In this document: positions 1 to 64,000 of the stretch, one piece after another
How positions within the stretch are numbered: position 1 is the first letter of the stretch
How the letters are laid out: every line of letters begins with the position of its first letter
Origin: Hamadaea flava
GTDB taxonomy: Bacteria; Actinomycetota; Actinomycetes; Mycobacteriales; Micromonosporaceae
DNA length: 64,000 nt
Assembly (NCBI RefSeq): GCF_024172085.1
Contig: NZ_JAMZDZ010000001.1
Location: 558,001 to 622,000 of the forward strand
Reading direction: 5' to 3'
Translations under genes and position numbers: made by a program
Notes under the pieces: generated by a model
Told to the model about the DNA's origin: nothing
Database searches by the model: none
What the model saw: only the letters and a program-made list of their open reading frames with translations

Positions 1-695
1 CGGCCGGCGATCCGGTTCACGCCATAGGTGAGCAGGTAGTGCACGGGAAGGCTGACGAACACGTTGTAGGCCAGGCCCCGGGTGAACCGCCGGCCCGAGG
101 TGAACGTGGGGTTCGCGTGGGCGTACAGGACCCGGCCCTGCTTGCGCAGCCGGCGCAGCTGGTCCAGCTCGTCGCCGCCCTGGGTCAGGTTGGTGTCGTA
201 GCCGGTCCAGGCGTCGCGGCGGAACGCGATGTTGGTCGCGCTGGCGTACATGGCCCGGCCGGTCAGCTTGTAGACGCCGTTGACCGCGCCGAACAGCGTC
301 CGGCCGTACACCCGGCCCCAGCGCGGGCCGTCGGCGTACTCGCACGGGCCGACGACGGCGACGACGTCGGCCCCGGTGCGGAACTGGGCATCGATGCGGC
401 TGAGCCAGTCGCGGCCGTACACGGTGTCGGCGTCGGCCGAGACGACGATCTCGCCCCGCGCTTCGAGCGTGCCGCGCTGCCGGGCGTTGCAGACGCCGGG
501 CGTGGGCTCGGTCACCACCCGCGCACCGAGGTCGCGGGCGATCTGCGCGGTGTCATCCGTGCAGTTGTTGTCGACCACGATGACCTCGAAGCCGCCGTCG
601 AAGTCCTGCTTCTGCAGCGACAGCAGCGCGTCGGCGACGTAGCCGGCCTCGTTGAAGCACGGGATGACGACGCTGAACCTGATCTTCTCTGCCAT
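1..695 (-). CDS. Family-2 glycosyltransferase (C-terminus cut by window edge)
   Basis: This gene reads leftward from ATG at 693-695 and runs off the window, so at least 231 residues are seen. The start of the protein (SVVIPCFNEAGYV) is the usual GT-A nucleotide-sugar fold. It is followed by EVIVVDNNCTDDT and by SADADTVYGRDW, whose DAD is the metal/UDP-sugar binding triad. The family transfers sugar from a nucleotide sugar at the cytoplasmic face of the membrane; donor and acceptor cannot be told here. No membrane segment is clear in the visible part. It diverges from the operon that starts at 906 and is probably unrelated to it. Confidence 0.88.
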   Translation of the reverse strand, partial: MAEKIRFSVVIPCFNEAGYVADALLSLQKQDFDGGFEVIVVDNNCTDDTAQIARDLGARVVTEPTPGVCNARQRGTLEARGEIVVSADADTVYGRDWLSRIDAQFRTGADVVAVVGPCEYADGPRWGRVYGRTLFGAVNGVYKLTGRAMYASATNIAFRRDAWTGYDTNLTQGGDELDQLRRLRKQGRVLYAHANPTFTSGRRFTRGLAYNVFVSLPVHYLLTYGVNRIAG

Positions 696-841
696 GCGGT
701 TCAGTCTTCGGCGTCGGGGCCTGCCTGAACCATCAGGAGCTCCCCCGAGTTGGACGTGGGGTTATCCCCCGTAAGGAGCTGCGCTCAGCCCCAGATCAAG
801 CCCGCTACCCAGGCGAGAGAACCCGGCTGGTGGGGTGAACG

Positions 842-859
842 ACTCAGGGCGACCTGAGT
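842..859. promoter_or_regulatory. Inverted repeat upstream of the 906-6996 operon
   Basis: Seven-base arms ACTCAGG and CCTGAGT are separated by GCGA, about 45 bases before the ATG at 906 and just before the alternative ATG at 870. The position suits an operator or a 5'-leader hairpin. No regulator gene lies in the operon, so the binding protein is unknown. Confidence 0.35.
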
Positions 860-905
860 ACCGGCGCTCATGACCGGGCGGCCCGTCCTGCCGACGATGG
901 AGGCC

Positions 906-1844
906 ATGGACGGGGTTTATCTCGGATCACTGACGTACGCGCTGGGAACCCAGAAGCGGCACGTCCGCGAGTCCGCCGAAGCGGAGCTGCTGCGGTCGGC
1001 CGCGAGCGACCTGGAGGCGGCCGGTTTCCGGTGGCATCACGTATGCGCGCCGGATGAGACGGCATACGACTTGGCGCGCCGGGCGGTGGCGGAGATCGAA
1101 GGAACCAGCGGCCTGCACGACATCGACGCGATCGTCTACGCGACCTGCCTGCCCGAACCGCAGGACGGCCCGATCCGCGACGTCAAGGTGCTGATGGACT
1201 TCCCGGCGAGCCGGTTGCAGGCCGAGTTCGGGCTGCGCGACGCGATCGTGGTCGGGCTGCATCAGCAGGCGTGCACCGGGATGCTCGGTGCGCTGCGGAT
1301 CGCGAAGGCGCTGCTGGCTGCCGAGCCGGAGTTCCGGCGCGTGTTGTGTGTGACCGCCGATCGCTTTCCCGACGGCGCCTGGTACGAGCAGGCGTACAAC
1401 GTGATCTCGGACGGGGCTGCCGCGTGCGTCGTCGGCCGGGAGCCGGACGTGTGCCGGTTGCTCGCCGTTCACCAGATCACCAACGGCGGGCTCGGCCGGG
1501 CAGGCGATGACGAGACCGTCGGCACCTACTTCGCGTACACGCACCGGATCGTGCGGGAGACCGCGGCGCGGATCGGCGTCTTTCCGTCCGAGCTGGACTG
1601 GATCGTCCCGCAGAACACCCACGAGCAGGCGTGGCGGATCGTCGCCCGGCTGCTGGCGGTGGACCACGGGCGGGTGTGGCATCCGTCGCTGCCGGACGTC
1701 GGCCATGTGATCTCCGCCGACGTGGTGGTGAACCTGACCGCGTTGCTGGCCTCGGGCCAGACGCGGCCCGGTCAGCGGATCGCGCTGGCGATGGCCGGGT
1801 TCGGGCTGAACTGGCAGTGCGCGGCGCTGGAGGTGACGAAGTGA
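906..1844 (+). CDS. KAS III-like (thiolase-fold) enzyme, first gene of a carrier-protein operon
   Basis: The protein has 312 residues with a thiolase-fold layout. The nucleophile region is HQQACTGM, giving Cys123, and the usual KAS III start (VYLGSLTYALG) follows the chosen ATG. The other catalytic positions look changed: the segment that normally reads HQAN is PQNTHEQAW (235-243) and the normal Asn loop is GHVISAD (266-272). This suggests acyl transfer, perhaps C-O or C-N bond formation, rather than ordinary fatty-acid condensation; that is inference. In-frame ATGs at 870 and 897 are alternatives and none has a good ribosome site. The gene overlaps the next by 4 bases (GTGA), so it is translationally coupled to it. 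Confidence 0.8.
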   Translation: MDGVYLGSLTYALGTQKRHVRESAEAELLRSAASDLEAAGFRWHHVCAPDETAYDLARRAVAEIEGTSGLHDIDAIVYATCLPEPQDGPIRDVKVLMDFPASRLQAEFGLRDAIVVGLHQQACTGMLGALRIAKALLAAEPEFRRVLCVTADRFPDGAWYEQAYNVISDGAAACVVGREPDVCRLLAVHQITNGGLGRAGDDETVGTYFAYTHRIVRETAARIGVFPSELDWIVPQNTHEQAWRIVARLLAVDHGRVWHPSLPDVGHVISADVVVNLTALLASGQTRPGQRIALAMAGFGLNWQCAALEVTK

Positions 1845-2728
1845 GCGCGTTGGCCACCGCCTTGGCGGAGGTGGCGCCGACGGCCGAGCGGCTGAGCCGG
1901 TTGTCCGAGCGGGCCTTCCAGAATCCCTACACGACAGTCGACTGGCCTTCCACCGTAGAGCCGGAAGCGGACTGGTTCACCAGTCCCGAATACGTCAGCC
2001 TCTACGGCACCGACGTGTGGCCGGGCCTCGACGAGAAGGCTCGCAAGCGACTCGCCTTCCACGAGGCGGCCGGTTTCTACAGCCTCAACATCCATGGCGA
2101 GAAGTCGCTGATGCAGGGCCTCGCCGCCCGGCTGTACCGCAGTGATCTGGCCGCGTTCACCGGCTACCTGCACCATTTCCTCGACGAGGAGAACAAGCAC
2201 AGCGTCTACTTCGGAGGCTTCTGCACCCGATACGCCCGTGTGCACCGGACGCGGCAGCTGCCGTTCGCCACCGAGCGGCCGCGCGATGTGGACGACTTCC
2301 TGTTCTTCGCCAAGACGATGATCTTCGAGGAGATCGTCGACCACTGCAATCGCATCCAGGCCCGGGATCGGCGGTTGCATCCGCTGGCGCGGTTCATCAA
2401 CGACAGCCATCACCGGGACGAGGCCCGACATCTGGCCTTCGGTCGGCAGTTGACCGCCGCGCTCTGGGCGGCGGCGGCACCGGGCTGGGAGCCGGCGGTG
2501 ATCGACGAGATCCGCGCCGACCTCCACCGTTTCCTTGCTGCCAGCTGGCGTGACTACTACCACCCCGACGTCTACGCCGACGCCGGCTTCGCCGAACCCT
2601 GGGAACTGGCCGACCTGGCCTGGTGTACGCCCGCGCAACGGGAGCATCGGCGGCGGGTCTCGGCCAAGTGCCTGCGGGTGCTGACGGCGGCCGGCGTACT
2701 GACCGAGGAGCCGTCCGATGCCTTCTGA
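1841..2728 (+). CDS. AurF-like di-iron N-oxygenase
   Basis: GTG at 1841 overlaps the stop of the upstream gene and gives 295 residues. Ligand motifs of the AurF family are visible in order: Glu87 (HGEKSL), FLDEENKH (116-120, the EExxH), IFEEIVDH (163-168) and HHRDEARH (190-197, the DExxH). AurF enzymes use a di-iron centre and oxygen to oxidise aryl or alkyl amines to hydroxylamine, nitroso or nitro groups. The substrate here is probably an amine held on the carrier protein encoded next; that is inference from gene order. The 3' end overlaps the carrier-protein gene by 11 bases. Confidence 0.85.
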   Translation: MSALATALAEVAPTAERLSRLSERAFQNPYTTVDWPSTVEPEADWFTSPEYVSLYGTDVWPGLDEKARKRLAFHEAAGFYSLNIHGEKSLMQGLAARLYRSDLAAFTGYLHHFLDEENKHSVYFGGFCTRYARVHRTRQLPFATERPRDVDDFLFFAKTMIFEEIVDHCNRIQARDRRLHPLARFINDSHHRDEARHLAFGRQLTAALWAAAAPGWEPAVIDEIRADLHRFLAASWRDYYHPDVYADAGFAEPWELADLAWCTPAQREHRRRVSAKCLRVLTAAGVLTEEPSDAF

Positions 2729-2960
2729 GACCGAGATCCGGCAGGCGTTGCGAACGTTCGTCGCCCGGCACGCCGGAGACGTCGCGATCACCGACCAGAC
2801 CGCGCTGTTCACGGTGCGCGTCCTGCGGTCGATCCACCTGCCCGAGCTGATCATGCTGCTCGAACGGCTGCGCGGTGCGCCGATCGACGTCGAGCAGCTG
2901 CGGATCGGCGACTTCGACAGCATCGACGCGATGCTCACCCGCTTCGGGAGACCCGCATGA
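2718..2960 (+). CDS. Acyl/aminoacyl carrier protein
   Basis: An 80-residue acidic helical protein of carrier-protein size. The phosphopantetheine site is not the textbook DSL: the matching place reads VLRSIHLPELI with Ser38 at the head of helix II. The tail IGDFDSIDAMLTRF is typical of helices III and IV in small carrier proteins. It sits directly before a class II synthetase-like ligase, the arrangement known for stand-alone aminoacyl carrier proteins. It overlaps both neighbours (11 bases upstream, 4 downstream), which suggests equal synthesis. Whether Ser38 is modified is inferred from position. Confidence 0.75.
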   Translation: MPSETEIRQALRTFVARHAGDVAITDQTALFTVRVLRSIHLPELIMLLERLRGAPIDVEQLRIGDFDSIDAMLTRFGRPA

Positions 2961-3835
2961 CCACGCTCGCCGACCTCACCGACCTCGGGCTGCGCTGGGA
3001 CGCGTACGGCCAGTCCGGGCTGTCCGGTCCGCTGCTGCGCCTCGCCGACGACCTCGATCTGGCGCTGCGCCGGCTGGCCGGGAGCTGGGACGCCGTCGAG
3101 GAACAACCGCCTGCGACGCTGCCTGCAGCGGACCTCACCAGTCACCTGCGCGCCTTCCCGCACCAGGCCACCTTCACGATGGGGCTCGAACCCGGCGACG
3201 TCAATCTCGGCGAGTTCGCCGACGGCCCGGTGGTCGACCCGGCCGGATCCGTCGTGCTCACGCGCACCGGCCCGGTCACGACCGTCCTCACTCCGGCTGC
3301 CTGCTTCCACGTGTACGCGCAACGCCGGGGTGTGCAGCTGGCCGAGGCGGCGTACGTGACGACGCGGTCCACGTGCTTCCGCCGCGAGGAGCGCTACGAG
3401 CCGCTTCAGCGGCAGTGGAGTTTCGCGATGCGGGAGATCGTCTGCCTCGGCACCTCGGCCGAGGCGGCGTCGTTCCTCACCGACACCCGGACGCTGGCCG
3501 ACGACTTCAGCCGGTTGGTCGATCTGCCGCTGGACTGGTCGCCCGCGACCGATCCGTTCTTCCGGCCGCACCTCCAGCCCGGGTTCCTGATGCAACGCGT
3601 ACAGCTGGTCAAGCACGAGGCGGCCTATGGCGCGTTGGCGCTCGCCTCGGCCAACCGGCACCACTCGCATTTCGGCTCCACCTTCGGCATCTCGCGGGAC
3701 GGTGTGCCGGCGTCGACGGCGTGTGTCGCCTTCGGCCTCGAACGCTGGCTGTACGCCCTGGTCGACCGGCACGGCACCGACCCGGGTAGCTGGCCGGACC
3801 TGGTGGCGGCGGCGGAGCAGGCGGTGGCCCGATGA
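2957..3835 (+). CDS. Amino acid:[carrier protein] ligase, class II aaRS-like
   Basis: The 292-residue protein is a catalytic core of a class II, seryl-tRNA-synthetase-like enzyme with no tRNA-binding arm. Motif 2 is TCFRREERYEPLQRQW (139-154) and motif 3 is AFGLERWLYAL (258-268). Known members (described from Bradyrhizobium and Agrobacterium) activate glycine or alanine with ATP and load it on a carrier protein, using a zinc held by Cys-Glu-Cys. Cys116, Glu160 and Cys256 fall at matching places here. The partner is almost certainly the adjacent carrier protein. The amino acid used cannot be read from sequence. Four-base ATGA overlaps join it to both neighbours. Confidence 0.85.
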   Translation: MTTLADLTDLGLRWDAYGQSGLSGPLLRLADDLDLALRRLAGSWDAVEEQPPATLPAADLTSHLRAFPHQATFTMGLEPGDVNLGEFADGPVVDPAGSVVLTRTGPVTTVLTPAACFHVYAQRRGVQLAEAAYVTTRSTCFRREERYEPLQRQWSFAMREIVCLGTSAEAASFLTDTRTLADDFSRLVDLPLDWSPATDPFFRPHLQPGFLMQRVQLVKHEAAYGALALASANRHHSHFGSTFGISRDGVPASTACVAFGLERWLYALVDRHGTDPGSWPDLVAAAEQAVAR

Positions 3836-4887
3836 CGACGCTGATCACCGGCGCGGACGGCTATCTGGGCCGCCGCATCGCCACCGCCCTGGCCGCCGAC
3901 GACGACCTCGTGCTGGCCGTACGCGCGGCGGACAACGCCGAGCTGAACCGGAAACGCGCCAAGCTCGCCCACCTGCCCGGGGCCGAGGTCGTCCCGGCCG
4001 ATCTGCGCGACGGCGACCCGTTCGCGTACGTGGATCCCCGACGGATCACGCGGATCGTCCACGCGGCCGCGCTGATTCGGTTCGACCTTAAGCGCGACCG
4101 CGCCGAGCAGGTCAACGTGACCGGCACGGCCCGCGTACGCCAGTTCGCGGAGCGCTGTGGCGACCTCGACCGGCTCGTCTTCCTGTCCACCCTGTACGCC
4201 GCCGGCCGCCGCCACGGCGAAGTACGCGAGACGCGGCTGACCGACGCCGGGTTCGCCAACCATTACGAGTGGTCGAAGTGGGCGGCCGAGGAGGTCCTGC
4301 TCGCCTCGGATCTGCCACTGACCGTGCTGCGCCTGCCGACGGTGATCGCCGAGGACGACAGCGGCGCGATCGGTCAGTTCAACGTCTTCCACCACACGTT
4401 GCGGCTGTTCCATCAGGGGCTGCTGACGCTGCTGCCCGGCGACCCGGCGACGCCGCTGAGCCTGGCCACCGCCGAGTTCACGGTGGACGCCGTGCGGGCG
4501 ATGCTCGCGGCCGATCCGGGGATCTACCACGTCTGCGGCGGGGCGCTGCCGCTCGGCACAGTGATCGACACGGCGTTCACCGTGTTCGAGCGGGATCCGG
4601 CGTTCCTGCGGCGGATGCTGCCCCGGCCGTTGCCGTGCGACCGGGCTGCGTTCCTCGACCTGGCCGACGCGGCCCGGCGGCTGCGCGGCGGCCCGCTGCA
4701 ACCGGCGCTGACCTCGATGCTCCCCTTCGCCGAACAGCTCTACCTGCCCAAGACTTTCCGGACCGACCGGCTGCGCGCCGCCTGGCCCGGATATCGCGAG
4801 CCCGACCCCGTCGCCGTCATCGCGGCGGCCACCGGCGCTCTGCTCGCGGCGCCGGTCGAGAGGAGACGCCATGCTGCAGCGCGTTGA
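3832..4887 (+). CDS. Extended SDR, thioester-reductase-like
   Basis: The protein has 351 residues. The N-terminus is a Rossmann fold with TGADGYLGRR (6-15), and the active-site set follows: FLST (117-120) and YEWSK (145-149, YxxxK). The layout (DPRRITRIVHAAALIRFD, then NVTGTARV) is that of NAD(P)-dependent extended SDRs related to thioester reductases of carrier-protein pathways. It could release the carrier-bound product as an aldehyde or alcohol, or act as an epimerase/dehydrogenase on a free intermediate. The first reading fits the neighbours but is inference. It overlaps the next gene by 17 bases. Confidence 0.75.
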   Translation: MTTLITGADGYLGRRIATALAADDDLVLAVRAADNAELNRKRAKLAHLPGAEVVPADLRDGDPFAYVDPRRITRIVHAAALIRFDLKRDRAEQVNVTGTARVRQFAERCGDLDRLVFLSTLYAAGRRHGEVRETRLTDAGFANHYEWSKWAAEEVLLASDLPLTVLRLPTVIAEDDSGAIGQFNVFHHTLRLFHQGLLTLLPGDPATPLSLATAEFTVDAVRAMLAADPGIYHVCGGALPLGTVIDTAFTVFERDPAFLRRMLPRPLPCDRAAFLDLADAARRLRGGPLQPALTSMLPFAEQLYLPKTFRTDRLRAAWPGYREPDPVAVIAAATGALLAAPVERRRHAAAR

Positions 4888-5959
4888 ACTGCCCGGAGCG
4901 GTCGACGATCGGCTGTTCTTCGCCCAGGTCCGGGAGGACCCGCAGGTCGAGATCGACGCCTTCGCCGGGCGCTGGGACGGCCCGATCGCCGTGGTCAGCT
5001 CGGCCGGATGCACCGCGTTGTCCCTGGTCGCCGCAGGTGCGCCGGACGTCACCGGGGTGGACGTCAACCGTACGCAGAACCATCTCGTCGAGTTCAAGGC
5101 GGCCGCGGTCGACCGGCTGGATCGGCGTACGGCGCTGGGCCTGCTCGGGGCGGTCCCGATGAGCGCCGACGACCGGCGGTACGCGTACCGGGGCATCCGC
5201 GGAGTGCTGAGCTCGGCGGCGAGCGGCTATTGGGACGGCCGTCCCGCCGCCGTCGGCCGGGGTGTGCTCCAGTCCGGCGTCACCGAGCGGCTGATGCGCC
5301 TGATCGCCCGCGTCGTACGCACGACGCACCGCCGCCGGGTGCCGGACTTGCTCCGGCTGTCCACCATCGACGATCAACGACGGTTCTATCGCGACGAGTG
5401 GGACTCGCCGGCCTGGCGGGCGCTGTTCCGGGTGCTGTGCAACCGGCTGGTGCTGCGGCGGGCGTACGACGAGCGGTTCTTCGCCCACGTCGAGGACGGA
5501 ACCTACGCGGCTCACTTCCACGCCGTCGCCGAGCACACGCTGAGCGACCTCTCGGTGTCCGACAACTACTTCCTGCACTACCTGCTCACGGGCAGCTATC
5601 CGGTGACGAGCCGGCCGCCCTACCTGGCCGGCTCCGTCCCGGTCGGTCGGCTCGACCTCGTCGACGCCGCGTTCACCGACTATCTGCGTACGCGGCCGGA
5701 CCACAGCATGGCCGGTTTCGCCTTGTCGAACATCTGCGAATGGCTGACCGCCGAACAGATCGACGACCTGTTCGCCGAGATCGTCCGAACGGCCCGGCCC
5801 GGCGCCCGGCTCGTCTTCCGCAACTTCGTCGGCTGGACCGAGGTGCCCGAGCGCTGGCGCGACGCCGTACGCGAGGACCGCCCGCTCGGCGAACGGATGA
5901 TCCGCGCCGACCGCAGTCTGTGCCAGCGTCGTGTCGCCGTCTGCGAGGTGGCCGCATGA
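4871..5959 (+). CDS. DUF3419 / BtaA-like 3-amino-3-carboxypropyl transferase
   Basis: A 362-residue protein of the DUF3419 family, whose best-known member BtaA moves the 3-amino-3-carboxypropyl group of S-adenosylmethionine to diacylglycerol during betaine-lipid synthesis. The SAM-binding part is VVSSAGCTALSLVAAG then VTGVDVNRTQNHLVEFKAA (41-78). A second conserved block is VSDNYFLHYLLTG. ATG at 4871 is preceded by AGGAGA. There is no BtaB-type N-methyltransferase nearby, so betaine lipid is unlikely. In this operon it may instead alkylate a pathway intermediate with the homoserine-like unit; that is inference. Confidence 0.75.
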   Translation: MLQRVELPGAVDDRLFFAQVREDPQVEIDAFAGRWDGPIAVVSSAGCTALSLVAAGAPDVTGVDVNRTQNHLVEFKAAAVDRLDRRTALGLLGAVPMSADDRRYAYRGIRGVLSSAASGYWDGRPAAVGRGVLQSGVTERLMRLIARVVRTTHRRRVPDLLRLSTIDDQRRFYRDEWDSPAWRALFRVLCNRLVLRRAYDERFFAHVEDGTYAAHFHAVAEHTLSDLSVSDNYFLHYLLTGSYPVTSRPPYLAGSVPVGRLDLVDAAFTDYLRTRPDHSMAGFALSNICEWLTAEQIDDLFAEIVRTARPGARLVFRNFVGWTEVPERWRDAVREDRPLGERMIRADRSLCQRRVAVCEVAA

Positions 5960-6996
5960 GAGTCCGTGACGCTCGCCCCACCGACAACGACGCCTTGGTG
6001 AGCCTGGCCGCGCAGTCCACGATGGATGGCGACCTCGCGCTGCGGTTCGACCGCGAACCTGACTACTTCGCGCTGAACCGCCTCGCCGGGGACACCTGGC
6101 GGGTCGGCGTGGTCGACGGCGACGCCGGGCCGCTCGGGTGCATCGCGGTCGCCCGCCGGACCGCGTTCCTGGACGGCGAACCGGGCGAGATCGCGTACGT
6201 CGGCGACCTGAAGGTCCACCCGGACTTCCGGCGGCGGGGCGTCGCCCGCTCGCTCGGGCATTGGGCGTACGCCGCCGCACAAGATCTGGTGGGTCCGCAC
6301 GCGCCGATGATCTCGACGGTGCTGGCGGGCAACGACGCCGCCGCGACGCTGGCCCTGGGCTTCCTCCCGGGCGTGACCCGCTGGGCGACCATCCGCTCCG
6401 CCAGCGTCGACCTGCTGACCCGGCACCGGCCGCGCCTTTCGGATCTCGGCGTACGCCTCGCCGAACCGTCCGACGAACCGGAGATGGTCAAGCTCTGGCA
6501 CCGGCTGGCGACGCGACGGCAGTTCGCGCCCGTCCTCGCCGGTCTCCCGTTCGGCCAGCCCGGTCTGGAGTACCTGCTGGCCCGGCGGCCGGACGGCGAC
6601 CTGGCCGGCTTCGTCGGGCTGTGGGACCAGCACGACATCAAGCAGATGCGCGTGATGGGCTACTCCCCCAGGCTGGCCGCCATCCGCCTCGCGTTCAACC
6701 TTGCCGCCCCGTTGTTCGGCACGCCGCGGTTGCCGAAGCCGGGCGGAGCGCTCGGCTACCGCACGGCGGTCAACGTGTGCGCCGACACCCCGGAGACACT
6801 GCGTACGCTGCTGCGCCACGGCTGCGACCGGCTCCACGGGAAGTACTCGTTCCTCACCGTCGGCCTGGACACCCGCGATCCGCTGGCCTGGGCGCTGACC
6901 GGGTTGCGCGCCCAGCCGACCGACGTCGACCTGCTGGTGCTGAACGGTCCCCGCGACCGGGACGCGTCCGTCCACTTCGAAATCGCCACGGTCTGA
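5956..6996 (+). CDS. GNAT-family acetyltransferase, last gene of the operon
   Basis: 346 residues with an N-terminal GNAT domain. The acetyl-CoA loop is seen in VGDLKVHPDFRRRGVARSLG. The second half (from about residue 155, VRLAEPSDEPEMVKLWHRL) resembles a second, degenerate GNAT fold. The start ATG overlaps the DUF3419 stop (ATGA), so it is translated with the pathway. A role in N-acylating the product, or in self-protection, is plausible but not shown. Confidence 0.75.
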   Translation: MRVRDARPTDNDALVSLAAQSTMDGDLALRFDREPDYFALNRLAGDTWRVGVVDGDAGPLGCIAVARRTAFLDGEPGEIAYVGDLKVHPDFRRRGVARSLGHWAYAAAQDLVGPHAPMISTVLAGNDAAATLALGFLPGVTRWATIRSASVDLLTRHRPRLSDLGVRLAEPSDEPEMVKLWHRLATRRQFAPVLAGLPFGQPGLEYLLARRPDGDLAGFVGLWDQHDIKQMRVMGYSPRLAAIRLAFNLAAPLFGTPRLPKPGGALGYRTAVNVCADTPETLRTLLRHGCDRLHGKYSFLTVGLDTRDPLAWALTGLRAQPTDVDLLVLNGPRDRDASVHFEIATV

Positions 6997-7018
6997 CGAC
7001 GCTGTCGGTGGCCGCCGC

Positions 7019-7024
7019 TAGAGT
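7019..7024 (+). promoter_or_regulatory. -10 box TAGAGT for a leaderless transcript
   Basis: TAGAGT ends 7 bases before the ATG at 7032, the spacing of leaderless actinobacterial mRNAs. No ribosome site lies between. It separates transcription of the 7032 gene from the preceding operon. Confidence 0.4.
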
Positions 7025-7031
7025 GCCGCGC

Positions 7032-7685
7032 ATGACTTTGAGTCGCGGCTGGGTCTCCGCCGGATTGGGACCCCATCGTCCGGTGAGCGGAACCTACGGC
7101 TTCGATCCCGCCACGGACCTCCCCGCGCTACCGCTGGACCACCCGGGCGGGCTCCACGCCTGGATGACCGAACTGGTCCCGCTGAACGAGCTGGCCAAGG
7201 GCCGCTACGGGATGGCCACGCTGGGCGGGCCGGTCAGCATAGCGGGGCACCGGGCCGCGCTGCCCGACTCGTTCATCGCCTTCATGAAAGACTCGGCGCT
7301 GCGCGACTCCGTTCCCACCTGCACCTCGTGCTACTGGGAAAGCGACCTGCCGGCCGCACCCAGCCCGGTCACCGAAGGCGCCACCCTCGTCCGCTTCCTC
7401 AACGACCAGCAGGGCTGCCTCTTCTGGTACCTGCACCTGCTCCCCTCCGGCGCGCACGAGGTCGTCTGCGGCGGCATCGCGTACGACTGCGAAGAGGCCG
7501 AACCGCACGAGGCAGCCGAAGACCTTCTGCTCGTGGCCGACGACTTCGACGAGTTCATCGCCCGCTTCTGGATCGAGAACCTCGCCTGGTACGAGGTGGT
7601 CGGCCAGAAGCGAGCCGAGGACGAGCTGTCGCCGCCGGTACGCGACTACGTCCGCCAGCTCGGCCCCGTCGACGAACTCAGCTGA
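7032..7685 (+). CDS. Conserved hypothetical protein, possibly SUKH/SMI1-like
   Basis: 217 residues, soluble, acidic, with no signal peptide or membrane segment. It has a cysteine pair (PTCTSCYWES) and the run RFLNDQQGCLFWYLHLLPSG, followed by an acidic stretch DDFDEFIARFWIENLAWYEV near the end. The DEFI..FWIEN tail recalls SMI1/KNR4 (SUKH) folds, but the match is weak. It has its own leaderless-type promoter and is convergent with the DUF1152 gene. Confidence 0.6.
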   Translation: MTLSRGWVSAGLGPHRPVSGTYGFDPATDLPALPLDHPGGLHAWMTELVPLNELAKGRYGMATLGGPVSIAGHRAALPDSFIAFMKDSALRDSVPTCTSCYWESDLPAAPSPVTEGATLVRFLNDQQGCLFWYLHLLPSGAHEVVCGGIAYDCEEAEPHEAAEDLLLVADDFDEFIARFWIENLAWYEVVGQKRAEDELSPPVRDYVRQLGPVDELS

Positions 7686-7713
7686 CCTGACCCGGTTACC
7701 CGGCCACCCGGTG

Positions 7714-8652
7714 TCAGTGCGGGATCGGGCGGCGCGGCCGGATCTCGGCCTGCTCCCGGTACGCCTCGATCGCCAGCCCGACCTCCAGCGGCGTACGGGA
7801 GTGCTCGATCAGGTCGCGGTAGCGCAGCTCGGCGGCCAGCGCGTCCAGGCCGACGACGAAGTACAGCGCCATCAACGGGTTCACGAACAGCTCGGTGCCA
7901 CGAGTCCGCGCGGTCACCGGTGCGTTGCCGAACTGGCCTCGCAGCGCGGCCGCGACCTGACCGTGCACGATGCTGGCATGCGCCGGGTGTTCGCGGGCGG
8001 CGTGCGCGACCGCCTCCAGATAGCCTTCCGGCGACACGGTGCAGGCGCCGTGATAGCCACCCGTCCGTTGCAGCGCGGCCAGGTTCTCCAGCACGTGCGC
8101 ATGGCAGACGCCGTGATGTGAGTCGATGCCGAAGCCGAGGCTGACGACCAGCTTCAGCGGCACGTCGAGGCCCGAGACCGCCGTCAGACTGGTCATGTCC
8201 TCCTCCGGCGTGCCGATGCCGGCCTCGTCGCCGCGCATCAGGATGTCGGTGCCGCCGTCGGCCAGGACGATCGCGTCGACGTCCAGCAGCTCCACCAGCT
8301 TCCGGTACGCCGCCCGCAGCGGGCGGACGCCGGTGCGTTCGAAGGCGTACACGACGGGATCGTGGCCCTTGGTGTGCAGCCAGCGGGCGAGCGCACGTTC
8401 GGGAAAGTACCGGTCGTTGCCGGGCGAGTCCGACCGGATCACGGCCAGCCCGGTACGCAGCCACGCGTCCGGCTTGAGCATGCCCAGCTCGCTGATCGAG
8501 AAGCTCGCCAGCGACACGCGTACGCCCGCCGCGCGCAGCGCCAACGCCAGCGGCAGTCCGGCGTACACGTCGAAGCCACCGCCGGCCCCGGCGATCAGCA
8601 CATGACGGGCTGATCGGAGACGGTCGGCGACGGGCAGGGACAGCAGTGTCAC
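7714..8652 (-). CDS. DUF1152 domain protein
   Basis: 312 residues. The N-terminus VLIAGAGGGFDVYAGLPLALAL is the glycine-rich loop that defines DUF1152, and DAIVLADGGTDILMRGDE is its second conserved block. The family is widespread in actinobacteria and has no proven reaction; the fold suggests nucleotide or small-ligand binding. ATG at 8652 starts just before the glycine loop. It is a single gene, convergent with 7032-7685. Confidence 0.8.
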   Translation of the reverse strand: MTLLSLPVADRLRSARHVLIAGAGGGFDVYAGLPLALALRAAGVRVSLASFSISELGMLKPDAWLRTGLAVIRSDSPGNDRYFPERALARWLHTKGHDPVVYAFERTGVRPLRAAYRKLVELLDVDAIVLADGGTDILMRGDEAGIGTPEEDMTSLTAVSGLDVPLKLVVSLGFGIDSHHGVCHAHVLENLAALQRTGGYHGACTVSPEGYLEAVAHAAREHPAHASIVHGQVAAALRGQFGNAPVTARTRGTELFVNPLMALYFVVGLDALAAELRYRDLIEHSRTPLEVGLAIEAYREQAEIRPRRPIPH

Positions 8653-8694
8653 GCGGCCACGGTAGCGAGCCTCCCGAGCTGGGCGCGACGCATT

Positions 8695-9210
8695 TCAGCG
8701 GAGCAGGTCCTGGATGAAGTCCGTCTTCGCGCGGGTGTACGCCCGACGGTCGTCGGCGTGCCGGGCGGCGAGGTCGCGCTTGAGAGTGCTGTAGCGGGTG
8801 ACCGCATCCGGATCGGCGCGGAGGCGATCGCGTACGGCGAGGTAGCGCGACCACTGCGGATCGTCGGCGGCGACCACGTGCAGATGGATGATCCGCACCC
8901 ATGCCTCGGACTCCTTGACGAAGACCTGCCCGCCGTCCGGCCCGGCGTCGCCGCGATAGATGTACCCGGCTCCGGTGAGCGCGTCCCGCGCTGGATCGAA
9001 CGGCACTCCAGGTCCCTGGCGGACGGCGAGGTCGATCACCGGCTTCGCGGCGAGCCCCGGCACCGAGGTCGATCCGATGTGCTCGACACCGCCCGTCAGC
9101 CCGCCGAGCAGCGCCGCCACGTCGGCCGCATAGGCGGAGCCGGTGACCAGCCACGACGGGTCGTGGTCGGCGACCGTCACCGTTCCATACCGTAAGCCGA
9201 GCTGGGGCAT
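8695..9210 (-). CDS. GrpB/UPF0157 family protein (nucleotidyltransferase fold)
   Basis: 171 residues with the family pattern VTVADHDPSWL, VEHIGSTSVPGLAAKPVIDLAV and YIYRGDAGPDGGQVFVKES. GrpB proteins share the nucleotidyltransferase fold; GSTSVPGLAAKPVIDL holds the Gly-Ser and Asp positions. The activity is not established for most members. Its 5' end overlaps the 3' end of the upstream membrane-protein gene by 34 bases, so the two may be cotranscribed. Confidence 0.85.
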   Translation of the reverse strand: MPQLGLRYGTVTVADHDPSWLVTGSAYAADVAALLGGLTGGVEHIGSTSVPGLAAKPVIDLAVRQGPGVPFDPARDALTGAGYIYRGDAGPDGGQVFVKESEAWVRIIHLHVVAADDPQWSRYLAVRDRLRADPDAVTRYSTLKRDLAARHADDRRAYTRAKTDFIQDLLR

Positions 9211-9605
9211 GAGGTGACTCTACGTACCCAGGGTGCGAGCTGGAGTACGCCGAAGGTCACCTCCACGGCGAGGAAGACCCACAGGATTCCGCTGACCCCG
9301 TGGCCCAGGGCGTACGCGAACCAGGTGGAGAACAGCAGCCGGGCGAATCCGTCGAACAGCCCGTGGATCGGCAGCGGACGGGTGATCCGCAGCAGCGCCC
9401 AGATCAGCACGACCGAGCCCATCAGGGTGGCGTACAGGGATTGGAGGGGGTCGAGGGGTGGGAAGCCGCCGAGGCCGACGGCCGTTCCCAGGTCCGACAA
9501 CGCGTCGTGCAGCAGCGCGTATGTCCATGGGGTTGCGAACCCGGCCGTCACGATCAGGTCGTACCAGGCGCTGATCCGGACGGTCCGCAGGTATTTCTTC
9601 GTCAT
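9177..9605 (-). CDS. Small integral membrane protein, target of divergent MerR
   Basis: 142 residues with about four membrane segments (around SAWYDLIVTAGFATPWTYALL, SLYATLMGSVVLIWALL, LLFSTWFAYALGHGVSGIL and ILWVFLAVEVTFGVL). The ATG at 9605 faces the MerR gene, and the shared intergenic region has a MerR-type promoter reading toward this gene. Function is unknown; a membrane permease or stress protein switched on by the MerR effector is the natural guess. Upstream in-frame starts would run through the promoter and are rejected. Confidence 0.7.
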   Translation of the reverse strand: MTKKYLRTVRISAWYDLIVTAGFATPWTYALLHDALSDLGTAVGLGGFPPLDPLQSLYATLMGSVVLIWALLRITRPLPIHGLFDGFARLLFSTWFAYALGHGVSGILWVFLAVEVTFGVLQLAPWVRRVTSCPSSAYGMER

Positions 9606-9612
9606 GATCGGG

Positions 9613-9644
9613 ACGCTAAACCCTGGAGTACGCTCCAAGGTCAA
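9613..9644 (-). promoter_or_regulatory. MerR-type promoter with dyad in a 19-20 bp spacer
   Basis: Read on the minus strand, a -35 TTGACC (9639-9644) is followed by a spacer that holds the imperfect dyad CCTTGGAGCGTACTCCAGG (9622-9640), then TTAGCG/TAGCGT as -10. The over-long spacer centred on a dyad is the signature of promoters twisted into shape by MerR activators such as SoxR or CueR. It points at the membrane gene 9177-9605. Confidence 0.65.
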
Positions 9645-9657
9645 GTGAAGGAGGAGC

Positions 9658-10023
9658 ATGCGCATCGGGGAACTCGCCGAGCGGGCCGGGCTGAGCACCG
9701 ACACCGTGCGGTTCTACGAGAAGGTCGGCCTGGTGGCGAGTCGGCGGCTGAGCAACGGCTACCGCGACTTCCCGCCTGAGACGCTGCCCTGGCTGGAGTA
9801 TGTCCGCACGGCCCAGCGCCTCGGGTTCTCGCTGGCCGAGATCGTCCGCACCGGCGAGCGGCTGAAGGACTCGCCCGACAGCGCCGCCGCGCTGTCCGCG
9901 CTGTTCGCCGAGAAGATCGACGTGATCGATGCGCGGATGGCCGACCTCGCGCAGTTGCGGTCCGAGCTGGCCGATCGCGTCGGCACTGCCTGCCCGCTGC
10001 AGGTCGCGGCCACCCCCGCATGA
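9658..10023 (+). CDS. MerR-family transcriptional regulator
   Basis: 121 residues: winged helix-turn-helix MRIGELAERAGLSTDTVRFYEKVGLV at the N-terminus, then RTAQRLGFSLAEI and a dimerisation coiled coil (EKIDVIDARMADLAQLRSEL). The start is supported by GAAGGAGGAG just upstream. The only late cysteine (TACPL) lies near the C-terminus, so a classic metal- or redox-sensing cysteine set is not obvious. It most likely controls the divergent membrane gene and itself through the dyad at 9622-9640. Confidence 0.88.
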   Translation: MRIGELAERAGLSTDTVRFYEKVGLVASRRLSNGYRDFPPETLPWLEYVRTAQRLGFSLAEIVRTGERLKDSPDSAAALSALFAEKIDVIDARMADLAQLRSELADRVGTACPLQVAATPA

Positions 10024-10052
10024 TGTCGGAGGCGTGTGGCAGTCTCACTGGC

Positions 10053-10481
10053 ATGCCCCCGATGACCTTGACCGCTGTCGAGAACGCGCTGCGCGCCAGC
10101 TGGGCCGCCGACACGTGCTCCCCCGACGACCTGGAGCGGTCGGGCTGGGACGACGCCAATCCGTCCCTCGGCCACTGCGATGTGACCGCCTTGATCCTGC
10201 ACGACCTCTTCGGCGGCGACCTGGTCCTGGGCGACGTGCACACCGCCGGCGGGGCGCCGCAGGGGTACCACTGGTGGAACCGCCTGGGCAGCGGGATGGA
10301 GATCGACCTGACCCGCGAGCAGTTTCAGGCGGGCGAAGTCGTCTCCGGCGCCCGGGTCGTCCAGCGGCCATCCGGCCCGTTGAAGCGGCGCAACGACGAA
10401 TACGAGCTGCTCCGGCGGCGGGTCGAGGATCAGCTCGGCGAGCCGCTTCCGCGTCGCGACACCGCTCAGGCGTCGGTGTAG
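10053..10481 (+). CDS. YunG-like conserved protein
   Basis: 142 residues, soluble. It contains GHCDVTALILHDLFGGDLVLGDVHTAGGAPQGYHWWNRLGSGMEIDLTREQF, a Cys-then-His-then-Asp order that recalls cysteine-peptidase-like folds; this resembles YunG-family proteins of unknown role. ATGs at 10020 and 10023 overlap the MerR stop and are possible starts, but homology-like sequence begins at MTLTAVENALRASW. Its 3' end overlaps the convergent ABC transporter gene by 16 bases. Confidence 0.55.
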   Translation: MPPMTLTAVENALRASWAADTCSPDDLERSGWDDANPSLGHCDVTALILHDLFGGDLVLGDVHTAGGAPQGYHWWNRLGSGMEIDLTREQFQAGEVVSGARVVQRPSGPLKRRNDEYELLRRRVEDQLGEPLPRRDTAQASV

Positions 10482-12367
10482 CCGATCTTCTGCAGGTCGT
10501 ACCAGGTCTTGTAGAGCCCGCCCCCGGCGATCAGCTCGGCGTGCGTACCCTGATCGACCAGGCGGCCCTCATGAAGCACGAAGATCACGTCGGCGTGGCG
10601 TACGTTGGCGAGCCGGTGCGTGATCAGCACGGTGGTCTTCGCGCCGTGGCGGGCGCGTACCGAGGCGAACAGAGCGGCCTCGGCGCGGGCGTCCAGCGCC
10701 GACGACGGCTCGTCCATGATCAGCAGATCGGCGTCTCGGAAGAAGCCGCGGGCGGCGGCGAGCCGCTGCCACTGGCCGCCGGACAGATCCTGGCCGCCTT
10801 CGAAGCTGCGGTCGAGCAGGGTCGCGTACCCGTGGGGCAGGTCGAGGATCATCTCGTGGGCCACGGCGGCCCGCGCGGCCGCCTCGACCGGATCGCGTCC
10901 GCCGTCGACGGACAGGTCGCCCAGCCGGATGTTGGTCTCGGCGGTGAACGGCCACTGCCAATGGTCCTGCGTCACCGCGCTGAACGCGGCCCGGACCGCG
11001 CCCGCGTCGAGATCCGGCAGCCGGTGCTCGTCCCACCAGACCGTTCCTCTGTCCGGGGTGCGCAGTCCCATGAGGACTGCGGCGAGGGTGGTCTTCCCCG
11101 AGCCGTTCTCGCCCACGAACGCCACCGTCTGTCCGGCCTGGATAGTCAGGCTCACCCCGTCGACCGCCGGTCGGTCGCGATCGGCATAGGTCAAGGTCAC
11201 AGCATCCAGCCTGAGCGTGCGGAACGGTGGCGGCATCAGCGGTTCCGCCGGGCCGCTGGGGGTCAGCCGCCGCGCTCGCGTCAGGAACTCCTCCAAGTCA
11301 CGCAGGTGGCGACCGTCCGCGTACAACTCGTTGATGTAGATGGTGGCGACGTGGAGGCTGTTGCGCGCCGACTGGAGGGCGACCACGGCGGTGGCCGCGG
11401 CCGCGAGCGGGAGATGCCCGGTGACCAGGAGCCCCGCGAGCAGCCCGTAGACCCCGGCGTTGCAGACGCCGGTGATGATCGCGCCGGTGGTGGTCGTGGC
11501 GGTGACCGCCCGGGCGAGCCGCAGCTGCGCAGCGGTCTCGGCGTCCATGACCACGTCGTACTGTCGCAACAGGAAGTCACGCAGGTGATAGGCGCGCAGT
11601 TCGGCGGCGGAACCGCGCCGTGCCATCAGTTCCGTGAGTATCCACACTCGACGCCGCCGGATCGAGCCGAGCAGGTACTCGCGGTAGCGCTGACCGCCCG
11701 CGCGCAGCGCCGACCACGCCTCCGGGACGCTCGCGGCCAGCAGGGCGGCCGGCAGCAGCGGATGCAGGATCGCCAGGGCGGCGCCCGCGGCGATCACCCC
11801 GATCACGCCCGCCATCAGGTTGATCGCGTGCCGGACCACGTTCCAGACCGCGTCCACTCCCCGCCCGCTGCCACGTTCCAGCTCGTCGGTGAAGCCTTCA
11901 CTGTCGTACGCCGAGAGGGGCACCGCAGTCGTCGCCTCGAAGAGGGAGCGCTCGGCCTGCTGACGCAACCGGGGTTCGAGGCGCGTTTGAGTCCACCCGG
12001 AGGCGATGCCGAGCGCGCCCCGGACGGCGGTGAGGACGACCAGCGTGAGCAGCGCGGGCACGGCGGCCTCGACGCGTTCGACCGTCGGCCCTTGGGAGAG
12101 CACGGCGATGAGGACCCGTTGGGTGGTCAGCAGGCCCAGCGTCGCCATGACCCCGGCGGTGACCGTGATGCCGATCGTGGCGATGGTGCCCGCGCGGTCG
12201 GCCGCCATCGCGCGCCGGAACGCGGTCGCGATCAAGCGCGGCAAGGCTTTGGCGACCCCCGCGATACCGGCGTCGACGCTCGCCTGGAGGCCGACCTCCC
12301 ACCACGCGCTGCGCAATTTGGGGATGTCGCTCACCCGTTTCATGGTCGCGGCGTGAGCGCGATTCAC
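10466..12367 (-). CDS. ABC transporter, fused membrane and ATPase domains
   Basis: 633 residues, a half-transporter of the exporter type. The first 330 residues hold about five to six membrane helices. The ATPase half has Walker A GENGSGKTT, Q-loop VTQDHWQW, signature LSGGQ and Walker B LLIMDEPSSALD, with the H-loop at LITHRLANV. GTG at 12367 has TAGGAG eight bases upstream; ATG at 12343 is an alternative. Half-exporters work as dimers, so a homodimer or an unlinked partner is needed. The substrate is unknown. Confidence 0.9.
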   Translation of the reverse strand: MNRAHAATMKRVSDIPKLRSAWWEVGLQASVDAGIAGVAKALPRLIATAFRRAMAADRAGTIATIGITVTAGVMATLGLLTTQRVLIAVLSQGPTVERVEAAVPALLTLVVLTAVRGALGIASGWTQTRLEPRLRQQAERSLFEATTAVPLSAYDSEGFTDELERGSGRGVDAVWNVVRHAINLMAGVIGVIAAGAALAILHPLLPAALLAASVPEAWSALRAGGQRYREYLLGSIRRRRVWILTELMARRGSAAELRAYHLRDFLLRQYDVVMDAETAAQLRLARAVTATTTTGAIITGVCNAGVYGLLAGLLVTGHLPLAAAATAVVALQSARNSLHVATIYINELYADGRHLRDLEEFLTRARRLTPSGPAEPLMPPPFRTLRLDAVTLTYADRDRPAVDGVSLTIQAGQTVAFVGENGSGKTTLAAVLMGLRTPDRGTVWWDEHRLPDLDAGAVRAAFSAVTQDHWQWPFTAETNIRLGDLSVDGGRDPVEAAARAAVAHEMILDLPHGYATLLDRSFEGGQDLSGGQWQRLAAARGFFRDADLLIMDEPSSALDARAEAALFASVRARHGAKTTVLITHRLANVRHADVIFVLHEGRLVDQGTHAELIAGGGLYKTWYDLQKIGYTDA

Positions 12368-12383
12368 GAAGACTCCTACGCTC

Positions 12384-12818
12384 CTACGTGAGAGTCTTCG
12401 AGTAACAGTGGGTCCAGAGCTGGTCGACGTACTTGCCGTACCGCGGAGTCTCGGCGTACCCGCTGCTCTCGTAGAGAGCGATCGCCTCGGGCTGCCGGTT
12501 GCCGGTGGTGAGCCGGATCGACCGGTAGCCGCGGTCCCGCCCGGTCTGCTCCAATGCCTTCAGCAGCGCCCGGGCCAGCCCGCGACCCCGGTACGCCGGA
12601 CTCACGTACATCCGCTTGACCTCGCCGGAGTCCTCGGTCGCCGCCTGCAGCGCCCCGCAGCCGACCGCCTGCCCCTCGACGACGGCGACGAGATACGTCG
12701 CGCCCGGCTGGACCTGCGAGCGGCCTTCGGCCCCGTATCGGGTGACGAGTTCGGCGAAGGCCGCACCGAGCAGGGCGTCCAACTCCGTATCGCCGAGTTC
12801 TCGCTGCTCCACGTACAT
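12384..12818 (-). CDS. GNAT-family N-acetyltransferase
   Basis: 144 residues with the acetyl-CoA binding block VKRMYVSPAYRGRGLARALLKALE and the later NRQPEAIALYESSGYAETPRYGKY. On the minus strand TACGGT lies seven bases before ATG 12818, so a leaderless start there is likely; a GTG three codons earlier is the alternative. It ends 16 bases before the ABC transporter start and may be cotranscribed with it. Confidence 0.85.
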   Translation of the reverse strand: MYVEQRELGDTELDALLGAAFAELVTRYGAEGRSQVQPGATYLVAVVEGQAVGCGALQAATEDSGEVKRMYVSPAYRGRGLARALLKALEQTGRDRGYRSIRLTTGNRQPEAIALYESSGYAETPRYGKYVDQLWTHCYSKTLT

Positions 12819-12861
12819 GCCGGTCACCGTAGGACGAACGCATTACGTCCGTGTTACGCGC

Positions 12862-13407
12862 TTACCGTCGGCCGCCGGGCTCCCAGCCGTACACCTCGAT
12901 GTCGGCGTACCGGTCGGCGGTGAGGATGTCGCGCGCCGTCTGCTCGTCCGGCGCACGCAGCAACGCCGCCGTCCCCAGCCAAGCCGTCCCGTCGTCCGAC
13001 AACAGCGGCCCGTACGCGATCAGCCCATCACGATCGGGGACCTCGGTGTCCGCCGGCTCGCCCTCGCCGAGCCCCAGCACGAGGTAGCGGTTGGTCTCCT
13101 CCCGCAGCCCCGGGAACTCCCACATCGTCCGCCCGAGCAGATTGCGCCACCGCCGCAGCAGCACATCCCGGTACGCCCCCGCCTGGTAATTCGGCTCCTC
13201 GAAAGCGAATCGCCGAGCGGCCGCCGCATCCGGCAGCTCGACGACGTGAACGCTGCCCAACAGCGTCTCGCCGTCCACCGAGAACACCGGGCCGCGCGCG
13301 ATCAGCTCCGCCTCGAACCCGTCCATGTACGCCCAATGCGGCTCGATCAGCGCATCCCGCAATGGCAGCGAACCAGGCCGGTCGCGGTGGTAGCAGAAGA
13401 ACTCCAT
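12862..13407 (-). CDS. Tandem YCII-related protein
   Basis: 181 residues made of two related halves. The first (FFCYHRDRPG, then DGFEAELIARGPVFSVDG and GSVHVVELPDAAAARRF) and the second (DGLIAYGPLLSDDGTAWLGTAALLRAPDEQTARDILTADRYADIEVYGWEPG) both follow the YCII ferredoxin-like pattern of small dehydratase-like proteins. No catalytic role is proven. ATG at 13407 (MEFFCYH) is preferred over the ATG at 13416. In-frame sequence upstream runs into repeats and is not coding. Confidence 0.7.
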   Translation of the reverse strand: MEFFCYHRDRPGSLPLRDALIEPHWAYMDGFEAELIARGPVFSVDGETLLGSVHVVELPDAAAARRFAFEEPNYQAGAYRDVLLRRWRNLLGRTMWEFPGLREETNRYLVLGLGEGEPADTEVPDRDGLIAYGPLLSDDGTAWLGTAALLRAPDEQTARDILTADRYADIEVYGWEPGGRR

Positions 13408-13439
13408 GCCGATCATCTTGCAGCACCCTGCCACCGGTT

Positions 13440-13557
13440 TACGCGTTGGCTGGTTTGCCCCGTTGGCGGCGTCCGGCGGGGCAGCGCTTCCCCGTTGGCC
13501 GGGCGGCGTCCGGCGGGGCCGCTCTCCCCCGTTAGCCGGGTGGCGTCCAGCGGACGC
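13440..13557. repeat. Three diverged GC-rich direct repeats
   Basis: Three imperfect copies of a roughly 28-base block (CCCCGTTGGC..GGCGTCCGGCGGGG) lie head to tail, each able to pair partly with itself. No gene covers them. They abut the palindromic element at 13558. Confidence 0.5.
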
Positions 13558-13623
13558 ATGATCCACATCCCGTTTCGTGTCGGAATCGGGGGCGGATGCG
13601 ACACACGACGGGATGTGGATCAT
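13558..13623. repeat. Long palindromic element, copy 1
   Basis: Twenty-five-base arms (13558-13582 and 13599-13623, outer 16 bases perfect, two mismatches inside) flank a 16-base loop. The arm begins ATGATCCACATCCCGT. The same 16 bases recur at 25952-25967 with a decayed partner arm, so this is a dispersed element rather than a simple terminator. A run of T is absent. Confidence 0.75.
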
Positions 13624-13840
13624 CCTTCGACGCGTGCGCCATCGACGTTCGCCGCCCGACCGAGCGCGCGAATCAGCGCAGCATCAGCGACGAAGAAGTG
13701 GAGGGCGGCGGGGTCGTGGCCAACTTGATCTTCCCAAGCCGGGTCTTTCCCGCCGCCCTTTGGCCGCGTGCCCACGATGGGGTCATCCGTCCGGCCCGCT
13801 CAGAACAGCAGGAAGATTAGCACAAAAGTTCGAACATGGC
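13624..13840. other. Intergenic stretch without a recognisable gene
   Basis: Part of a 612-base gap (13408-14019). It holds GTGGAGGGCGGCGGG near 13698, a string that recurs near 14323 just upstream of the second copy of the 140-base repeat. No ORF here has convincing coding features. Confidence 0.5.
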
Positions 13841-13980
13841 GTCGGACTCCACGCCCCGCCGCCCAAGCCGGCGCCCCCGAGGTTCGAGTCTGCCGATCCG
13901 GCTCATACCGAGAACGAGATTACTGTCCACCTACGACAGAATCGGCGCGGACGTTCCAGCAGCCGAGCACCGGCCGGTCG
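13841..13980. repeat. 140-bp direct repeat, copy A
   Basis: Identical as read to 14374-14513. Part of it equals the reverse complement of the last codons and the downstream flank of the histidine phosphatase gene, so copy A is a loose gene 3' end. The flank after it (GTTTCCTAGTGAGG) still resembles the matching phosphatase codons (GTTCGCTGGTGAGG), so the duplication was once longer. Confidence 0.85.
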
Positions 13981-14019
13981 CGTTTCCTAGTGAGGCAACG
14001 ACGGTTGCCCGGGTGAGCG

Positions 14020-14256
14020 TCATGACGTCAGCTGGCGGCCGAGTCCGGTGATCGCGACTGCCACGCCGACGAGGATGAAGAAGATCCCGAACGCCCGGTG
14101 CAACTTCGGGTGCTCAGCCCAGAACCGAAGCTGCCGTACATGAGGTTGGCGCGGATCGAGGACGAACGACACCCAGATCACGAACAAGCCGATGAGTATG
14201 AAGATGATCCCGCCGCCGATGGCGCCGGCCGGGGTGGCTTCCTCCCTCGGTTGCAT
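14020..14256 (-). CDS. Small two-helix membrane protein
   Basis: 78 residues from ATG 14256, chosen because CAGGAGGT lies ten bases upstream; a GTG at 14289 would add eleven residues. Two hydrophobic helices are clear: GAIGGGIIFILIGLFVIWVSFVL and AFGIFFILVGVAVAITGLG, joined by a basic loop. The family is not recognised. The gene lies between the two copies of the 140-base repeat. Confidence 0.65.
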   Translation of the reverse strand: MQPREEATPAGAIGGGIIFILIGLFVIWVSFVLDPRQPHVRQLRFWAEHPKLHRAFGIFFILVGVAVAITGLGRQLTS

Positions 14257-14373
14257 CGGCTCAGCCACCTCCTGTTTAGCGACGATCACCCGCGGCGAGG
14301 GTAGACGACCCTGGCAAAAGGAGGTGGAGGGCGGCGGGTTACGTGACGGATCTGGTTATCGCCCGTCATGCGT

Positions 14374-14513
14374 GTCGGACTCCACGCCCCGCCGCCCAAG
14401 CCGGCGCCCCCGAGGTTCGAGTCTGCCGATCCGGCTCATACCGAGAACGAGATTACTGTCCACCTACGACAGAATCGGCGCGGACGTTCCAGCAGCCGAG
14501 CACCGGCCGGTCG
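14374..14513. repeat. 140-bp direct repeat, copy B
   Basis: Second copy of the 13841-13980 repeat. Its right part encodes the last residues of the histidine phosphatase and its left part is the gene's downstream flank. This is the likely original, because the coding frame continues beyond it. Confidence 0.85.
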
Positions 14514-15064
14514 TGTTCGCTGGTGAGGATGCTGATCGTCGCGGTGTGCGGGTGCGCGAAAAGCCGTCCTGCTTCAGGCGGCAGGCCGAGCCAGCGGGCG
14601 GCGAGGACGCGTTGCAGGTGACCGTGCAGGACGAGTACGACGTCGCCGCCCGCCAGCAACGGCTCCACGCGACCGAGAACGGCGTCGATTCGCGCCCCGA
14701 CCTGCTCAACCGACTCACCGGGATGGGCGGAATCGCCGGGGATCACGCCGTCGCGCCAGAGGTCCCAGCCCGGCCGCGTCGCCTCGATCTGCTGTTCGGT
14801 CAGTCCTTCGTAGCCGCCGTAGTCCCACTCCCACAAGTCCTCATCGGTACGCACCCCTGGCAGCCCGATCAGCGCCGCGCTCTGCACGGCCCGATCCGCT
14901 GGGCTGGCGTACGCCGCTGTCACCGGGCGTGCGGCGAAGACCGGGGCGAGCCGGCCTACGGCGGCCCGGCCTGCTTCCGTCATCGGGATGTCGGTGCGTC
15001 CGGCGTACTGGCCGGTGCGGCTCCACTCGGTCTCGCCGTGCCGGACCAGAATCAGCTCACCCAT
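14453..15064 (-). CDS. Histidine phosphatase (phosphoglycerate-mutase-like)
   Basis: 203 residues. The catalytic RHG is at LILVRHGETEWSRTGQYAGRTDIPMTEAG (7-10), the second His is in VVLVLHGHLQRVLAARWLG, and the acidic position is in the WEWDYGGYEGLT block. These enzymes form a phosphohistidine and hydrolyse sugar phosphates or similar small phosphates; the substrate is not evident. It starts one base after the stop of 15066-15545 (GGGAG ahead of the ATG), so the two form an operon. Confidence 0.9.
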   Translation of the reverse strand: MGELILVRHGETEWSRTGQYAGRTDIPMTEAGRAAVGRLAPVFAARPVTAAYASPADRAVQSAALIGLPGVRTDEDLWEWDYGGYEGLTEQQIEATRPGWDLWRDGVIPGDSAHPGESVEQVGARIDAVLGRVEPLLAGGDVVLVLHGHLQRVLAARWLGLPPEAGRLFAHPHTATISILTSEHDRPVLGCWNVRADSVVGGQ

Positions 15065-15065
15065 C

Positions 15066-15545
15066 TCAAGACTCCCATCCGGCCTGTTCGCAGAGCGTCA
15101 TCACCCGTTGCAGCGCTTGGCTGCTGTCTTGGAGGGCCGCCACCCGAGCCTGCAACGCGGCCAACGCGGCGGCGCCCGACTTCGAGTCGTACGCGTCGGC
15201 CGCGTCCGCGAAGCGCTCCTCCGCCGCAGCCGCGGCGAGCAGGGCCGCCCGTAGGTCGGAGCTGTCGGCCTTGTCGGCGGCGTCGCGCGTGTCCGACGCC
15301 AGGCGGCGGAACGAAGCGGCGTCGCCGGAGGTCGCCGCACCCCGGCCGTCACCGTTCAGTGCCAGTTCGCAGGCGGCGGCGTCGCCGCTGTCCCGCCCGA
15401 ACTCCCAGTAGACGGCGCCGCCGCAGGAGCACAGCAGGCACAGCGCGATCACGCCCGCGATCACGAAGTAGTACCACTTCAGCTGGAACCCGGTCTTGAC
15501 CGGCGGCTGCGGCTGGAGCGGTGGCGGCGTGGGCGCAGGCTGCAT
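15066..15545 (-). CDS. Membrane-anchored hypothetical protein
   Basis: 159 residues: a proline-rich cytoplasmic N-terminus (MQPAPTPPPLQPQPPV), one membrane helix (WYYFVIAGVIALCLLCSCGGAVYW) and an alanine-rich, probably helical extracellular part with repeated AA..A/DAAD patterns and two cysteines. No family is recognised. It is the first gene of the pair with the histidine phosphatase. Confidence 0.65.
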   Translation of the reverse strand: MQPAPTPPPLQPQPPVKTGFQLKWYYFVIAGVIALCLLCSCGGAVYWEFGRDSGDAAACELALNGDGRGAATSGDAASFRRLASDTRDAADKADSSDLRAALLAAAAAEERFADAADAYDSKSGAAALAALQARVAALQDSSQALQRVMTLCEQAGWES

Positions 15546-15642
15546 GTCCGTCCCTTGTGGATGTCGAGAAGAGTGGGCGCCGCCGACGGTATCAGTCCTT
15601 GATCACCCCAGGTCGGCCAGGGAACCACGGGGCACCTGGCGT

Positions 15643-15648
15643 TACGAT
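15643..15648 (+). promoter_or_regulatory. -10 box TACGAT for a leaderless transcript
   Basis: TACGAT ends six bases before GTG 15655, which supports this GTG as the start of the HAD gene. Confidence 0.35.
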
Positions 15649-15654
15649 TCAGCT

Positions 15655-16149
15655 GTGGCAAGCAGCGTTCGACCGCTGGTGTTTCTCGACGTCGACGGGG
15701 TGCTGCTCCCCTTCGGCGGTACGCGCCCGGCCGCGCCGATCCTCGACCCGGCCGAGGACGACCATCCACTGCTGCATCGGCTCGATCGGAGTCTTGGGCC
15801 GCTCCTGCTCGGGCTCGACGCCGACCTGGTCTGGGCGACGACGTGGATGGCGGACGCGAACGATCTCCTGGCCCCTCGGCTCGGGCTGCCGCCGCTTCCG
15901 GTGGTGGACTTCCTCGAGGACGACGATCCCGGGTCGCGCCTGCATTGGAAGACGCGGGCGCTGGTCGCCTGGGCCGGGGATCGTCCGTTCGCCTGGCTCG
16001 ACGACGAGCTCACCGACGTCGATCGCGAATGGATCGAGGCTCGGCATACGCGACCCGCACTCGCGTACAAGGTGGTATCGACGGTGGGGCTGACCCGCGC
16101 GGATCTCGACGCCGTCGCGCGCTGGCTGGACCGGGTGTCGTCGGGCTGA
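15655..16149 (+). CDS. HAD-superfamily hydrolase (HAD domain of RNA-repair type)
   Basis: 164 residues. PLVFLDVDGVLLPFGG carries the two HAD aspartates (DxD). ADLVWATTWMADAN is motif II (Thr, then Trp-Met-Ala) and FAWLDDELTDVDREW is motif IV. The VWATTWxxxAN pattern is that of the small HAD proteins related to the HAD domain of Swiss Army Knife RNA-repair proteins. The substrate is unknown. GTG 15655 is chosen because the HAD motif follows at once and a -10 box sits just upstream. Confidence 0.75.
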   Translation: MASSVRPLVFLDVDGVLLPFGGTRPAAPILDPAEDDHPLLHRLDRSLGPLLLGLDADLVWATTWMADANDLLAPRLGLPPLPVVDFLEDDDPGSRLHWKTRALVAWAGDRPFAWLDDELTDVDREWIEARHTRPALAYKVVSTVGLTRADLDAVARWLDRVSSG

Positions 16150-16218
16150 CCAAGCGGGCCTGACGAGATCTGGGGATATCGACCCGCTATCGGGCAGTAT
16201 GTCGATATTGTGCAGCCG

Positions 16219-17550
16219 ATGACCAGTACGCGGACGAACCGAGGACGACGAGCTGCCCTGGCGGTGGTGACCGCCGCCCTGGCGACGCCGCTCCTTGCCA
16301 TATCCGTGGCCACCGGAACCGCGGCCGCCGCTGTCACCACACCCGCCGGGGCCGTCGGAAAAGCCGAAGCCGCCGGGGCCGTCGGAGAAGCCGAAGCCGC
16401 CGGGGCCGTCGGAGCAGCCGGAGAAGCCCGGGCCACCGTCACCCCGTGCCCAAGGATGACCGGGGCTACGGTGCCGCACCCGCCGAAGCCGTCACCGCCG
16501 CATGCCGATCACTATCAGCGGGCCATCGGCGGAAGCCGCCTCGACACGGTCGGACTCGTCCTGCCGGCCGGCGTCGCGCGCCCACCGGCGATCACCGCCA
16601 CGTCCTGGCTCGTCGCCGACTTGTCCACGGGCGAGGTTCTGGCGGGCTGCGGCCCACACGAGTACTCCCCTCCCGCGAGTGTCCAGAAGCTCTTGCTGGC
16701 CGCTACCTACCTGGCCAAACTCGATCCGCATCGGGTCGTCACCGTGACGCCGGGCGACCTCGACATCCCGGCCGACAGTTCGATGGTCGGGCTCGTCCCC
16801 GGCGGGCGCTATCGGATCGAGACGCTGTGGCTCGGTCTGCTGTTGCAGTCCGGCAACGACGCCGCCAACGTGCTCGCCCGGTTGGGCGGCGGCAGCGTCG
16901 CCGACGGCGTACGGGCGATGAACGGGGAGGCGGCCTGGCTCGGCGCCTATCAGACCCACGCGGTCACGCCCTCCGGATACGACGGCGCGGGCCAGTTCAC
17001 CAGCGCGTACGACCTCGCGCTCATCGCCCGGGCGTGTTTCGCCGACGAGGCGTTCCGCCGGTACGCGGCCACGCGGAGCGCGTTCATGCCCGCTCAGCCG
17101 CCGAAGCGCAAGCGTTTCGAGATCCAGAACCAGAACCAGCTCCTCTACGACTATCCCGGTGCGCTGGGCGGCAAGACCGGCTTCACCGACCTTGCTCGGC
17201 ACACCTATGTCGGCGCCGCCCAGCGCGGCGGGCGGCGGCTCGTCGTCACGTTGCTGGGGGCGGAGTCTTGGCCGCAGGCAGGCTGGCAACAGGGCGCCGC
17301 CCTGCTCGACTGGGCGTTCGGGCTGCCGGCCGGGGCGTCCGTCGGCCACCTCGTGAACCCGGGCGAAGCACCCGCGACGCCGGCGCCGAAGGCGTCTGGG
17401 TCCTCGGCCGGCCTCGCGGCCGCGATCGACGCGCCTGCGGCCGGGCACGGATGGAAGACCTCGACCGTGGTCGCCGTCGGCGTCCTCGCCACGAGCGGCC
17501 TGGGCCTGGTCTTCGGCCTGGTCCGCCGGATGCGCCGGCCGAGGCCCTGA
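16219..17550 (+). CDS. D-alanyl-D-alanine carboxypeptidase (serine, S11-type)
   Basis: 443 residues, secreted and anchored. A signal peptide (AALAVVTAALATPLLAISVATGTAAA) is followed by a low-complexity linker of nine-residue repeats (AVGKAEAAG, AVGEAEAAG), then the penicillin-binding fold. SxxK is in PASVQKLLLAATY, SGN is LLQSGNDAANVLA and KTG is LGGKTGFTD. A C-terminal membrane helix (VVAVGVLATSGLGLVFGLV) and a basic tail end the protein, as in DacC-like enzymes. It trims the terminal D-Ala of peptidoglycan stems. GTG 16210 is an alternative start. Confidence 0.9.
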   Translation: MTSTRTNRGRRAALAVVTAALATPLLAISVATGTAAAAVTTPAGAVGKAEAAGAVGEAEAAGAVGAAGEARATVTPCPRMTGATVPHPPKPSPPHADHYQRAIGGSRLDTVGLVLPAGVARPPAITATSWLVADLSTGEVLAGCGPHEYSPPASVQKLLLAATYLAKLDPHRVVTVTPGDLDIPADSSMVGLVPGGRYRIETLWLGLLLQSGNDAANVLARLGGGSVADGVRAMNGEAAWLGAYQTHAVTPSGYDGAGQFTSAYDLALIARACFADEAFRRYAATRSAFMPAQPPKRKRFEIQNQNQLLYDYPGALGGKTGFTDLARHTYVGAAQRGGRRLVVTLLGAESWPQAGWQQGAALLDWAFGLPAGASVGHLVNPGEAPATPAPKASGSSAGLAAAIDAPAAGHGWKTSTVVAVGVLATSGLGLVFGLVRRMRRPRP

Positions 17551-17579
17551 GGGGCACTTCACGGCGCTCGTGGGTGCCT

Positions 17580-17585
17580 TATGAT
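17580..17585 (+). promoter_or_regulatory. -10 box TATGAT
   Basis: TATGAT ends eight bases before ATG 17594, with CTTCAC about 20 bases further up as a weak -35. It suggests a leaderless or very short leader for the 17594 gene. Confidence 0.4.
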
Positions 17586-17593
17586 CTCCGGCC

Positions 17594-18157
17594 ATGCGGG
17601 GACAGAAGTTTCTGGGGTGGCTCGGCGTGGTGGGCATGTCCGGCCTGCTCGCCTACGCCCTCTACGCCAACTGGCCGCGGGAGCAGGGTCCGCGGCCGTA
17701 CGTCGCGCCGACGTTCGCCGAGCCGTCGGAGGCCGGGCACAAGCGCGCGTTCCACGAGGTCTGCCCGCTGATCAACCGACCCGAGGTGCTGGTGCTCGTG
17801 GAGACCCCGCCCGAGGTGCACGGGCAGGGCACGTCGTACGACCCGGACGGCATGTCCTATCTCAGCTGCAACATCAAGCTGCCCACGCGGGCCGTCCGGC
17901 TCGACGTCGGGCGCGGCGTCGACGTCGCCGCGATGACCGAGGCGGCCACCGGCGGGCACAAGCTCACGGTGCTCGGGCGTCCCGCGATCTACGAACAGGA
18001 GCACCTGATCGCGCCCACCGCCCGGCTCACGATCGCGTGGGACCCCAGCGATCCCAGCGCGTACGCGAGCATCGCGGTCTTCCAGAACGACGGGTACGCC
18101 GACGAGGCGACCCTGGTCCGCATGGCGGAGTTGATCGTGCCCGCGCTGGCCAAGTGA
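17594..18157 (+). CDS. Membrane-anchored or secreted protein of unknown function
   Basis: 187 residues with an N-terminal hydrophobic helix (FLGWLGVVGMSGLLAYALYA) followed by a probable extracytoplasmic domain. That domain has two cysteines (HEVCPLIN and YLSCNIKL) and ends in AELIVPALAK. The size and Cys-containing fold recall small DUF3558-like actinobacterial exported proteins, but I cannot confirm it. The next gene starts eight bases after its stop. Confidence 0.55.
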   Translation: MRGQKFLGWLGVVGMSGLLAYALYANWPREQGPRPYVAPTFAEPSEAGHKRAFHEVCPLINRPEVLVLVETPPEVHGQGTSYDPDGMSYLSCNIKLPTRAVRLDVGRGVDVAAMTEAATGGHKLTVLGRPAIYEQEHLIAPTARLTIAWDPSDPSAYASIAVFQNDGYADEATLVRMAELIVPALAK

Positions 18158-18164
18158 GCCGCCG

Positions 18165-18698
18165 ATGACCGGGCGATCCGAGGTGCTGCTGATCGGCGGC
18201 CGGGCCGGGGTGGGCAAGACGACGGTCGCGAACGAGATCCACGCTCAGCTCTCCGGGCTGCGGGTTCGCCATTGCGTCATCGAGGGCGACAACCTCGATC
18301 TGGCGTACCCGGCGCCGTGGGAGCACCAGCTGGCGGAGCGCAACCTCGCGGCGATGTGGCACAACTATCGGGCGCTCGGCTATCGCCGGCTGGTCTACAC
18401 CAACACCGTCAGCGTGCAGTACATCGCCGAGTTGACCGCTGCGATGGGGGACGATCCAAAGGTGATCGCCGTACTGCTGACGGCCGGCGACTCGGCCGCG
18501 CGGGAGCGCCTGGCCCGCCGGGAGATCGGCAGTGGACTCGCGTACCACGTGGAGCGCAGCGACCTGATGGCCCGACGGCTGGACGAGACGGTTCCGGCGA
18601 CGGTCGTGCGAATGTCGACGGACGGCCGGACCGTCGCGGAGATCGCCACGGAGGTCCTCGGGTTGACCGGGTGGACGGCGGCCCCGCGCCGAGACTGA
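18165..18698 (+). CDS. P-loop kinase-like ATPase
   Basis: 177 residues. Walker A is GGRAGVGKTTVANEI (11-25), and the layout (VIEGDNLDLAYP, RLVYTNTVSVQYIAEL, VIAVLLTAGDSAARERLARRE, then MSTDGRTVAEIATEVL) is that of small nucleoside, nucleotide or polynucleotide kinases with a lid region. A substrate cannot be assigned. It lies immediately upstream of the 18780 gene and the tRNA-like RNA run, which makes an RNA-end kinase a hypothesis worth testing. Confidence 0.75.
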   Translation: MTGRSEVLLIGGRAGVGKTTVANEIHAQLSGLRVRHCVIEGDNLDLAYPAPWEHQLAERNLAAMWHNYRALGYRRLVYTNTVSVQYIAELTAAMGDDPKVIAVLLTAGDSAARERLARREIGSGLAYHVERSDLMARRLDETVPATVVRMSTDGRTVAEIATEVLGLTGWTAAPRRD

Positions 18699-18779
18699 GC
18701 GCCAAACCCGTTGCCGTGGCGGATGATCCGGTCTACCGTCAGTCGTCCGGTGATCGAGGCCGGGCCGGGGAGGATCACG

Positions 18780-19511
18780 ATGACCAAGCTCAACCAGATC
18801 ATCGCGCTGGAGAAGGGCGTCAAGGCGACCGCCGAGACGACTTTGACGAAGGCGTACCACGAGGCGCAGAAGCCGGACCTGTTCGCCGGTCTCATCCGGA
18901 CCTACGAGCCGCTCGAGGAGGACGGTTACGTCCTGCCGTCGGAGTCGAAGAAGGTCACCGCGAAGGTGCCGTCGCTCGTGTCGGAGATCGAGGCCGCGGT
19001 GGAGCGGCTGATCGACCTGACGCTGACCAAGGACACGGCGAACGCGGTCGCGAAGGCCGACGTGAAGGTGGGCGACACCGTCCTGGCCGCCGACGTGCCG
19101 GTGACGACGCTGCTGTGGCTGGAGAAGCAGCTGACGAACCTGCGGACGTTCATCTCGAAGCTGCCGGTCACCGACGTCGCCGACGACTGGACCTGGGACG
19201 GCGACAACCAGGTGTTCCGGTCGGCCACGGTGAAGACGATGCGGTCGCGCAAGTCCGAGGACTTCATCGTCGTCGTCCCGCCGACCGACAAGCACCCCGC
19301 CCACGTGGAGAAGGTGACCAAGGACGTCCCCGAGGGCACCTGGTCGACCACGAAGCTGTCCGGCGCGGTCTCGCCGTCGCAGCGCGACACCTGGCTGGCT
19401 CAGGTCACCACGGTGACCGAGGCGGTCAAGACGGCGCGCGAGCAGGCGAACCTGGCCGAGGTGGTGGACGCCAAGATGGGCAAGAAGATCCTGGACTACA
19501 TCTTCCGATGA
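18780..19511 (+). CDS. Conserved hypothetical protein preceding a tRNA-like RNA cluster
   Basis: 243 residues, lysine-rich and soluble, with strong coding character. It opens MTKLNQIIALEKGVKATAET and carries VLAADVPVTTLLWLEKQLTNLRTFISKLPVTD, a DDWTWDGDNQVFR segment and KHPAHVEKVTKDVPEGTWSTTKLSG. I recall proteins of this pattern as an actinobacterial family without known function (I believe DUF7873). ATG 18780 is preceded by GGGGAGGATC. A hairpin follows at 19525-19544 and then the tRNA-like segments, so it may act with those RNAs. Confidence 0.7.
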   Translation: MTKLNQIIALEKGVKATAETTLTKAYHEAQKPDLFAGLIRTYEPLEEDGYVLPSESKKVTAKVPSLVSEIEAAVERLIDLTLTKDTANAVAKADVKVGDTVLAADVPVTTLLWLEKQLTNLRTFISKLPVTDVADDWTWDGDNQVFRSATVKTMRSRKSEDFIVVVPPTDKHPAHVEKVTKDVPEGTWSTTKLSGAVSPSQRDTWLAQVTTVTEAVKTAREQANLAEVVDAKMGKKILDYIFR

Positions 19512-19524
19512 GTCCGCACCGACT

Positions 19525-19544
19525 CCCGGCTTCGGCCGGGTGAG
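19525..19544 (+). terminator. Hairpin after the 18780 gene
   Basis: CCCGGC-TTCG-GCCGGG, a six-pair stem with a stable TTCG tetraloop, sits 15 bases past the stop codon. It lacks a T tract. It also overlaps the place where a 5' acceptor strand for the first tRNA-like unit would lie. Confidence 0.4.
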
Positions 19545-19618
19545 CACAAGTTGAGATTGAGGCTCGAGTTCAGGCTGACGCGGGCCGGGAGAGTGCAGGT
19601 TCGAGTCCTGCCCGGGGC
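19531..19618 (+). ncRNA. tRNA-like segment A
   Basis: A perfect T arm is present: GCAGG (19595-19599), loop TTCGAGT, CCTGC (19607-19611). It is followed by CCGGGGC, which can pair with CTCCCGG at 19531-19537 as a six-pair acceptor stem with a mismatch at the end pair. No ordinary D or anticodon arm is found between, so this is a tRNA mimic or a degenerate tRNA. Confidence 0.4.
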
Positions 19619-19623
19619 ACTCA

Positions 19624-19761
19624 CGTCCCGGTAGCCCAACTGGCAGAGGCGACCGGTGGCACCCAGACTCTTGCTCCAAGATCAAGCGCAGTTCGGCCAG
19701 TTCGCATCGACCAGCGCCAGGCAGTGGAATCGCAGACCCCAGTTCGAATCTGGGCGGGACC
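19624..19761 (+). ncRNA. tRNA-like segment B with enlarged centre
   Basis: The 3' part has a perfect T arm (CCCAG 19738-19742, TTCGAAT, CTGGG 19750-19754), and CGGGAC pairs with GTCCCG at 19625-19630. A D arm (GCC-CAACTGGCAGA-GGC, 19634-19650) is good, including GG in the loop. Between D and T arms lie about 85 bases instead of about 22, with no clear anticodon arm. AACTGGC (19638-19644) could instead pair with GCCAGTT (19696-19702). It is therefore not a standard tRNA. Confidence 0.45.
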
Positions 19762-19847
19762 TCTTCATGGTCTCGTGGAGTAGCGGCAACTCGGCAGCCG
19801 ATAGGAATGACCTGGAGCTTTAAATGTGGCGACGAGCGCCGGACGTC
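19762..19847 (+). ncRNA. Possible tRNA-like segment C
   Basis: GAG-TAGCGGCAA-CTC resembles the D arm of methionine-type tRNAs and TTTAAAT recalls a T loop, but stems do not close. It is listed because it fills the space between two better units in the same run. Confidence 0.2.
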
Positions 19848-19919
19848 CACGTGATAGCGCAGCAGTAGCGCATCGGACTCTTAATCCGACGGACGCCGGT
19901 GCGAATCCGGCTCACGTAA
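19848..19919 (+). tRNA. tRNA-Lys(CUU)-like RNA, noncanonical
   Basis: All four arms fold: acceptor CACGTGA with TCACGTA (six pairs, C1-A72 mismatch), D stem GCGC/GCGC with a seven-base loop lacking GG, anticodon stem TCGGA/TCCGA with loop CTCTTAA (anticodon CTT), a five-base variable region and T stem GCCGG/CCGGC. The T loop is TGCGAAT rather than TTCGAAT. The missing loop guanines and the altered T loop would disturb the normal tertiary contacts, so it may be a decoy or a specialised tRNA. No CCA is encoded. Confidence 0.5.
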
Positions 19920-19921
19920 CA

Positions 19922-19951
19922 GGGGGCCACGCCAGGGTAGGCGTGGCCCCC
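19922..19951 (+). terminator. Strong hairpin closing the tRNA-like run
   Basis: GGGGGCCACGCC pairs perfectly with GGCGTGGCCCCC around the loop AGGGTA (12 pairs). It lies two bases past the last tRNA-like unit and implies that the run is really transcribed on the plus strand. Confidence 0.75.
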
Positions 19952-19995
19952 GCCTAATTCCTCGCTCCGGCATTACCTCTATAGCGCGGCTACCG

Positions 19996-20580
19996 TCAGT
20001 CGACCATGCGACGCGTACGCATGGCGAGAAGTGCGTCGATCTCGCCGACGTGCCCGAAGCTGCCCTGCATGACGGGGGCCAGCCAGCTGTATCGGCTGCG
20101 CTGACCGCCGAGGCCGGGGGCCGGTTCGTTCAGCCGTTCGGTGGTCAGCCCGGCCAGCTCCGTACGCAGACTGTCCGTCACCTCGGAGAAGTACGCCAGC
20201 AGCTGCGCCGAGGTCAGGAACGGCACGGCGTCGACCTCCTCGACGGTGAATCCGGTGACCACGCCGTAGCCCTGGAAGCCGAGTCCGGTCGGGTCGTAGC
20301 CGGTCCGGGCGGCCCAGCCGTTGCGGTGCCAGACTTCACCGCTGACCGGTTCGGCGCGCCACGCCTGGTGCGTCAGCAGATCGAGCCATCGGGTGAAATG
20401 CCAGAGGGTGACGCCGACGCTGTTGCCGCCCGGGTCGGGCCGGTACGCCACGGCGTCGTCGGGCAGGTCCTTGAAGCGGTGGCGCACCGCCCCGGCCAGC
20501 TCGTCGAGCCAGGTGGCGAAGAGGGCGACGACGGTGTCGGGTGCGGCGGCGGCCGAACCCCGGCCGGTCTCGTCGGTCAT
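19996..20580 (-). CDS. DinB-like (DUF664-type) protein
   Basis: 194 residues of the DinB four-helix fold: VALFATWLDELAGAVRHRFKDLPDDAVAYRPDPGGNSVGVTLWHFTRWLDLL gives the first metal-type His, and VMQGSFGHVGEIDALLAMR the C-terminal His. Such proteins often act as thiol-dependent transferases or binding proteins; no reaction is assigned here. ATG 20580 has GAAGGGA upstream and overlaps the TetR stop by four bases, so it is the second gene of a TetR-controlled operon. Confidence 0.8.
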   Translation of the reverse strand: MTDETGRGSAAAAPDTVVALFATWLDELAGAVRHRFKDLPDDAVAYRPDPGGNSVGVTLWHFTRWLDLLTHQAWRAEPVSGEVWHRNGWAARTGYDPTGLGFQGYGVVTGFTVEEVDAVPFLTSAQLLAYFSEVTDSLRTELAGLTTERLNEPAPGLGGQRSRYSWLAPVMQGSFGHVGEIDALLAMRTRRMVD

Positions 20581-21179
20581 GAAGTTCCCTTCGTGATGGG
20601 AGCGGAGGAGTTCTCCCGAGCGGCGGCGATGAGCACGACGGCGGCGGCGCGTGCGTCCAGCGCCGGTTGGGGACCCGGGTCGACCAGTGCGGTGGCGACC
20701 GCGCCTTCCGTGAGGACCTTCAGCTGCCGGGCGAGCGCGTCGGGATCGCGTACGCCCAGCGCAGCGGTCCGCAGGGCGATGAAGGCCAGCAGCCGTTGCT
20801 TGTGGAGGCTGGCGATCGGGCGGGCGGGGTGGCCGGGGTCGGGCAGGTCGGCGGCGGCGTTGACGAACATGCATCCCCGATAGTCCGGCGTGGACGCCGA
20901 CTCGCTGAGCAGGTCGAACACGGCGAGCAGCTGGCCCTCCGGGTCCGCGGCGCGGGCGGAGACGGCCGCGGTCAGCTGGTCGTGCCAGCCGGCGCTGCGG
21001 ACGGTCAACGCCTCGGCGACGAGCGCGTCCTTGCCGGGGAAGTGCAGGTAGAGGGTGCGTTTGGTGGTGCCGGCTTGGTCGGCGATGGCGTCCACGCCGA
21101 CGGCGTTCACCCCCCGCACGGCGATGAGGTCGATCGCGCTGGCGATCAGCGAACTACGGGCGGTCCCTCGCGGCGTCAC
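20577..21179 (-). CDS. TetR-family transcriptional regulator
   Basis: 200 residues. The N-terminal helix-turn-helix is LIASAIDLIAVRGVNAVGVDAIADQAGTTKRTLYLHFPGKDALVAEAL; the C-terminal part is the ligand-binding helical domain with CMFVNAAADLPDPGHPAR, as in many repressors of small detoxification operons. It is the first gene of an operon with the DinB-like gene and has a dyad just upstream, so it is probably autoregulated. Confidence 0.9.
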   Translation of the reverse strand: MTPRGTARSSLIASAIDLIAVRGVNAVGVDAIADQAGTTKRTLYLHFPGKDALVAEALTVRSAGWHDQLTAAVSARAADPEGQLLAVFDLLSESASTPDYRGCMFVNAAADLPDPGHPARPIASLHKQRLLAFIALRTAALGVRDPDALARQLKVLTEGAVATALVDPGPQPALDARAAAVVLIAAARENSSAPITKGTS

Positions 21180-21191
21180 GCCTATTACATA

Positions 21192-21205
21192 TACCGGTCG
21201 GTGTA
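21192..21205. promoter_or_regulatory. TetR operator candidate
   Basis: TACCGGTCGGTGTA, an imperfect dyad of the ACCGACCGGT kind found upstream of many TetR genes, lies 13 bases before the TetR start in an AT-richer patch. Confidence 0.5.
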
Positions 21206-21212
21206 CTAAGCG

Positions 21213-23636
21213 TCAAGCCGCCACGATGTTCACCAGCGACGGTGGGCGCACGACCACCCGGGTCACCTCGGACGAGCCGAGCGCTGCGCGTACCCGCTCG
21301 GTGGAGAGAGCGAGCTCGCGCAGGCGTGACTCGCTGACGTCGGCCGGCACCGTGAGCTTGTCGCGGACCTTGCCGTTGATCTGGATCACGCAGGTGGCGG
21401 AGTCGGTGACCAGGAGCGTGGGGTCGGCGACCGGCCAAGGCCGCCGGCAGACGGACGGCGCGTGACCGAGCCGTTCCCACATCTCCTCCGCGGTGAACGG
21501 CGCGAAGCAGGACAGCATCGCCGCGAGCGCCTCGACGCCTTCGCGGGTGGCCGGATCGCTCGGCGAAGCCTTGCGCAGCACCGTCGTCAGCTCCATGAGC
21601 CGGGCAATGGCCACATTGAACCGGCGGCCGTCCATAGCGGACGTCGTCTCCGCGATCAGGCGGTGCACAGCACGCTGAAGGTCGCCATCGGACTCCCCTG
21701 TGGACGGCAGGAGCGAGCCGGAGAGCCGCCAGACGCGCGAGAGCCACTTGACGGCGCCGGCGGGCGAGACGTCCGCCCAGTCGATGTCGTCCTCGGGCGG
21801 CCCGGCGAACACCATGGTGACGCGGACGGCGTCCGGGCCGTAGCTCGCGATCTGCTCCTGGAGATTGACGAGATTGCCCAGCGTCTTGCTCATCGCCTTG
21901 CCGTTCATGATGACCTGACCCTGGTTGGTCAGCCGGGTGAACGGCTCGGTGAACGGCAGCAGGCCGAGGTCGTGCAGGGCCTTGGTGAGCCAGCGGGCGT
22001 ACATGAGGTGGCCCGTCGCATGCTCGCGCCCGCCGATGTATTCGTCGACCGGCAGCCAGCGGGCCAGCCCGGCCGGATCGAACGGGCCCTCCTCGTAGGT
22101 CGGATTCGGGTAGCGCAGGAAGTACCACGAGGAATCCACGAAGGTGTCCATCGTGTCCGTGTCGCGCTGTGCTGAACCACCGCACTGGGGACAGTCCACG
22201 TTCACCCAGTCGGTCGCGCTGGCCAAGGGGGACTTGCCGTCGGTGGGCCGCAGTACGTAGCCGCTGTCCGGTAGCCGGACCGGCAGCTCGCCGTCGGGCA
22301 CCGGAACGAGGCCACACCGGTCACAGTGGATGATCGGGATCGGCGTGCCCCAGTAGCGTTGCCGGGAGATCAGCCAGTCCCGCCAGCGGTACGTGACGGC
22401 CTCCTCCGCGCCGATCCGCTCGACGATCGCCCGTCCGGCCTCAGTGGACGGCATGCCGGTGAACTCGCCCGAGTCGATCAGCCGCCCCTCCCCCTCGGTC
22501 GCGACGTCGGTCTCCCGTGGATCAGGCTCGCCAGTGTCGATGACCGGGCGCACCGGCAACGCGTGGACCAGCGCGAAGTCCAGGTCCCGCTGATCGTGGG
22601 CGGGCACCGCCATGATCGCGCCCGTGCCGTAGTGCGCCAGGACGTAGTCGGCCGCGTACACCGGCACGCGCTCGCCGGTCGCCGGGTGGATCGCGTACCG
22701 CCCCAGGAACACGCCGGTCTTGGGCCGGTCCGCCGCCAGCCGCTCCAGCTCCGTCGCGGTCGCGGCCTGCTCCCGGTAGGTCTCGAACGCCGCGCGCTGC
22801 CCGTCGCTCACCAACTCCGCGGCCAGCGCCGCGTCCACCGCCACGACCAGGAAGGTCGCGCCGAACAGGGTGTCCGGGCGCGTCGTGAACACCCGGACCG
22901 CGTCACCGCCGTCGAGTTCGAAGGAGAGGTACGCACCAACGGAGCGACCGATCCAGTTGCGTTGCATCGCCAGGATCTCGTTCGGCCAGTGCCCGGCCAA
23001 CTGCGCCATGTCGTCGAGCATCCGCTGGGCGTACCCGGTGGTATGGAAGAACCACTGCGTCAACGGACGCTGGACGACCACCGCACCGCATCGCTCGCAT
23101 CGACCGCCGATGACCTGCTCGTTGGCCAGTACGGTCTGGTCGTTCGGGCACCAGTTGACCGCCGCCGCTTTCCGGTACGCGAGCCCGGCCGCGAACAGCC
23201 GCAGAAACAGCCACTGGTTCCACCGGTAGTACTCGGGATCCGACGTGTGCAGCCGCGTACGCCAGTCGAACGAAACGCCGAGGCGCCGGAACGAGCGCGC
23301 CTGCGTCTCGATGTTGGCGTACGTCCACTCGCGGGGATCGAGGCCGCGTTTGCGGGCCGCGTTCTCGGCGGGCAGCCCGAACGAGTCCCAGCCGATGCCG
23401 TTGAGCACGTTTTGGCCACGCATACGCAGATAGCGGGCGATCGCGTCGCTGATCGAGTAGACCTCGGCATGCCCCATGTGCAGGTCGCCCGACGGGTACG
23501 GGAACATGCTGACGACGTAGGACCGGGCGGCGTCGCCGTCGCTCGCCTGATAGACGCCCAACTCGTCCCAGATCGCCGTCCACTTGTCGACGACCGAGTT
23601 CGGGTCGTACGCGTCTTCGCTGCTGTCGATGCCCAT
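21213..23636 (-). CDS. leuS: Leucyl-tRNA synthetase (short form)
   Basis: 807 residues. The HIGH motif is in [16 protein letters not shown], the editing domain in [18 protein letters not shown] and [16 protein letters not shown] (with the editing Asp). The KMSKS loop is changed to [10 protein letters not shown]. Zinc-type cysteines appear at CERCGAVV and [16 protein letters not shown]. It charges tRNA-Leu and hydrolyses mischarged products. As I recall actinobacterial LeuS is usually near 950 residues, so this may be a second copy; only the whole genome can tell. ATG 23636 is chosen because upstream in-frame codons reach toward the divergent gene. Confidence 0.88.
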
Positions 23637-23667
23637 CCCGCCCAGTCTGGCATCGACCTGATACACC

Positions 23668-24441
23668 ATGCACATGAATTCGCGTACGCGCGCAGTCACC
23701 TGGACGCTCGTCGGCGCGTTGCTGCTCTCCCTGGCCAGCGGGGTGGTCCTGGCCCTACTGAGCGACGCCGGCCCGGACCGCACCACGTTCGTCGTCGTCC
23801 TCCTCGCCGTCAACGCGGTCGCCGTGCTGGCCGGCCTGACCGCCACGATCGCCGGAGCGATCATGCTCGGGTCGAGCGGGTCCCGGCGCAGGGCGGGCTT
23901 CATCGTGACCGGCCGAGCGTTCCGCATCCCGCCACGGACCGACCTGCGGCTCAACGGCGTCCTCGGCATCCTGATCACCGGACCGCTGGGCGGGATGATG
24001 TGGCGTTCGCCGGACTCGCGAGGCATCGCGATCGCCTTCGTGACCTGCATGGCGATCCTGATCGCGCTGATCCTCGCCGTCGGACCGGGCCCCGTCCTCG
24101 AACTGCGCCCGACGGGCGTCTACTGGAACGCCCGCGTCTTCCGGCGGCACATCCCGTGGGAGGCCCTGGCTCCGGGCGGCCCGGACCGGCCGCGCCCGTC
24201 CGACTTCCGGCTGCTGTTGATCGTGACCCGGCCGGAGCTGGTCACCCAGCGCGGGTCACGGCTGGGCAGCGGAACGGCTGAGCGGCCGTTCCTGTCGCTC
24301 GCGATGGATGTCCATCCGGTGTTCCTGGCCGATGCGATCCACTGGTACGCGGACCACCCTGAAGACTGTCGGGCCATCGGTACGCAGGCTGAGCACGACC
24401 GGCTCCGCACGGCGCTCGGGGCAGTTCCCGCCCCGGCTTAG
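23668..24441 (+). CDS. Membrane protein of unknown function
   Basis: 257 residues. Four likely helices: [61 protein letters not shown] and [21 protein letters not shown]-terminal cytoplasmic domain follows ([24 protein letters not shown]), which looks like the PH-like fold of many actinobacterial membrane proteins. Divergent from leuS with 31 bases between starts. ATG 23674 is an equally possible start. Confidence 0.65.
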
Positions 24442-24483
24442 CCCGTCCGGGTAATCCGATGTACAGCGGCGGCCACCGCAGTC

Positions 24484-25491
24484 ATGATCACCGGCATGAC
24501 CGACCCGGACCTGGTACGCGAGCTGCTGGCCCGGTGGGGTGTCCCCGCGAACGCCGCCGTGACCCGGACCGAGCACGGCACGAACAACCACACGCGCCGG
24601 GTCGTCAGCGGAAGCCGGTGCTGGTATCTACGCGTCAGCCCGCATCGCAGCGCGGACCAGGTACGGGCCGAACACCGCCTGCTGGCCAAGCTCGCGAAGG
24701 CAGGGCTGCCCTTCGCCGTCCCCACCCCGGTTGCGCTGCCGGACGGCGGCACGGTCGTCGACACCGCCCGCGGCCCGGCTGTTCTGTGCGAATCGATCCC
24801 CGGCGTGCCGCCGGACCTCAGTCAGGAGCCCGCCCTGGAGCGGTTCGGCCGCGCTGCGGCGGACTTGAGCGAGGCGCTGGCCGGTATCGCCCCGCAGGAC
24901 ACGCCGCACGAGTGGCAGGGCGGGCCGTTGGAGGTACTCCCCGACCTGTCGAGCTTGGCGCGGGAGCTGGTCACGGCCGGGCTGGACATCGACCAGGTCC
25001 GGGTCCTGCGTAACGGCGCCGACCGGACCTTGGCCGTCTGGTCAAAGATCGCCGGGCGGCTGCCGAACCAGGTGGTGCATGCCGACCTGGCGCGCTCCAA
25101 CGTGCTGGTCGATCCGGACACCGGGCCGGTGACCGGCATACTGGACTTCGAGCTGACGGGCTACTGGATCCGGGCGATCGAGCTGACGGTGGCCCTGGCG
25201 CTGTCCGGAGCGGCGGACGGACCAGGCTGGCAGCACCGGGCAGCCGCACTCGCCCGGGGCGGAGCCTGGGGTACGCGGCTGACGCCCGCCGAGCTGGCCG
25301 CCTTGCCCGACCTGATGCTGGTCCGGGCGGTGGCCTCGACCGTCTGGCGGGCGAACCGGTGGCAGCTCGGGCAGTCGAGCCTGACCGAGGTCGCCGACCG
25401 GCTGGATGTGCTGGCCGAGACGCTGCGCTGGCGAAGCGCCGAAGGCGGGCGGCTGGGCGATATCGTGGCCGCCGCCGGCGCATCCGGTTGA
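24484..25491 (+). CDS. Aminoglycoside phosphotransferase-family kinase
   Basis: 335 residues with a protein-kinase-like fold. The catalytic loop is QVVHADLARSNVLVD and the metal-binding motif is GILDFELTGYWIRAIEL; the usual HGDL is HADL here and the usual Asp-Phe-Glu is kept. The nucleotide lobe has TRRVVSGSRCWYLRV. Members phosphorylate aminoglycosides, homoserine, choline and other alcohols, so resistance cannot be inferred. ATG 24496 with CATGAT seven bases upstream is the alternative, possibly leaderless, start. Confidence 0.8.
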   Translation: MITGMTDPDLVRELLARWGVPANAAVTRTEHGTNNHTRRVVSGSRCWYLRVSPHRSADQVRAEHRLLAKLAKAGLPFAVPTPVALPDGGTVVDTARGPAVLCESIPGVPPDLSQEPALERFGRAAADLSEALAGIAPQDTPHEWQGGPLEVLPDLSSLARELVTAGLDIDQVRVLRNGADRTLAVWSKIAGRLPNQVVHADLARSNVLVDPDTGPVTGILDFELTGYWIRAIELTVALALSGAADGPGWQHRAAALARGGAWGTRLTPAELAALPDLMLVRAVASTVWRANRWQLGQSSLTEVADRLDVLAETLRWRSAEGGRLGDIVAAAGASG

Positions 25492-25525
25492 GCCAGTCGG
25501 GTCAAGCCGCCGGAAGGTCGCTTCG

Positions 25526-25849
25526 CTACCGCGACAACGCGCGTTCCAGCTGCGCCTTCGTCATCGAGGCGCGGCCCTTGATGTCGCGGTCCTTGGCCTC
25601 GTTGTACAGCTGGGCCTTCGTCCGCCCCTTCGGCCCACCGTGCGACCGCTTGCCGCCGCGCTCTCCTGACGACATGTCGGTCAACGACAGCTTGCTGGCC
25701 GTCTTCGACTCGCCGTGGCGCGCGCGTTCCTTGTTGACCGTCCGCGCGGCGATCTCCTCAGCTCGGTCGGTGGACACGCCGCGCTTCTTCGCGCTGGACT
25801 TGATGTGCTCGTACTGACGCTCGCGCTTCGGACTCGATCCAGCGGGCAT
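25526..25849 (-). CDS. Small basic plasmid-stabilisation-like protein
   Basis: 107 residues, rich in Lys, Arg and Ser. It starts MPAGSSPKRERQYEHIKSSAKKRG and ends KGRTKAQLYNEAKDRDIKGRASMTKAQLERALSR, a Rho-N/SAP-like helical motif that often binds nucleic acid. Similar proteins are annotated as plasmid stabilisation proteins in actinomycete chromosomes, without proof. ATG 25849 has AGGGAGAG upstream; the longer in-frame extension is not supported. Confidence 0.75.
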   Translation of the reverse strand: MPAGSSPKRERQYEHIKSSAKKRGVSTDRAEEIAARTVNKERARHGESKTASKLSLTDMSSGERGGKRSHGGPKGRTKAQLYNEAKDRDIKGRASMTKAQLERALSR

Positions 25850-25951
25850 GACGCTCTCCCTTCGTCCGCCCTGGTCGTCCCCTTCGTCCGCGCAGCTCAA
25901 ACGCAGATGCCCGAATAGCGGCGAGCGCTCGGGTGACGGCGAGTTCCATTC

Positions 25952-26016
25952 ATGATCCACATCCCGTCTCGTGTCCGGATCTGGCCCTTACGCGACACAT
26001 TTCGGGATTGCGATCG
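25952..26016. repeat. Palindromic element, copy 2 (decayed)
   Basis: The left arm shares its first 16 bases exactly with 13558-13573 and continues CTCGTGTCC. The right arm (CGCGACACATTTCGGGATTG, then CGATCG) still pairs in part. It lies between two minus-strand genes, downstream of the HAD hydrolase. Confidence 0.6.
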
Positions 26017-26038
26017 CGGCTTGACCTATCTGGACCCA

Positions 26039-26692
26039 TCAGATCGCTGCGTTGTGCTGAACGACCAGGCCGGGGAGTTCGTCGAGGGAGTCGATGCGGA
26101 ACAGCGCCTGCTCCGCGACGTCGGGCAGGTCGAGGATGTGGCCCCAGGGTCCGCGCCGGATCAGGCAGGTCTTCAAGCCGAGGGCGTGCGCTGGGCGTAC
26201 GTCGTTGTCGGGGCGGTCGCCGACGTAGAGGATCGCGGACGGGTCGCCGCCGCCTTCGCGGATGACGTGGTCGAAGAAGGCCGTTGACGGTTTCGTCGCG
26301 CCCCAGCCTTCGGAGGTGCCGATCACGTCCACGGGGAGGTCGAGCGAGCGCAGGATCGTCTCGGCGAACGTGGGCTGGTTGCCGGCCAGGCCGACGAGCA
26401 GACCTTGGTCCTTCAGCGCACTCAGGCAGGCACGTGCGTCCGGGTAGAGGTCCTCTTCGCCGAACGTCTCCGTCTGTCCGGCCGCAGCCCGGCGTTCGCG
26501 CTCGGCTTCGAGGTCGAATCCGGGCCGGATGATCTCGAACGTCTGCCGGAAGTCCTGGCCCCGGGCGATCACCGCGCCGAGGACCGCCGACAGCGTGTGC
26601 CGGGGCACGCCGAGCCAGTCCGCCCAGGTCGCGAACTCCCGGGATTCGTCGAGGATCGTGCCGCCGACGTCGAAGAAAACCGCCTTGATCAT
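26039..26692 (-). CDS. HAD-superfamily hydrolase
   Basis: 217 residues. Motif I is AVFFDVGGTILDE, where the second Asp of DxD is replaced (DVG), as in several HAD subgroups. Motif II lies in VGLAGNQ, motif III is GATKPSTAFF and motif IV is ILYVGDRPDNDVRPAHALG. The cap is between motifs I and II. The substrate is unknown. ATG 26692 places motif I at residue 3, better than the upstream in-frame start at 26734. Confidence 0.85.
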   Translation of the reverse strand: MIKAVFFDVGGTILDESREFATWADWLGVPRHTLSAVLGAVIARGQDFRQTFEIIRPGFDLEAERERRAAAGQTETFGEEDLYPDARACLSALKDQGLLVGLAGNQPTFAETILRSLDLPVDVIGTSEGWGATKPSTAFFDHVIREGGGDPSAILYVGDRPDNDVRPAHALGLKTCLIRRGPWGHILDLPDVAEQALFRIDSLDELPGLVVQHNAAI

Positions 26693-26742
26693 CCGTACCC
26701 CGTCCAGCGTCGCCCGACCCAACCACCGGATCATAGAACCGC

Positions 26743-26910
26743 TTGATTCGCCGTCGCACCGTTCTCACCGACAGCTCGTCGGCGGCTGCCGGCGTACTGG
26801 TGCCGACTGCCCCGCAGGCCGCCGGGATGCCCGCAGCGCAGAGCATTCGTCCCGCCGATCCCCGGTACGCCGCGATGACAGTCGGGAAGGGCTCGGATTC
26901 ACGCCGACCT
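26743..26910 (+). pseudogene. Remnant of a secreted FAD-linked oxidoreductase N-terminus
   Basis: The translated stretch IRRRTVLTDSSSAAAGVLVP looks like a twin-arginine-type signal, then IRPADPRYAAMTVGKGSDSR matches the start of mature BBE/FAD-linked oxidases, where a DPRY..L..G..N..F pattern precedes the FAD domain. After about 55 residues the match ends and no FAD domain follows. It is best read as a truncated gene. Confidence 0.35.
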
Positions 26911-26991
26911 CGCCGGCATGCACCAGGAGTCGCGCCCGGCGGCATGTTCCCACTACGGTGGGCAACGCGTCACCGGCTTGGGAGGCCATGA

Positions 26992-27843
26992 ATGGTGGAG
27001 AGTGGACGGTCCCGTTCCCGCAGGATCCTGGCGGCTATCGGCTACCTGGCAGCAGCGGTGGTCGCGGCTGGTGCCGGCCTCGTCGGGTGCTCGGCGACGC
27101 CCGAGTCCGCGCCCCCGCCGCAACCTGTGAGCTGGGAGGTCGGCGCCTGCGTCCGCCAGGTCGACGGGCCTACCGCGATCCCCTCCGGCACCAATGCCGC
27201 GTTGCGAGTCGCGCTGCTCGGCCGGCAGACGTTCGAGCCGGTGCCGTGCACCGATCCGCGCGCGCAGTCGAAGATCATCGAGTTGGGCGCGACATTCGAC
27301 CCGCTCAATACAGCCAAGCCCCTGGATCCCGGCTGCCCTGACAACACCGACGCGGCCTACCGGCCGACCGGCGCGCTTCCGCTCCAGAAGCGGCTCGCCT
27401 GCGTTCGCAACCTGAAGGCGCCCCATCCGGGTGACCCCGGCGGCGGCGGAGGTACGAACACCATCGCCGGAGACTGCGTGTCCATTGTGGGCATGCTCGA
27501 CAACGGCTACGAGGAGCTGCCGTGCGACTGGCCGCAGGGCTGGTTCGCCCAGGTGGTCGCGGTGGCACCTACCACGGCGAGCTGCCCCGCCCGCGACACG
27601 GTCAGCCGGCTCAGCTACGGCACCGGCGGCTTCCTGTGCCTGGGTCAGGGCCACGGCGGGACCATAGCCAGGCCCGGCGACTGTGTCACGGAGCTGGGGT
27701 CGGCGCTCGCCCCGATCGCGCACACCGCCTGCACAACCAAGACGCGCAAGCTGGTCTCCTTGGTGGACAAGGGAAAGCCGTGCCCGTCCGGCACGAAGGC
27801 CGGATGGTCGCCGGGTTACGACCGAACGCTCTGTCTTCGTTAG
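26992..27843 (+). CDS. Cysteine-rich lipoprotein of unknown function
   Basis: 283 residues. A basic start and hydrophobic helix end in the lipobox LVGCSA, so the mature protein is lipid-anchored outside the membrane. About ten cysteines follow, arranged in repeats of the kind VGACVRQVDG..PVPCTDPRA, AGDCVSIVG..LPCDWP and PGDCVTELG..HTACTTK. This three-fold pattern resembles DUF4190/septum-formation-type exported modules. GGGAGG lies nine bases before the ATG and TACGGT further upstream could be the -10. Confidence 0.65.
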   Translation: MVESGRSRSRRILAAIGYLAAAVVAAGAGLVGCSATPESAPPPQPVSWEVGACVRQVDGPTAIPSGTNAALRVALLGRQTFEPVPCTDPRAQSKIIELGATFDPLNTAKPLDPGCPDNTDAAYRPTGALPLQKRLACVRNLKAPHPGDPGGGGGTNTIAGDCVSIVGMLDNGYEELPCDWPQGWFAQVVAVAPTTASCPARDTVSRLSYGTGGFLCLGQGHGGTIARPGDCVTELGSALAPIAHTACTTKTRKLVSLVDKGKPCPSGTKAGWSPGYDRTLCLR

Positions 27844-28318
27844 AGGGCCACTCCATAGACGGCCACGAGGATCGGTAGATCTGCGGCTTCCTGACGGCCT
27901 CGAGGTCCGGCGGGAACCGGTCGAGCATGCCGCGGTAACCGGTGGCCACGCATGATGGAGCGCAACTCCGTCGCGGCGACCCGGTCGGCGTGCGGCGTCA
28001 AGACGGTCGTGATCACTGACAGGAGCCCGCCGACCAGCCGGCACAGTCGGCTGCGAGCAGCCGAACGTCTCGGCCGGCAGCACCTGCGGCAAATCATGGC
28101 GCAGGCTGCGGCACGTGGAGCCCATCGACGCCACCTGTCGATTATCTCTCTAACGCCGAACGAGTGACGATTCATTGCCCTCTTGAATACGTTGTGTAGC
28201 AAGCACCCGGGCTATTCGAGAGCCTCATTACCGCATTTGATTATGGGTAGTCGACCGGTCTAGCCTTCTCGTGGGCGCAGGGCACATCGGCGGCCGAACG
28301 ACCAGGAAGGACGGTGGC
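27844..28318. other. 475-bp stretch without a recognisable gene; AT-rich promoter zone at its right end
   Basis: From 27844 to about 28140 the composition is coding-like but every frame gives arginine-rich, family-less sequence, which suggests decayed coding DNA. From 28140 to 28265 the DNA is clearly AT-richer (for example TTATCTCTCTAAC and TTTGATTATGGGTAG). That part is the likely promoter of the small genes at 28319. Confidence 0.5.
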
Positions 28319-28495
28319 ATGAACGACCAACGAGTGAAAGACGAATTCGATCGAATAGCCGTGAGGGAACAACTCGGCAAGGACCGCAGACTCATCGCGC
28401 AATACGAAGCGGGCCTGGCTCATGCGCGCGGCAAGGTGGAGGAAGCACGCTACAAGCTCGGAAGGTTGGACGAACGGTTGGAGCGTGCACGATGA
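28319..28495 (+). CDS. Small coiled-coil protein
   Basis: 58 residues, highly charged and probably one long helix: QRVKDEFDRIAVREQLGKDR then AQYEAGLAHARGKVEEARYKLGRLDERLERAR, with heptad-like spacing. ATG 28319 has AGGAAGGAC upstream. It overlaps the next gene by ATGA, so the two are translated together and may interact. No family is recognised. Confidence 0.65.
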   Translation: MNDQRVKDEFDRIAVREQLGKDRRLIAQYEAGLAHARGKVEEARYKLGRLDERLERAR

Positions 28496-28689
28496 CTGCC
28501 GAGGAATACATCCAGGCTCTGCGCGACCTCATGCGGATCGACTGGGAGGACGACGTCGCCGAGGAGAAGCGGTTGGCCGAGCTGGCCGAGGCGCAGGGCA
28601 ACACCTGGTCGGCGAAGTTCCATCGCGACAGCGTCGAACGGCTGGAGGCGATGGACAAGCCATGGGAGAAGCCGATGCCCGTCTTCTGA
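28492..28689 (+). CDS. Small acidic hypothetical protein
   Basis: 65 residues, mostly helical and acidic: MTAEEYIQALRDLMRIDWEDDVAEEKRLAELAEAQ, then KFHRDSVERLEAMDKPWEK. Paired by a four-base overlap with the basic coiled-coil gene before it. The opposite charges suggest a complex; that is inference. A strong terminator follows. Confidence 0.65.
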   Translation: MTAEEYIQALRDLMRIDWEDDVAEEKRLAELAEAQGNTWSAKFHRDSVERLEAMDKPWEKPMPVF

Positions 28690-28698
28690 ACGGAAACG

Positions 28699-28735
28699 GC
28701 GCAGCGCCCGTCCCCAACGGGGGCGGGCGCTGCGC
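28699..28735. terminator. Long terminator hairpin
   Basis: A stem of about 17 pairs (GCGCAGCGCCCGTCCCC against GGGGGCGGGCGCTGCGC, one G-T pair) closes on a three-base loop. It lies between the convergent ends of 28689 (+) and 28753 (-) and can serve both. Confidence 0.8.
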
Positions 28736-28752
28736 GTACGGGCGAGGGGGTC

Positions 28753-29178
28753 CTATTCGGCGTCGGCGGCGCGGTTCTTCGGCACGCGCTTGCCGAGGTT
28801 GATGAACAGCAGGACCAGGCCGACGGTCAGCCCGATGTGGCCCAGCCCGGCGATGCCGGCGATGGCCTCGTTGCTCTCCTTGCCGTAGACCGTGAGGGTC
28901 CCGTGCACCACCATGGTTGCGATCGTCACGGCGAGGCTGGCGTTGTAGACCCAGAAGAAGGTGGCGAACAGCCGCCGGTTCTCGGTCAGGCCGAACAGCT
29001 TCTCCAAGCCCAGCACGATCAGGAAGAACAGCATCCCGAGCGCGAGCAGGTGGGTGTGCACCACGCCGAGCTGGGTGTCGCCGGTGTACTCCTGGATCTT
29101 CGTGATCTCCCGGTACGCCAGGCCACTGATCAAGCCCAGGATCATGTAGACATGGGCCGCTACGTAGAGTTTTCTCAC
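28753..29178 (-). CDS. DUF2871-type membrane protein
   Basis: 141 residues with four membrane helices: LYVAAHVYMILGLISGLAYREITK, VVHTHLLALGMLFFLIVLGLEKLF, ATFFWVYNASLAVTIATMVVHGTL and IAGLGHIGLTVGLVLLFINLGKRV. Histidines inside helices (HVY, HTHLLALG, VVHGT, GLGH) are conserved-looking and could bind haem. GTG 29178 starts right at the conserved RKLY; longer in-frame sequence upstream is not coding-like. Confidence 0.75.
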   Translation of the reverse strand: MRKLYVAAHVYMILGLISGLAYREITKIQEYTGDTQLGVVHTHLLALGMLFFLIVLGLEKLFGLTENRRLFATFFWVYNASLAVTIATMVVHGTLTVYGKESNEAIAGIAGLGHIGLTVGLVLLFINLGKRVPKNRAADAE

Positions 29179-29255
29179 CGGACCAGGGTCCGCTACGGCG
29201 TACGTGTTAGCCAGGGCTAGCGGGTTTTCGAGATCTTTTCGACGTTCGGGAAGTG

Positions 29256-31598
29256 CTACGGCATCTCCTCGACCTGCTTGAGTTTCGGCCGCACGTCGGC
29301 GGCCGACGGATGGTTCAGCTCGTCCAGGATGCGCAACGCGTCTCGCCACGATCCGGCCGCCAGGCTCCACTCGGCCGCGCCGAAGTGGTTGTCTCCCAAG
29401 TGCACCAGCGTGTCCGCCTCGTGATAGCGGTCGCCGATCTCCCGGTAGAGCCGGATCGCGTTCTCGTAGCAGCGGACCGCCTCGGCGTGGTCACCGAGGT
29501 GCTGGTGGGCGTACCCGAGGCTGTCCCAGACCGGCGCCTGCCCGAATCGGCTGCCGAGTTCGGCGTGCACCGCCAGGGCTTCGGTGCAGCGCGCGACGGC
29601 CTGCTCGTACTCGCCGAGCAACGCGTGATACCAGCCCACCACGTTGAGCGACCGGGCACGGCCGGTCTGGTGGCCGGCCGTCTGGAAGAGGTCGAGCGCC
29701 TGCTGCGAGCAGGCGAGCGCGGCGGACATTCGGCCGTGCTGCTCGTGGACCCGCGACAACGCGATCTGGCTGTTGGCCTCACCCACGAGGTCGCCGATGC
29801 GCCGGAAGTTCTCGGCGGCGTCGAGGAGCAGCGCCTCAGCGTCGTCCCACCGTCCGAAGCGGATGTGCGCCCGCGCCAGGATCCGCTGGGCTTGGGCCAG
29901 ACCCGTCGGGTCCGCTGCCGCGCGGGCCGCCTCGGCCGCGATCTCCTGGGTGGCCGTCAGATCGTGCCACTGGCCACGCCAGTCCAGCACGTCCGCGATC
30001 GCCCAGGCCAGCTGCCAGGTGAGTACGCCGAGCCCGGCTTGTTCGCCCTGCCGGATCTGGGCCAGCAGCACCGGATGCTCGGCGGCGAACCAGGCGCGCG
30101 CCTGGTCGATGTCCTCGAAGGACTCGGCAGTGATCGCGGGATCGGCGGGGTGCAGTGCGATCCGGTCCCGTTGCGGGTAGATCGTGAGGGCGGCGTCGTG
30201 GGCACTGTGCAGGTAGTGGCCGAGCGACCGCCGGATCGCCGCCCGGCGGACGGGCGCGCTGTCCAGCGTCTCGGCCTGTTCGGCGGCGTACGCCCGGAGC
30301 AGGTCGTGGAAGGCGTACCGGCCGGACAAGGTCTGGCTGAGGAGGTTGGCCCGGACCAGTTCGGTGAGCGACTGCTGGGTAGCCGTCGCGTCGGTCCCGG
30401 CGACGCTGGCCGCCGCCGCGAGGGTGATGTCGGGTCCAGGGTGTACGCCGAGCAGCCGGAACATCCGGGCAGCCGGTTCGCCGAGGGCGCGCAGGGAGTA
30501 GGAGAAGACCGCGCGGACGTCGGCGGTGGCGTCCTCGTCGGCGAACGCGTCGAGGCCCTGCCGGGCATCTCGCAGTTGCGTGACGAGCCGGGTCAGCGAC
30601 GGCTCGGCACGGGCGCGCGCGGCGATGATCGCCAACGCGAGCGGCAGCCGGGCGCATCGGCGCACGAGTTCGTCGACGGCCTCCGGTTCCCGGGCGACCG
30701 CCTCCGGGCCGAGCCGGTTCGACAGGATGCGTACGCCCTCGGTCGCCGACGGCAGCTCGAGCAGCAGGGGTTGCGCTCCCTCTGTGACGACCAGGCTGGA
30801 CAGCCGATTCCGGCTGGTGATCAGGGTGAGGCAGTGCGGCGAGCCGGGCAGCATCGGCCGGATCTGCTCGGCGCTGCGGGCGTTGTCCAGCACCAGCAGT
30901 ACGCGCCGGTCGGCGAGGACGCTGCGGAACAGGGCGGACTGGGCTTCCACGGTCAGCGGGATGCGCTGCGCCTCGACTCCGAAGGCTTCGAGCAGGCCGC
31001 GTAGCGCCTCTGCGGCGCCGACCGCCGGGCCGCGACCGTCGAAGCCGCGCAGGTTCAGATAAATCTGCCCGTCGGGGAATCGCGCGGCGGCCCGGTGCGA
31101 CCAGTGGATCGCCAAGGCGGTCTTACCGACTCCGGCGGTGCCCGAGATGGTGGAGATCACTGCCGAGGTGGCCGATCCGCCCAGCGGCAGCCGCTCGTCG
31201 AGTTCGGCGAGTTCGGCCTCCCGGCCGGTGAAGTGCGGCACGTCGGCCGGCAGCTGACGGGGCTTCGGCCAGCCGGGTACGCCGCTAGCCGGCCCGGCAC
31301 CGCCGCGTCGCCCGTCGGCGATCCGGTCGCGGAGGGTGGCGAGCGAGCCCTGTTCCGCCGGGGTGGCGCCCAGCAGCGCCACGAGGATGTCGAACCGGTC
31401 GGTCGGCGGCAGCGTCCGTCCGGCGAAGTATCCGGCGATGATCCCGATGGACCAACCGGTCCGGGCAGCGATCTCCCGATAGGTCAGCTCGGAGTCCCGG
31501 CGTTGATGGGCCTGCCGCCGGCGCAGCTGCCGCAGCAACGCGGCCAGGCCGTCTACAGTGTCCACACCGGACGCGGCACCCACGATCTCGCCGTTCAT
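29256..31598 (-). CDS. STAND regulator: HTH, NB-ARC ATPase and TPR
   Basis: 780 residues. An XRE-like helix-turn-helix (LTYREIAARTGWSIGIIAGYFAG, 38-60) is followed by an NB-ARC ATPase with P-loop ISGTAGVGKTALAIHW (151-166), Walker B DRRVLLVLDNARS and GLPL-like ARLPLALAIIAAR. The C-terminal third is TPR repeats (AQRILARAHIRFGRWDDAEALL and similar). Such proteins sense a ligand through the TPRs and switch a DNA-bound oligomer. ATG 31598 has GGAG upstream. It diverges from the secreted protein gene at 31806, its likely target. Confidence 0.88.
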   Translation of the reverse strand: MNGEIVGAASGVDTVDGLAALLRQLRRRQAHQRRDSELTYREIAARTGWSIGIIAGYFAGRTLPPTDRFDILVALLGATPAEQGSLATLRDRIADGRRGGAGPASGVPGWPKPRQLPADVPHFTGREAELAELDERLPLGGSATSAVISTISGTAGVGKTALAIHWSHRAAARFPDGQIYLNLRGFDGRGPAVGAAEALRGLLEAFGVEAQRIPLTVEAQSALFRSVLADRRVLLVLDNARSAEQIRPMLPGSPHCLTLITSRNRLSSLVVTEGAQPLLLELPSATEGVRILSNRLGPEAVAREPEAVDELVRRCARLPLALAIIAARARAEPSLTRLVTQLRDARQGLDAFADEDATADVRAVFSYSLRALGEPAARMFRLLGVHPGPDITLAAAASVAGTDATATQQSLTELVRANLLSQTLSGRYAFHDLLRAYAAEQAETLDSAPVRRAAIRRSLGHYLHSAHDAALTIYPQRDRIALHPADPAITAESFEDIDQARAWFAAEHPVLLAQIRQGEQAGLGVLTWQLAWAIADVLDWRGQWHDLTATQEIAAEAARAAADPTGLAQAQRILARAHIRFGRWDDAEALLLDAAENFRRIGDLVGEANSQIALSRVHEQHGRMSAALACSQQALDLFQTAGHQTGRARSLNVVGWYHALLGEYEQAVARCTEALAVHAELGSRFGQAPVWDSLGYAHQHLGDHAEAVRCYENAIRLYREIGDRYHEADTLVHLGDNHFGAAEWSLAAGSWRDALRILDELNHPSAADVRPKLKQVEEMP

Positions 31599-31805
31599 GC
31601 CGCCCGCTCCTTTCACCCCCGCCGCATCGACCACCAGGCATGATCATCAATGCACGATGATCATACGGTCGCCCGTCGCGACTGCCCATCCCATAAGCGT
31701 TCAACAATGTTCAGCCGCGTTCGGGATTCGGGGCGCGACCCCGCCTTGCTCGGGAACCATGTGCGTCACCCCAGCCAGCCGATCCCCCTCGATAGGAGCT
31801 CGCTG

Positions 31806-33878
31806 ATGAACGTGGTACGCAGAGTGGCGGCGCTGGTCGCCCTGACGCTCGGCCTGTCGGCGCCCGCGCTGCCGGCGCACGCCGGCGCCAACGGACTGAA
31901 ATCCGGGATGACGTGGACCGTCACCGGTCAGCAAGACGGCTACGTGCACATTGGAGCCGATGCGCAGACGAATCCCTATTCCGGCGACACCGAGATCGAC
32001 CATTACCTGCCCGTGCTGTGCCTGCAGGTGGACGGCCGTGCCGCCCCCGCCGGGATCGAATACGACTTCTACAACGGCTGGGCGCAGGGCGCCGTCCGCG
32101 CCACCGCCGCCGTCCGTGGTGACGCGCTGAGGTCGACCGACGCCGCCGATGCGTTGTGCGTACGCACCTTCGGCGCGGGCTGGCGGCTGGCCGAGTTCCA
32201 CGACGGCCGCTACGGCGACGACTTCTCCTCCGGAGGCGGGTGGTCGTTCTGGGCCGCCGCCGGTGGCAATCTGTTGCCGGGTTCGCGGTTCTGGGTGGCG
32301 ATCAACGACCAGCCGGCCAATCCGTGGGACTCCGAGGGTGCCTGGCCCGATCCCCTGCCGACCGGTACGCAGAACGACCTGATTCTGCGTACGGATCTGA
32401 GCGAGATGGTGAACCCGCTGTTGCGGGTGTCGGCCAGCACCAGCTTCCAGAACCTCGTCCGCACGGCGGTCGGCCGGATGTTCGACGGAGACACCAACGC
32501 GCTGCTGACCGACGTGATCGCCGAGGCGGAGGCGACCGGGACGGTCGACCCCAACGCCCCGGACTGGCTGGCCGTGAAGGACATCGTGGCGCGGTTCCAG
32601 AACATCGACGGGCAGGCGTACCAGCCGCAGATCTTCATCCCGAACTACGAGGAGGGCGTGATCACCGGCAACCCGGTGACGATGGCCGTGCAGGGCACCG
32701 ACGGCCAGACCGCGCTGCCTGCGTACACCTTGGACGGGTCGGGGCAGGTGGCGGAGCACGCTCCGGTGGACGAGGCGTACACGGAGACCTACGAGGTGTG
32801 GCTGCTGACGATCAACGACGGCCTCGGCAACGGCGACGCCGAGACCGCGACCGCCGCCGGCACCACGAGCACCGCGAAGACCTCCAGCACGGCGAGCACG
32901 GCTGCCGGGGACGACTCGGCGCGTACCGAGACCGTCATGGGCATCCAGTCGGTGTGCAACCCGACCGGGCTGCGCAACGACCAGGGCATGGAGTTCCTGA
33001 CCCAGTTCAAGATCGGCTCGCCGGGCTCGGTCGAGTCGTTCTGGCAGGGCGCGCTCGAGGTTCGGCTGATCGTCCTGGGCAAGGGCGGCGTGGAGATCAA
33101 GAACGCGTACTGGGGCAAGATCCTGCGCAAGACGGCCAAGCGCGGCAAGGTCGTCAACATGTTCCTCACGACGTGGGATCGCGCCCAGTTCGGCGACTAC
33201 CTCGCATACAAGTGGGTCGAGGAGGACAGCGGACCGAAGATCGAGATCACCCTCAGCCTGAAGGCGGAGATCAAGCTCAAGCTCAACATCACCGCCGGCC
33301 AGGAAGTCAAGATCACGATCGAGGCCAAGAACGACGACATGGGCATCGGCCTGGTCGGTTTCGGCGAGTCCACCTACATCCCGTACAGCACCGGCACCGT
33401 GGAGTGGAACGTGTGCAGCATGGGCGGCACCGGTGGCACCGGCGTCGACAACTACGCCAGGCAGGCGACGGTCGCCGCCTCGTCCACCTTCCCGGGCTAC
33501 GCCCCGGAACGGGTGAACGACGGGTCGGCGGACACCAGCCTCGGCGGCGGCTACAGCTGGGCCAACAGCTACGGCGACGAGAACTACCCCGGTCTGCAGC
33601 CGCAGTGGGTCCAGCTCGACTTCGGGGTCAACCGGACAGTCGGCCGGGCGGTCGTCTACACCAGCCAGGGATATCCGATCCGGGACTTCGACATCCAGAT
33701 CTGGAACGGGTTCGGCTGGGAGACGGTCGGCACACCGGTCCGCGGCAACACGGCCTTGTCGGTGACCGTCACCTTCCCGCAGCGCTCGACTCGGCTGATC
33801 CGGGTCCTCGGCTACTCGGGCCCCACGCATCAGCAGGGCTACGTGCGGGTCAATGAATTCGAGGTGTACGCCTCCTGA
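31806..33878 (+). CDS. Large secreted protein with C-terminal F5/8 type C (discoidin) domain
   Basis: 690 residues. The signal peptide is RVAALVALTLGLSAPALPAHA. An N-terminal domain (from WTVTGQQDGYVHIG to RLAEFHDGRYGDDFSSGGGWSFWAA) resembles fungal-lectin-like or collagen-tip modules in pattern but is not assigned. A flexible Thr/Ala/Ser linker (near 355-385) follows, then an unknown middle with KIEITLSLKAEIKLKLNITAGQEVKITIEAK. The end (NYARQATVAASSTFPGYAPERVNDG..FDIQIWNGFGWETV..RVNEFEVYAS) is a discoidin domain that binds glycans. GATAGGAG lies before the ATG. Confidence 0.8.
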   Translation: MNVVRRVAALVALTLGLSAPALPAHAGANGLKSGMTWTVTGQQDGYVHIGADAQTNPYSGDTEIDHYLPVLCLQVDGRAAPAGIEYDFYNGWAQGAVRATAAVRGDALRSTDAADALCVRTFGAGWRLAEFHDGRYGDDFSSGGGWSFWAAAGGNLLPGSRFWVAINDQPANPWDSEGAWPDPLPTGTQNDLILRTDLSEMVNPLLRVSASTSFQNLVRTAVGRMFDGDTNALLTDVIAEAEATGTVDPNAPDWLAVKDIVARFQNIDGQAYQPQIFIPNYEEGVITGNPVTMAVQGTDGQTALPAYTLDGSGQVAEHAPVDEAYTETYEVWLLTINDGLGNGDAETATAAGTTSTAKTSSTASTAAGDDSARTETVMGIQSVCNPTGLRNDQGMEFLTQFKIGSPGSVESFWQGALEVRLIVLGKGGVEIKNAYWGKILRKTAKRGKVVNMFLTTWDRAQFGDYLAYKWVEEDSGPKIEITLSLKAEIKLKLNITAGQEVKITIEAKNDDMGIGLVGFGESTYIPYSTGTVEWNVCSMGGTGGTGVDNYARQATVAASSTFPGYAPERVNDGSADTSLGGGYSWANSYGDENYPGLQPQWVQLDFGVNRTVGRAVVYTSQGYPIRDFDIQIWNGFGWETVGTPVRGNTALSVTVTFPQRSTRLIRVLGYSGPTHQQGYVRVNEFEVYAS

Positions 33879-33885
33879 GCGACCC

Positions 33886-33920
33886 GATCCGGTTGCTCCT
33901 GCAACGGGAGCAACCGGATC
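33886..33920 (+). terminator. Rho-independent terminator
   Basis: GATCCGGTTGCTCC pairs with GGAGCAACCGGATC (14 pairs) and is followed by TTCGTGTTT, eight bases past the stop of the secreted protein. Confidence 0.85.
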
Positions 33921-34000
33921 TTCGTGTTTCCACCTTGATCCGCTGGGTACGCGATCTTCGCAAGGCCACATGGCAAGGCCAGAAGACGGGGGGTCTTCTG

Positions 34001-35056
34001 ATGATCAGCACGCAAGAGCTGAACCTTTTGGCCGGAGCCAAGGTGTATGACGGAGCCGGCGAGAAGATCGGGTCGGTCGGCCGGGTCTATCTCGACGGTG
34101 ACGACGGGCACCCGGCTTGGGTCGCCGTGCGTACCGGATGGTTCGGCACGAACGAGAACTTCGTGCCGCTGGACGACCGGAGTCACATCGAGGGTCACAA
34201 GCTCCATGTGTCGGCGATGAAGGACGAGGTAAAGCACGCGCCGCAGGTGGAGCGCGACTCCGGGAACCTGAGCGAACGCTCGGCGGCCGAGTTGGACCGG
34301 TACTACTACAACCTGCCGGCCGGCAAGTTCGCCGATCGCGGCGGGTCCGCGACGACCGAGCGAGCCGCCGCGTCCGATCAGGCCAGAGCGGTTGGCCAGC
34401 ATCGGGCGCCGGACCAGCCGCGGACCGATGATCAGGCCCGGCTGGGCAGCGACATGCGGACGGGCGACCAGACCCGGACGGCTGACAAGACCGGCATGGA
34501 CGACCGGACCGGCATGGCCGGCCGAGCCGGGATGGACGACCGACCTGGGATGGACAGCCGAGCCGGGATGGACAGCCGTGCCGGGATGGACAGCCGTGCC
34601 GGGATGGACAACCGTGCCGGGATGGACAACCGAGCCGGAATCGACAACCGCGCCGGGATGGGCGAGAGGTCCAGGAACCTCAACATCACCCGCTACGAGG
34701 AGCAGCTGCGGACCGGCAAGCAGGACGTGGAGACCGGCAAGGTCCGCCTGCGCAAGCACGTGGTGACCGAGAACGTGGACATCACGGTCCCGGTCAGCCA
34801 CGAGGAGGTCCGGGTCGAACGCCACCCGATCGACCAGCCGGGGGCGCAGCGTCCGGGCGCGCAGCCGTTCGCTGAGGAGACCGCCGAGGTGATCCTGCAC
34901 GAGGAGCGGCCGACCGTCAGCAAGGAGACCGTGCCGGTGGAGCAGGTCGGCCTCGTGACGGAGACCCACACCGAGCAGCGGCACGTGAAGGACACGGTAC
35001 GCAAGGAGCAGATCGACGTGGAGGACGACCGCTCCGAGCGTGACCGCCGGAGGTAG
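34001..35056 (+). CDS. PRC-barrel and DUF2382 stress-type protein with six-residue repeats
   Basis: 351 residues. An N-terminal PRC-barrel (LAGAKVYDGAGEKIGSVGRVYLDGDDGHPAWVAV) is joined to a C-terminal DUF2382 domain (TRYEEQLRTGKQDVETGKVRLRKHVVTENVDITVPVSHEEVRVER..RKEQIDVEDD). Between them lie ten six-residue repeats of the kind AGMDSR (residues 164-223). DUF2382 proteins are common in actinobacteria and deinococci and are linked to stress; no enzyme activity is known. A G-rich site lies before ATG 34001. The repeat number may vary between strains. Confidence 0.88.
   Translation: MISTQELNLLAGAKVYDGAGEKIGSVGRVYLDGDDGHPAWVAVRTGWFGTNENFVPLDDRSHIEGHKLHVSAMKDEVKHAPQVERDSGNLSERSAAELDRYYYNLPAGKFADRGGSATTERAAASDQARAVGQHRAPDQPRTDDQARLGSDMRTGDQTRTADKTGMDDRTGMAGRAGMDDRPGMDSRAGMDSRAGMDSRAGMDNRAGMDNRAGIDNRAGMGERSRNLNITRYEEQLRTGKQDVETGKVRLRKHVVTENVDITVPVSHEEVRVERHPIDQPGAQRPGAQPFAEETAEVILHEERPTVSKETVPVEQVGLVTETHTEQRHVKDTVRKEQIDVEDDRSERDRRR
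34490..34669 (+). repeat. Ten tandem 18-bp repeats inside the PRC-barrel gene
   Basis: Units such as GCCGGGATGGACAGCCGT follow each other in frame and encode [AT]GMD[DSN]R. The central copies are nearly identical, which suggests slippage. Confidence 0.85.
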
Positions 35057-35078
35057 CCGGCCGGGCTGCGGCTGAGGC

Positions 35079-35675
35079 TCACCCGAGGATGAGCCGCAGC
35101 CCCACGATGGTCATCGTCCCGGCGACCAGGCCGTCCAGTACGCGCCAGGTCGCCGGGCGAGCCAGTTTCGGGGCGAGCCGACGGGCGGCACCGCCCAGTC
35201 CGGCGAACCAGACCGCGCTGGCGAGCGCGGCCCCGGCGGCGAACCACCACCGGTGGTTCTCCTGGCTGGCCAGTCCGCCGAGCAGGAGCACGGTGTCCAG
35301 GTAGACGTGCGGGTTGAGATAGGTGAAGGCCAGGCACGTCAGCAGGGTGGCGCGCAGTCCCGCGCCACTGCCCGCCGCCGCTTCGAGGAGCCCGGGTCGC
35401 AGCATTCGGCGTACCGCCAAGGCGGCATAGGCGAGCAGGAACGCGGCGCCGGACCACCGGATGGCGTCGAGCACTACGGGACGGTCGGCGACCACGGAGC
35501 CCAGACCCGCCACCCCGGCCGCGATGAGCAGCGCGTCGGACGCGGCGCAGACCAGGACCACCGGCAGAACGTGCTCACGGCGCAGCCCTTGCCGCAGCAC
35601 GAAAGCGTTCTGGCTGCCGATGGCGACGATCAGGCCGAGCGAGGCGCCGAATCCGGCGAGCAGCGAGGTGAGCAC
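35079..35675 (-). CDS. lysE: LysE/ArgO-family amino acid exporter
   Basis: 198 residues with six membrane helices. LAGFGASLGLIVAIGSQNAFVLRQGLRREHVLPVV is the family signature, and FTYLNPHVYLDTVLLLG is the second (NPH) signature. Known members export L-lysine and L-arginine and are induced by a divergent LysR regulator, just as here. GTG 35675 is preferred because the signature starts at once; upstream in-frame ATGs at 35702 and 35711 are possible. Confidence 0.9.
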   Translation of the reverse strand: MLTSLLAGFGASLGLIVAIGSQNAFVLRQGLRREHVLPVVLVCAASDALLIAAGVAGLGSVVADRPVVLDAIRWSGAAFLLAYAALAVRRMLRPGLLEAAAGSGAGLRATLLTCLAFTYLNPHVYLDTVLLLGGLASQENHRWWFAAGAALASAVWFAGLGGAARRLAPKLARPATWRVLDGLVAGTMTIVGLRLILG

Positions 35676-35704
35676 CCGGCAACCGTAGGAACGCCGCTGC
35701 ATGC

Positions 35705-35745
35705 AGTCCAACTAATGTTTCTTAGGCTTGATTAGTATTGCTTAG
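35705..35745. promoter_or_regulatory. Divergent lysE / regulator control region
   Basis: An AT-rich patch holds repeated CTTAGG and TTAGTATTG strings (TTTCTTAGGCTTGATTAG, then TATTGCTTAGG). This is unusual in this GC-rich window and fits a LysR-type binding site shared by the divergent pair. The regulator GTG follows directly, so its mRNA has a very short or no leader. Confidence 0.55.
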
Positions 35746-36642
35746 GTGACCTTGGACTCGGCCCAGCTGCAGACTTTCGCCGCGGTGATCCGTGAGGGCA
35801 GCTTCGACGCGGCGGCGCGGGCGCTGAACGTCACCGCGTCGGCGGTGAGCCAGCGGATCAAGGCGTTGGAGCAGACGGCCGGGCAGGTGCTGGTCCGACG
35901 GGCCAAGCCCTGTGTGGCCACGGCAGCAGGCGAGCCGTTGCTGCGCCTGGCCGGGCAAGTGGCACTGCTGGAGCGGGAGGCGCTGGACGCGGCCCGGGGC
36001 GGCGTGCCGGAGCCGGCCGGCGAGACCTGGACGCGGCTGCCGATCGTGGTCAACGCCGACTCGCTGGCCACCTGGTTCCTGCCCGCGCTGGCGGCGGTTC
36101 CGGAGGCTGCGCGATTGCTGTTCGACGTGCACCAGGACGACGAGGACTACACCGCCGAACTGCTGCGCAGCGGCACCGTGATGGCCGCAGTGACGACGCA
36201 GAACGTGCCCGTGCAGGGCTGCCGGGTGCAGCGGCTGGGCACCATGCGGTACCTGCCGGTGGTCGCGCCGGGCGTACGGGAGCGGTGGTTTCCCGGCGGC
36301 GGCAGCGCGGAGGAGTTCGCGTACGCCCCGATGCTGTTGCTGAACCGCAAGGATCAGCTGCAACACCGATTTCTGCGTACGCTGACACGGCGGTCGCTGG
36401 ATCCGCCGATCCACTACATCCCGTCGGCGGACGCGTTCAACCGCGCGATCGGGCTCGGGCTCGGCTGGGCGCTGATGCCGGAGCCCTTGGCGACGGCCGA
36501 GATCACGGCCGGCCGGGTGCTGCGGCTGCCCGGCCGGCCGGTGAACGTTCCGTTGTACTGGCAGCACTGGAAGCTGGAGTCGGCGGCGCTGACCACCCTG
36601 ACGACGGCCGTACGCGACGCCGCAGCGACCGCGTTGCGCTGA
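35746..36642 (+). CDS. lysG: LysR-family regulator of the LysG/ArgP type
   Basis: 298 residues. The helix-turn-helix is LQTFAAVIREGSFDAAARALNVTASAVSQRIKALEQTAGQVLVRR and the effector domain follows. The gene is divergent from the LysE exporter, matching the well-known LysG-LysE pair in which the regulator senses intracellular lysine or arginine and activates export. GTG 35746 is the only start that keeps the full first helix. The tail SADAFNRAIGLGLGWALMPE is typical of ArgP-type effector domains. Confidence 0.9.
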   Translation: MTLDSAQLQTFAAVIREGSFDAAARALNVTASAVSQRIKALEQTAGQVLVRRAKPCVATAAGEPLLRLAGQVALLEREALDAARGGVPEPAGETWTRLPIVVNADSLATWFLPALAAVPEAARLLFDVHQDDEDYTAELLRSGTVMAAVTTQNVPVQGCRVQRLGTMRYLPVVAPGVRERWFPGGGSAEEFAYAPMLLLNRKDQLQHRFLRTLTRRSLDPPIHYIPSADAFNRAIGLGLGWALMPEPLATAEITAGRVLRLPGRPVNVPLYWQHWKLESAALTTLTTAVRDAAATALR

Positions 36643-36845
36643 GACTGCTTGAGGAAACGTTCGGCGCGGTCGGTCTCGATCCGCGCGATGGAGGTCGGCA
36701 TGCGTCCCCGCGCCCTCCCGGCCCTTCCGCGCGGTGGCCGGCTCGGGACACTCTTTCCGCGCGATCATGAACTTTTGGTCGTGATCGACCGGCGTGTCGC
36801 GTCCCGGCGACCCTGATCGTTTCCCGACGGGACTGATCAACTCCC
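36643..36845. other. Left part of a 616-bp gap without an intact gene
   Basis: No frame gives family-like sequence. This stretch leads into the 16-bp tandem repeat and, further right, into an SDR remnant. Confidence 0.5.
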
Positions 36846-36941
36846 GGACACGGTCGACTCCGGACACGGTCGACTCCGGACACGGTCGACTCCGGACACG
36901 GTCGACTCCGGACACGGTCGACTCCGGACACGGTCGACTCC
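36846..36941. repeat. Six tandem copies of a 16-bp repeat
   Basis: GGACACGGTCGACTCC is repeated six times without change. Each copy contains the palindrome GTCGAC. The array is outside any gene, between the lysG regulator and an SDR remnant. Confidence 0.95.
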
Positions 36942-37079
36942 GGGCAGGGACGGCTACGGGCGGGGTCGACTTCGGTCAGGGGAGCCGAACGGACTGGGCG
37001 TGGCGGAAGGTGTCCCAACAGCTCCCACCGCGCCTTGACCTGCCGCAGGCGTGGGTAGATCTGCTTGTGGTGAGGCACG

Positions 37080-37173
37080 ACGTTCGCGCCGTCGTGGCCG
37101 AGGCGTTCGGCGATGGCCCGGCCGAAGCCCCGGGTTGCCCCGTGACGATCGCGGTCCGTCCGCTGAGACTCAT
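37080..37173 (-). pseudogene. SDR N-terminal fragment with frameshift
   Basis: ATG at 37173 opens MSLSGRTAIVTG, the first strand and glycine loop of a short-chain dehydrogenase. The next residues GATRGFGRAIAERLGHDGANVV follow in another frame; one missing base in ACGGGGCAACCC (near 37140) explains the shift. SDR similarity then stops at about 37080. It is a broken and truncated gene. Confidence 0.6.
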
Positions 37174-37258
37174 GCGCGATCCCTTCAAGATCGCAGTCAG
37201 CCCCAAAATCGCCCAGCGGTCGGCCACCCGACCTCACGTGATCACGCCATCTTTTTGG

Positions 37259-38017
37259 CTAGTAGGTCTCCAGCGTCGCCACGGCCCCGCTCAGGTCGCC
37301 CGATCGCAGCCGCGCCGCCGGGACGGAGACGTACAGCGTGCCGTCGAACGGGAAGGCATCGAGTTTGAGCAGGTGCAGGTGGTCCTCGGCCCAGTAAGGC
37401 GACGGCCCCAGCTCCCAACCCGGCCAGCCGAAGGCGGTGTGGCCGTTGACATCGCCCCACTGCTCGTACACCGGGTGCAACTCCATGCCGAGAATGTTCT
37501 GCCGGTGCGGACCGCGATCAAGCCGGTTCACCACGTCGTCCCACTGGTCCGGCAGAGTGAGAACGGGGACGGCGTCGACCGCGATCCGCTCGTAGGACTC
37601 GGCGGGTTCCGCTGCGGTCCGCTCGACGGCTCGATCCGGGTGGGCGGCGATCACCCGGGCCCAGCCGGGAGAGGTCAGGTCGGCGTCCCACTCGTGCTCG
37701 GGGACCGGGTCGTAGACGAAGACGTTCAGCAGACCCGTCCGCCAGGGCACCGGCTCGCCGAGCAGATCGGCGAGCGCGTCGGTGTCCAGAACGGCGGCGA
37801 GGCTGAGCGGGACGTCGCGGTGATGCGGCCAGGGCGTGCCGGGGTCCAGCAGAGCCGGGCCGCCAAGGGCGCAGCGCCCAGTCGCCGGCTGTCCGGCCTC
37901 AGCCGGCCGCAACTGGAACGCCGGACAGGCCAGGGCCGCCAGCTGGGCGCCGACCGACTCGCCGACCACGTCGGCGCAGAGTCGCGACAGTTCGGCGCGC
38001 TTCGCTCGAAGATCCAT
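37259..38017 (-). CDS. DUF1963 family protein
   Basis: 252 residues. ALGGPALLDPGTPWPHHRDVPLSLAAVLDTDAL is the DUF1963/YwqG opening, LLNVFVYDP is a core strand, and HTAFGWPGWELGPSPYWAEDHLHLLKLDAFPFDGTLYVSVP is the family's C-terminal block (water-soluble beta sandwich). No function is established. ATG 38017 is chosen because the in-frame extension upstream enters the intergenic region. Confidence 0.8.
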   Translation of the reverse strand: MDLRAKRAELSRLCADVVGESVGAQLAALACPAFQLRPAEAGQPATGRCALGGPALLDPGTPWPHHRDVPLSLAAVLDTDALADLLGEPVPWRTGLLNVFVYDPVPEHEWDADLTSPGWARVIAAHPDRAVERTAAEPAESYERIAVDAVPVLTLPDQWDDVVNRLDRGPHRQNILGMELHPVYEQWGDVNGHTAFGWPGWELGPSPYWAEDHLHLLKLDAFPFDGTLYVSVPAARLRSGDLSGAVATLETY

Positions 38018-38145
38018 CCGGGCATTCCAGCACGTACCCCCGACAAACAGCGCGGTCGGCGCATCGCGGTCAGTGGGCATGACGAATCAGCAGGTGTCGA
38101 CGAAGGAATTCCTGTCCCGCCGCAAGCTGGCCCTTATCGCCCGGA

Positions 38146-38181
38146 ATACACAAGAGCAGTTGTGCAACTGCTCTTGTGTAT
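38146..38181. promoter_or_regulatory. 17-bp perfect inverted repeat, ArsR operator candidate
   Basis: ATACACAAGAGCAGTTG and its exact reverse complement are separated by two bases. The right arm ends 14 bases before the ArsR GTG, so a bound dimer would cover the promoter. The AT content is far above its surroundings. Confidence 0.75.
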
Positions 38182-38195
38182 GTCATGATCTGCTG

Positions 38196-38762
38196 GTGAC
38201 TGACAAGATCACCGACTCGAACGTGCTCGCCGCGTTGGCGCACCCGCTGCGCCGGCGCCTGATGGACCTGCTGCGGGCGTACGGGCCGGCCACGGCGAGC
38301 GCGCTCGCCGAGCGCACCGGCGAGGCCATCGGCAACGTCAGCCACCATCTGCGCGTACTAGGCACCGCGGGCCTCATCGAGGAGGCCCCGGAGCTGGCCC
38401 GCGACAAGCGCGAGCGCTGGTGGCGACGGGTCTCGCCCAACCTCGGCTGGTCCCAGGGCGACTTCGCCGCCGACCCGGCCGCGGCGACCGTCTCGGCCGC
38501 GGTCCAGACGATGCTGCTCGACCGGCACTCCGGCGCCGCCCGCGAGTGGCTGGCCACCGAGCACTCCGCCGAACAGGCCGACTGGGTCGACGCGGCGTTC
38601 GTCGCCGACCGCTGGATGCTGCTCACCCCCGCCGAACTCGCCCAGCTCGGCCAGGAGATCATCGACGTCCTGCTCCGCTGGGGCACGCGCGAGATCCCCG
38701 ACGACGGCCACCACCGTGATCCTGTCCTCGTCTTCTCGTACGGAGTTCCCGCACAGCCATGA
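38196..38762 (+). CDS. ArsR-family transcriptional regulator
   Basis: 188 residues. The winged helix is LAALAHPLRRRLMDLLRAYGPATASALAERTGEAIGNVSHHLRVLGTAGLIEEAPE, with KRERWWRRV as the wing. It is longer than metal-sensing ArsR proteins and has no ELCVC-type metal site, so it belongs to the group that controls MFS pumps. GTG 38196 is used. It overlaps the MFS gene by four bases and has a 17-bp palindrome at its promoter, so it probably represses both genes. Confidence 0.9.
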   Translation: MTDKITDSNVLAALAHPLRRRLMDLLRAYGPATASALAERTGEAIGNVSHHLRVLGTAGLIEEAPELARDKRERWWRRVSPNLGWSQGDFAADPAAATVSAAVQTMLLDRHSGAAREWLATEHSAEQADWVDAAFVADRWMLLTPAELAQLGQEIIDVLLRWGTREIPDDGHHRDPVLVFSYGVPAQP

Positions 38763-40018
38763 CCGTTACGCTCACCGCTCCCGCCCCCAGTCCCGCCCCC
38801 GCCGCCGATCACAAGTCCGACTTCGCCAAGTTCTGGTTCGGCGAGACCGTCAGCAAGATCGGCACCGGTGTCAGCACCGTCGCCCTCCCGCTCGCCGCGA
38901 TCACGACCCTGCATGCCAGCACCTTCCAGATCGGACTGCTCACCGCCGCCGGCTGGCTGCCGTGGCTGCTGATCGGCCTGCCCGCCGGGGCGTGGGTCGA
39001 CCGGATGGCCCGGCGCCCCCTGATGATCACCTGCAACCTCGTGTCGTTCGCACTGCTCGTCAGCGTGCCGGTGTCGGCCTGGCTCGGCTGGCTCGGCTTC
39101 ACTCAGTTGCTCGTCACCGCGCTGCTGCTCGGCACCGCCGCGGTCTTCTTCCAGACTGCGTACCAGGTGTATCTGCCGTCGCTGCTGCCGCCAGCGGAAC
39201 TGCCCGCCGGTAACGCGAAGATGCACGGCTCCGAGGCGTTCGCCCAAGTCGCCGGGCCCGGCCTGGCCGGGGGCATCACCCAGGTCCTCGGCATCCTCAC
39301 CGGGCTGCTCGTCAACGCGGCGACGTTCCTCGTCTCGACCGTCTGTCTGCTGCGCATCCGGGCCCGCGAGGTGGTCGCGCCGGTCCCCCGCGACTCCAGC
39401 CTCACCCGCGACATTCGCGAAGGTCTGCGCTTCGTCGTCCGCGACCCGTATCTGCGGGTGTTCTCCGCCTTCGGGGCCGCCTTCAACCTCGCCTTCATCG
39501 CGTACCAGGCGGTTCTCGTGGTCTTCCTCGTCCGGGAGGTCGGCGTCGACAGCGCACGCGTCGGCGTACTGCTGATGGGGATGAGCGCCGGAGCGGTCCT
39601 CGGCGCGTGGGCGGCCACCCGGATCTCCCGCCGCTTCGGCAGCGCCCACGGCCTGCTGCTCGCAGTCTTCGGCACCGCACCGTTCGCGGTGCTGATTCCG
39701 CTGACCGCACCAGGCTGGCGGCTGATCCTCCCGGTGATCGGCGGCGCGATGGTCGGCGCGGGCACCGCCGTCAGCAACGTGATCCGGGGCAGTTTCCGCC
39801 AGCTCTACACACCCCGGCCGCTGCTGGGCCGGGTGAGTGTCAGCATGATGTTCCTCAACTTCGGCACGATCCCCCTCGGCGGGATCATCGGCGGCGCGCT
39901 CGGCCAGTGGATCGGCGTACGTCCCACGGTGTGGATCATGGCGGTGACGGTGGCCTGCTCGCCGCTGTTTCTCCTGATCGGACCGTTGAAGCGATCCCGA
40001 GACCTCCCCGCCGCATAA
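38759..40018 (+). CDS. MFS efflux transporter
   Basis: 419 residues with about twelve membrane helices. The signature between helices 2 and 3 is AGAWVDRMARRPLMITCN, and ATRISRRFGSAHGLLL is its counterpart in the second half. Similar to the MFS_3/enterobactin-exporter-like group paired with ArsR regulators. Probably exports a drug-like compound; the ligand is unknown. The start ATG overlaps the ArsR stop. Confidence 0.9.
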   Translation: MTVTLTAPAPSPAPAADHKSDFAKFWFGETVSKIGTGVSTVALPLAAITTLHASTFQIGLLTAAGWLPWLLIGLPAGAWVDRMARRPLMITCNLVSFALLVSVPVSAWLGWLGFTQLLVTALLLGTAAVFFQTAYQVYLPSLLPPAELPAGNAKMHGSEAFAQVAGPGLAGGITQVLGILTGLLVNAATFLVSTVCLLRIRAREVVAPVPRDSSLTRDIREGLRFVVRDPYLRVFSAFGAAFNLAFIAYQAVLVVFLVREVGVDSARVGVLLMGMSAGAVLGAWAATRISRRFGSAHGLLLAVFGTAPFAVLIPLTAPGWRLILPVIGGAMVGAGTAVSNVIRGSFRQLYTPRPLLGRVSVSMMFLNFGTIPLGGIIGGALGQWIGVRPTVWIMAVTVACSPLFLLIGPLKRSRDLPAA

Positions 40019-40034
40019 CCCGCGCCGGTTCAGC

Positions 40035-40061
40035 CAGCTCGGCCCGCATGGGGCCGAGCTG
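40035..40061. terminator. Bidirectional terminator hairpin
   Basis: CAGCTCGGCCC pairs with GGGCCGAGCTG (11 pairs, five-base loop) between the convergent ends of the MFS gene and 40095-40574. Confidence 0.75.
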
Positions 40062-40094
40062 ACCGGGATCCTGTTACGACGGTCGCGCTGACGT

Positions 40095-40574
40095 CTACTG
40101 CTGCGGCGGCGTCTGCGGCCAACCGGCCGGCGGCGACGCCGGTGCGGGCGGCGGTGCGTACGCCCCGTAGGCCGGTGGCTGGGCCTGCGGCGGGACGGGC
40201 TGGCCCGGCCAGGCGCCGACCGGCGGCACAGCCGGCGGCTTCGGCCCGGTCGCCCCGACGCGGGGCAGCACCAGCGCGGCGATCAGCAGCACGATGCCGA
40301 GGTCGAACACGATCCGGCTGGCCGCCCACACGAACTCGTTCGACCCGGTGACCACTTCGAAGTCCTGCAGCAGCCAGTACAGGTCGGCCAGGCCGATGCA
40401 GGCGAGACCGGCGACCGCTGCGAGCGTCGAGAGCAGGCCGTTCTTGCGGACGCGAAGCAGGACCGCGACGGCGCCGAGGAACGCCAGCACGAGGACGAAG
40501 CTGTCGTCGATCTTCGCGAAGGTGGTGTAGAACTCCAGATCCGCGGCGGCGAGCGGGGTGGCGGCGAGAGACAT
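40095..40574 (-). CDS. Membrane protein with proline-rich tail
   Basis: 159 residues. Three membrane helices (FVLVLAFLGAVAVLLRV, LAAVAGLACIGLADLYWLLQ and ASRIVFDLGIVLLIAALVLP) precede a cytoplasmic tail rich in Pro, Gln, Ala and Tyr. No family is recognised. ATG 40574 lies ten bases downstream of the metG stop on the same strand, so cotranscription with metG is likely. Confidence 0.65.
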   Translation of the reverse strand: MSLAATPLAAADLEFYTTFAKIDDSFVLVLAFLGAVAVLLRVRKNGLLSTLAAVAGLACIGLADLYWLLQDFEVVTGSNEFVWAASRIVFDLGIVLLIAALVLPRVGATGPKPPAVPPVGAWPGQPVPPQAQPPAYGAYAPPPAPASPPAGWPQTPPQQ

Positions 40575-40584
40575 GGCCCTGAAC

Positions 40585-42033
40585 CTATCCGATCCGGGGG
40601 AATGCCGGTACCGCCGTCTCCCCCGCGCACTGGGCGAGCAGGCGGGCGGCCCCGTCGGGCAGGAACGGGGTGAGTTCAGTGGCGATCAGCCGGCAGGCGG
40701 ACAGCAGGTCGGCCAGCACGGCGCTCTTGGCCGCCGAGTCCCGGTCGCCGAGCTGCCACGGCCGGGTCGCGTCGATGTGCCGGTTGGCCTGCTCGACGGC
40801 CGAGCAGAGGGCGCCGGTGGCCGTCCGGAAGTCGCCGACCCCGAGCGCCCGACTCACCTGTTCCGGCAGTACGCCGAGCGCTGCGGTCAACGGTCCACCG
40901 GCCCCACCCGATGGGGTCGCGCCGAAGTGCTTGCGTACCAATGTGGTGGTGCGATGGATGAGGTTGCCCAGACCGTTGGCGAGATCGCGGTCGGCCCGGT
41001 CGATCAGCCGGGTGGTTGTGAAGTCGGTGTCGCCCAGCCGGGCGACGTCGCGCAGCAGCCACCACCGCACGGCGTCGGAGCCGTAACGGTCGATCAGCCG
41101 CAGCGGGTCCACGGTGGTGCCCGCGCTCTTACTGATCTTCGCCCCGTTCAGGGTGAGATAGTCGTGGACGAGGATGGTGGTGGGCAGCGGCTGGCCGGCC
41201 GACAGCAGCAGAGCCAGCCAGTAGACGGCGTGGAACCGCACGATGCCCTTGCCGATGACATGGATGCGCTCGTCGGACTCCGCCCACCAGCGCCGGTACC
41301 GCTCGGATTCGTAGCCGAGCGCGGTGACGTAGTTGCCGAGCGCGTCCCACCAGACGTAGACGGTCTGGCTGGGATCGCCGGGCACCGGGATGCCCCAGCC
41401 GCCGGAGCGGGCCGCCGGTCGCGAGACGCTGATGTCGGACAGGCCGCCGCGCAGGAAGGCGAGCACCTCGTTGCGCCGGGCCGCCGGTTCGACACGGACA
41501 CGGCCGGACTCGATGGCCGCGAGCACCTCGTCCTGATAGCGGGACAGGCGGAAGAACCAGTTCGACTCGGTCACTGGCTCCGGCGCGACGCCGTGCTCGG
41601 GGCAGACGCCGTCCACCAGGTCCGCCTGAGCGTAGAACTGCTCGCAGCCCCCACAGTAGAGGCCGGAGTACGAGCGGCGGTAGAAGTCGCCCCGGGCGGC
41701 GCACGCCGCCCACAACCGGGCGACGCCGTCGAGGTGCCGCTCGTCGGCGCTGGTCCGCACGAAGTCGTCGAACGCGACCTGCAACGGTTTGGCGAGCGCG
41801 GCGAATCTGGCGGCGTTGCCGTCGACGAACGTACGCGTGTCCACCCCGGCGGCGCGGGCGGCCACCACGTTCTTCAAGGCGTTGTCGTCGGTGCCGGTCA
41901 GCAGCCGCGCCTCGTGCCCGGCTCGGCGCGCGTGCCGGGCCAGGACGTCGGCCTGCACCAGTTCGAGGGCGTACCCGAGATGCGGTTCGGCGTTGACGTA
42001 GGGAATGGCGGTGGTGACATAGCGGCGTCCCAT
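40585..42033 (-). CDS. metG: Methionyl-tRNA synthetase
   Basis: 482 residues. The HIGH motif is YVNAEPHLGYALELVQAD and the KMSKS motif is NGAKISKSAGTTVDP. Zinc-type cysteines are SGLYCGGCEQFY..VDGVCPEHG. WWDALGNYVTALGY is the methionine-site region and the C-terminal helical domain binds the anticodon. No C-terminal tRNA-binding extension is present. The length is short, so it may be a second, accessory MetRS. ATG 42033 has AAAGGA upstream; GTG 42048 would include that site in the protein. Confidence 0.9.
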   Translation of the reverse strand: MGRRYVTTAIPYVNAEPHLGYALELVQADVLARHARRAGHEARLLTGTDDNALKNVVAARAAGVDTRTFVDGNAARFAALAKPLQVAFDDFVRTSADERHLDGVARLWAACAARGDFYRRSYSGLYCGGCEQFYAQADLVDGVCPEHGVAPEPVTESNWFFRLSRYQDEVLAAIESGRVRVEPAARRNEVLAFLRGGLSDISVSRPAARSGGWGIPVPGDPSQTVYVWWDALGNYVTALGYESERYRRWWAESDERIHVIGKGIVRFHAVYWLALLLSAGQPLPTTILVHDYLTLNGAKISKSAGTTVDPLRLIDRYGSDAVRWWLLRDVARLGDTDFTTTRLIDRADRDLANGLGNLIHRTTTLVRKHFGATPSGGAGGPLTAALGVLPEQVSRALGVGDFRTATGALCSAVEQANRHIDATRPWQLGDRDSAAKSAVLADLLSACRLIATELTPFLPDGAARLLAQCAGETAVPAFPRIG

Positions 42034-42119
42034 GGCGGGTCCTTTCACCCTGACCCGCGTACGCCGAGCTACCCCGCCGCCGCGGGGTCTCTCGTCGGAT
42101 GTGTCAGCGCACGACCGAT

Positions 42120-42137
42120 GGCCCCGGGAAGGGGCCC
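42120..42137 (-). terminator. Weak hairpin between the 42225 gene and metG
   Basis: GGCCCC-GGGAA-GGGGCC lies about 90 bases past the stop of the 42225-42959 gene. It is short and lacks a T tract, so it could instead be a leader hairpin of metG. Confidence 0.35.
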
Positions 42138-42224
42138 ATCATGCGTACGGTCGGCGCTGGCTGCATGCCCGCATCGTGGCACGCCGCCCGATGCGCCGTC
42201 ATCCGGTTTTCGGTCCTCTGGCGC

Positions 42225-42959
42225 TCAGGACGGATAGTCCAGCACGAGATACTCGTACTCGCCGAAGTCGACGACCTTGTCCCGGTCGCGGTCGACGAAC
42301 ACCGTCAGATACACGTCGCCGGTCGCGCCCGGGGCTTCCCGCCGCGCAGCGATGGTGGAGATGTAGATCTGCCCGAGGTCGGTCGAGTACGGCTGGATGC
42401 GGGTGTCCACGAAGTAGTTGTTGCGGACGTCGACCAGGTTGAGGCGGCCGCTGCTGTAATCGGAGTCGGCCATGCCCATGCCCGGCGCGAACTGCTCGGT
42501 GTCGGCGACCGCCAGGCCGTCGCGAAGATTGAAGATGGTGGGATCGGTGAAGGCGCAGATTTGGACGGCCAGATCCTTCGGCGGACGCGGGAACCGCAAG
42601 AAGAACGGCTCGTCCCGCATCGTCACGTAGACCGTCTCGACGGTGCCTCGGTCGACGCGCATCGGACTGAGCTGCTGGCCCTGCCAGAATTCCAGGCCGA
42701 GACGGGGCGTACGCGCCACTTCGGACGGCGGCGTGGGACTCGGGCTCGGGCTGTCGCTCGGACTGAGGCTCGGACCGGCGCTGGACGCGGCCGGCGACGG
42801 CGCGGCCTCCGGCTGTTGCGGCCAGCGCCAGGCGGCCACCGTCACCACCAGCGCGACGAGTCCGAACAGGGTCGCGATCGCCGTCATGACTCCCGCGAGC
42901 GAGTTCCACCATTGCAGGTTGCCGAACCGCACCGCCAGCTCCCATCGCTTCGGACACAC
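42225..42959 (-). CDS. Membrane-anchored hypothetical protein
   Basis: 244 residues. One membrane helix (LAGVMTAIATLFGLVALVVTVAAW) near the N-terminus is followed by a Ser/Pro linker (SPSDSPSPSPTPPS) and an extracellular domain with MRDEPFFLRFPRPPKDLAVQICAF and FVDRDRDKVVDFGEYEYLVL. The family is unknown. The last part resembles a calcium-binding loop (DRDRDKVVD). GTG 42959 is the longest start. Confidence 0.6.
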   Translation of the reverse strand: MCPKRWELAVRFGNLQWWNSLAGVMTAIATLFGLVALVVTVAAWRWPQQPEAAPSPAASSAGPSLSPSDSPSPSPTPPSEVARTPRLGLEFWQGQQLSPMRVDRGTVETVYVTMRDEPFFLRFPRPPKDLAVQICAFTDPTIFNLRDGLAVADTEQFAPGMGMADSDYSSGRLNLVDVRNNYFVDTRIQPYSTDLGQIYISTIAARREAPGATGDVYLTVFVDRDRDKVVDFGEYEYLVLDYPS

Positions 42960-43040
42960 CGAGTGTCACGGCTGCGGCGTACGCCGGGAAACGGCTGAAC
43001 GGCCGGTGGCGGCTCGCGTACCGTCGCGCCCGGTCGGCGA

Positions 43041-43661
43041 TCAGCCGGAAACGGCGTACCCGCGGAGGAACGCCTGGACCCCGGCGGTGACGACGCGGTC
43101 GATCTCGGCCTGGTCGGGCAGTTGGCCGTTGCCCGCGAAGAGCACGCGGTTCCACGGGATCGACAGGACCAGCCAGCAGAAGTGGTACGCGGCCAGGACC
43201 GGGTCGGCGGCCCGCAGCCGGCCGCGCCGGGTGAGGACGGCGAAGGTCTGGCCGAGCGCGCCAGCGACCCGTTCCGGTCCGCCTTCGTAGAAGGTGTGCC
43301 CGAGTGCCGGGAAGCGGTCGGCTTCGGCGATGACCAGCCGGCGCAGCCGCATCACGTTGGGCTGCATGAGGAAGCCGACCAGGCCGCCGGCGAGGTCGGT
43401 GAGGTCGCGTTCGAGGTCCGCCGAGTCGGCCAGCCGGGCCACCCGGTCCCGGACGAGCTGGTCCACCTGGCCGACCGAGCCCAGCACCAGCTCCGCGAAC
43501 AGCTTCTCCTTGCTCGCGAAGTGCTTGTAGACGGTTTGCTTCGAGACCGCGGCGCGGGCGGCGACCTCGTCCATGCTGGCTCCGACGTAGCCGTTGGCCA
43601 GGAACACGCCCGCCGCCGCCTCCAAGATCGCGTTTCGCTTCGCCGTCGGACGGTCGGTCAC
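43041..43661 (-). CDS. TetR-family transcriptional regulator
   Basis: 206 residues. Helix-turn-helix: AILEAAAGVFLANGYVGASMDEVAARAAVSKQTVYKHFASKEKLFAELV. The C-terminal domain (VLAAYHFCWLVLSIPWNRVLF) is of the AefR-like type. GTG 43661 is the start; AGTACTGTACCGTCTA just upstream contains partial dyads and may be its operator. It diverges from the DUF4287 gene at 43715. Confidence 0.88.
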   Translation of the reverse strand: MTDRPTAKRNAILEAAAGVFLANGYVGASMDEVAARAAVSKQTVYKHFASKEKLFAELVLGSVGQVDQLVRDRVARLADSADLERDLTDLAGGLVGFLMQPNVMRLRRLVIAEADRFPALGHTFYEGGPERVAGALGQTFAVLTRRGRLRAADPVLAAYHFCWLVLSIPWNRVLFAGNGQLPDQAEIDRVVTAGVQAFLRGYAVSG

Positions 43662-43714
43662 GTCAGTACTGTACCGTCTAGTTCTGCCGCATCCGTGGCA
43701 CGGGAGGGGACAAC

Positions 43715-43984
43715 ATGTCGTTCCAGGCGTACCTCGACAACATCGAGGACAAGACCGGGCTGACCCCGCGGCAGCTCATCGCGCTGGCCCAGGAGAAGGG
43801 CTTCGACGCACCGGGTACCAAGGCCGGGGTGATCGTCGACTGGCTCAAGGCGGACTACGACCTCGGGCGCGGTCACGCGATGGCGATCGTGCACATCGTC
43901 AAGAACGGCGACAAGGTGGGCGGGCGCGACGCCGGCGAAGGCGAGAAGCTGTGGCTCGACGGCAAGGCGACCAAGCCCGCCTGA
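43715..43984 (+). CDS. DUF4287 domain protein
   Basis: 89 residues: MSFQAYLDNIEDKTGLTPRQLIALAQEKG, then KAGVIVDWLKADYDLGRGHAMAIVHIVKNG, the complete DUF4287 pattern. This is a small soluble helical protein of unknown role, often found as a single gene. GGGAGGGG precedes the ATG. Confidence 0.85.
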   Translation: MSFQAYLDNIEDKTGLTPRQLIALAQEKGFDAPGTKAGVIVDWLKADYDLGRGHAMAIVHIVKNGDKVGGRDAGEGEKLWLDGKATKPA

Positions 43985-44024
43985 ACGAGCCGCGCCTGGT
44001 GCGTGGTTGGGCTACCTTGGCGTG

Positions 44025-45194
44025 ATGGGACTGAGCCGCCGTCACCTGCTGACCGCGGCGGGCCTGAGCTTGTCCGCCGCCGCCTGCGGCTCGAACGGCG
44101 CGCCCGCGGGATCCCCCACGGCCACCACACCCGGTCCGGCCAGCCCCACGCCGACCGCCACCGGGCTTGACGAGACCGCGCTGCGGCGTAAGGTCGCCAG
44201 CCTGCTGGTGGTCGGTTTTCGCGGCCAGACCGTCAGCCCCGACGACTGGATCGTCAAGGCGATCCGGGGGCAGCACATCGGCGGCGTCATCCTGTTCGAC
44301 ACCGACCAGCTGACCGGCCAGCCCCGCAACATCACCTCACCGGAACAGGTCACGAAGCTCGTGACCTCGCTGCGGGAGGCCGCGCCGGGACCGCTCATCG
44401 TCTCGATCGACCAGGAGGGCGGGCGGATCTCCCGCCTCAACCCCGGCAACGGCTTCCCCGCCAGCCAGTCGCAGGCCCAGGTCGGCGCGATCAACCAGGC
44501 CGCGCACACCACGGCCTGGGCCCAGGGAATGGTACGCAGCCTGACGTCGGTCGGCGTGACGATGAACTACGCACCCGTCGTCGACCTGGCCACGAACCCG
44601 AACAACCCCGCGATCGCCAAGCTCGGCCGCAGTTTCTCCGCCGACGCCGACGTGGTGGTCGCCAACGCCACCGAGGAGATCAAGGTCCACCGAGCGAGCA
44701 AGATCAAGACCTCGATCAAGCACTTCCCCGGGTTCGGCAGCGCGACCGGCAACACCGACTTCGACGTCGTCGACGTCACCGGCACCTGGAAACGCAGCGA
44801 CCTGGTCCCGTTCCAGCGGCTCATCGCCGCCGGCACCGCCGACTCGGTGCTCGTCGCCCATCTGCTCAACCGGCAGCTCGACCCGGACAAGCCGATGTCA
44901 TTGTCCCGCAAGGCGGTCAACGATCTCCTGCGCGGTGACCTCGGCTGGACCGGGCCGGTCGTCAGCGACGACATGCAGGCCAAGGGCATCACCGCCAAGT
45001 ACGGCACAGACGAGGCGTTCACCCTGGCCGTCCAGGCCGGCGTCGACCTCCTCGTGTACGCCAATCAGCAGGTCTACAACCCGCGAATCGTCACCGAGAT
45101 CCTCGACGTGGCGGTGAACCGGGTCAAGCGCGGCGACCTGACGATGGCGCAGATCGACGCGGCGGTGGCCCGGGTCGACACGCTGCGCCCCTGA
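44025..45194 (+). CDS. Glycoside hydrolase family 3 lipoprotein (beta-N-acetylhexosaminidase-like)
   Basis: 389 residues. The N-terminus LSRRHLLTAAGLSLSAAACGS combines a twin-arginine-like signal with a lipobox, so the enzyme sits outside the membrane. NagZ-type GH3 motifs are present: SIDQEGGRISRL, IKHFPGFGSATGNTD (the KHFPG.G motif with the general-acid loop) and VVSDDMQAKGI with the nucleophile Asp. It probably removes N-acetylglucosamine from muropeptides. ATG 44025 is preferred over 44007 because the signal starts there. Confidence 0.88.
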   Translation: MGLSRRHLLTAAGLSLSAAACGSNGAPAGSPTATTPGPASPTPTATGLDETALRRKVASLLVVGFRGQTVSPDDWIVKAIRGQHIGGVILFDTDQLTGQPRNITSPEQVTKLVTSLREAAPGPLIVSIDQEGGRISRLNPGNGFPASQSQAQVGAINQAAHTTAWAQGMVRSLTSVGVTMNYAPVVDLATNPNNPAIAKLGRSFSADADVVVANATEEIKVHRASKIKTSIKHFPGFGSATGNTDFDVVDVTGTWKRSDLVPFQRLIAAGTADSVLVAHLLNRQLDPDKPMSLSRKAVNDLLRGDLGWTGPVVSDDMQAKGITAKYGTDEAFTLAVQAGVDLLVYANQQVYNPRIVTEILDVAVNRVKRGDLTMAQIDAAVARVDTLRP

Positions 45195-45201
45195 GCCCCG
45201 G

Positions 45202-45267
45202 TCAGTCTTCCGGCGGCATGATCTCGACGGGGACTCAGCCCTCCGGCGCGATGATCTCGACGAGGAC
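45202..45267. repeat. Tandem 33-bp duplication at the 3' end of the MOSC gene
   Basis: 45202-45234 and 45235-45267 match at 28 of 33 bases. Each copy, read on the minus strand, encodes V(L/P)VEI(I/M).PE. and a stop, so the second copy lies in frame behind the real stop. Confidence 0.8.
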
Positions 45268-45717
45268 CGGGCCGACCCGCAGGACGCCGTCGGTCAGCGG
45301 CGTACACCGGATGCCGCCTCTGCCCCGCAACTGCTCCCGGGCGCCCGGCCCGATCGTCACGTCCATCCAGGCACACGGGTTGGCCGGGCGGTTCACCCGG
45401 AGGCGTACCGGGCCGTCACCGCTGTCCAGCACCAGGATCGAGCCCACCAGGTCGTCGACGGCCACCCCGGCGAGCAGGACGTTACGGCGTACGTGGGTCA
45501 GGTCGGCGCCGGGCGGCAGCGAGTCCTGCGCGATCACGGTCACGGCGGCGTCGAGGTGCGCCCGATGCCCGAAATAGCGGTCACCGACGATGCCGAGACC
45601 GGCGCGCAGGCGTACTTCGGCGACCAGTTCGCCGGCCGGAGCGGGGACCGGCCCGTCCTGAGGCCGTCCCTCGAATCGATGGACCGGTGAGGCGAGCAGC
45701 TGCACGATCTCCGGCAT
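45235..45717 (-). CDS. MOSC-domain protein
   Basis: 160 residues. The MOSC pattern is LGIVGDRYFGHRAHLDAAVTVIAQDSL, then LRRNVLLAGVAVDDLVG-like HVRRNVLLAGVAVDDLVGSI, the Cys in NRPANPCAWMDV, and RGGIRCTPLTDGVLRVGPVLVEI. MOSC domains bind molybdenum-cofactor sulfur or move reduced N-hydroxylated compounds. The single Cys in NPCAWMD is the typical active position. It ends convergent to the GH3 gene within a tandem duplication. Confidence 0.8.
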   Translation of the reverse strand: MPEIVQLLASPVHRFEGRPQDGPVPAPAGELVAEVRLRAGLGIVGDRYFGHRAHLDAAVTVIAQDSLPPGADLTHVRRNVLLAGVAVDDLVGSILVLDSGDGPVRLRVNRPANPCAWMDVTIGPGAREQLRGRGGIRCTPLTDGVLRVGPVLVEIIAPEG

Positions 45718-45777
45718 ACGCGCATGGTACGCGGAACCGGGTTTGCCGAGTATCCGCGCACGTCAACCCCTGCCCGC

Positions 45778-45783
45778 TACGGT
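45778..45783 (+). promoter_or_regulatory. -10 box TACGGT
   Basis: TACGGT ends six bases before ATG 45790, with GGGAGG between. GTCAAC about 17 bases further up can be the -35. Confidence 0.35.
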
Positions 45784-45789
45784 GGGAGG

Positions 45790-46281
45790 ATGAGCGAGAA
45801 CCCGCTCACCCCAGCTGAGCTGGGCGAAGACCCGGTCGAACCGGTTACCTCGCCCCCGTCTGGGCGGCGTACGTGGCCGATCTGGGTGGCGATCGGCGTC
45901 GCCGCCGCGCTCTTCCTGTGCTGTGCCGGGACGGCCACCGCGGGGGCGGTCGTATGGAAGCTGCGTCACGACGACTTCACCGCCAACGGCGACCTGACCT
46001 TGTCCGGTAGCGGCACGAAGGACGGCGCGGCCTGCTCGGGCAACGAGATGTACGGCGACATCGCGCAGGGCACCCAGATCGTGGTCAGCGACCCCGAAGG
46101 CACGATCGTCGCGGTCGGCACCCTCGGCGACGGCGTCACCAAGGGCCCCGACTGCGTCTTCCCGTTCACGGTGGAGCACGTGCCGAAAATGAAGAAGTTC
46201 TACGGGATCACGCTCGGCCAGCGCGGCACCCTGACGTATACGCCCGACCAGATGAAGGAAGGGTTGCACCTCTACCTGTAG
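45790..46281 (+). CDS. Single-pass membrane protein of unknown function
   Basis: 163 residues: a short cytoplasmic N-terminus, one helix (WPIWVAIGVAAALFLCCAGTATAGAVVW), then an extracellular domain (DLTLSGSGTKDGAACSGNEMYGDIAQGTQIVVSDPEGTIVAVG..CVFPFTVEHVPKMKKFYGITLGQRGTLTYT) with two cysteines that could pair. The pattern recalls other exported MPT63/immunoglobulin-like actinobacterial proteins. GGGAGG precedes ATG 45790. Confidence 0.7.
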   Translation: MSENPLTPAELGEDPVEPVTSPPSGRRTWPIWVAIGVAAALFLCCAGTATAGAVVWKLRHDDFTANGDLTLSGSGTKDGAACSGNEMYGDIAQGTQIVVSDPEGTIVAVGTLGDGVTKGPDCVFPFTVEHVPKMKKFYGITLGQRGTLTYTPDQMKEGLHLYL

Positions 46282-46287
46282 GAATCG

Positions 46288-46908
46288 CTACTGACTGAGC
46301 TTGGCGACCGCGATCCGGGCTGCCTTCTTCGCGATCGGAATGGGACTGTCCACGTGCCGCCCGATCTGCTCCACCGCCCGGGTGGCCTTGAGCTTCGTCA
46401 GGGCGGTGATGGCGAAGGCCACGACGTCGTCGTCGTCCAGTTCGCCGATCAGCGCGTCGATGACCTCCTCCCGGCGCGCGCCCTGACCGATCCGGCCCAG
46501 CGCCTGCACGACCATCTGCCGGGCGCCCCGATAGCTTCGATCGGTGGCCAGCTCGAGCATCTCGTCGAGCAGGGCGGCGTCGGCGGCCTGGTCCAGCGCG
46601 TTGCCGACCGTCCACTTGTACCCCTCCGGCAGCCGCGGGTCGCGGAAGAGGCGTACCAGGGCGGGACCGGCGTCGGGCCGTGCGGTGCGGACGGTCAGCG
46701 CCCGGGCGACGGTGTCCCACAGGTACCACCGATCGCGGTCGGGCAGGTCCGCCGTCCCGATCTCGTCGATCCAGCGGATGAGGACCGGGACGGCGGCTTT
46801 GGGCAGATCCTCGAGGGTGGTGAGGTCGCCGGGGTGCTTCACCTGCACCCCGGCGGCCGCGAGATCTTCCGTCATCTGCCGCATCACATGTGCAAGGGCG
46901 GTAGCCAT
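46288..46908 (-). CDS. HEAT-repeat protein, likely immunity partner of the RHS toxin
   Basis: 206 residues with repeated helical pairs: GPALVRLFRDPRLPEGYKWTVGNALDQAADAALLDEML, RGARQMVVQALGRIGQGARREEVIDALI and VVAFAITALTKLKATRAVEQIGRHVDSP, the pattern of HEAT/PBS-lyase repeats. Its first 25 bases overlap the 3' end of the giant RHS gene, with AAGGAT as ribosome site inside the toxin coding sequence. Immunity genes of polymorphic toxins always lie just after the toxin tip, and HEAT-like folds occur among them. The role is inferred from position and coupling. Confidence 0.75.
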   Translation of the reverse strand: MATALAHVMRQMTEDLAAAGVQVKHPGDLTTLEDLPKAAVPVLIRWIDEIGTADLPDRDRWYLWDTVARALTVRTARPDAGPALVRLFRDPRLPEGYKWTVGNALDQAADAALLDEMLELATDRSYRGARQMVVQALGRIGQGARREEVIDALIGELDDDDVVAFAITALTKLKATRAVEQIGRHVDSPIPIAKKAARIAVAKLSQ

Positions 46909-49900
46909 TTGTAGATCCTTATGAGCCGCAGCTGCTGAGCCGAGCGCATCGCCGTCGAGATGATCGCGTCCTGGCGCACGATGTACACCGGGACCTTGCC
47001 GACCGACTCGGCGTACAGTATCAAGTCGAGGGTCTGACCAGTGAAGTCGACGGTGTCCTCGGCCTTGACCTCGACTACGGTTCGCCGTTTGGCGTTGTAG
47101 TCCGGGAACCGGCGGGCTGCCTCACCCGAGAACGACCTGACCGCCTTCTTGCCTCGTGCCGGGATGCCCAGAGCCTTCTCAGCCTCAGCGCCCACGATCC
47201 GGTTGATCCTCAGTTGCGCGATCCGTGCGGCCCGCTTGGCCATCACCGCCGCCTCGGCGGCCTTGGCCGCCTGACGCGCCCGGATGACGTTCTTGATCTT
47301 CGCGATGCCCTTGCCGCCGAAGACCAGTTCGGCGACCGAGAACACCGCCCGTCCGATGGCTTCGCCGTAGTTGCCCCGGTTCCAGTCGTCGGCGATCGGA
47401 TCCCAGACGCTGTGCCAGACGCCGCCCCAGAATTCGCCCGGGTTGTCGCCGGCGTAGTTCCACAGCTCGCTGATCTGCTGACCGCACGGGAAGCAGCCGA
47501 CCACCGCGGCGCCGAAGTCCCACAGGCCCGTGACGGTCGCCCAGGCCTGCTCGCCGATGCCCTTGAAGAACCCGCCGACCTGCTTGAGCCAGTTCGGAAC
47601 CGAGAAGTGGCCGTCGACCTCGAAGTTGCCGATCGGGTTGCCCGAGGCGAACAGGTACCGGTTGGCGGTGCCCGCGCCCATGCCGAGCTGGAAGTCGGCC
47701 AGGGCACCGGTGTAGAAGTCGGGCGTGAGGAATCGCGACGCGGTCGGCGAGTAGTCGCGGAATCCCATGTCGTAGGTGCCGCCGGCCTGATCCCACCGTT
47801 GGGCGTTGAACCGGTAGAGGTTCACCGGCCGCTTGACGCGGAGCAGGTCGGCGGAGTCGGGCTTGTCGACGCCCGTGAACATCGGGGCGTCGTCCTGGCC
47901 GTACGCGGTGTACCCGTAGGTGGCCCGGGTGTTGCCGCTGGTGTCGGTGATCGCTTCGACGTCACCGCGGGCGTTGTGCACGTAGTTGAACTCGCCCGTG
48001 GGTCCGCCGTCGTTCGCGGTGACGGTTTGCGAGATCCGCTCGCTGCCGGCGCCGTACCGATAGGCGGTGGTGCTCGTGGTGCTCGTGGCGACACCGGCGG
48101 TCCGTTGTTCCGACAGCACCAGGTCGCTGGCGCCCATGTACCGGATGGTGGTGTCGGCCTGTCCTTCCAACTGCGCGCCGGTGTCGCTCGCGCCGTAGAT
48201 CTTCCGGCTCGTGGAGGTCGTGCGGTTCAGCGTGTCGTACGCGTAGTCGGTGATGGACTGATACCGGAAGTAGGAGACCTCGTTCCGGATCTTGCGGTCG
48301 AAGCCGTCGTAGGTGTACCCGCTGAAGCTGTTCGACGGCTCACCCGGATCGCCGCCGCTGACGATCGACGTGGACCGGATCTGCTCGGTCCGGCCGAACG
48401 GGTCGTAGTAGTAGAAGGACGAGGTCGTGGTGGTGGTGCCGTCGTCGTTCGGCGATCCGCCGATGGTCTTGGTCAACCGGTTGCGGTCGTAGAAGTTCGC
48501 GGTGGTGCTCTTCTTCCCGCCGGGCTCGGCGAACTCCTCGGTGAGGATGTTGCTGTTCGCGTCGTAGACGTACTTCTCGGTCCGGTCCGTGCCCTTGGTG
48601 ACCTGGGTGACCCGATCACGCGGGTCGTACTGATAGGTCAAGGTCCGGTCGAGGTACGCGCTGGTGTTGTCGGCGTTCATCAGCCGGGCGACGTCTTCGG
48701 ACGGATTGCCGTTGAGGTCGTACTTGAGCGTGTGTTCGGCGATCAGGCGACCAGGCGTGCCGGTGTTCTCGGCGAGGTGGCGCAGCCGCCCGTCAGCGAA
48801 GTACGTGTAGTCGACGTTCCCGCCGAGGGGCTTGGTCTGGTGTGCCAGCTGGCCGCGGGGCGTGTAGGTGTACGCACTTATCCGTGGGTTCGGATCGCCG
48901 GGCTGGGCCAGGTTCTTCGCGGTCGTGACGAGGTCCCGGGCGTCGTACACGAACTCGTCGATGAGTGCGTCGAAGGTCCGCTTGGTGACGTTGCCGTTGG
49001 CGTCGTAGTCGTAGGTGGAGGTGTGCTGTACCGCGCCGGCGTCGATCTCATTCATCGCGGCCAGCTGGTTGAGACCCGTGTAGGTCATCGTGTAGCGATC
49101 GATCTGAGAGCCGGTGCTTCCGTCGCTCAGCGTCGTGAGGTTGCCGTTGGCGTCGTAGGTGTAGGTGTACGACTGCCGCTCGTTGTCGACCACCCCGGTG
49201 GTGTCGCGGACGAACTTGATGGCGTCGGCCACGACGATGCCGTTGGCGTTGTCCGACAGCGTGACCATGTCGGTGTTGGTCAGGATCACCATGGGATAGG
49301 TGCCGAGGCTGACCCACTCGCCGGCGTGTTGGGTCTGGTCGACGGTCTTGGTCTGGCCGAACAACGTGTACTTGGCGTCGGTCGCCGCGCCGGCCACCGC
49401 CGGGTACCGCACGAACACCTCGTAGTCGTCGTTCGCGTGGCGGTTCGGCGGTACCCAGGTGAACTTGTTCGCCCCGGTGCCGGGCGCGTGCGTGGCGTAG
49501 TCGGTGCCGACGTATCCGGTGCCCTGGCTGGTCGTCGTCCAGTCGCCCACCGTGGCGACGTAGTGCTCGTCGGTGTTGTCCCACAGCGACACGTCGCTGC
49601 CGACCGGTACGCCTTCGTCGGCCCGGTTCTGCAGTTTGCCGTCGGGGTAGTACGACATCGTCATCGTGTGGGTGAGGCCGCCGTCCGCCCCGGTGACGGT
49701 CCGGCGGGTCTGCTGTCCCAGCGGGTTGTAGTCGAACGTCGTCGAGATGCCGAACGGGTCTGTGGTCGATGCGATCCAGCCGTTGTCCAGGTAGCTGTAG
49801 GTGGAGTCGACTCGGGCGCCCGCCGCTCCGGGGACCTTGCCCGACGTCGGCTGGGAGACCTTGGTCAGGTTGCCGACCTCGTCGTAGGTGTACTGGATCT

Positions 49901-52900
49901 TCTCGCCGACGGTGTAGTACGCGTCGTCCTTGTCGTACGGGAGGACCTGCTCCTTGATCCGGTTGAGTTCGTCGTACACCGCGACCTGTGCGAAGTCGTC
50001 CGGATCGTCGGTGGTGGCGACGCCGCGCGGGCTGACCACCTTGGTGCGGTTGCCGACCTGGTCGTACTCGTATCGGGTGAGGTGGTACGCGACGACGCCG
50101 CTGACCGTGTCGTACGGCTCCTTGGCCTCGGCGAGCAGCCCACGCGCGTCGTACGTCAGGAAGGTCTGGTTGTTCTCCTCGTCGGTGGTCGTGACCATCA
50201 GCCCGTCGTGGTCGTAGCCGACGCTCGAGGTGAAGCCGGCCGCGTCGGTCGAGGTATGCACCTGGCCGTCGCTGTCGTAGGTGACCTTCGTGGTGAAGTC
50301 GTCCGGGTCCGCCGTGGCGTTCTTCAGCTGGTCGACCACCTTCGTGGTGTTGCCGACGCTGTCGAAGGTGTAGCTGATGACGCCGTTGCGGGCGTCGGTG
50401 ATCGTGGTGTTCTGATAGATCTCGTCGTACGCGTAGCGGGTCACGAAATCGTTGGCGTCGGTGGTGAGGTTGCCGTTCGGCTCGGTCACCGTGAGGACGT
50501 TGCCGACCTTGTCGTAGCCGTAGCTGGTCTTGCGGTCCGGTCCGCCGGTGGTGTCCTTCGGCGCGAAGGTGGCGGTGGTCCGGTCGCCGGCGTCGTAGGT
50601 GGCGGTCGTCAGGGCGCCGTTGGCCGCGGTGGATTCGAGGATGTTGTCGTTGGCGTCGTATACAGGGGCCGGTTTGACGAGGAAGTCACCGGTCGCCGCG
50701 TTCTTGGGCACCCGCGCGGTCAGCGGACGGTTCATCAGGTCGAAGCCGAACGTGCTGGTCTTGCCCTTGGCGTCGGTCACGGACAAGACGTTTCCGCGCA
50801 CGTCGTACGCCTTCGTGCTCGTCCGGGTCAGCGCGTCGGTGCTCGTCTTGGGCAACCCCGTGGGGTCGTAGGTGCCGAAGGACGTGCTGTGCCCGTTGGC
50901 GTCGGTGATCTTCGTCAGCTGGCCGAAGGTGTCGTACTCGTAGGTGGTCGTGAAGTCGCTGGCGGCCGGGGTGCTGGTGCCGGCCGGATCGGTGGCGCTG
51001 GTGAGGTTGCCCTCCAGGTCGTAGCCGAACGTCCAGCGACGGCCCTCGGAGGACTGCTTGGCGATCAGGTCGGCCCAGTGCCCGGTCAGCCCCGACTGGT
51101 ACGCGTACGTGGTGCCGGGCCAGCCGTTCTTGACCTGCTCGGCGGTCTTCGACTCGGTCGGATATCCCGTCTTCGGGTCGTACGCCGAGGTCGACACCGA
51201 ACCGTCGGCCTCTTCGAGGCGGATCACATTGTGGTCGCCGTCCCAGCCGAGCTTGGTCGTCTGGTTCTTGGCGTTGGTGGTCTGGAACGTCCGGCCGTAC
51301 CCGTCGGTGAGGAAGGTGGCCGGGTGGTTCTCGGCGTCGACCACCACCGTGGTGATGTTGTCGCCGGTCTGCCCGTCGGGGTCGCTGTAGGCGAACGCGA
51401 TCGGGTTGCCGAGCCGGTCGGTGTAGTCCTTGGTCGCCCAGTGGAACTTCGGGTCGTCATCGGGCAGGCCGTAGTACCGCAGCGCGGTGCCGTGGCCTCG
51501 CGGATCGACGACCTTCACGAGCTTGACGTTCTTGTTGCCTTGCGTCATGTCGTACTGGAACCCGAACACCTTCGGCTGGGTCCATCCGGCGCCGTCGATC
51601 AGCTCGCCGAGCAGGCCCTTGTCGGTGTAGGTGAAGGTCAGCGTACGGCCGGCGATGTCCACGATGGAGCGGACGTGGTCGATGATCTTCGGGTTGGTCA
51701 GGTTGCTCTGCCCGGTGACCTTGGCCCAGGTGGTGTCGTTGACGTAGTCGTACGTGTCGCCCTTGGCCCAGTAGGTCAGGGTGAGCACCTGGCGTCCGGT
51801 GGCGTCGGTGATGTATTTGAGGAACTTGGTCGGCTTGTTCTGCGAGCGGCGCACCTCGTAGGTGAAGGTCATGAGGTTGCCGTTCTTGTCCTCGATCGAC
51901 GACAGGTACCCGTCGCAGTCGTAGGAGAAGACGGTGCGGTCGGGCCGGGTCATCGTCCAGGCGCGGTCCGCTTCCGTCTGCGCCTTGCACGTGACGAGCT
52001 GCTGCAGGAACAGGTGCACGCCCTTCGGCGAGGTCCACTCGTTGGCCGTCGCGTTCCAGCTGAAGGTGTGCGTGGTGCCGTCGCCGTCGGTGAGTTTGAC
52101 GGTCGTCGGGTTCGGATTCGGGTGGAAGTCCAGGGACGAGCCCAGGCGCAGCGGCGACGACGCCTGCAGCGACCAGCCGTACCCGGTCACCGTGTCGGTG
52201 GTGTCCTGCGAGTTGTACGCGAGTCGCAGGACGGTCGAGATGCCCCGGGACGGGTTGCTCATTGCGTCGTAGGTCCACACGGTGTTGCCCGCGTGCAGGT
52301 TGTTCATCAGGGCGGACCCGGCGCCGGTGTCGACCCCGTCGTAGCTGTAGAAGCCCTCCAGACCGAGCTGGTCGGACGTGGGTTCCTCGACGGCGACCTT
52401 CTGGTCGAGCGCCGCGATGCCGGCGGACGCGGACAGCCACTGACCGGTCGTCTTGTTGTGCAGCTCCCACTTGAGCACGTAGTCGGTCCGCTTGTTCGCG
52501 TCGGACGGCGCGGGCGTCTTGACCGTGGCGGTCACGTCGGCCGTCGACCCGGCGGTGATGTCGCGGGGCAACGCGGTCGCGACCTGGTTGCCGCTGGTCG
52601 TGACGTCCGTGCCGTCGGGCAGCGTCCAGTGGTAGGACAGCTCCCAGTTCGCCGCGGGCCAGGCCGTGGTGGTGGGGTTGGAGACCGAGACGGTCACCGG
52701 GTAGGTGCTGGCCGGCGCCATCAGCCCGGCGGTGCCGGGCGCGTAGTAGGTGGACTCGGCGGTGGGTTCCAGGTAGGTGACCCGCAGCGTCGGGCGCAGC
52801 ATCGGCTCGGCGCCCTCGCTGGACAGCAGCATCGCGCGCTGGGTCGACACCGCCTCGTCACGCATCTTGAGCAGGAACCCGTAGTTCGACGCCGGGGTGG

Positions 52901-55625
52901 TCAGCCAGCTCTTGACGGTGTTGGTGACCGTCCACGACTCCCACTCGGGGTCGTTGGTGAACCCGTCGAAGTAGGACTCGGCCGTCGCGTCGTAGTCACC
53001 GCCCGGAGTCGTCCAGGCGGTCCCGGACGCGGCGCTGTTCCAGGTGGCGGTGGTCTCGTCGAAGGCCCGAGTGAGCCGGTGCACGTCGACCTTGCCGTCG
53101 GTCACGTCGCCCGGGTAGAGGCCGGTGTTCCACATCTCCAGCTGCGCGTCGACGACGTTCGCGTTTCCTGGTACGCCCGCCAGGTTGGTGAATCTCACCA
53201 GGCCCCGGGTGTCCCCGTACGCGCTGGAGTTGTTGCCCGGTGACACGTACGGGTCACCGCCGTAGACGTTGACGTTGGCCGTGGGCTGCGCCGCCGACAG
53301 CGTCGTGTCGGGCACCTGGTTGGCCGTCGTCTCCCGGAAGACCTTGGTGATGCGGCCCGCCTTGGGCAGCAGGACGCCCTGGGTCGGCCCGGCGATCACC
53401 TGCCCGTCGGCGGTCTTCACCGCGATCATGTAGTAGTAGAAATGCCGCTTGAGGGGGTCGTTCTCGTCGGTGGGGGTCGGGGACGCCGTGGTGTCCTGGT
53501 AGGTCCGCAGTCCCGACGACACCGGGGCGACCAGGGTCGCCGCCGACGGCACGAAGGTCTGGTAGACGCTGCGGTGGACCTGGTACTCGACGATGTCGTC
53601 CGCGGTCGAACCGGACCCGGTCGGGTCGGCGTACGCCGGCCAGGTCAGCGCCGCCCCGGTCGCGGTGATGGTCGTCGGCACGTCCACCGCGACGCCCGGC
53701 CGCCCGAACGTGACGACCAGCTTCGGCAGGTTGTAGTCGCGGCGGTTGTTGTCGTACGCGTACTCCGAGGCCTCGTAGATCGGCCCGCCGCGGCCCTTGT
53801 CGGCCTCGTCGACGGCCTTGACCATGAAGCCGTAGTTGGGCTGCGTGCCGTTGACCCAGTCCTGCACGACGTTGCGGACCGGGAAGCTGTTCCACACGCT
53901 GGAGACGCCGGCCTTCCTCGTGGTGGTGCCCCACTTGGTCAAGCGCACGGCGTCGGCGATCACCGACTTGTTCGCCACGTCGCCGAGCACGACCCGGCCG
54001 GTGGTGCCCGCCGCGAACGGATGCACGCCGAGGGTCTTCCACACGCCGTCGGCCGCGCCGGTCTGGTCCACCGTGTACGCCTTCGACCCACCGTTGTAGA
54101 ACACCGTGTACGGAGTCGCCGTCGAGCGGTCGGACTCCGACGTGAAGTGCACCTCGACCTGATAGTCCCCGGCTTCGGTGATCGTCGGCGTCCACGTGTG
54201 CGTGTTGCCTGCCGTCGCGTCATTGTTGTACCGGTAGTCCGCGCCGATCGCCTTGGCTGTCAACGAGTTCGCCGAGTACGGCCAGGTGCCGGAGAACGAG
54301 GTCCCGGCGTCGCCGTCGTCGACCACGATCACGTTCCCCGCGGGCTGCGCCGCCATCGCGGTGTTGATGCTCCCCCACGTCGCCGTCGACTCGTCCCAGG
54401 AGCTGGTCACCCGCCGCGCTTCCAGCGCGACGTCGTACGCGTAGCTCCAGTGCGTCTGCGAGTAGTAGAGCTGCAGCTGCGCGTCGTCGATCGGCGTACC
54501 GGCGGGGATGCCGGTGAGCGGGAACCGAACCAGCGAGCGCCACGTGTTGGCCGACTCGGTGCCGACCCGCAGCTGGTAGGTGTCGTTGTAGTTCGCGTTC
54601 TGGGTTCCCGAGTAGATCTCGACGTCCTGCCCGTCCGTCGGCACGGGCTGGATCTTGATCGTGGGGTCGATCGTCACGGGGTACCGGCGGGACGCGTCGG
54701 CGAGCCAGGCCGCGTCCGGCACGATCGTGATCTCGGCCGTCGAGCCGTGCTGGGTCAGGATCTGCGCCACGTTGCGCGACATCGTCTTGCCGACGTCGGA
54801 CTTCGCGTCGTCCTTCGAGTCGAACATGTACGGCGCGGGCATCACGAACAGCACCCGTCCGCCGTCCGGCCCGGTGAACTCGATCGACCCGTCGGCCGCC
54901 TGGCGTGCGATCAGCCCGCCGGTCTTGATCGACAGCGTCACCGCGAACGGCTCCGCCGGCGCCTTCGCCAGGACGAAGTCCTCCTGCAGCGTCGTCGAGG
55001 TCACCTCGTACACGACGTCCGCGCCGGACGCCGCACCGGCGTACGTGACGGTCGAGCCGGCGACCTTCGGCGTCAGGTCCGCGGGCAGTCCCGCCAGACC
55101 CAGCTCGATGTGCCGGCCGCCGGACTCGAACCGCACCAGCTTGTCGCTGCGGTCACCGAAGCGCGAGGTGAAGGCATTGGCGACATTCTGGTACGCCCAA
55201 CCGCCCGAGCCGGGCCGAACCGTGAGGTCGATCGGCTTCCAGGTACGACCGTCGCGGTAGTTCAGCGGGGTCTGCGACACCTCGGCCTGCATCCGGCCGT
55301 CCGACAGTTGATAGAACCGCGCGTTCTGCGTACGCCGGGCGGTCAGTTCCTTGACCCGCTTGGCCGGCGCCCACGCCTTGCCCTTCGTCGCCGGGTCGTC
55401 GTGCGGCACCCCGTCCAGCTTGAGGTCGACCGACTTCGGCGGCTCCTTCGGCCGTGGCGCGGAGGTCGCCCCGAACAGGCGGCGCACCGGATCCCAGAAC
55501 CCGCCTGGATCCTCGGCGGTCTGCTGGGCACTCGACGGTGTGGCGAACGCCGGCACACCCGAACCCATGATCATGACGACACTCAGTGCGCCGGCCAACA
55601 GCCAGCGACGGCTCTGGTTTCGCAA
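46884..55625 (-). CDS. Secreted RHS polymorphic toxin with nuclease C-terminus
   Basis: 2913 residues from TTG 55625, chosen because GGGGAGGA lies eight bases upstream and a signal peptide (WLLAGALSVVMIMGSGVPAFA) follows. Order: DNRLRE-like carbohydrate-related domains (about 335-415 and 785-865), golvesin-like beta domains (about 435-558 and 2012-2142), a long YD/RHS repeat shell (about 1150-2600) and the RHS core ending MGFRDYSPTASRFLTPD (near 2618). The last 130 residues are a separate tip: RFPDYN..RTVVEVKAED gives a PD-(D/E)xK nuclease motif. It would be released by self-cleavage and delivered to neighbours. The HEAT gene overlaps its 3' end. Confidence 0.9.
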   Translation of the reverse strand: MRNQSRRWLLAGALSVVMIMGSGVPAFATPSSAQQTAEDPGGFWDPVRRLFGATSAPRPKEPPKSVDLKLDGVPHDDPATKGKAWAPAKRVKELTARRTQNARFYQLSDGRMQAEVSQTPLNYRDGRTWKPIDLTVRPGSGGWAYQNVANAFTSRFGDRSDKLVRFESGGRHIELGLAGLPADLTPKVAGSTVTYAGAASGADVVYEVTSTTLQEDFVLAKAPAEPFAVTLSIKTGGLIARQAADGSIEFTGPDGGRVLFVMPAPYMFDSKDDAKSDVGKTMSRNVAQILTQHGSTAEITIVPDAAWLADASRRYPVTIDPTIKIQPVPTDGQDVEIYSGTQNANYNDTYQLRVGTESANTWRSLVRFPLTGIPAGTPIDDAQLQLYYSQTHWSYAYDVALEARRVTSSWDESTATWGSINTAMAAQPAGNVIVVDDGDAGTSFSGTWPYSANSLTAKAIGADYRYNNDATAGNTHTWTPTITEAGDYQVEVHFTSESDRSTATPYTVFYNGGSKAYTVDQTGAADGVWKTLGVHPFAAGTTGRVVLGDVANKSVIADAVRLTKWGTTTRKAGVSSVWNSFPVRNVVQDWVNGTQPNYGFMVKAVDEADKGRGGPIYEASEYAYDNNRRDYNLPKLVVTFGRPGVAVDVPTTITATGAALTWPAYADPTGSGSTADDIVEYQVHRSVYQTFVPSAATLVAPVSSGLRTYQDTTASPTPTDENDPLKRHFYYYMIAVKTADGQVIAGPTQGVLLPKAGRITKVFRETTANQVPDTTLSAAQPTANVNVYGGDPYVSPGNNSSAYGDTRGLVRFTNLAGVPGNANVVDAQLEMWNTGLYPGDVTDGKVDVHRLTRAFDETTATWNSAASGTAWTTPGGDYDATAESYFDGFTNDPEWESWTVTNTVKSWLTTPASNYGFLLKMRDEAVSTQRAMLLSSEGAEPMLRPTLRVTYLEPTAESTYYAPGTAGLMAPASTYPVTVSVSNPTTTAWPAANWELSYHWTLPDGTDVTTSGNQVATALPRDITAGSTADVTATVKTPAPSDANKRTDYVLKWELHNKTTGQWLSASAGIAALDQKVAVEEPTSDQLGLEGFYSYDGVDTGAGSALMNNLHAGNTVWTYDAMSNPSRGISTVLRLAYNSQDTTDTVTGYGWSLQASSPLRLGSSLDFHPNPNPTTVKLTDGDGTTHTFSWNATANEWTSPKGVHLFLQQLVTCKAQTEADRAWTMTRPDRTVFSYDCDGYLSSIEDKNGNLMTFTYEVRRSQNKPTKFLKYITDATGRQVLTLTYWAKGDTYDYVNDTTWAKVTGQSNLTNPKIIDHVRSIVDIAGRTLTFTYTDKGLLGELIDGAGWTQPKVFGFQYDMTQGNKNVKLVKVVDPRGHGTALRYYGLPDDDPKFHWATKDYTDRLGNPIAFAYSDPDGQTGDNITTVVVDAENHPATFLTDGYGRTFQTTNAKNQTTKLGWDGDHNVIRLEEADGSVSTSAYDPKTGYPTESKTAEQVKNGWPGTTYAYQSGLTGHWADLIAKQSSEGRRWTFGYDLEGNLTSATDPAGTSTPAASDFTTTYEYDTFGQLTKITDANGHSTSFGTYDPTGLPKTSTDALTRTSTKAYDVRGNVLSVTDAKGKTSTFGFDLMNRPLTARVPKNAATGDFLVKPAPVYDANDNILESTAANGALTTATYDAGDRTTATFAPKDTTGGPDRKTSYGYDKVGNVLTVTEPNGNLTTDANDFVTRYAYDEIYQNTTITDARNGVISYTFDSVGNTTKVVDQLKNATADPDDFTTKVTYDSDGQVHTSTDAAGFTSSVGYDHDGLMVTTTDEENNQTFLTYDARGLLAEAKEPYDTVSGVVAYHLTRYEYDQVGNRTKVVSPRGVATTDDPDDFAQVAVYDELNRIKEQVLPYDKDDAYYTVGEKIQYTYDEVGNLTKVSQPTSGKVPGAAGARVDSTYSYLDNGWIASTTDPFGISTTFDYNPLGQQTRRTVTGADGGLTHTMTMSYYPDGKLQNRADEGVPVGSDVSLWDNTDEHYVATVGDWTTTSQGTGYVGTDYATHAPGTGANKFTWVPPNRHANDDYEVFVRYPAVAGAATDAKYTLFGQTKTVDQTQHAGEWVSLGTYPMVILTNTDMVTLSDNANGIVVADAIKFVRDTTGVVDNERQSYTYTYDANGNLTTLSDGSTGSQIDRYTMTYTGLNQLAAMNEIDAGAVQHTSTYDYDANGNVTKRTFDALIDEFVYDARDLVTTAKNLAQPGDPNPRISAYTYTPRGQLAHQTKPLGGNVDYTYFADGRLRHLAENTGTPGRLIAEHTLKYDLNGNPSEDVARLMNADNTSAYLDRTLTYQYDPRDRVTQVTKGTDRTEKYVYDANSNILTEEFAEPGGKKSTTANFYDRNRLTKTIGGSPNDDGTTTTTSSFYYYDPFGRTEQIRSTSIVSGGDPGEPSNSFSGYTYDGFDRKIRNEVSYFRYQSITDYAYDTLNRTTSTSRKIYGASDTGAQLEGQADTTIRYMGASDLVLSEQRTAGVATSTTSTTAYRYGAGSERISQTVTANDGGPTGEFNYVHNARGDVEAITDTSGNTRATYGYTAYGQDDAPMFTGVDKPDSADLLRVKRPVNLYRFNAQRWDQAGGTYDMGFRDYSPTASRFLTPDFYTGALADFQLGMGAGTANRYLFASGNPIGNFEVDGHFSVPNWLKQVGGFFKGIGEQAWATVTGLWDFGAAVVGCFPCGQQISELWNYAGDNPGEFWGGVWHSVWDPIADDWNRGNYGEAIGRAVFSVAELVFGGKGIAKIKNVIRARQAAKAAEAAVMAKRAARIAQLRINRIVGAEAEKALGIPARGKKAVRSFSGEAARRFPDYNAKRRTVVEVKAEDTVDFTGQTLDLILYAESVGKVPVYIVRQDAIISTAMRSAQQLRLIRIYKWLPPLHM

Positions 55626-56054
55626 GGCCGAATCCTCCCCAGGACCGGGTGCACAGCACCCGAATCGGCCCATCGGCGCGGGGATCACTCGACATCGCGC
55701 GGCCCCCGTGCCGACGGTCTTCGGTTGTCGGCGCCGCCGATGCAACTTGCACCCACGACGATGCGCCACATCTTCGGCAGTGACGAACATCGCTGTCAAC
55801 AGTGTCGAATCGACCTCTGATCGCCGCCGAACCGGCGATCGCCGAGCCATCTGCCTGCGGCTACGCGGGCCTCGCCGGTCAGCCCGCAAGGGAGGCGAGC
55901 GTTACGGAGCCGTTATCGCTGTCGCGGACTTCTCGACAGCCGCACGACGCGGACCGTGTCACGCTCCGCGACATGATTTCCATATGTCGATGTCCGCGAA
56001 TGACGAACGGGCGGACCGGAGACTCCGGCCCGCCCGCGTACGCCGCGAATCAGC
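55626..56054. other. 429-bp control region upstream of the RHS toxin
   Basis: No gene is visible. It contains two dyads: GATCGCCG/CGGCGATC (55819-55840) and CGACATGATTTCCATATGTCG (55969-55989), the latter in an AT-richer patch that could hold an operator or promoter. It also holds the terminator of the acid phosphatase gene at 56008-56036. Confidence 0.5.
56008..56036 (-). terminator. Terminator of the acid phosphatase gene
   Basis: CGGGCGG-A-CCGG-AGACT-CCGG-C-CCGCCCG, an eleven-pair stem with one mismatch, starts 19 bases past the phosphatase stop. Confidence 0.7.
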
Positions 56055-56894
56055 TCACGGCAGGAAGTAGTTCGGGTTCGGCAGCTTGAAGGTGCGGTCG
56101 GCGTACCCGCCCTCCAGGTCGCTGAACTGGTCGCCGAAGTTCGCGACGATGTCGTAACCCAGCGACTCGATGTGCGCCCGGGTCGCCGACTTGTAGTGCA
56201 CCGTGGTGCAGGAGCCGTTGGGGTCGCCCGCGCAGGCCGCCTGCAGATAATCCGGGTACTGGGCGACCGGCGGCTTCGTGAACAGCCCGTCCTCGCCGTC
56301 GACCAGCGTCGTCGGGGCGGGGTAGCCCGCGTCGACGCCGACTCCGTCCGAGGTCAGATTGCCCAGCGTGGCCGCCTCCTGAGCCAGCGGCCGCCCGGTC
56401 AGGAAGAAGACCGCGTAACCCTGCTCCTGGGCGTACCGGACGAGGTCGACCATGCCGAAGACGGCCGGGAACCGCTGCTCGGTGACGAACTGCCCATTGG
56501 TCGTGGGGTTGTACGCCCAGTTGCTGAACACCTCGTAGTTCCAGGTCAGCAACGTCGTGTCGTCGACGTCGAGGACGATCGCCTTCGAGCCGCCCGGCTT
56601 GTGCCGCATGGCGTCCAGCCAGCGGCGGCCGGCCGACGCGACCTTGCGGGCCTCGTCGGCGTAGTTGCCGTCGTCAGCGGCGATGCCACTGCCGAGCGGG
56701 TCGCCGTAGTAGTTGCGAAGCTGCTGGCGCAGGACATCGATGTTGGTGACCTGCTCGGCGTACTTCGGGGTGATGGTCTTGATGGCCGGCTGCGGGGTCG
56801 CCGCGGAGGCCAGCCCGCCCACGGCGACCAGAGCGGCCGCCACCAGCGACGTGGTGAGGACGCGGCGCGGTGAGCGCCAGGATCGTGAAGTCAC
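56055..56894 (-). CDS. Secreted HAD-type acid phosphatase (class B/IIIB-like)
   Basis: 279 residues. A signal peptide (VLTTSLVAAALVAVGGLASA) is followed by HAD motif I KAIVLDVDDTTLLTWNYE, motif II YAVFFLTGRPLAQ, a lysine in the KSATRAHIESLGYD block and motif IV IVANFGDQFSDLEGGYADRTFKLPNPNYFLP. This is the plant/bacterial acid phosphatase group that cleaves phosphomonoesters outside the cell. GTG 56894 has AAGGGA upstream. It is a single gene with its own terminator. Confidence 0.88.
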   Translation of the reverse strand: MTSRSWRSPRRVLTTSLVAAALVAVGGLASAATPQPAIKTITPKYAEQVTNIDVLRQQLRNYYGDPLGSGIAADDGNYADEARKVASAGRRWLDAMRHKPGGSKAIVLDVDDTTLLTWNYEVFSNWAYNPTTNGQFVTEQRFPAVFGMVDLVRYAQEQGYAVFFLTGRPLAQEAATLGNLTSDGVGVDAGYPAPTTLVDGEDGLFTKPPVAQYPDYLQAACAGDPNGSCTTVHYKSATRAHIESLGYDIVANFGDQFSDLEGGYADRTFKLPNPNYFLP

Positions 56895-57055
56895 GTCACG
56901 TTCCCTTCATCGGGGGTTCACTTTGACCCCGTGACGCTAACGCCAAGATCGGATCCGCGCACGACAGGGCACGCGGTCGAAACGCGCTTGCCAGGGCGTG
57001 CGATGATCGAACCTATGATTCGCCTCATGCGAAAGGGCGTGCGCGCCCTCGCGGT

Positions 57056-57808
57056 ATGACCGCGCCGCGGCACCTACGTGCCGCCTCCTGGAAGCTGGCC
57101 GCTGACATCCGCGACGAATGGCTGCACGTCGGCCTCGCCTGTGGCCCGGCCGATCGGTCCGCCGCCGAACACGCGCTCACCAGGGTGTACGCGTCGATGG
57201 GCCGCTCCCGGCCGGAGTTCGTCTGGGTCCGATCGCCTCGGGAAGCCCAGCCGCTCGTCCGTGACCTGCCGACCCTGGCCGGCCTGTACGCCTGGATCAC
57301 GGCTCCCCCGCCCGACGCCGATCCCCCACTGGCCAGTGATCTGGCGACCGTGGTGGCCCGGCTGCGCTGGCGGATGGACGACCGGATCGACACTCCGGCG
57401 TTCGATCCGAAGCCGCCCAAGCGCAAGAAGGGCGAGCCGTGGCCGGATCACCCGGTCGACCGGGCGATCGACTTCGGCGTGCCGTTCGTCGAGATCCTGC
57501 GCAAGCACGTCCGCGACGAGCTGTTCCTCCAGCTGATCCGGGCGTACGCCGCCCCCGCGAAACAATCGCTCGGCGAGCCGAGCCCGGTCTGCTGGTTCGG
57601 CCAGCAGGAGGCGCACTGGATCGCCTACTACGACGTGTGGCGGCAACTCGGCTTGGCCGACTTCGGCCCGGCGCTCGACGCCCAGCTCGACGTCTGGGGC
57701 GACCTCGCCCGCTCGGCCGGCTGGTTCTGGCCCGGCGAACAGGCGTGCGTCGTCGCCGAGCGACCCGCCCGCCCCGGCGTGTACGCCGACGGCTTCACCA
57801 TCCCCTAA
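57056..57808 (+). CDS. Conserved hypothetical protein
   Basis: 250 residues, soluble. The N-terminal half is variable (DEWLHVGLACGPADRSAAEHALTRVYASMGRSRPEFVWVRSP). The C-terminal block EPSPVCWFGQQEAHWIAYYDVWRQLGLADFGP..GDLARSAGWFWPGEQACVVAERP is rich in Trp and clearly conserved-looking, as in actinobacterial proteins I would place near DUF6745. The function is unknown. The ATG at 57056 has no clear ribosome site. Confidence 0.6.
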   Translation: MTAPRHLRAASWKLAADIRDEWLHVGLACGPADRSAAEHALTRVYASMGRSRPEFVWVRSPREAQPLVRDLPTLAGLYAWITAPPPDADPPLASDLATVVARLRWRMDDRIDTPAFDPKPPKRKKGEPWPDHPVDRAIDFGVPFVEILRKHVRDELFLQLIRAYAAPAKQSLGEPSPVCWFGQQEAHWIAYYDVWRQLGLADFGPALDAQLDVWGDLARSAGWFWPGEQACVVAERPARPGVYADGFTIP

Positions 57809-57816
57809 CCAGATGA

Positions 57817-57881
57817 GCGCTGGATCAGGGACCGAAGTCGAATCATGCGCCACGATTCGACGCGGATCCCTGATCCAGCGC
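57817..57881. terminator. Large two-part hairpin between convergent genes
   Basis: GCGCTGGATCAGGGA pairs perfectly with TCCCTGATCCAGCGC, and an inner stem GTCGAATC/GATTCGAC closes a nine-base loop, with a five-base internal bulge on each side. It lies just past the 57808 stop and 57 bases past the MFS stop on the other strand. Confidence 0.75.
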
Positions 57882-57937
57882 CGAAAACGCGGCGCGCCGC
57901 GCGAGTCAGGCAGGCACCGGGTCAGGCAGGCAGCGGG

Positions 57938-60292
<2,355 letters not shown>

Positions 60293-60357
60293 TTACGAAA
60301 CGGCCATTTCACGCATCCCGCGCGGGAAACCCGCGTGATCTCGGCGCACGGCCCGGG

Positions 60358-60363
60358 TACGGT
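60358..60363 (+). promoter_or_regulatory. -10 box TACGGT
   Basis: TACGGT ends six bases before ATG 60370, suggesting a leaderless GNAT mRNA. Confidence 0.35.
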
Positions 60364-60369
60364 CGGGCG

Positions 60370-60870
60370 ATGCCCGAATTGCAGCAGCTGGACCCCGGTC
60401 ACGCCCCGGCGGTACTGGCCTTCGAGGTATCGAATCGCGCCTACTTCGCGACCTCGATCACGGACCGGGGCGACGACTACTTCGCCGAGTTCGACGCCAG
60501 GTTCGACGCCTTGCTGGCCGAGCAGAAGGCGGGCGTCTGCGCCTTTCACGTGCTCGTCGACGACGACGGTTCGGTCGTGGGCCGGGTCAATCTGGTGGAC
60601 TTCGAGCACGGTGCCGCCGAACTCGGCTACCGGGTCGCGCAGCATGTCACGGGCCGGGGCGTGGCGACGGCGGCCGTTCGGGAGGTCTGCGCGCTCGCGG
60701 CGGACCGGTACGGGCTGCATACCGTGCGGGCGGCCGTGTCGCTGCAGAATCTCGCGTCGCAGAAAGTGCTGGTCAAGGCCGGATTCGTCGCCGTCGGCCC
60801 CGCCGATCCGGCGAACGTCGGCGGTCAGCCGGGCACCTGGTATCAGCGCCGGATCTCGACGGTGACGTGA
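60370..60870 (+). CDS. GNAT-family N-acetyltransferase (RimJ/RimL-like)
   Basis: 166 residues. VVGRVNLVDFEHGAAELGYRVAQHVTGRGVATAAVREVCALAAD is the acetyl-CoA core, and VRAAVSLQNLASQKVLVKAGFVAVG is the RimJ/RimL-type second block. The substrate is unknown: ribosomal protein or small amine. It overlaps the convergent nitrilase-family gene by 28 bases at their 3' ends. Confidence 0.88.
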   Translation: MPELQQLDPGHAPAVLAFEVSNRAYFATSITDRGDDYFAEFDARFDALLAEQKAGVCAFHVLVDDDGSVVGRVNLVDFEHGAAELGYRVAQHVTGRGVATAAVREVCALAADRYGLHTVRAAVSLQNLASQKVLVKAGFVAVGPADPANVGGQPGTWYQRRISTVT

Positions 60871-61574
60871 CCTACGGTCATCAGCGGGACCTGGGCGACC
60901 ACCTCGCCGTCGGGGTTGATCGCGCAGGTCGGGCCGTAGCCGACCCGTTCGGCGCCCCGCTCCCCCGTCACATCGGCGGAGACGAGCCACATCCCGGTTT
61001 CGCTTACGCGCTGACGGCGGATCTCGTTGTGCCGGGGTTTCCACCGCTCGGCGTTCTCACGACGCATCATGTTCTGCGTCGGCAGCAGCAGCACGTCCGC
61101 GTCTTGGGCGGCGACCGCGGCGGCGGCTGCGGGGAACTGGGCGTCATAACAGATGTTGATCCCGAAGCGTACGCCGTTGCGGTCGAAGACCGGGTAGGCG
61201 TCGCCGGGCTCGAAGAGCGCCTCGCCGGGCACGAGATGCGTCTTGCGGTAGCAGCCGGACAGTTCGCCGCGGTCGAGGACGACAGCCGAGTTGAGCAACC
61301 GGTCTTCGCGACGCTCGATGATGCCGAGGACCAGGGTTGGCCGGATCGGCGCGAGGCGGCGGCACACGGCTGCGAACTCGGCGGAGCCCAGGTCGAGGGC
61401 GTACCGGGTCAGGTGGTCGGCTTCGACGAGGTAGCCCTGTAGGAAGCACTCCGGGAACAGCAGCAGGTCGGCGTCACCGGCCCGCCGGGCGAAGTCTTCG
61501 ACGCAGGTCAGCGCGGCGTCGACGTCGCCGAGGATCTCGGGCGTCTGGCAGGCGGCCACACGGAGTCCGGTCAT
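60843..61574 (-). CDS. Carbon-nitrogen hydrolase (nitrilase superfamily)
   Basis: 243 residues. The catalytic triad is visible: Glu in LLLFPECFLQGYLV, Lys in SGCYRKTHLVPGE and Cys in INICYDAQFP. The family hydrolyses amides such as omega-amides, carbamoyl-putrescine or small nitriles. ATG 61574 has GAGGACC upstream and overlaps the stop of the sigma-fusion gene by ATGA, so the two are transcribed together. Confidence 0.9.
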   Translation of the reverse strand: MTGLRVAACQTPEILGDVDAALTCVEDFARRAGDADLLLFPECFLQGYLVEADHLTRYALDLGSAEFAAVCRRLAPIRPTLVLGIIERREDRLLNSAVVLDRGELSGCYRKTHLVPGEALFEPGDAYPVFDRNGVRFGINICYDAQFPAAAAAVAAQDADVLLLPTQNMMRRENAERWKPRHNEIRRQRVSETGMWLVSADVTGERGAERVGYGPTCAINPDGEVVAQVPLMTVGHVTVEIRR

Positions 61575-63691
61575 GAGGTCCTCATCGGGGCGCCGATCGC
61601 CGGATCCCGGGTGTTGGTGAGGAAGTCGGTCGCGGGCAGTCTGCCGTCGGAGCGGCGGGGCCCTTGCGCCGTACGCGGATCGCTCTGCCGAAGGGTGCTC
61701 GTCGTCCAGCCGGACTGGTTCCAGGAGTTGCCGTTTTCGACGGCGGAGTCGGCCAGCACGGCGTCCCGGTTGTTGGCCAGCGCGAGGTTGTGCGAGAACT
61801 GCGCCGAGGAGTAGAAGAAGGCGAACCCGTCCTTGGCGTTGCGGTACGCCGTGTTGTTGCTCAACCGCAGGGCGCCCCGGTTGGCGCTCTCGGTGAAGCC
61901 GTAGCCGACGTTGTCCCAGGCCGCGCTGTTGGTGACGACGTGGGCGACGGCCGGGGCGGGGTCGCCGCCGCCGAGCCGGAAGCCGTTGCCGGAGCCGATC
62001 ACGGCCTGCGACGCGTCGTGCCACAGGTCTTGGCCGTTGGCGTACGCCCAGCTGCGGTCGACGGTCACCGGCGAGGAGAACTCGTGCAGGTCGAAGCCGT
62101 CGTCGACGTTGGAGAAGAAGCGGCAGCCGCGTACGGTGTTGCCGGTGCCCGAGCCGTATTTGAAGGCGAGCCCGTCGGCCGCCCCGCCGGCGTCGTGGTT
62201 GCGGTAGAAGTCGCTGTCGAGCACCTGGTTGCCGGTCGTGCCGTTGTCGCGCAGCATCAGGCCGGTGCCCTTGTTGTCGTGGAAGGACAGTCCGCTGAAG
62301 ACGGTCGAACGGCAGCCGACGCACACGTACGCGTGAGTCGGCGCGTTGCGGATCTCCAGTCCCCGGACGGTCCAGTACGCGGCCCGTTGGGTCACGAACC
62401 AGTCGGTGTGCGGGACGGCGGTCGCGTCGAAGACGGGACGCTCCCCGGCGGCGTTGGTCAAGGTGATGCGTTTCTGCGCGGTCCCGTTCGTCGTGATCTC
62501 GACGGACTCGGTCGGGTGGTAGGTGCCGCCCCGGACGACGATCGTCTGACCCGGTCGGACGACCGAGACCGCTTTGGCCAGGGTGGCGTACGGGCGCGCC
62601 TGGGTTCCGTCGCCGCTGTCGTCGCCGCCCGGAGCGAGGTAGATCTGACCGGTCGCGGCGCGGGGCGTACTCGTGGGAGAAGGCGCGGGTGACGACGGGG
62701 CGGCCGAGGCCGTCGGGCCGGAACCGACCACGGGCGGATCAGCCGTGGGTGGATCTTGGGGGGTCGGCGGCGGGAGCAGGACGACGGTGGCCGCGATGGC
62801 CGCCGCCGCGGTCGCACCGGCGGTGATCGTGGCGGCGGGCTTCGCGGTGAGCAGGTCCCAGAGTTTGCCGAGCAGCCCGGTCGAGACCGGCGCGAGGTGG
62901 CCGCTCGATGCCTGGGCGATCACGGCGGCGAGCCCACCGGCGACCGGCAGCAGGCCGATCTGCGCGAGCGCGACGTCGTCCGGGGCGAGCCGGCCCGCGA
63001 CGATGCACTGCGGACAGTCGCGGACATGCCGGTGCAGGCGTTTCACCCACCGAGAGTCCGCCTTGCCGTCCCAGCCCCGGGCAGCGGACTGGAGCCCCGC
63101 GCAGCGTGGCGTGGCCCGCCACGCGGCCAGGATCAGGCGGGCCCGGTCGAGGTGGGCGCGCATGCGTTGAATCCGTACGCCGGTGTGCGCGACGGTGATG
63201 CCGAGGGTGGCCGCGACCTCGGCCCGGCTGAGCCCGCCGAGCAGTTCCTGCCACCAAAGGGTCAGGATGCGGCGGTCCTCGCCGTCGAGCCAGCGGGTGG
63301 CCTCACGGACGGCGTTGCGCTGCCCGGCGAGCCGGGCGCGGGTGATCGCGTCGTCGACGAAGTCGGCCTCGGGATCGGGCTGGTCGTCGGCTTCCTGCCA
63401 GACGTCGAGCCTCGGCGCGCGCCGAGTCCGTTCCCGTTCGCGGATCTGGCGCACGGCGATCGCGACGAGCCAGGACCGGAAGCTCTCCGGCTCGCGCAGT
63501 CCGGGCATGCCCTGAACGGCGCGCAGCATCGTCTCCTGCACGACGTCGTCGACGTCGGGATGGCCGTCGAGGGCCCGGCCGACGATGTTGTAGACCAGCG
63601 GCAGATGGCCGGTGAGCAACTCGGCGAGGGCCTGCCGGTCTCCGTCGCGGGCGGCGACGACCTGCGTGGTGTCCGCAAGCACGGGCGACAT
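61571..63691 (-). CDS. ECF-type sigma factor fused to a membrane segment and beta-helix domain
   Basis: 706 residues. Residues 1-195 are an ECF sigma factor: region 2 LPLVYNIVGRALDGHPDVDDVVQETMLRAV and region 4 LTLWWQELLGGLSRAEVAATLGITVAHTGVRIQRMRAHL. A zinc-finger-like anti-sigma motif follows (HRHVRDCPQCI), then one membrane helix (AATITAGATAAAAIAATVVLLP) and a Pro/Ser linker. The last 340 residues (IYLAPGGDDSGDGTQARPYATLAKAV, then repeated NNTAYRNAKDGFAF-type turns) form a right-handed parallel beta-helix of the pectate-lyase-9 kind. Outside sensing and inside gene control are thus in one chain; release of the sigma part is inferred. Confidence 0.88.
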   Translation of the reverse strand: MSPVLADTTQVVAARDGDRQALAELLTGHLPLVYNIVGRALDGHPDVDDVVQETMLRAVQGMPGLREPESFRSWLVAIAVRQIRERERTRRAPRLDVWQEADDQPDPEADFVDDAITRARLAGQRNAVREATRWLDGEDRRILTLWWQELLGGLSRAEVAATLGITVAHTGVRIQRMRAHLDRARLILAAWRATPRCAGLQSAARGWDGKADSRWVKRLHRHVRDCPQCIVAGRLAPDDVALAQIGLLPVAGGLAAVIAQASSGHLAPVSTGLLGKLWDLLTAKPAATITAGATAAAAIAATVVLLPPPTPQDPPTADPPVVGSGPTASAAPSSPAPSPTSTPRAATGQIYLAPGGDDSGDGTQARPYATLAKAVSVVRPGQTIVVRGGTYHPTESVEITTNGTAQKRITLTNAAGERPVFDATAVPHTDWFVTQRAAYWTVRGLEIRNAPTHAYVCVGCRSTVFSGLSFHDNKGTGLMLRDNGTTGNQVLDSDFYRNHDAGGAADGLAFKYGSGTGNTVRGCRFFSNVDDGFDLHEFSSPVTVDRSWAYANGQDLWHDASQAVIGSGNGFRLGGGDPAPAVAHVVTNSAAWDNVGYGFTESANRGALRLSNNTAYRNAKDGFAFFYSSAQFSHNLALANNRDAVLADSAVENGNSWNQSGWTTSTLRQSDPRTAQGPRRSDGRLPATDFLTNTRDPAIGAPMRTS

Positions 63692-63834
63692 CGTGGCGCG
63701 CGGCAGGCGGCGCTGTCAAGACATCTACCAGTGACTATTTTCTCGGGAGTCGCGACAAAAACTGTTATGGGTTGCCGTCCGGGCCCGTCTCCTGATCGAC
63801 ACCGCTCCACGGATCGTCCCAGGAGGACCCATCC

Positions 63835-64000
63835 ATGAACACCTCACGATCGCCCGGCGGACGCCCATCCGCCTGGCGCCGCCGGCCTGTGCCGGCGCTG
63901 GCCACCGCCGTCCTCGGCGTGACCGCCGGGATCATGCTCATCACCATGCCGATGGCGGAGGCCGCGGTCGCGCCGGTCAACGGCGGCGTCTACACCCTCG
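63835..64000 (+). CDS. Start of a secreted protein (cut by window edge)
   Basis: Only 55 residues are visible. AGGAGG lies eight bases before ATG 63835. A basic start (MNTSRSPGGRPSAWRRRP) and a hydrophobic helix (VPALATAVLGVTAGIMLITMPMAEA) form a signal peptide, and the mature protein begins AAVAPVNGGVYTL. This is common for actinobacterial secreted sugar-binding or wall enzymes. Divergent from the sigma-beta-helix gene, 143 bases away, so it is a natural target of that factor. Confidence 0.7.
   Translation, partial: MNTSRSPGGRPSAWRRRPVPALATAVLGVTAGIMLITMPMAEAAVAPVNGGVYTL

Follow-up and report, generated by a model that had tools for sequence, protein, structure and literature searches.

Seven overlapping genes in the genome of Hamadaea flava appear to encode a complete NRPS-free small-molecule pathway, in which an amino acid would be loaded onto a carrier protein, N-oxidized, joined to an acyl group, reduced, aminocarboxypropylated and N-acylated. 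We put the probability of this reading at about 0.5. It is based on the gene content, the intact catalytic residues, the selection on the genes, the pairing and fusion of the DUF3419 and GNAT genes, and the exchange of this pair for an ICMT-like methyltransferase. The operon lies in a stretch of 64,000 nucleotides (hereinafter the window, meaning the whole stretch analyzed), which is within a single 8.86 Mb contig. Its genes are as follows:

906..1844, + strand, KAS III-like enzyme (312 aa; ATG start at 906, GGAGG upstream)
1841..2728, + strand, AurF-type ferritin-like di-iron N-oxygenase (295 aa; GTG start; PF11583)
2718..2960, + strand, stand-alone carrier protein, ACP (80 aa; called from position and homologues)
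2957..3835, + strand, class II aaRS-like amino acid:carrier protein ligase (292 aa; NF005479, Bll0957 3mey)
3832..4887, + strand, extended SDR, thioester-reductase-like (351 aa; NAD_binding_4, TIGR01746)
4871..5959, + strand, DUF3419/BtaA-like putative 3-amino-3-carboxypropyl transferase (362 aa; PF11899)
5956..6996, + strand, GNAT (346 aa; N-terminal acetyltransferase domain and conserved C-terminal half; PF00583)

The six junctions overlap by 4, 11, 4, 4, 17 and 4 nt, in line with the 4 to 17 bases given in an earlier, sequence-only reading of this DNA, and the enzyme families which that reading had assigned to all seven products were upheld. Six of the assignments were backed by profile matches; the carrier protein gave no match to Pfam PP-binding (PF00550) and was called from its position, an alignment of homologues and a conserved Ser in an RSIH motif. 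When 301 genomes of the same family were searched with the ligase, a relative was found in 51, and the 10-20 kb around the best ones were gene-called. The exact block KAS-AurF-ACP-ligase-SDR-DUF3419-GNAT was present in the same order in 12 genomes including that of the window. Ten of the further blocks came from same-family genomes and the eleventh from a Streptosporangiaceae genome (L063), the other carriers belonging to Hamadaea, Catellatospora and Allorhizocola. The co-occurrence of ligase, AurF and DUF3419 genes, which the earlier reading had proposed to look for, extends to the full block in 11 further genomes. The junction overlaps were mostly kept among these blocks, with variation that partly reflects the choice of start codon, and dN/dS against three relatives was 0.12-0.44 for all seven genes. 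The shared order, the kept overlaps and these dN/dS values argue that the gene set is not a product of chance.

Outside Hamadaea, the neighbors of the block were non-homologous, and the flanks differed between genera. Since the block recurs with such flanks and its dN/dS is below 1, it is a self-contained functional unit. Flanking tailoring genes, namely a family 2 glycosyltransferase (3-695) and the genes past 6996, showed no conservation with the block beyond Hamadaea and were excluded. A gene immediately 3' of the operon (7083-7685, + strand) encodes a 200-aa protein with no Pfam match and was common only to the nearest Hamadaea MAG (L034). A promoter scan of the operon found none, and only one internal terminator-like match was obtained, a count below chance expectation. 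Two PPTases were encoded in the host genome.

When GTDB contigs were scanned with an AurF protein alignment, 80 loci were obtained, which were annotated using the first-set profiles. The five-gene core KAS-AurF-ACP-ligase-SDR was found in 61 loci from many phyla, and three classes were distinguished among the scanned loci. In the majority of the core loci, FAAL-type, second-carrier and second ferritin-like genes are added, together with either an ICMT-like methyltransferase or DUF3419 and GNAT. Class 1 is the seven-gene type of the window. In class 2, the five-gene core is joined by a PPTase, a protein of 196 aa (c9), an additional ACP (ACP2) and a fatty-acyl-AMP ligase (FAAL), often accompanied by an MMPL transporter and usually by an ICMT-like methyltransferase. 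Its hosts among named genera were Streptomyces, Nocardia, Mycobacterium (M. simulans) and Kineosporia, and it was also found in MAGs of Acidobacteria, Obscuribacterales, Melainabacteria, Omnitrophota, Nitrospirae and Proteobacteria. Class 2 apparently constitutes a separate pathway family that has not been described. Its loci, from many uncultured phyla, include L083, L085-L088, L092-L101, L103, L105-L108, L110 and L111. Two ExxH motifs and weak matches to di-iron proteins and bacterioferritins make c9 a probable second di-iron protein of the ferritin-like kind; no c9-type partner was found anywhere in the host genome of the window, in a search that had no positive control. The window clade carries DUF3419 and GNAT but has no FAAL, MMPL, ICMT or ACP2 at the locus. 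In a core tree built from KAS, AurF, ligase and SDR, this clade was sister to Nocardia loci bearing DUF3419, c9 and fatty-acyl genes, and class 1 therefore looks like a reduced form. Class 3 contains AurF, ACP and ligase genes with a nitronate monooxygenase (NMO) and has neither KAS nor SDR. This trio with NMO was detected in Streptomyces, Micromonospora and Tistrella, with an O-methyltransferase added in Tistrella and in locus L048. On the Tistrella mobilis plasmid pTM2 (L132:11932-16242), genes for the di-iron oxygenase, carrier, ligase, nitronate monooxygenase and methyltransferase are consecutive, and NCBI names among them are 'diiron oxygenase', 'aminoacyl--tRNA ligase-related protein', 'nitronate monooxygenase' and 'methyltransferase'.

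The ligase of the operon matched the NCBIfam model NF005479 (amino acid--[ACP] ligase) with an E-value of 1.9e-35 and 122 bits, below the curated cut-off of 357, and is therefore a relative and not an orthologue. It also matched Bll0957 (PDB 3mey; 1e-26), with about 30% identity over 239 residues. Like Bll0957-type ligases, it has a class II SerRS-like fold as judged by sequence, class II motifs and a Cys/Glu/Cys Zn site, and at 292 aa it has no tRNA-binding domain. The Zn ligands C116, E160 and C256, as well as R142, were conserved in at least 97% of the 61 core loci. Bll0957-type enzymes are Gly/Ala ligases, and the loading of a small amino acid is predicted from this relationship.

The AurF protein (PF11583, E = 1.6e-35) retains all six metal ligands and the seventh His typical of N-oxygenases (E75, E117xxH120, E163, H190, E194xxH197), each conserved in at least 97% of the 61 core loci. 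The pattern is the one listed for FDO N-oxygenases (PMC12154687), and the enzyme probably oxidizes a carrier-bound amine. No PDB homologue of AurF was found, profile search included, so the oxidation state that it reaches cannot be read from structure. The host genome contains a second, canonical AurF-family gene (G000:C1:2410509-2411330), with a score of 343 bits, compared with 123 bits for the copy in the operon. Glycine-derived nitronate cassettes share with the operon a di-iron oxygenase, a carrier protein and amino acid activation, and NMO cassettes hold the same three families (AurF, carrier, ligase) in adjacent genes. In the enteromycin-class route, as given in PMC9967187 and the title of its reference 35, glycine bound to a carrier is the substrate of a di-iron oxygenase, and the next enzyme is a nitronate O-methyltransferase; the same paper cites the glycine-nitronate work of He and Ryan (2021) on enteromycin carboxamide O-methylation and NMO denitrification. 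The operon differs from these cassettes in that KAS, SDR, DUF3419 and GNAT take the place of a nitronate monooxygenase or O-methyltransferase, and its AurF and ligase share only about 35% identity with their counterparts in NMO cassettes. For the KAS-containing core AurFs as a group, identity to the NMO-cassette AurFs is likewise only ~35%, and their substrate and product may therefore differ.

The KAS III-like enzyme had been left out of the path proposed by the earlier reading, but it belongs to the core and carries an acyl-transferring signature. It matched ACP_syn_III_C (3.8e-12) and ACP_syn_III (2.2e-9). The changed catalytic residues that had been noted in it were confirmed: the active site is Cys123-His267-Asp272, and the position of the PHQAN motif, which is His-Gln in FabH, is occupied by Gln236-Asn237. 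The Cys-His-Asn triad of decarboxylating KAS III (FabH) is thus missing, with the PHQAN His replaced by QN and GN by GH....D, whereas the signature of acyl-transferring KAS III (Cys/Ser and His....Asp in the GH motif) is complete in C123, H267 and D272. All five residues (C123, H267, D272, Q236, N237) were conserved in at least 97% of the 61 core loci. The best PDB match in both sequence and fold was the acyltransferase ChlB3, which showed the same GH....D pattern in the alignment, and DpsC and CerJ were among the top matches. Although the operon KAS shares the Cys and the GH....D motif with these three enzymes, structural alignment gave only 18-22% identity, and the near-invariant Gln-Asn in the PHQAN position sets it apart. 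From the Cys-His-Asp pattern and these fold matches, the enzyme is not a FabH and resembles KAS III enzymes of the acyl-transferring type. The SDR matched NAD_binding_4 (9.9e-27) and Thioester-redct TIGR01746 (1e-17; 64.5 bits against a cut-off of 213), and its TGxxGxxG and Y145xxxK149 motifs were conserved in at least 97% of 59 core loci.

The same active site could also serve a nitro-Claisen condensation, in which KAS would use the acidic carbon of a nitroacetyl-carrier against a Cys-held acyl thioester to give an alpha-nitro-beta-ketoacyl-carrier without decarboxylation, the SDR would reduce the ketone, and DUF3419 would alkylate the hydroxyl, nitronate or carbon. Retention of the KAS Cys while the decarboxylation His/Asn are replaced is consistent with this chemistry, as are the co-occurrence of KAS and SDR in the core and the supply of an acyl-carrier in sister loci by FAAL and ACP2. 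However, Cys-His-Asp also fits simple acyl transfer as in ChlB3 and CerJ, and no precedent for the condensation was found in the literature searched; we consider it unlikely.

The clusters for fragin and valdiazen (ham, mgo) also combine a carrier-bound amino acid, an AurF-type N-oxygenase and thioester-reductase-type release, but they contain an NRPS and further partners that are absent in the operon. Haem-oxygenase-like and cyclase proteins of the MgoB/MgoD type are the partners in this hydroxylamine/diazeniumdiolate logic. If the operon followed it, AurF would form an N-hydroxy or nitroso aminoacyl-carrier, the reductase would yield an alcohol, and DUF3419 would alkylate N or O. The thioester-reductase-like character of the SDR agrees with such a route, as does the use of carrier-bound amino acids by the AurF-type oxygenases there (see PMC5878181 and PMC11659414). 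The operon has no haem-oxygenase-like or cyclase partner and no NRPS, which makes the route quite improbable.

The DUF3419 protein matched PF11899, the family of BtaA, with 5.1e-49 and 167.9 bits, above the gathering score of 28.2. It forms its own subfamily. BtaA itself acts on the hydroxyl of diacylglycerol and works with the methyltransferase BtaB, but no BtaB-like partner is encoded in the operon. Its SAM motif SSAGCTAL and D64xN66 were conserved in 19 loci. A fold search with the AlphaFold model gave only weak matches to class I SAM enzymes, all with E above 0.01, including the isonocardicin synthase Nat (8zhu; E 0.04). Both BtaA and Nat are 3-amino-3-carboxypropyl transferases, and transfer of this group is the putative function of the operon protein, predicted from its BtaA family membership.

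The GNAT matched Acetyltransf_1 (PF00583) at 2e-6. Its distribution shows that it is not incidental to the set. It was found only alongside DUF3419, and in three Acidimicrobiales/Actinomycetota loci the two are fused into a protein of about 755 aa (L090:301-2568, L098:4058-6331 and, on the - strand, L099:4122-6407). Once the duplicate of one genome and two spurious loci had been removed from the core set, 36-37 of the 61 core loci carried only an ICMT gene, approximately 20 only DUF3419, and four neither; three of these four are short contigs, and some contigs end early. The sole locus with both was from Nocardia, where DUF3419 was accompanied by a weak ICMT-like gene (28 bits). The ICMT/DUF3419 state changed at least three times on the core tree, and the mutual exclusion is phylogenetically independent for about three events only. 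A search of 395 genomes of the class gave no operon-type DUF3419 at a distance from core genes; the other DUF3419 proteins scored at most 131 bits against 698 and had no core genes within about 1.5 kb. The pairing and fusion, the exclusion of ICMT and the restriction of operon-type DUF3419 to the core support the view that DUF3419 and GNAT form one module standing in for the methyltransferase. A membrane lipid instead of a diffusible metabolite, with DUF3419 acting BtaA-like on lipid hydroxyls and N-oxidation decorating the head group, would suit the betaine-lipid family of DUF3419 and the FAAL, MMPL transporter and membrane ICMT of sister loci, but none of these nor ACP2 is present at the locus in the window clade, and the second ferritin-like protein (c9) was not found in the host genome (again without a positive control), so that such a product appears rather improbable.

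The small-molecule pathway that we prefer would start with the ligase, which would adenylate a small amino acid and load it onto the stand-alone carrier; glycine is the most likely substrate, and alanine a possible one. AurF would then oxidize the tethered alpha-amine to the nitronate (aci-nitroacetyl-carrier) or halt at the oxime; the nitronate is suggested by the class 3 cassettes and by the enteromycin-class route (PMC9967187). As suggested by their families and active sites, the KAS III-like enzyme would act as an acyltransferase via Cys-His-Asp and thereby couple the N-oxidized unit to an acyl group, and the SDR would reduce the thioester or the resulting ketone, thereby aiding product release. 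DUF3419 would transfer the 3-amino-3-carboxypropyl group of S-adenosylmethionine to a product oxygen (nitronate, oxime or hydroxyl), the step occupied in sister pathways by the ICMT-like methyltransferase; O-alkylation is proposed from its relationship to BtaA and from this swap. GNAT, given its pairing with DUF3419, would acylate the new alpha-amine. Each chemical step, the choice of amino acid and the order in which KAS, SDR and DUF3419 act are what we infer from the genes, and the sequence aminoacyl-carrier, N-oxidation, alkylation from SAM, put forward in the earlier reading, agrees with the comparative evidence.

That reading had also claimed that the gene set was novel, which can be maintained in part. 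No published description of the exact set was found in open papers, and the gene sets in published descriptions of nocuolin-type and azoxy clusters do not match the operon. The five-gene core is present in many phyla, however, and the AurF-carrier-ligase trio occurs in cassettes with NMO or an O-methyltransferase, whose chemistry has already been described for nitronates derived from glycine (title cited in PMC9967187). The parts of the operon are of known kinds. To our knowledge, it is the seven-gene combination and the DUF3419/GNAT module that are new.

On a wider scale, the loci might represent a phylum-spanning NRPS-independent family that joins N-oxidized glycine (nitronate or oxime) to acyl groups via an acyltransferase-type KAS III and caps it by interchangeable SAM alkylators. 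The product of the window branch would then be a nitronate or oxime with an O-(3-amino-3-carboxypropyl) group, the first from nature, and would subsequently be N-acylated. We offer this only as a tentative proposal. Natural products with a nitro, nitronate or oxime group are rare and reactive, and here the gene sets are compact (seven genes, about 6 kb), with no NRPS or large PKS. The range of the family extends from cultured actinomycetes to uncultured Acidobacteria, Obscuribacterales, Omnitrophota and Proteobacteria. Because of the DUF3419/ICMT swap, it can be tested directly whether one and the same intermediate is served by an aminocarboxypropyl transferase using SAM in place of a methyltransferase, and, if this is true, a DUF3419 subfamily would have a function beyond betaine lipids.

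Elsewhere in the window, a gene at 46884-55574 (- strand) encodes an RHS-repeat protein of 2896 aa. It contains Golvesin_C domains, and its C-terminal part matches Tox-REase-7 just under the Pfam cut-off. The adjoining HEAT-repeat gene (46288-46884) could be a candidate immunity partner. A protein with HTH, NB-ARC and TPR domains, of signal-transduction or STAND type, is encoded at 29256-31598 (- strand).

What the first reader, a model, noticed from the sequence alone, without database searches (positions are those of the whole stretch)
19525..19951. Run of noncanonical tRNA-like RNAs closed by a strong terminator
Three perfect T-arm motifs (19595-19611, 19738-19754, 19895-19911) lie within 320 bases. 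Each has a matching six-pair acceptor stem with a mismatched end pair. One unit folds fully as tRNA-Lys(CUU) but lacks the D-loop GG and has TGC in the T loop; another has an 85-base insert in place of the anticodon region. A 12-pair hairpin ends the run. These look like tRNA mimics or a decayed tRNA array.
Basis: partly seen in the sequence, partly recalled or inferred. Interest (0 to 1): 0.75.

Follow-up and report, generated by a model that had tools for sequence, protein, structure and literature searches.

The report
Tandem tRNA-mimic RNA with phage protein
Right after a gene of unknown function lies one structured RNA made of several tRNA look-alikes, two of them with their halves in swapped order, and the same gene-plus-RNA pair recurs in bacterial chromosomes and in phages of very different hosts, so it appears to be an undescribed RNA-protein system rather than tRNA decay.

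Summary
In detail: three perfect T-arms, the only ones in 64 kb, sit between a DUF7873 gene (PF25283) and a 12-bp hairpin. Units 1 and 2 are not two tRNAs: the 3' half of each faces the 5' half of the next across a closed acceptor hairpin, giving two circularly permuted tRNA-like modules (A, B) in one ~420-nt RNA, then a canonical-order tRNA-Lys-like domain (C) and a conserved end hairpin. Covariation is overwhelming (82.8% of cells paired against 40-45% when slid), so decay is refuted. The RNA follows DUF7873 in 19 of 19 related genomes that carry the gene and in nearly all phage loci examined. In a second genus the model finds it in 40 of 40 genomes with DUF7873 and 0 of 41 without. Its modules resemble bacterial Y RNA (YrlA), but it scores far below Rfam's cut-off, lacks the Ro-type motif (0 of 107; 6 of 6 Ro-linked loci have it), and 11 of 19 carriers lack Ro60. 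Best reading: an undescribed RNP whose tRNA-mimic heads engage tRNA-handling enzymes or tRNA-targeting toxins, with DUF7873 bound to the body. Architecture and linkage are shown; function is inferred.

The parts
18780..19511 (+). DUF7873 protein gene (243 aa), the protein partner
   Evidence: PF25283, E 1.9e-92; RNA linked to it in all relatives that carry it
19525..19540 (+). 5' hairpin CCCGGC-TTCG-GCCGGG
   Evidence: located; a GC hairpin at this place in other host loci seen by eye
19542..19545 (+). helix P_A1, 5' strand GAGC (partner 19673-19676 GCTC)
   Evidence: 70.6% of cells paired, all 6 pairs with changes on both sides (helix 1); block-swap test only modest, 4.88 against cross maximum 4.77
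19548..19578 (+). strand S1 with the 6-nt repeat ARRYUS
   Evidence: YUNA spacing of 6 nt seen 101 times in 57 loci, 1.3 in shuffles; codon use argues against coding
19584..19588 (+). anticodon-stem equivalent of module A, strand next to the T-arm (partner 19653-19657)
   Evidence: >=5 bp in 39 of 57 loci, cross-locus mean 13.8, maximum 23; window pairs read by eye
19595..19611 (+). module A T-arm
19612..19631 (+). module A acceptor hairpin CCGGGGC-ACTCAC-GTCCCGG (permuted)
   Evidence: 99.4% of cells paired, 7 of 7 pairs with changes on both sides; unbiased test
19634..19650 (+). module A D-arm with GG in the loop
   Evidence: helix 7; GG among invariant columns
19653..19657 (+). anticodon-stem equivalent of module A, strand after the D-arm
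   Evidence: window pairs read by eye
19666..19687 (+). mid strand GACTCTTGCTCCAAGATCAAGC with GCTC of P_A1 at 19673-19676
   Evidence: conserved in the alignments; located
19691..19697 (+). helix P_B1, 5' strand (partner 19838-19844)
   Evidence: only 46.6% of cells paired in the alignment, which is poor here; nested pairing read by eye in the window
19700..19705 (+). helix P_B2, 5' strand (partner 19828-19833)
   Evidence: 90.3% paired, 6 of 6 pairs with changes on both sides (helix 9)
19706..19712 (+). conserved internal loop AUCGACC, facing 19819-19826 UUUAAAUG
   Evidence: [CT]TTAAA[CT]G in 54 of 107 loci, none of 7 Y-RNA-type loci
19714..19721 (+). helix P_B3, 5' strand (partner 19811-19818)
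   Evidence: 84.1% and 82.1% paired, 9 of 9 pairs with changes on both sides (helices 10 and 11)
19738..19754 (+). module B T-arm
   Evidence: 100% paired (helix 13)
19755..19775 (+). module B acceptor hairpin CGGGACC-TCTTCAT-GGTCTCG (permuted)
   Evidence: 98.9% paired, 6 of 7 pairs with changes on both sides (helix 14)
19778..19792 (+). module B D-arm
   Evidence: 98.0% paired (helix 15)
19811..19844 (+). 3' strands of P_B3 (19811-19818), P_B2 (19828-19833), P_B1 (19838-19844) and the conserved UUUAAAUG loop
19848..19919 (+). domain C, canonical-order tRNA-Lys(CTT)-like fold, 6-bp acceptor, no D-loop GG, no CCA
   Evidence: such a fold follows module B in 24 of 88 loci, a few of them probably real tRNAs
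19922..19951 (+). 3' hairpin, 12 bp, loop AGGGTA
   Evidence: 53 of 55 two-module loci have a 10-14 bp hairpin with loop GGNYA, 43 of these 53 with 12-13 bp; 0 of 19 control hairpins

Best explanation
The stretch is one non-coding RNA gene, the partner of the DUF7873 protein. SHOWN: the RNA carries two circularly permuted tRNA-like modules (T-arm, acceptor hairpin, D-arm, each on an anticodon-stem equivalent), a covarying body with conserved unpaired motifs, a 6-nt sequence repeat, here also a canonical-order tRNA-like domain, and a 3' hairpin of fixed length with a conserved loop; gene and RNA occur together and are absent together. INFERRED: DUF7873 binds the body of the RNA (repeat, AUCGACC/UUAAACG loop, end hairpin), and the tRNA-like heads, which keep the elbow, G1-C72 and often a 3' NCCA but present no anticodon loop, dock proteins that read tRNAs by elbow and acceptor (RNase P, CCA enzyme, T-loop modifiers, or toxins that attack tRNA ends). 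In phages, where the pair often sits in tRNA arrays, the likely use is to occupy or recruit such factors and so protect the tRNA pool during infection; chromosomal copies would be captured or defensive versions.
For: Covariation: 82.8% of cells paired against 59.1% shuffled and 39.6-45.2% slid; 64 of 69 pairs with changes on both sides; in an APC-MI scan of 57 loci the top 35 or so column pairs lie almost wholly in these helices, with a Levitt-like 15-48 covariation in module B. Permuted acceptor pairing in an unbiased sample of 32 loci. Linkage: 19 of 19 DUF7873 genomes among 61 relatives have the RNA downstream; all 18 model hits above 54 bits in those 61 genomes lie at DUF7873 loci; in another genus 40 of 40 with DUF7873 and 0 of 41 without have a hit above 55 bits. 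Phages: 101 of 107 loci, hosts included, have at least one module within 700 nt downstream against 6-11 in shuffles; 58 of 64 phage loci not used for training hit model R1 just downstream. NCCA at the start of 69 of 147 acceptor loops, 5.1 expected. Neighbouring genes are not conserved, so the unit is gene plus RNA. The RNA stays linked across insertions: a chaperonin-10 ORF in L090, an IscB-like ORF with HEARO RNA in L049. tRNA arrays: 16 of 60 phage loci scanned have 5 or more ARAGORN genes within about 2.5 kb.
Against: No expression, binding or phenotype data. DUF7873 is not basic (median pI 6.3 over 106 proteins) and matches no known fold at E <= 0.001, so its RNA binding is unproven. In some phages an acceptor stem runs into a long perfect hairpin (L061, L095) or a long loop, so a free NCCA end is not universal. 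Ro-linked Y RNAs can also show ACCA in this loop (L131, L132), so NCCA is not specific to this RNA. 4 of 19 host loci lack or have degraded module A (L013, L014, L017, L018). 37 of 60 phage loci show fewer than two ARAGORN genes nearby. Pairing between the two repeat strands is not supported (6.26 against 6.09).
Confidence: 0.38

Rival explanations
1. Processing-signal reading: the permuted modules are there to be cut. RNase P and 3'-end enzymes cleave in the acceptor loops (NCCA | spacer | G1), turning the transcript into two or three RNA pieces held together by the tRNA-like folds, as in permuted two-piece tmRNA; the pieces, not the heads, do the work.
For: NCCA at 69 of 147 acceptor loops, 5.1 expected; G1-C72 nearly fixed (44 of 49 in A, 50 of 50 in B); loops of very variable length, some with their own hairpins; weak beta_tmRNA hits to the module in Klebsiella and Vibrio phages (24.8 and 25.1 bits, cut-off 84).
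Against: No G3-U70 (1 of 50 in A, 0 of 50 in B) and no coding tag found; repeats use AGR triplets 13 of 32 times while host DUF7873 genes use them for 5 of 213 Arg. Some acceptor stems are sealed by long hairpins without NCCA.
Confidence: 0.25
2. Y-RNA reading: it is a divergent Ro60 Y RNA that works with Ro60 and PNPase in RNA quality control.
For: Same permuted T-arm/acceptor/D-arm order; YrlA model hits of 24.5-40.5 bits at these loci; the own genome also has a Ro60 gene with a YrlA-like RNA beside it.
Against: All below YrlA's cut-off of 69; Ro-type motif GGTTACTTC in 0 of 107 loci but in 6 of 6 Ro60-linked loci; 11 of 19 DUF7873 genomes have no Ro60 hit; strict linkage to DUF7873 instead.
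Confidence: 0.07
3. 6-nt-repeat filament reading: DUF7873 polymerises along the ARRYUS repeats, one subunit per 6 nt, and the tRNA-like modules only cap or position the filament.
For: Repeat spacing of exactly 6 nt (101 against 1.3), not explained by coding or by base pairing.
Against: Only about 2-4 repeats per strand; no filament-forming fold recognised.
Confidence: 0.12
4. Decayed tRNA array: chance remains of tRNA genes.
For: A tRNA-Lys-like fold is present and phage copies often sit in tRNA arrays.
Against: Covariation of both permuted modules and of the body, and 40 of 40 against 0 of 41 linkage.
Confidence: 0.01

Closest known systems
Bacterial Y RNA, YrlA type (RF02553), with Ro60/Rsr (TROVE, PF05731)
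   Same: Circularly permuted tRNA-like module with closed acceptor hairpin, ends leaving through an anticodon-stem equivalent; gene next to its protein partner.
   Different: Partner is DUF7873, not Ro60; two permuted modules and sometimes a third canonical-order fold in one RNA; other conserved body motifs; no GGTTACTTC; score far below the YrlA cut-off.
Circularly permuted (two-piece) tmRNA
   Same: T-arm and 3' acceptor strand precede the 5' acceptor strand and D-arm; no anticodon loop; NCCA often at the right place (tmRNA order recalled, not from a call).
   Different: No G3-U70, no tag reading frame found, two modules in tandem.
tRNA arrays of phages, plasmids and mycobacteria, with or without GOLLD RNA
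   Same: Phage copies often lie in tRNA arrays; such arrays are called a putative antidefense system (PMC12803027, passages).
   Different: Modules A and B are not translatable tRNAs; no GOLLD or ROOL hit in the Rfam scans.
Intrinsic terminator
   Same: Strong GC hairpin at the 3' end.
   Different: No T run after it in the window; loop GGNYA and 12-13 bp stem conserved from chromosomes to phages.

Membership tests
Bacterial Y RNA (YrlA, RF02553) | Permuted tRNA-like module T-arm / acceptor hairpin / D-arm | tested here: met
Bacterial Y RNA (YrlA, RF02553) | Score at or above Rfam's gathering score (69 bits) | tested here: not met
   best 40.5 bits among the DUF7873 loci scanned; window 24.8. 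Caution: the Ro60-linked RNAs of these genomes also stay below it (best 49.7)
Bacterial Y RNA (YrlA, RF02553) | Ro-type conserved strand, here GGTTACTTC as read from Ro60-linked loci | tested here: not met
   0 of 107 against 6 of 6 Ro60-linked loci
Bacterial Y RNA (YrlA, RF02553) | Ro60 (TROVE) protein in the same genome | tested here: not met
   8 of 19 DUF7873 genomes have a TROVE hit; own genome has one 2.3 Mb away
Bacterial Y RNA (YrlA, RF02553) | Binding to Ro60 | not testable with these tools
   needs a binding assay
tmRNA (permuted) | G3-U70 alanine identity pair | tested here: not met
   1 of 50 in module A, 0 of 50 in module B
tmRNA (permuted) | Tag reading frame | tested here: inconclusive
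   the repeat strand looks like K/R-L/F codons, but codon use argues against coding; no full search for a tag was made
tmRNA (permuted) | Rfam tmRNA match at gathering score | tested here: not met
   none at the RNA; weak beta_tmRNA hits only
Ordinary tRNA genes (modules A and B) | 5' acceptor strand pairs with the 3' strand downstream in canonical order | tested here: not met
   3.97 of 7, cross-locus 3.86
Ordinary tRNA gene (domain C) | Rfam tRNA at gathering score | tested here: met
   64.1 bits, cut-off 29
Ordinary tRNA gene (domain C) | Complete 7-bp acceptor and D-loop G18G19 | tested here: not met
   pair 1-72 is C-A and the D loop lacks GG
GOLLD or ROOL large ornate RNA | Rfam match | tested here: not met
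   no match
DUF7873 (PF25283) | Pfam match above cut-off | tested here: met
   309.8 bits, cut-off 27

The most novel reading that the evidence does not exclude
A categorically new ribonucleoprotein class, carried by phages of actinobacteria, proteobacteria and cyanobacteria and by chromosomes: the DUF7873 protein assembles on a 6-nt-repeat RNA that displays two or three tRNA mimics, and the particle disarms host factors that read or damage tRNA acceptor ends and elbows (a multivalent tRNA decoy), a form of counter-defence for which the searches listed no description.
Probability: 0.3. Interest if true: 0.93.

Novelty: new variant of a known kind. Interest (0 to 1): 0.8.

Why it matters
tRNA mimicry by bacterial non-coding RNAs is known from Y RNAs, whose tRNA-like module, as far as I know, still has no settled job. 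Here the same permuted module recurs, twice per molecule, with an unrelated protein and without dependence on Ro60, in phages of distant hosts and in about half of the species sampled from one actinobacterial genus (40 of 81). That makes the purpose of the permuted tRNA fold testable in lytic phages with tractable genetics, explains a Pfam family of unknown function as half of an RNA-protein pair, and gives a model to sites now annotated as odd tRNAs or left blank in phage tRNA arrays. If the decoy reading holds, it would add an RNA-based counter to tRNA-targeting defence.

Tried and rejected
Rejected: decay of a tRNA array. Rejected: canonical tRNA with an 85-nt anticodon insert for unit 2. 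Rejected: K/R-L/F coding of the repeat strand as a tmRNA-like tag; host DUF7873 genes use AGR for 5 of 213 Arg codons, the repeats for 13 of 32 K/R-like triplets. Rejected: base pairing between the S1 and mid repeats (6.26 against 6.09). Rejected: linkage to the P-loop kinase at 18165, absent from the other loci by tblastn; the 17594 gene is found only in L002/L020 and LeuRS only in L003/L021. Mistake made and corrected: I first read the wrong side of ten minus-strand loci and thought they lacked the RNA (noted, corrected).

Led nowhere: fold searches: no PDB or BFVD match at E <= 0.001; best BFVD E 2.1e-3 to an unnamed protein; VIA-align best 3kdq, a Corynebacterium protein of unknown function, Z 9.2 but rmsd 8.0. 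Absence of a listed fold excludes nothing. Sequence search of solved structures: best E 0.071. PHROGs and NCBIfam gave nothing for DUF7873. L118 has a long insert in module A's acceptor loop that looked like a group I intron by eye; Rfam gave no hit. L086 and L087 have no R1 hit downstream (L086 again with filters off).

Literature: 'DUF7873' is in 0 held papers. Searches on Y RNA with tRNA-like and Ro60, on phage tRNA arrays with GOLLD, and on permuted or tRNA-mimic RNA in phages listed nothing that, by title and abstract start, describes this RNA; the library holds open-licence papers only. The two key Y RNA papers (Chen 2014, Wang 2018) are not held and are known to me through citations in PMC7790460 and PMC11472068 (passages) and recall.

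Selections: of 107 loci, 58 had two modules under my gap rule, 57 after removing one repeat; alignment A3 uses 50 of 57, with 7 near-duplicates or truncated loci dropped; model R1 uses 35 of these 50, loci with long acceptor loops or poor ends left out. Acceptor, T-arm and D-arm percentages come from loci chosen partly by those helices; P_A1, P_B1, P_B2, P_B3 and both anticodon-stem equivalents were not used in choosing. One search also finds module-like hits upstream in 29 of 107 loci (my count of its rows); I take most of these for neighbouring tRNAs in arrays but did not test it. The 55-bit line and the 54-bit line were drawn after seeing the lists. The 58 of 64, 7 of 7 and 6 of 6 count hits of 30 bits or more just downstream, read by eye from its table; two of the six misses (L122, L129) end within 130 nt of the gene. 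One search scanned 60 of the 80 IMG/VR loci; its ARAGORN counts include some domain C folds. The structure model used 65 proteins, L091 left out for a stop codon.

Full report
WHAT IS THERE. The window is part of an 8.86-Mb genome (G000) whose nearest named relatives are Hamadaea MAGs. The three T-arms of the finding are the only perfect ones on either strand of the window, against 0.1 expected per strand. ARAGORN and Rfam see only the third unit, as tRNA-Lys(CTT), 64.1 bits. A permissive Rfam scan of the stretch adds a weak YrlA (bacterial Y RNA) match at 19594-19650, 24.8 bits against a cut-off of 69. Its alignment showed the key point: the T-arm of 'unit 1', a hairpin made by its 3' acceptor strand and the 5' strand of 'unit 2', and the D-arm of 'unit 2' form one circularly permuted tRNA-like module.

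THE GENE BEFORE IT. 18780-19511 encodes a DUF7873 protein (PF25283, 309.8 bits). In 61 related genomes 19 have it. In all 19 the same RNA follows the stop codon (I first misread ten minus-strand loci and corrected this). Fifteen show two permuted modules; L013, L014, L017 and L018 have lost or degraded the first. Neighbouring genes are not shared: the P-loop kinase at 18165 is absent from the other loci.

PHAGES. DUF7873 is in 73 phage records (Vibrio, Gordonia, Rhizobium, Klebsiella, Serratia, Arthrobacter, Pseudanabaena, Rhodococcus, Microcoleus) and in 374 IMG/VR contigs, of which 80 were kept. In annotated phages the gene is often followed by an unannotated gap of some 400-1100 bases, often inside a tRNA array. 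The RNA is in that gap in six of the seven records first read, and displaced in the seventh, the Microcoleus phage. With a rule of T-arm, acceptor stem (at least 6 of 7 pairs) and D-arm, 101 of 107 loci (80 IMG/VR, 7 named phages, 20 chromosomal) have at least one module within 700 nt downstream; shuffled sequences give 6-11 of 107. In the Microcoleus phage an IscB-like ORF with its HEARO RNA, and in L090 a chaperonin-10 ORF, stands between gene and RNA, yet the RNA is still there. Divergent Klebsiella and Vibrio phages keep recognisable modules (37.0 and 31.1 bits).

STRUCTURE. On 50 loci a 69-pair structure has 82.8% of cells paired, against 59.1% in shuffles and 39.6-45.2% when partners are slid by 1-3 columns; 64 of 69 pairs have changes on both sides. 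Body helices not used to choose the loci also covary: P_B2 90.3%, P_B3 84.1% and 82.1%, P_A1 70.6%; P_B1 is only 46.6% in this alignment. A model-free APC-MI scan of 57 loci puts the helix pairs on top, with a 15-48-like (Levitt) covariation in module B, a sign of a real tRNA elbow (the Levitt assignment is mine). Stems that take the place of the anticodon stem reach 5 bp in 39 of 57 (A) and 36 of 57 (B) loci, against cross-locus means of 13.8 and 12.3; in the window the B stem is not clear by eye.

FURTHER CONSERVED FEATURES. (i) 69 of 147 acceptor loops begin N-C-C-A, 5.1 expected; G1-C72 is nearly fixed. The window's own loops (ACTCAC, TCTTCAT) do not. (ii) The strand before module A repeats YUNA every 6 nt: 101 spacings of 6, 1.3 in shuffles. 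Codon use argues against coding, and pairing with the mid strand is not supported. (iii) A conserved internal loop AUCGACC / UUAAACG. (iv) The 'terminator': 53 of 55 loci have a 10-14 bp hairpin with loop GGNYA, 43 of these 53 with 12-13 bp; 0 of 19 other hairpins have that loop. (v) A canonical-order tRNA-like domain C after module B in 24 of 88 loci, some of which are probably real tRNAs; in the window it is the tRNA-Lys-like fold.

LINKAGE. A covariance model of domain B (R1) was run on the 61 relatives: all 18 hits above 54 bits lie at DUF7873 loci; the 19th DUF7873 locus (G010) scores 51.5, and Ro60-linked Y RNAs reach 52.4 at most. In another genus (g60, unnamed by the tool; probably Streptomyces, since 3 of 4 plasmid-collection hits are Streptomyces), 40 of 81 genomes have DUF7873, and full-length hits above 55 bits occur in exactly those 40, just downstream on the same strand, and in 0 of the other 41 (compared by eye). 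Among DUF7873 loci not used to train R1, 58 of 64 phage, 7 of 7 and 6 of 6 chromosomal loci have a hit of 30 bits or more downstream. In 396 genomes of the phylum 7 have DUF7873; the control genome Deinobacterium chartae also has it.

WHAT IT IS NOT. Not a Ro60 Y RNA by the tests made: below cut-off everywhere, no GGTTACTTC strand (0 of 107 against 6 of 6 Ro60-linked loci), and 11 of 19 carriers without a TROVE hit. The own genome has a separate Ro60 gene with a YrlA-like RNA beside it, at 2.89 Mb. A caution: the Ro60-linked RNAs of these genomes also miss the YrlA cut-off. Not tmRNA: no G3-U70, no coding tag found. Not a decayed array.

HOW IT MOST LIKELY WORKS. Shown: one RNA, its fold, and strict linkage to DUF7873. 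Inferred: the protein binds the body and repeat, and the heads present tRNA elbows and acceptor ends without anticodon loops. Proteins that read tRNAs there are RNase P, the CCA enzyme, T-loop modifiers, EF-Tu and toxins that attack acceptor ends (general knowledge). The precedent is a suggestion in PMC7790460 (passages) that the tRNA-like part of YrlA might competitively inhibit an anticodon nuclease; tRNA arrays are called a putative antidefense system in PMC12803027 (passages). The phage setting fits a decoy or recruiting role, but nothing here tests it. The AlphaFold model of DUF7873 is confident (pLDDT 90.4, pTM 0.64) and matches no known fold at E <= 0.001.

NOVELTY. No Rfam 15 family covers the RNA at its cut-off except the tRNA match to domain C (for the window; for relatives). 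DUF7873 is in no held paper, and seven further searches listed nothing that describes it by title or abstract start. I file it as a new variant of a known kind (tRNA-mimicking RNAs with a dedicated protein); it may deserve a class of its own once a function is known.

Noticed in passing
L049:3950-5461 (Microcoleus phage My-WqHQDG): A HEARO RNA (129.1 bits) and an IscB-like ORF (RRXRR and HNH domains) sit between DUF7873 and its tRNA-like RNA.
   Followed up: partly
L090:3237-3497 (IMG/VR contig): A chaperonin-10 (GroES-like) ORF lies between DUF7873 and the RNA.
   Followed up: yes
L118, roughly 270-560 nt after the DUF7873 stop: A long insert inside module A's acceptor loop, intron-like by eye; no Rfam hit at E <= 0.05.
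   Followed up: partly
G000:C1:2888613-2889724 (L130) and L131, L133: Ro60 genes with YrlA-like RNAs beside them that stay below Rfam's cut-off; in L131 and L133 two such modules lie in tandem.
   Followed up: partly
window 21213-23673, - strand: A leucyl-tRNA synthetase gene stands near the tRNA-like RNA; it is also near in L021 but not in other loci, so probably unrelated. Whether the genome has a second LeuRS was not checked.
   Followed up: partly
L061 and L095, module B acceptor loop: The acceptor stem continues into a long perfect hairpin, so no free NCCA end can form there.
   Followed up: partly
window 18165-18698: A small P-loop kinase-like protein (AAA/APS-kinase-like, below Pfam cut-offs) just upstream of DUF7873, not conserved at the other loci.
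   Followed up: partly
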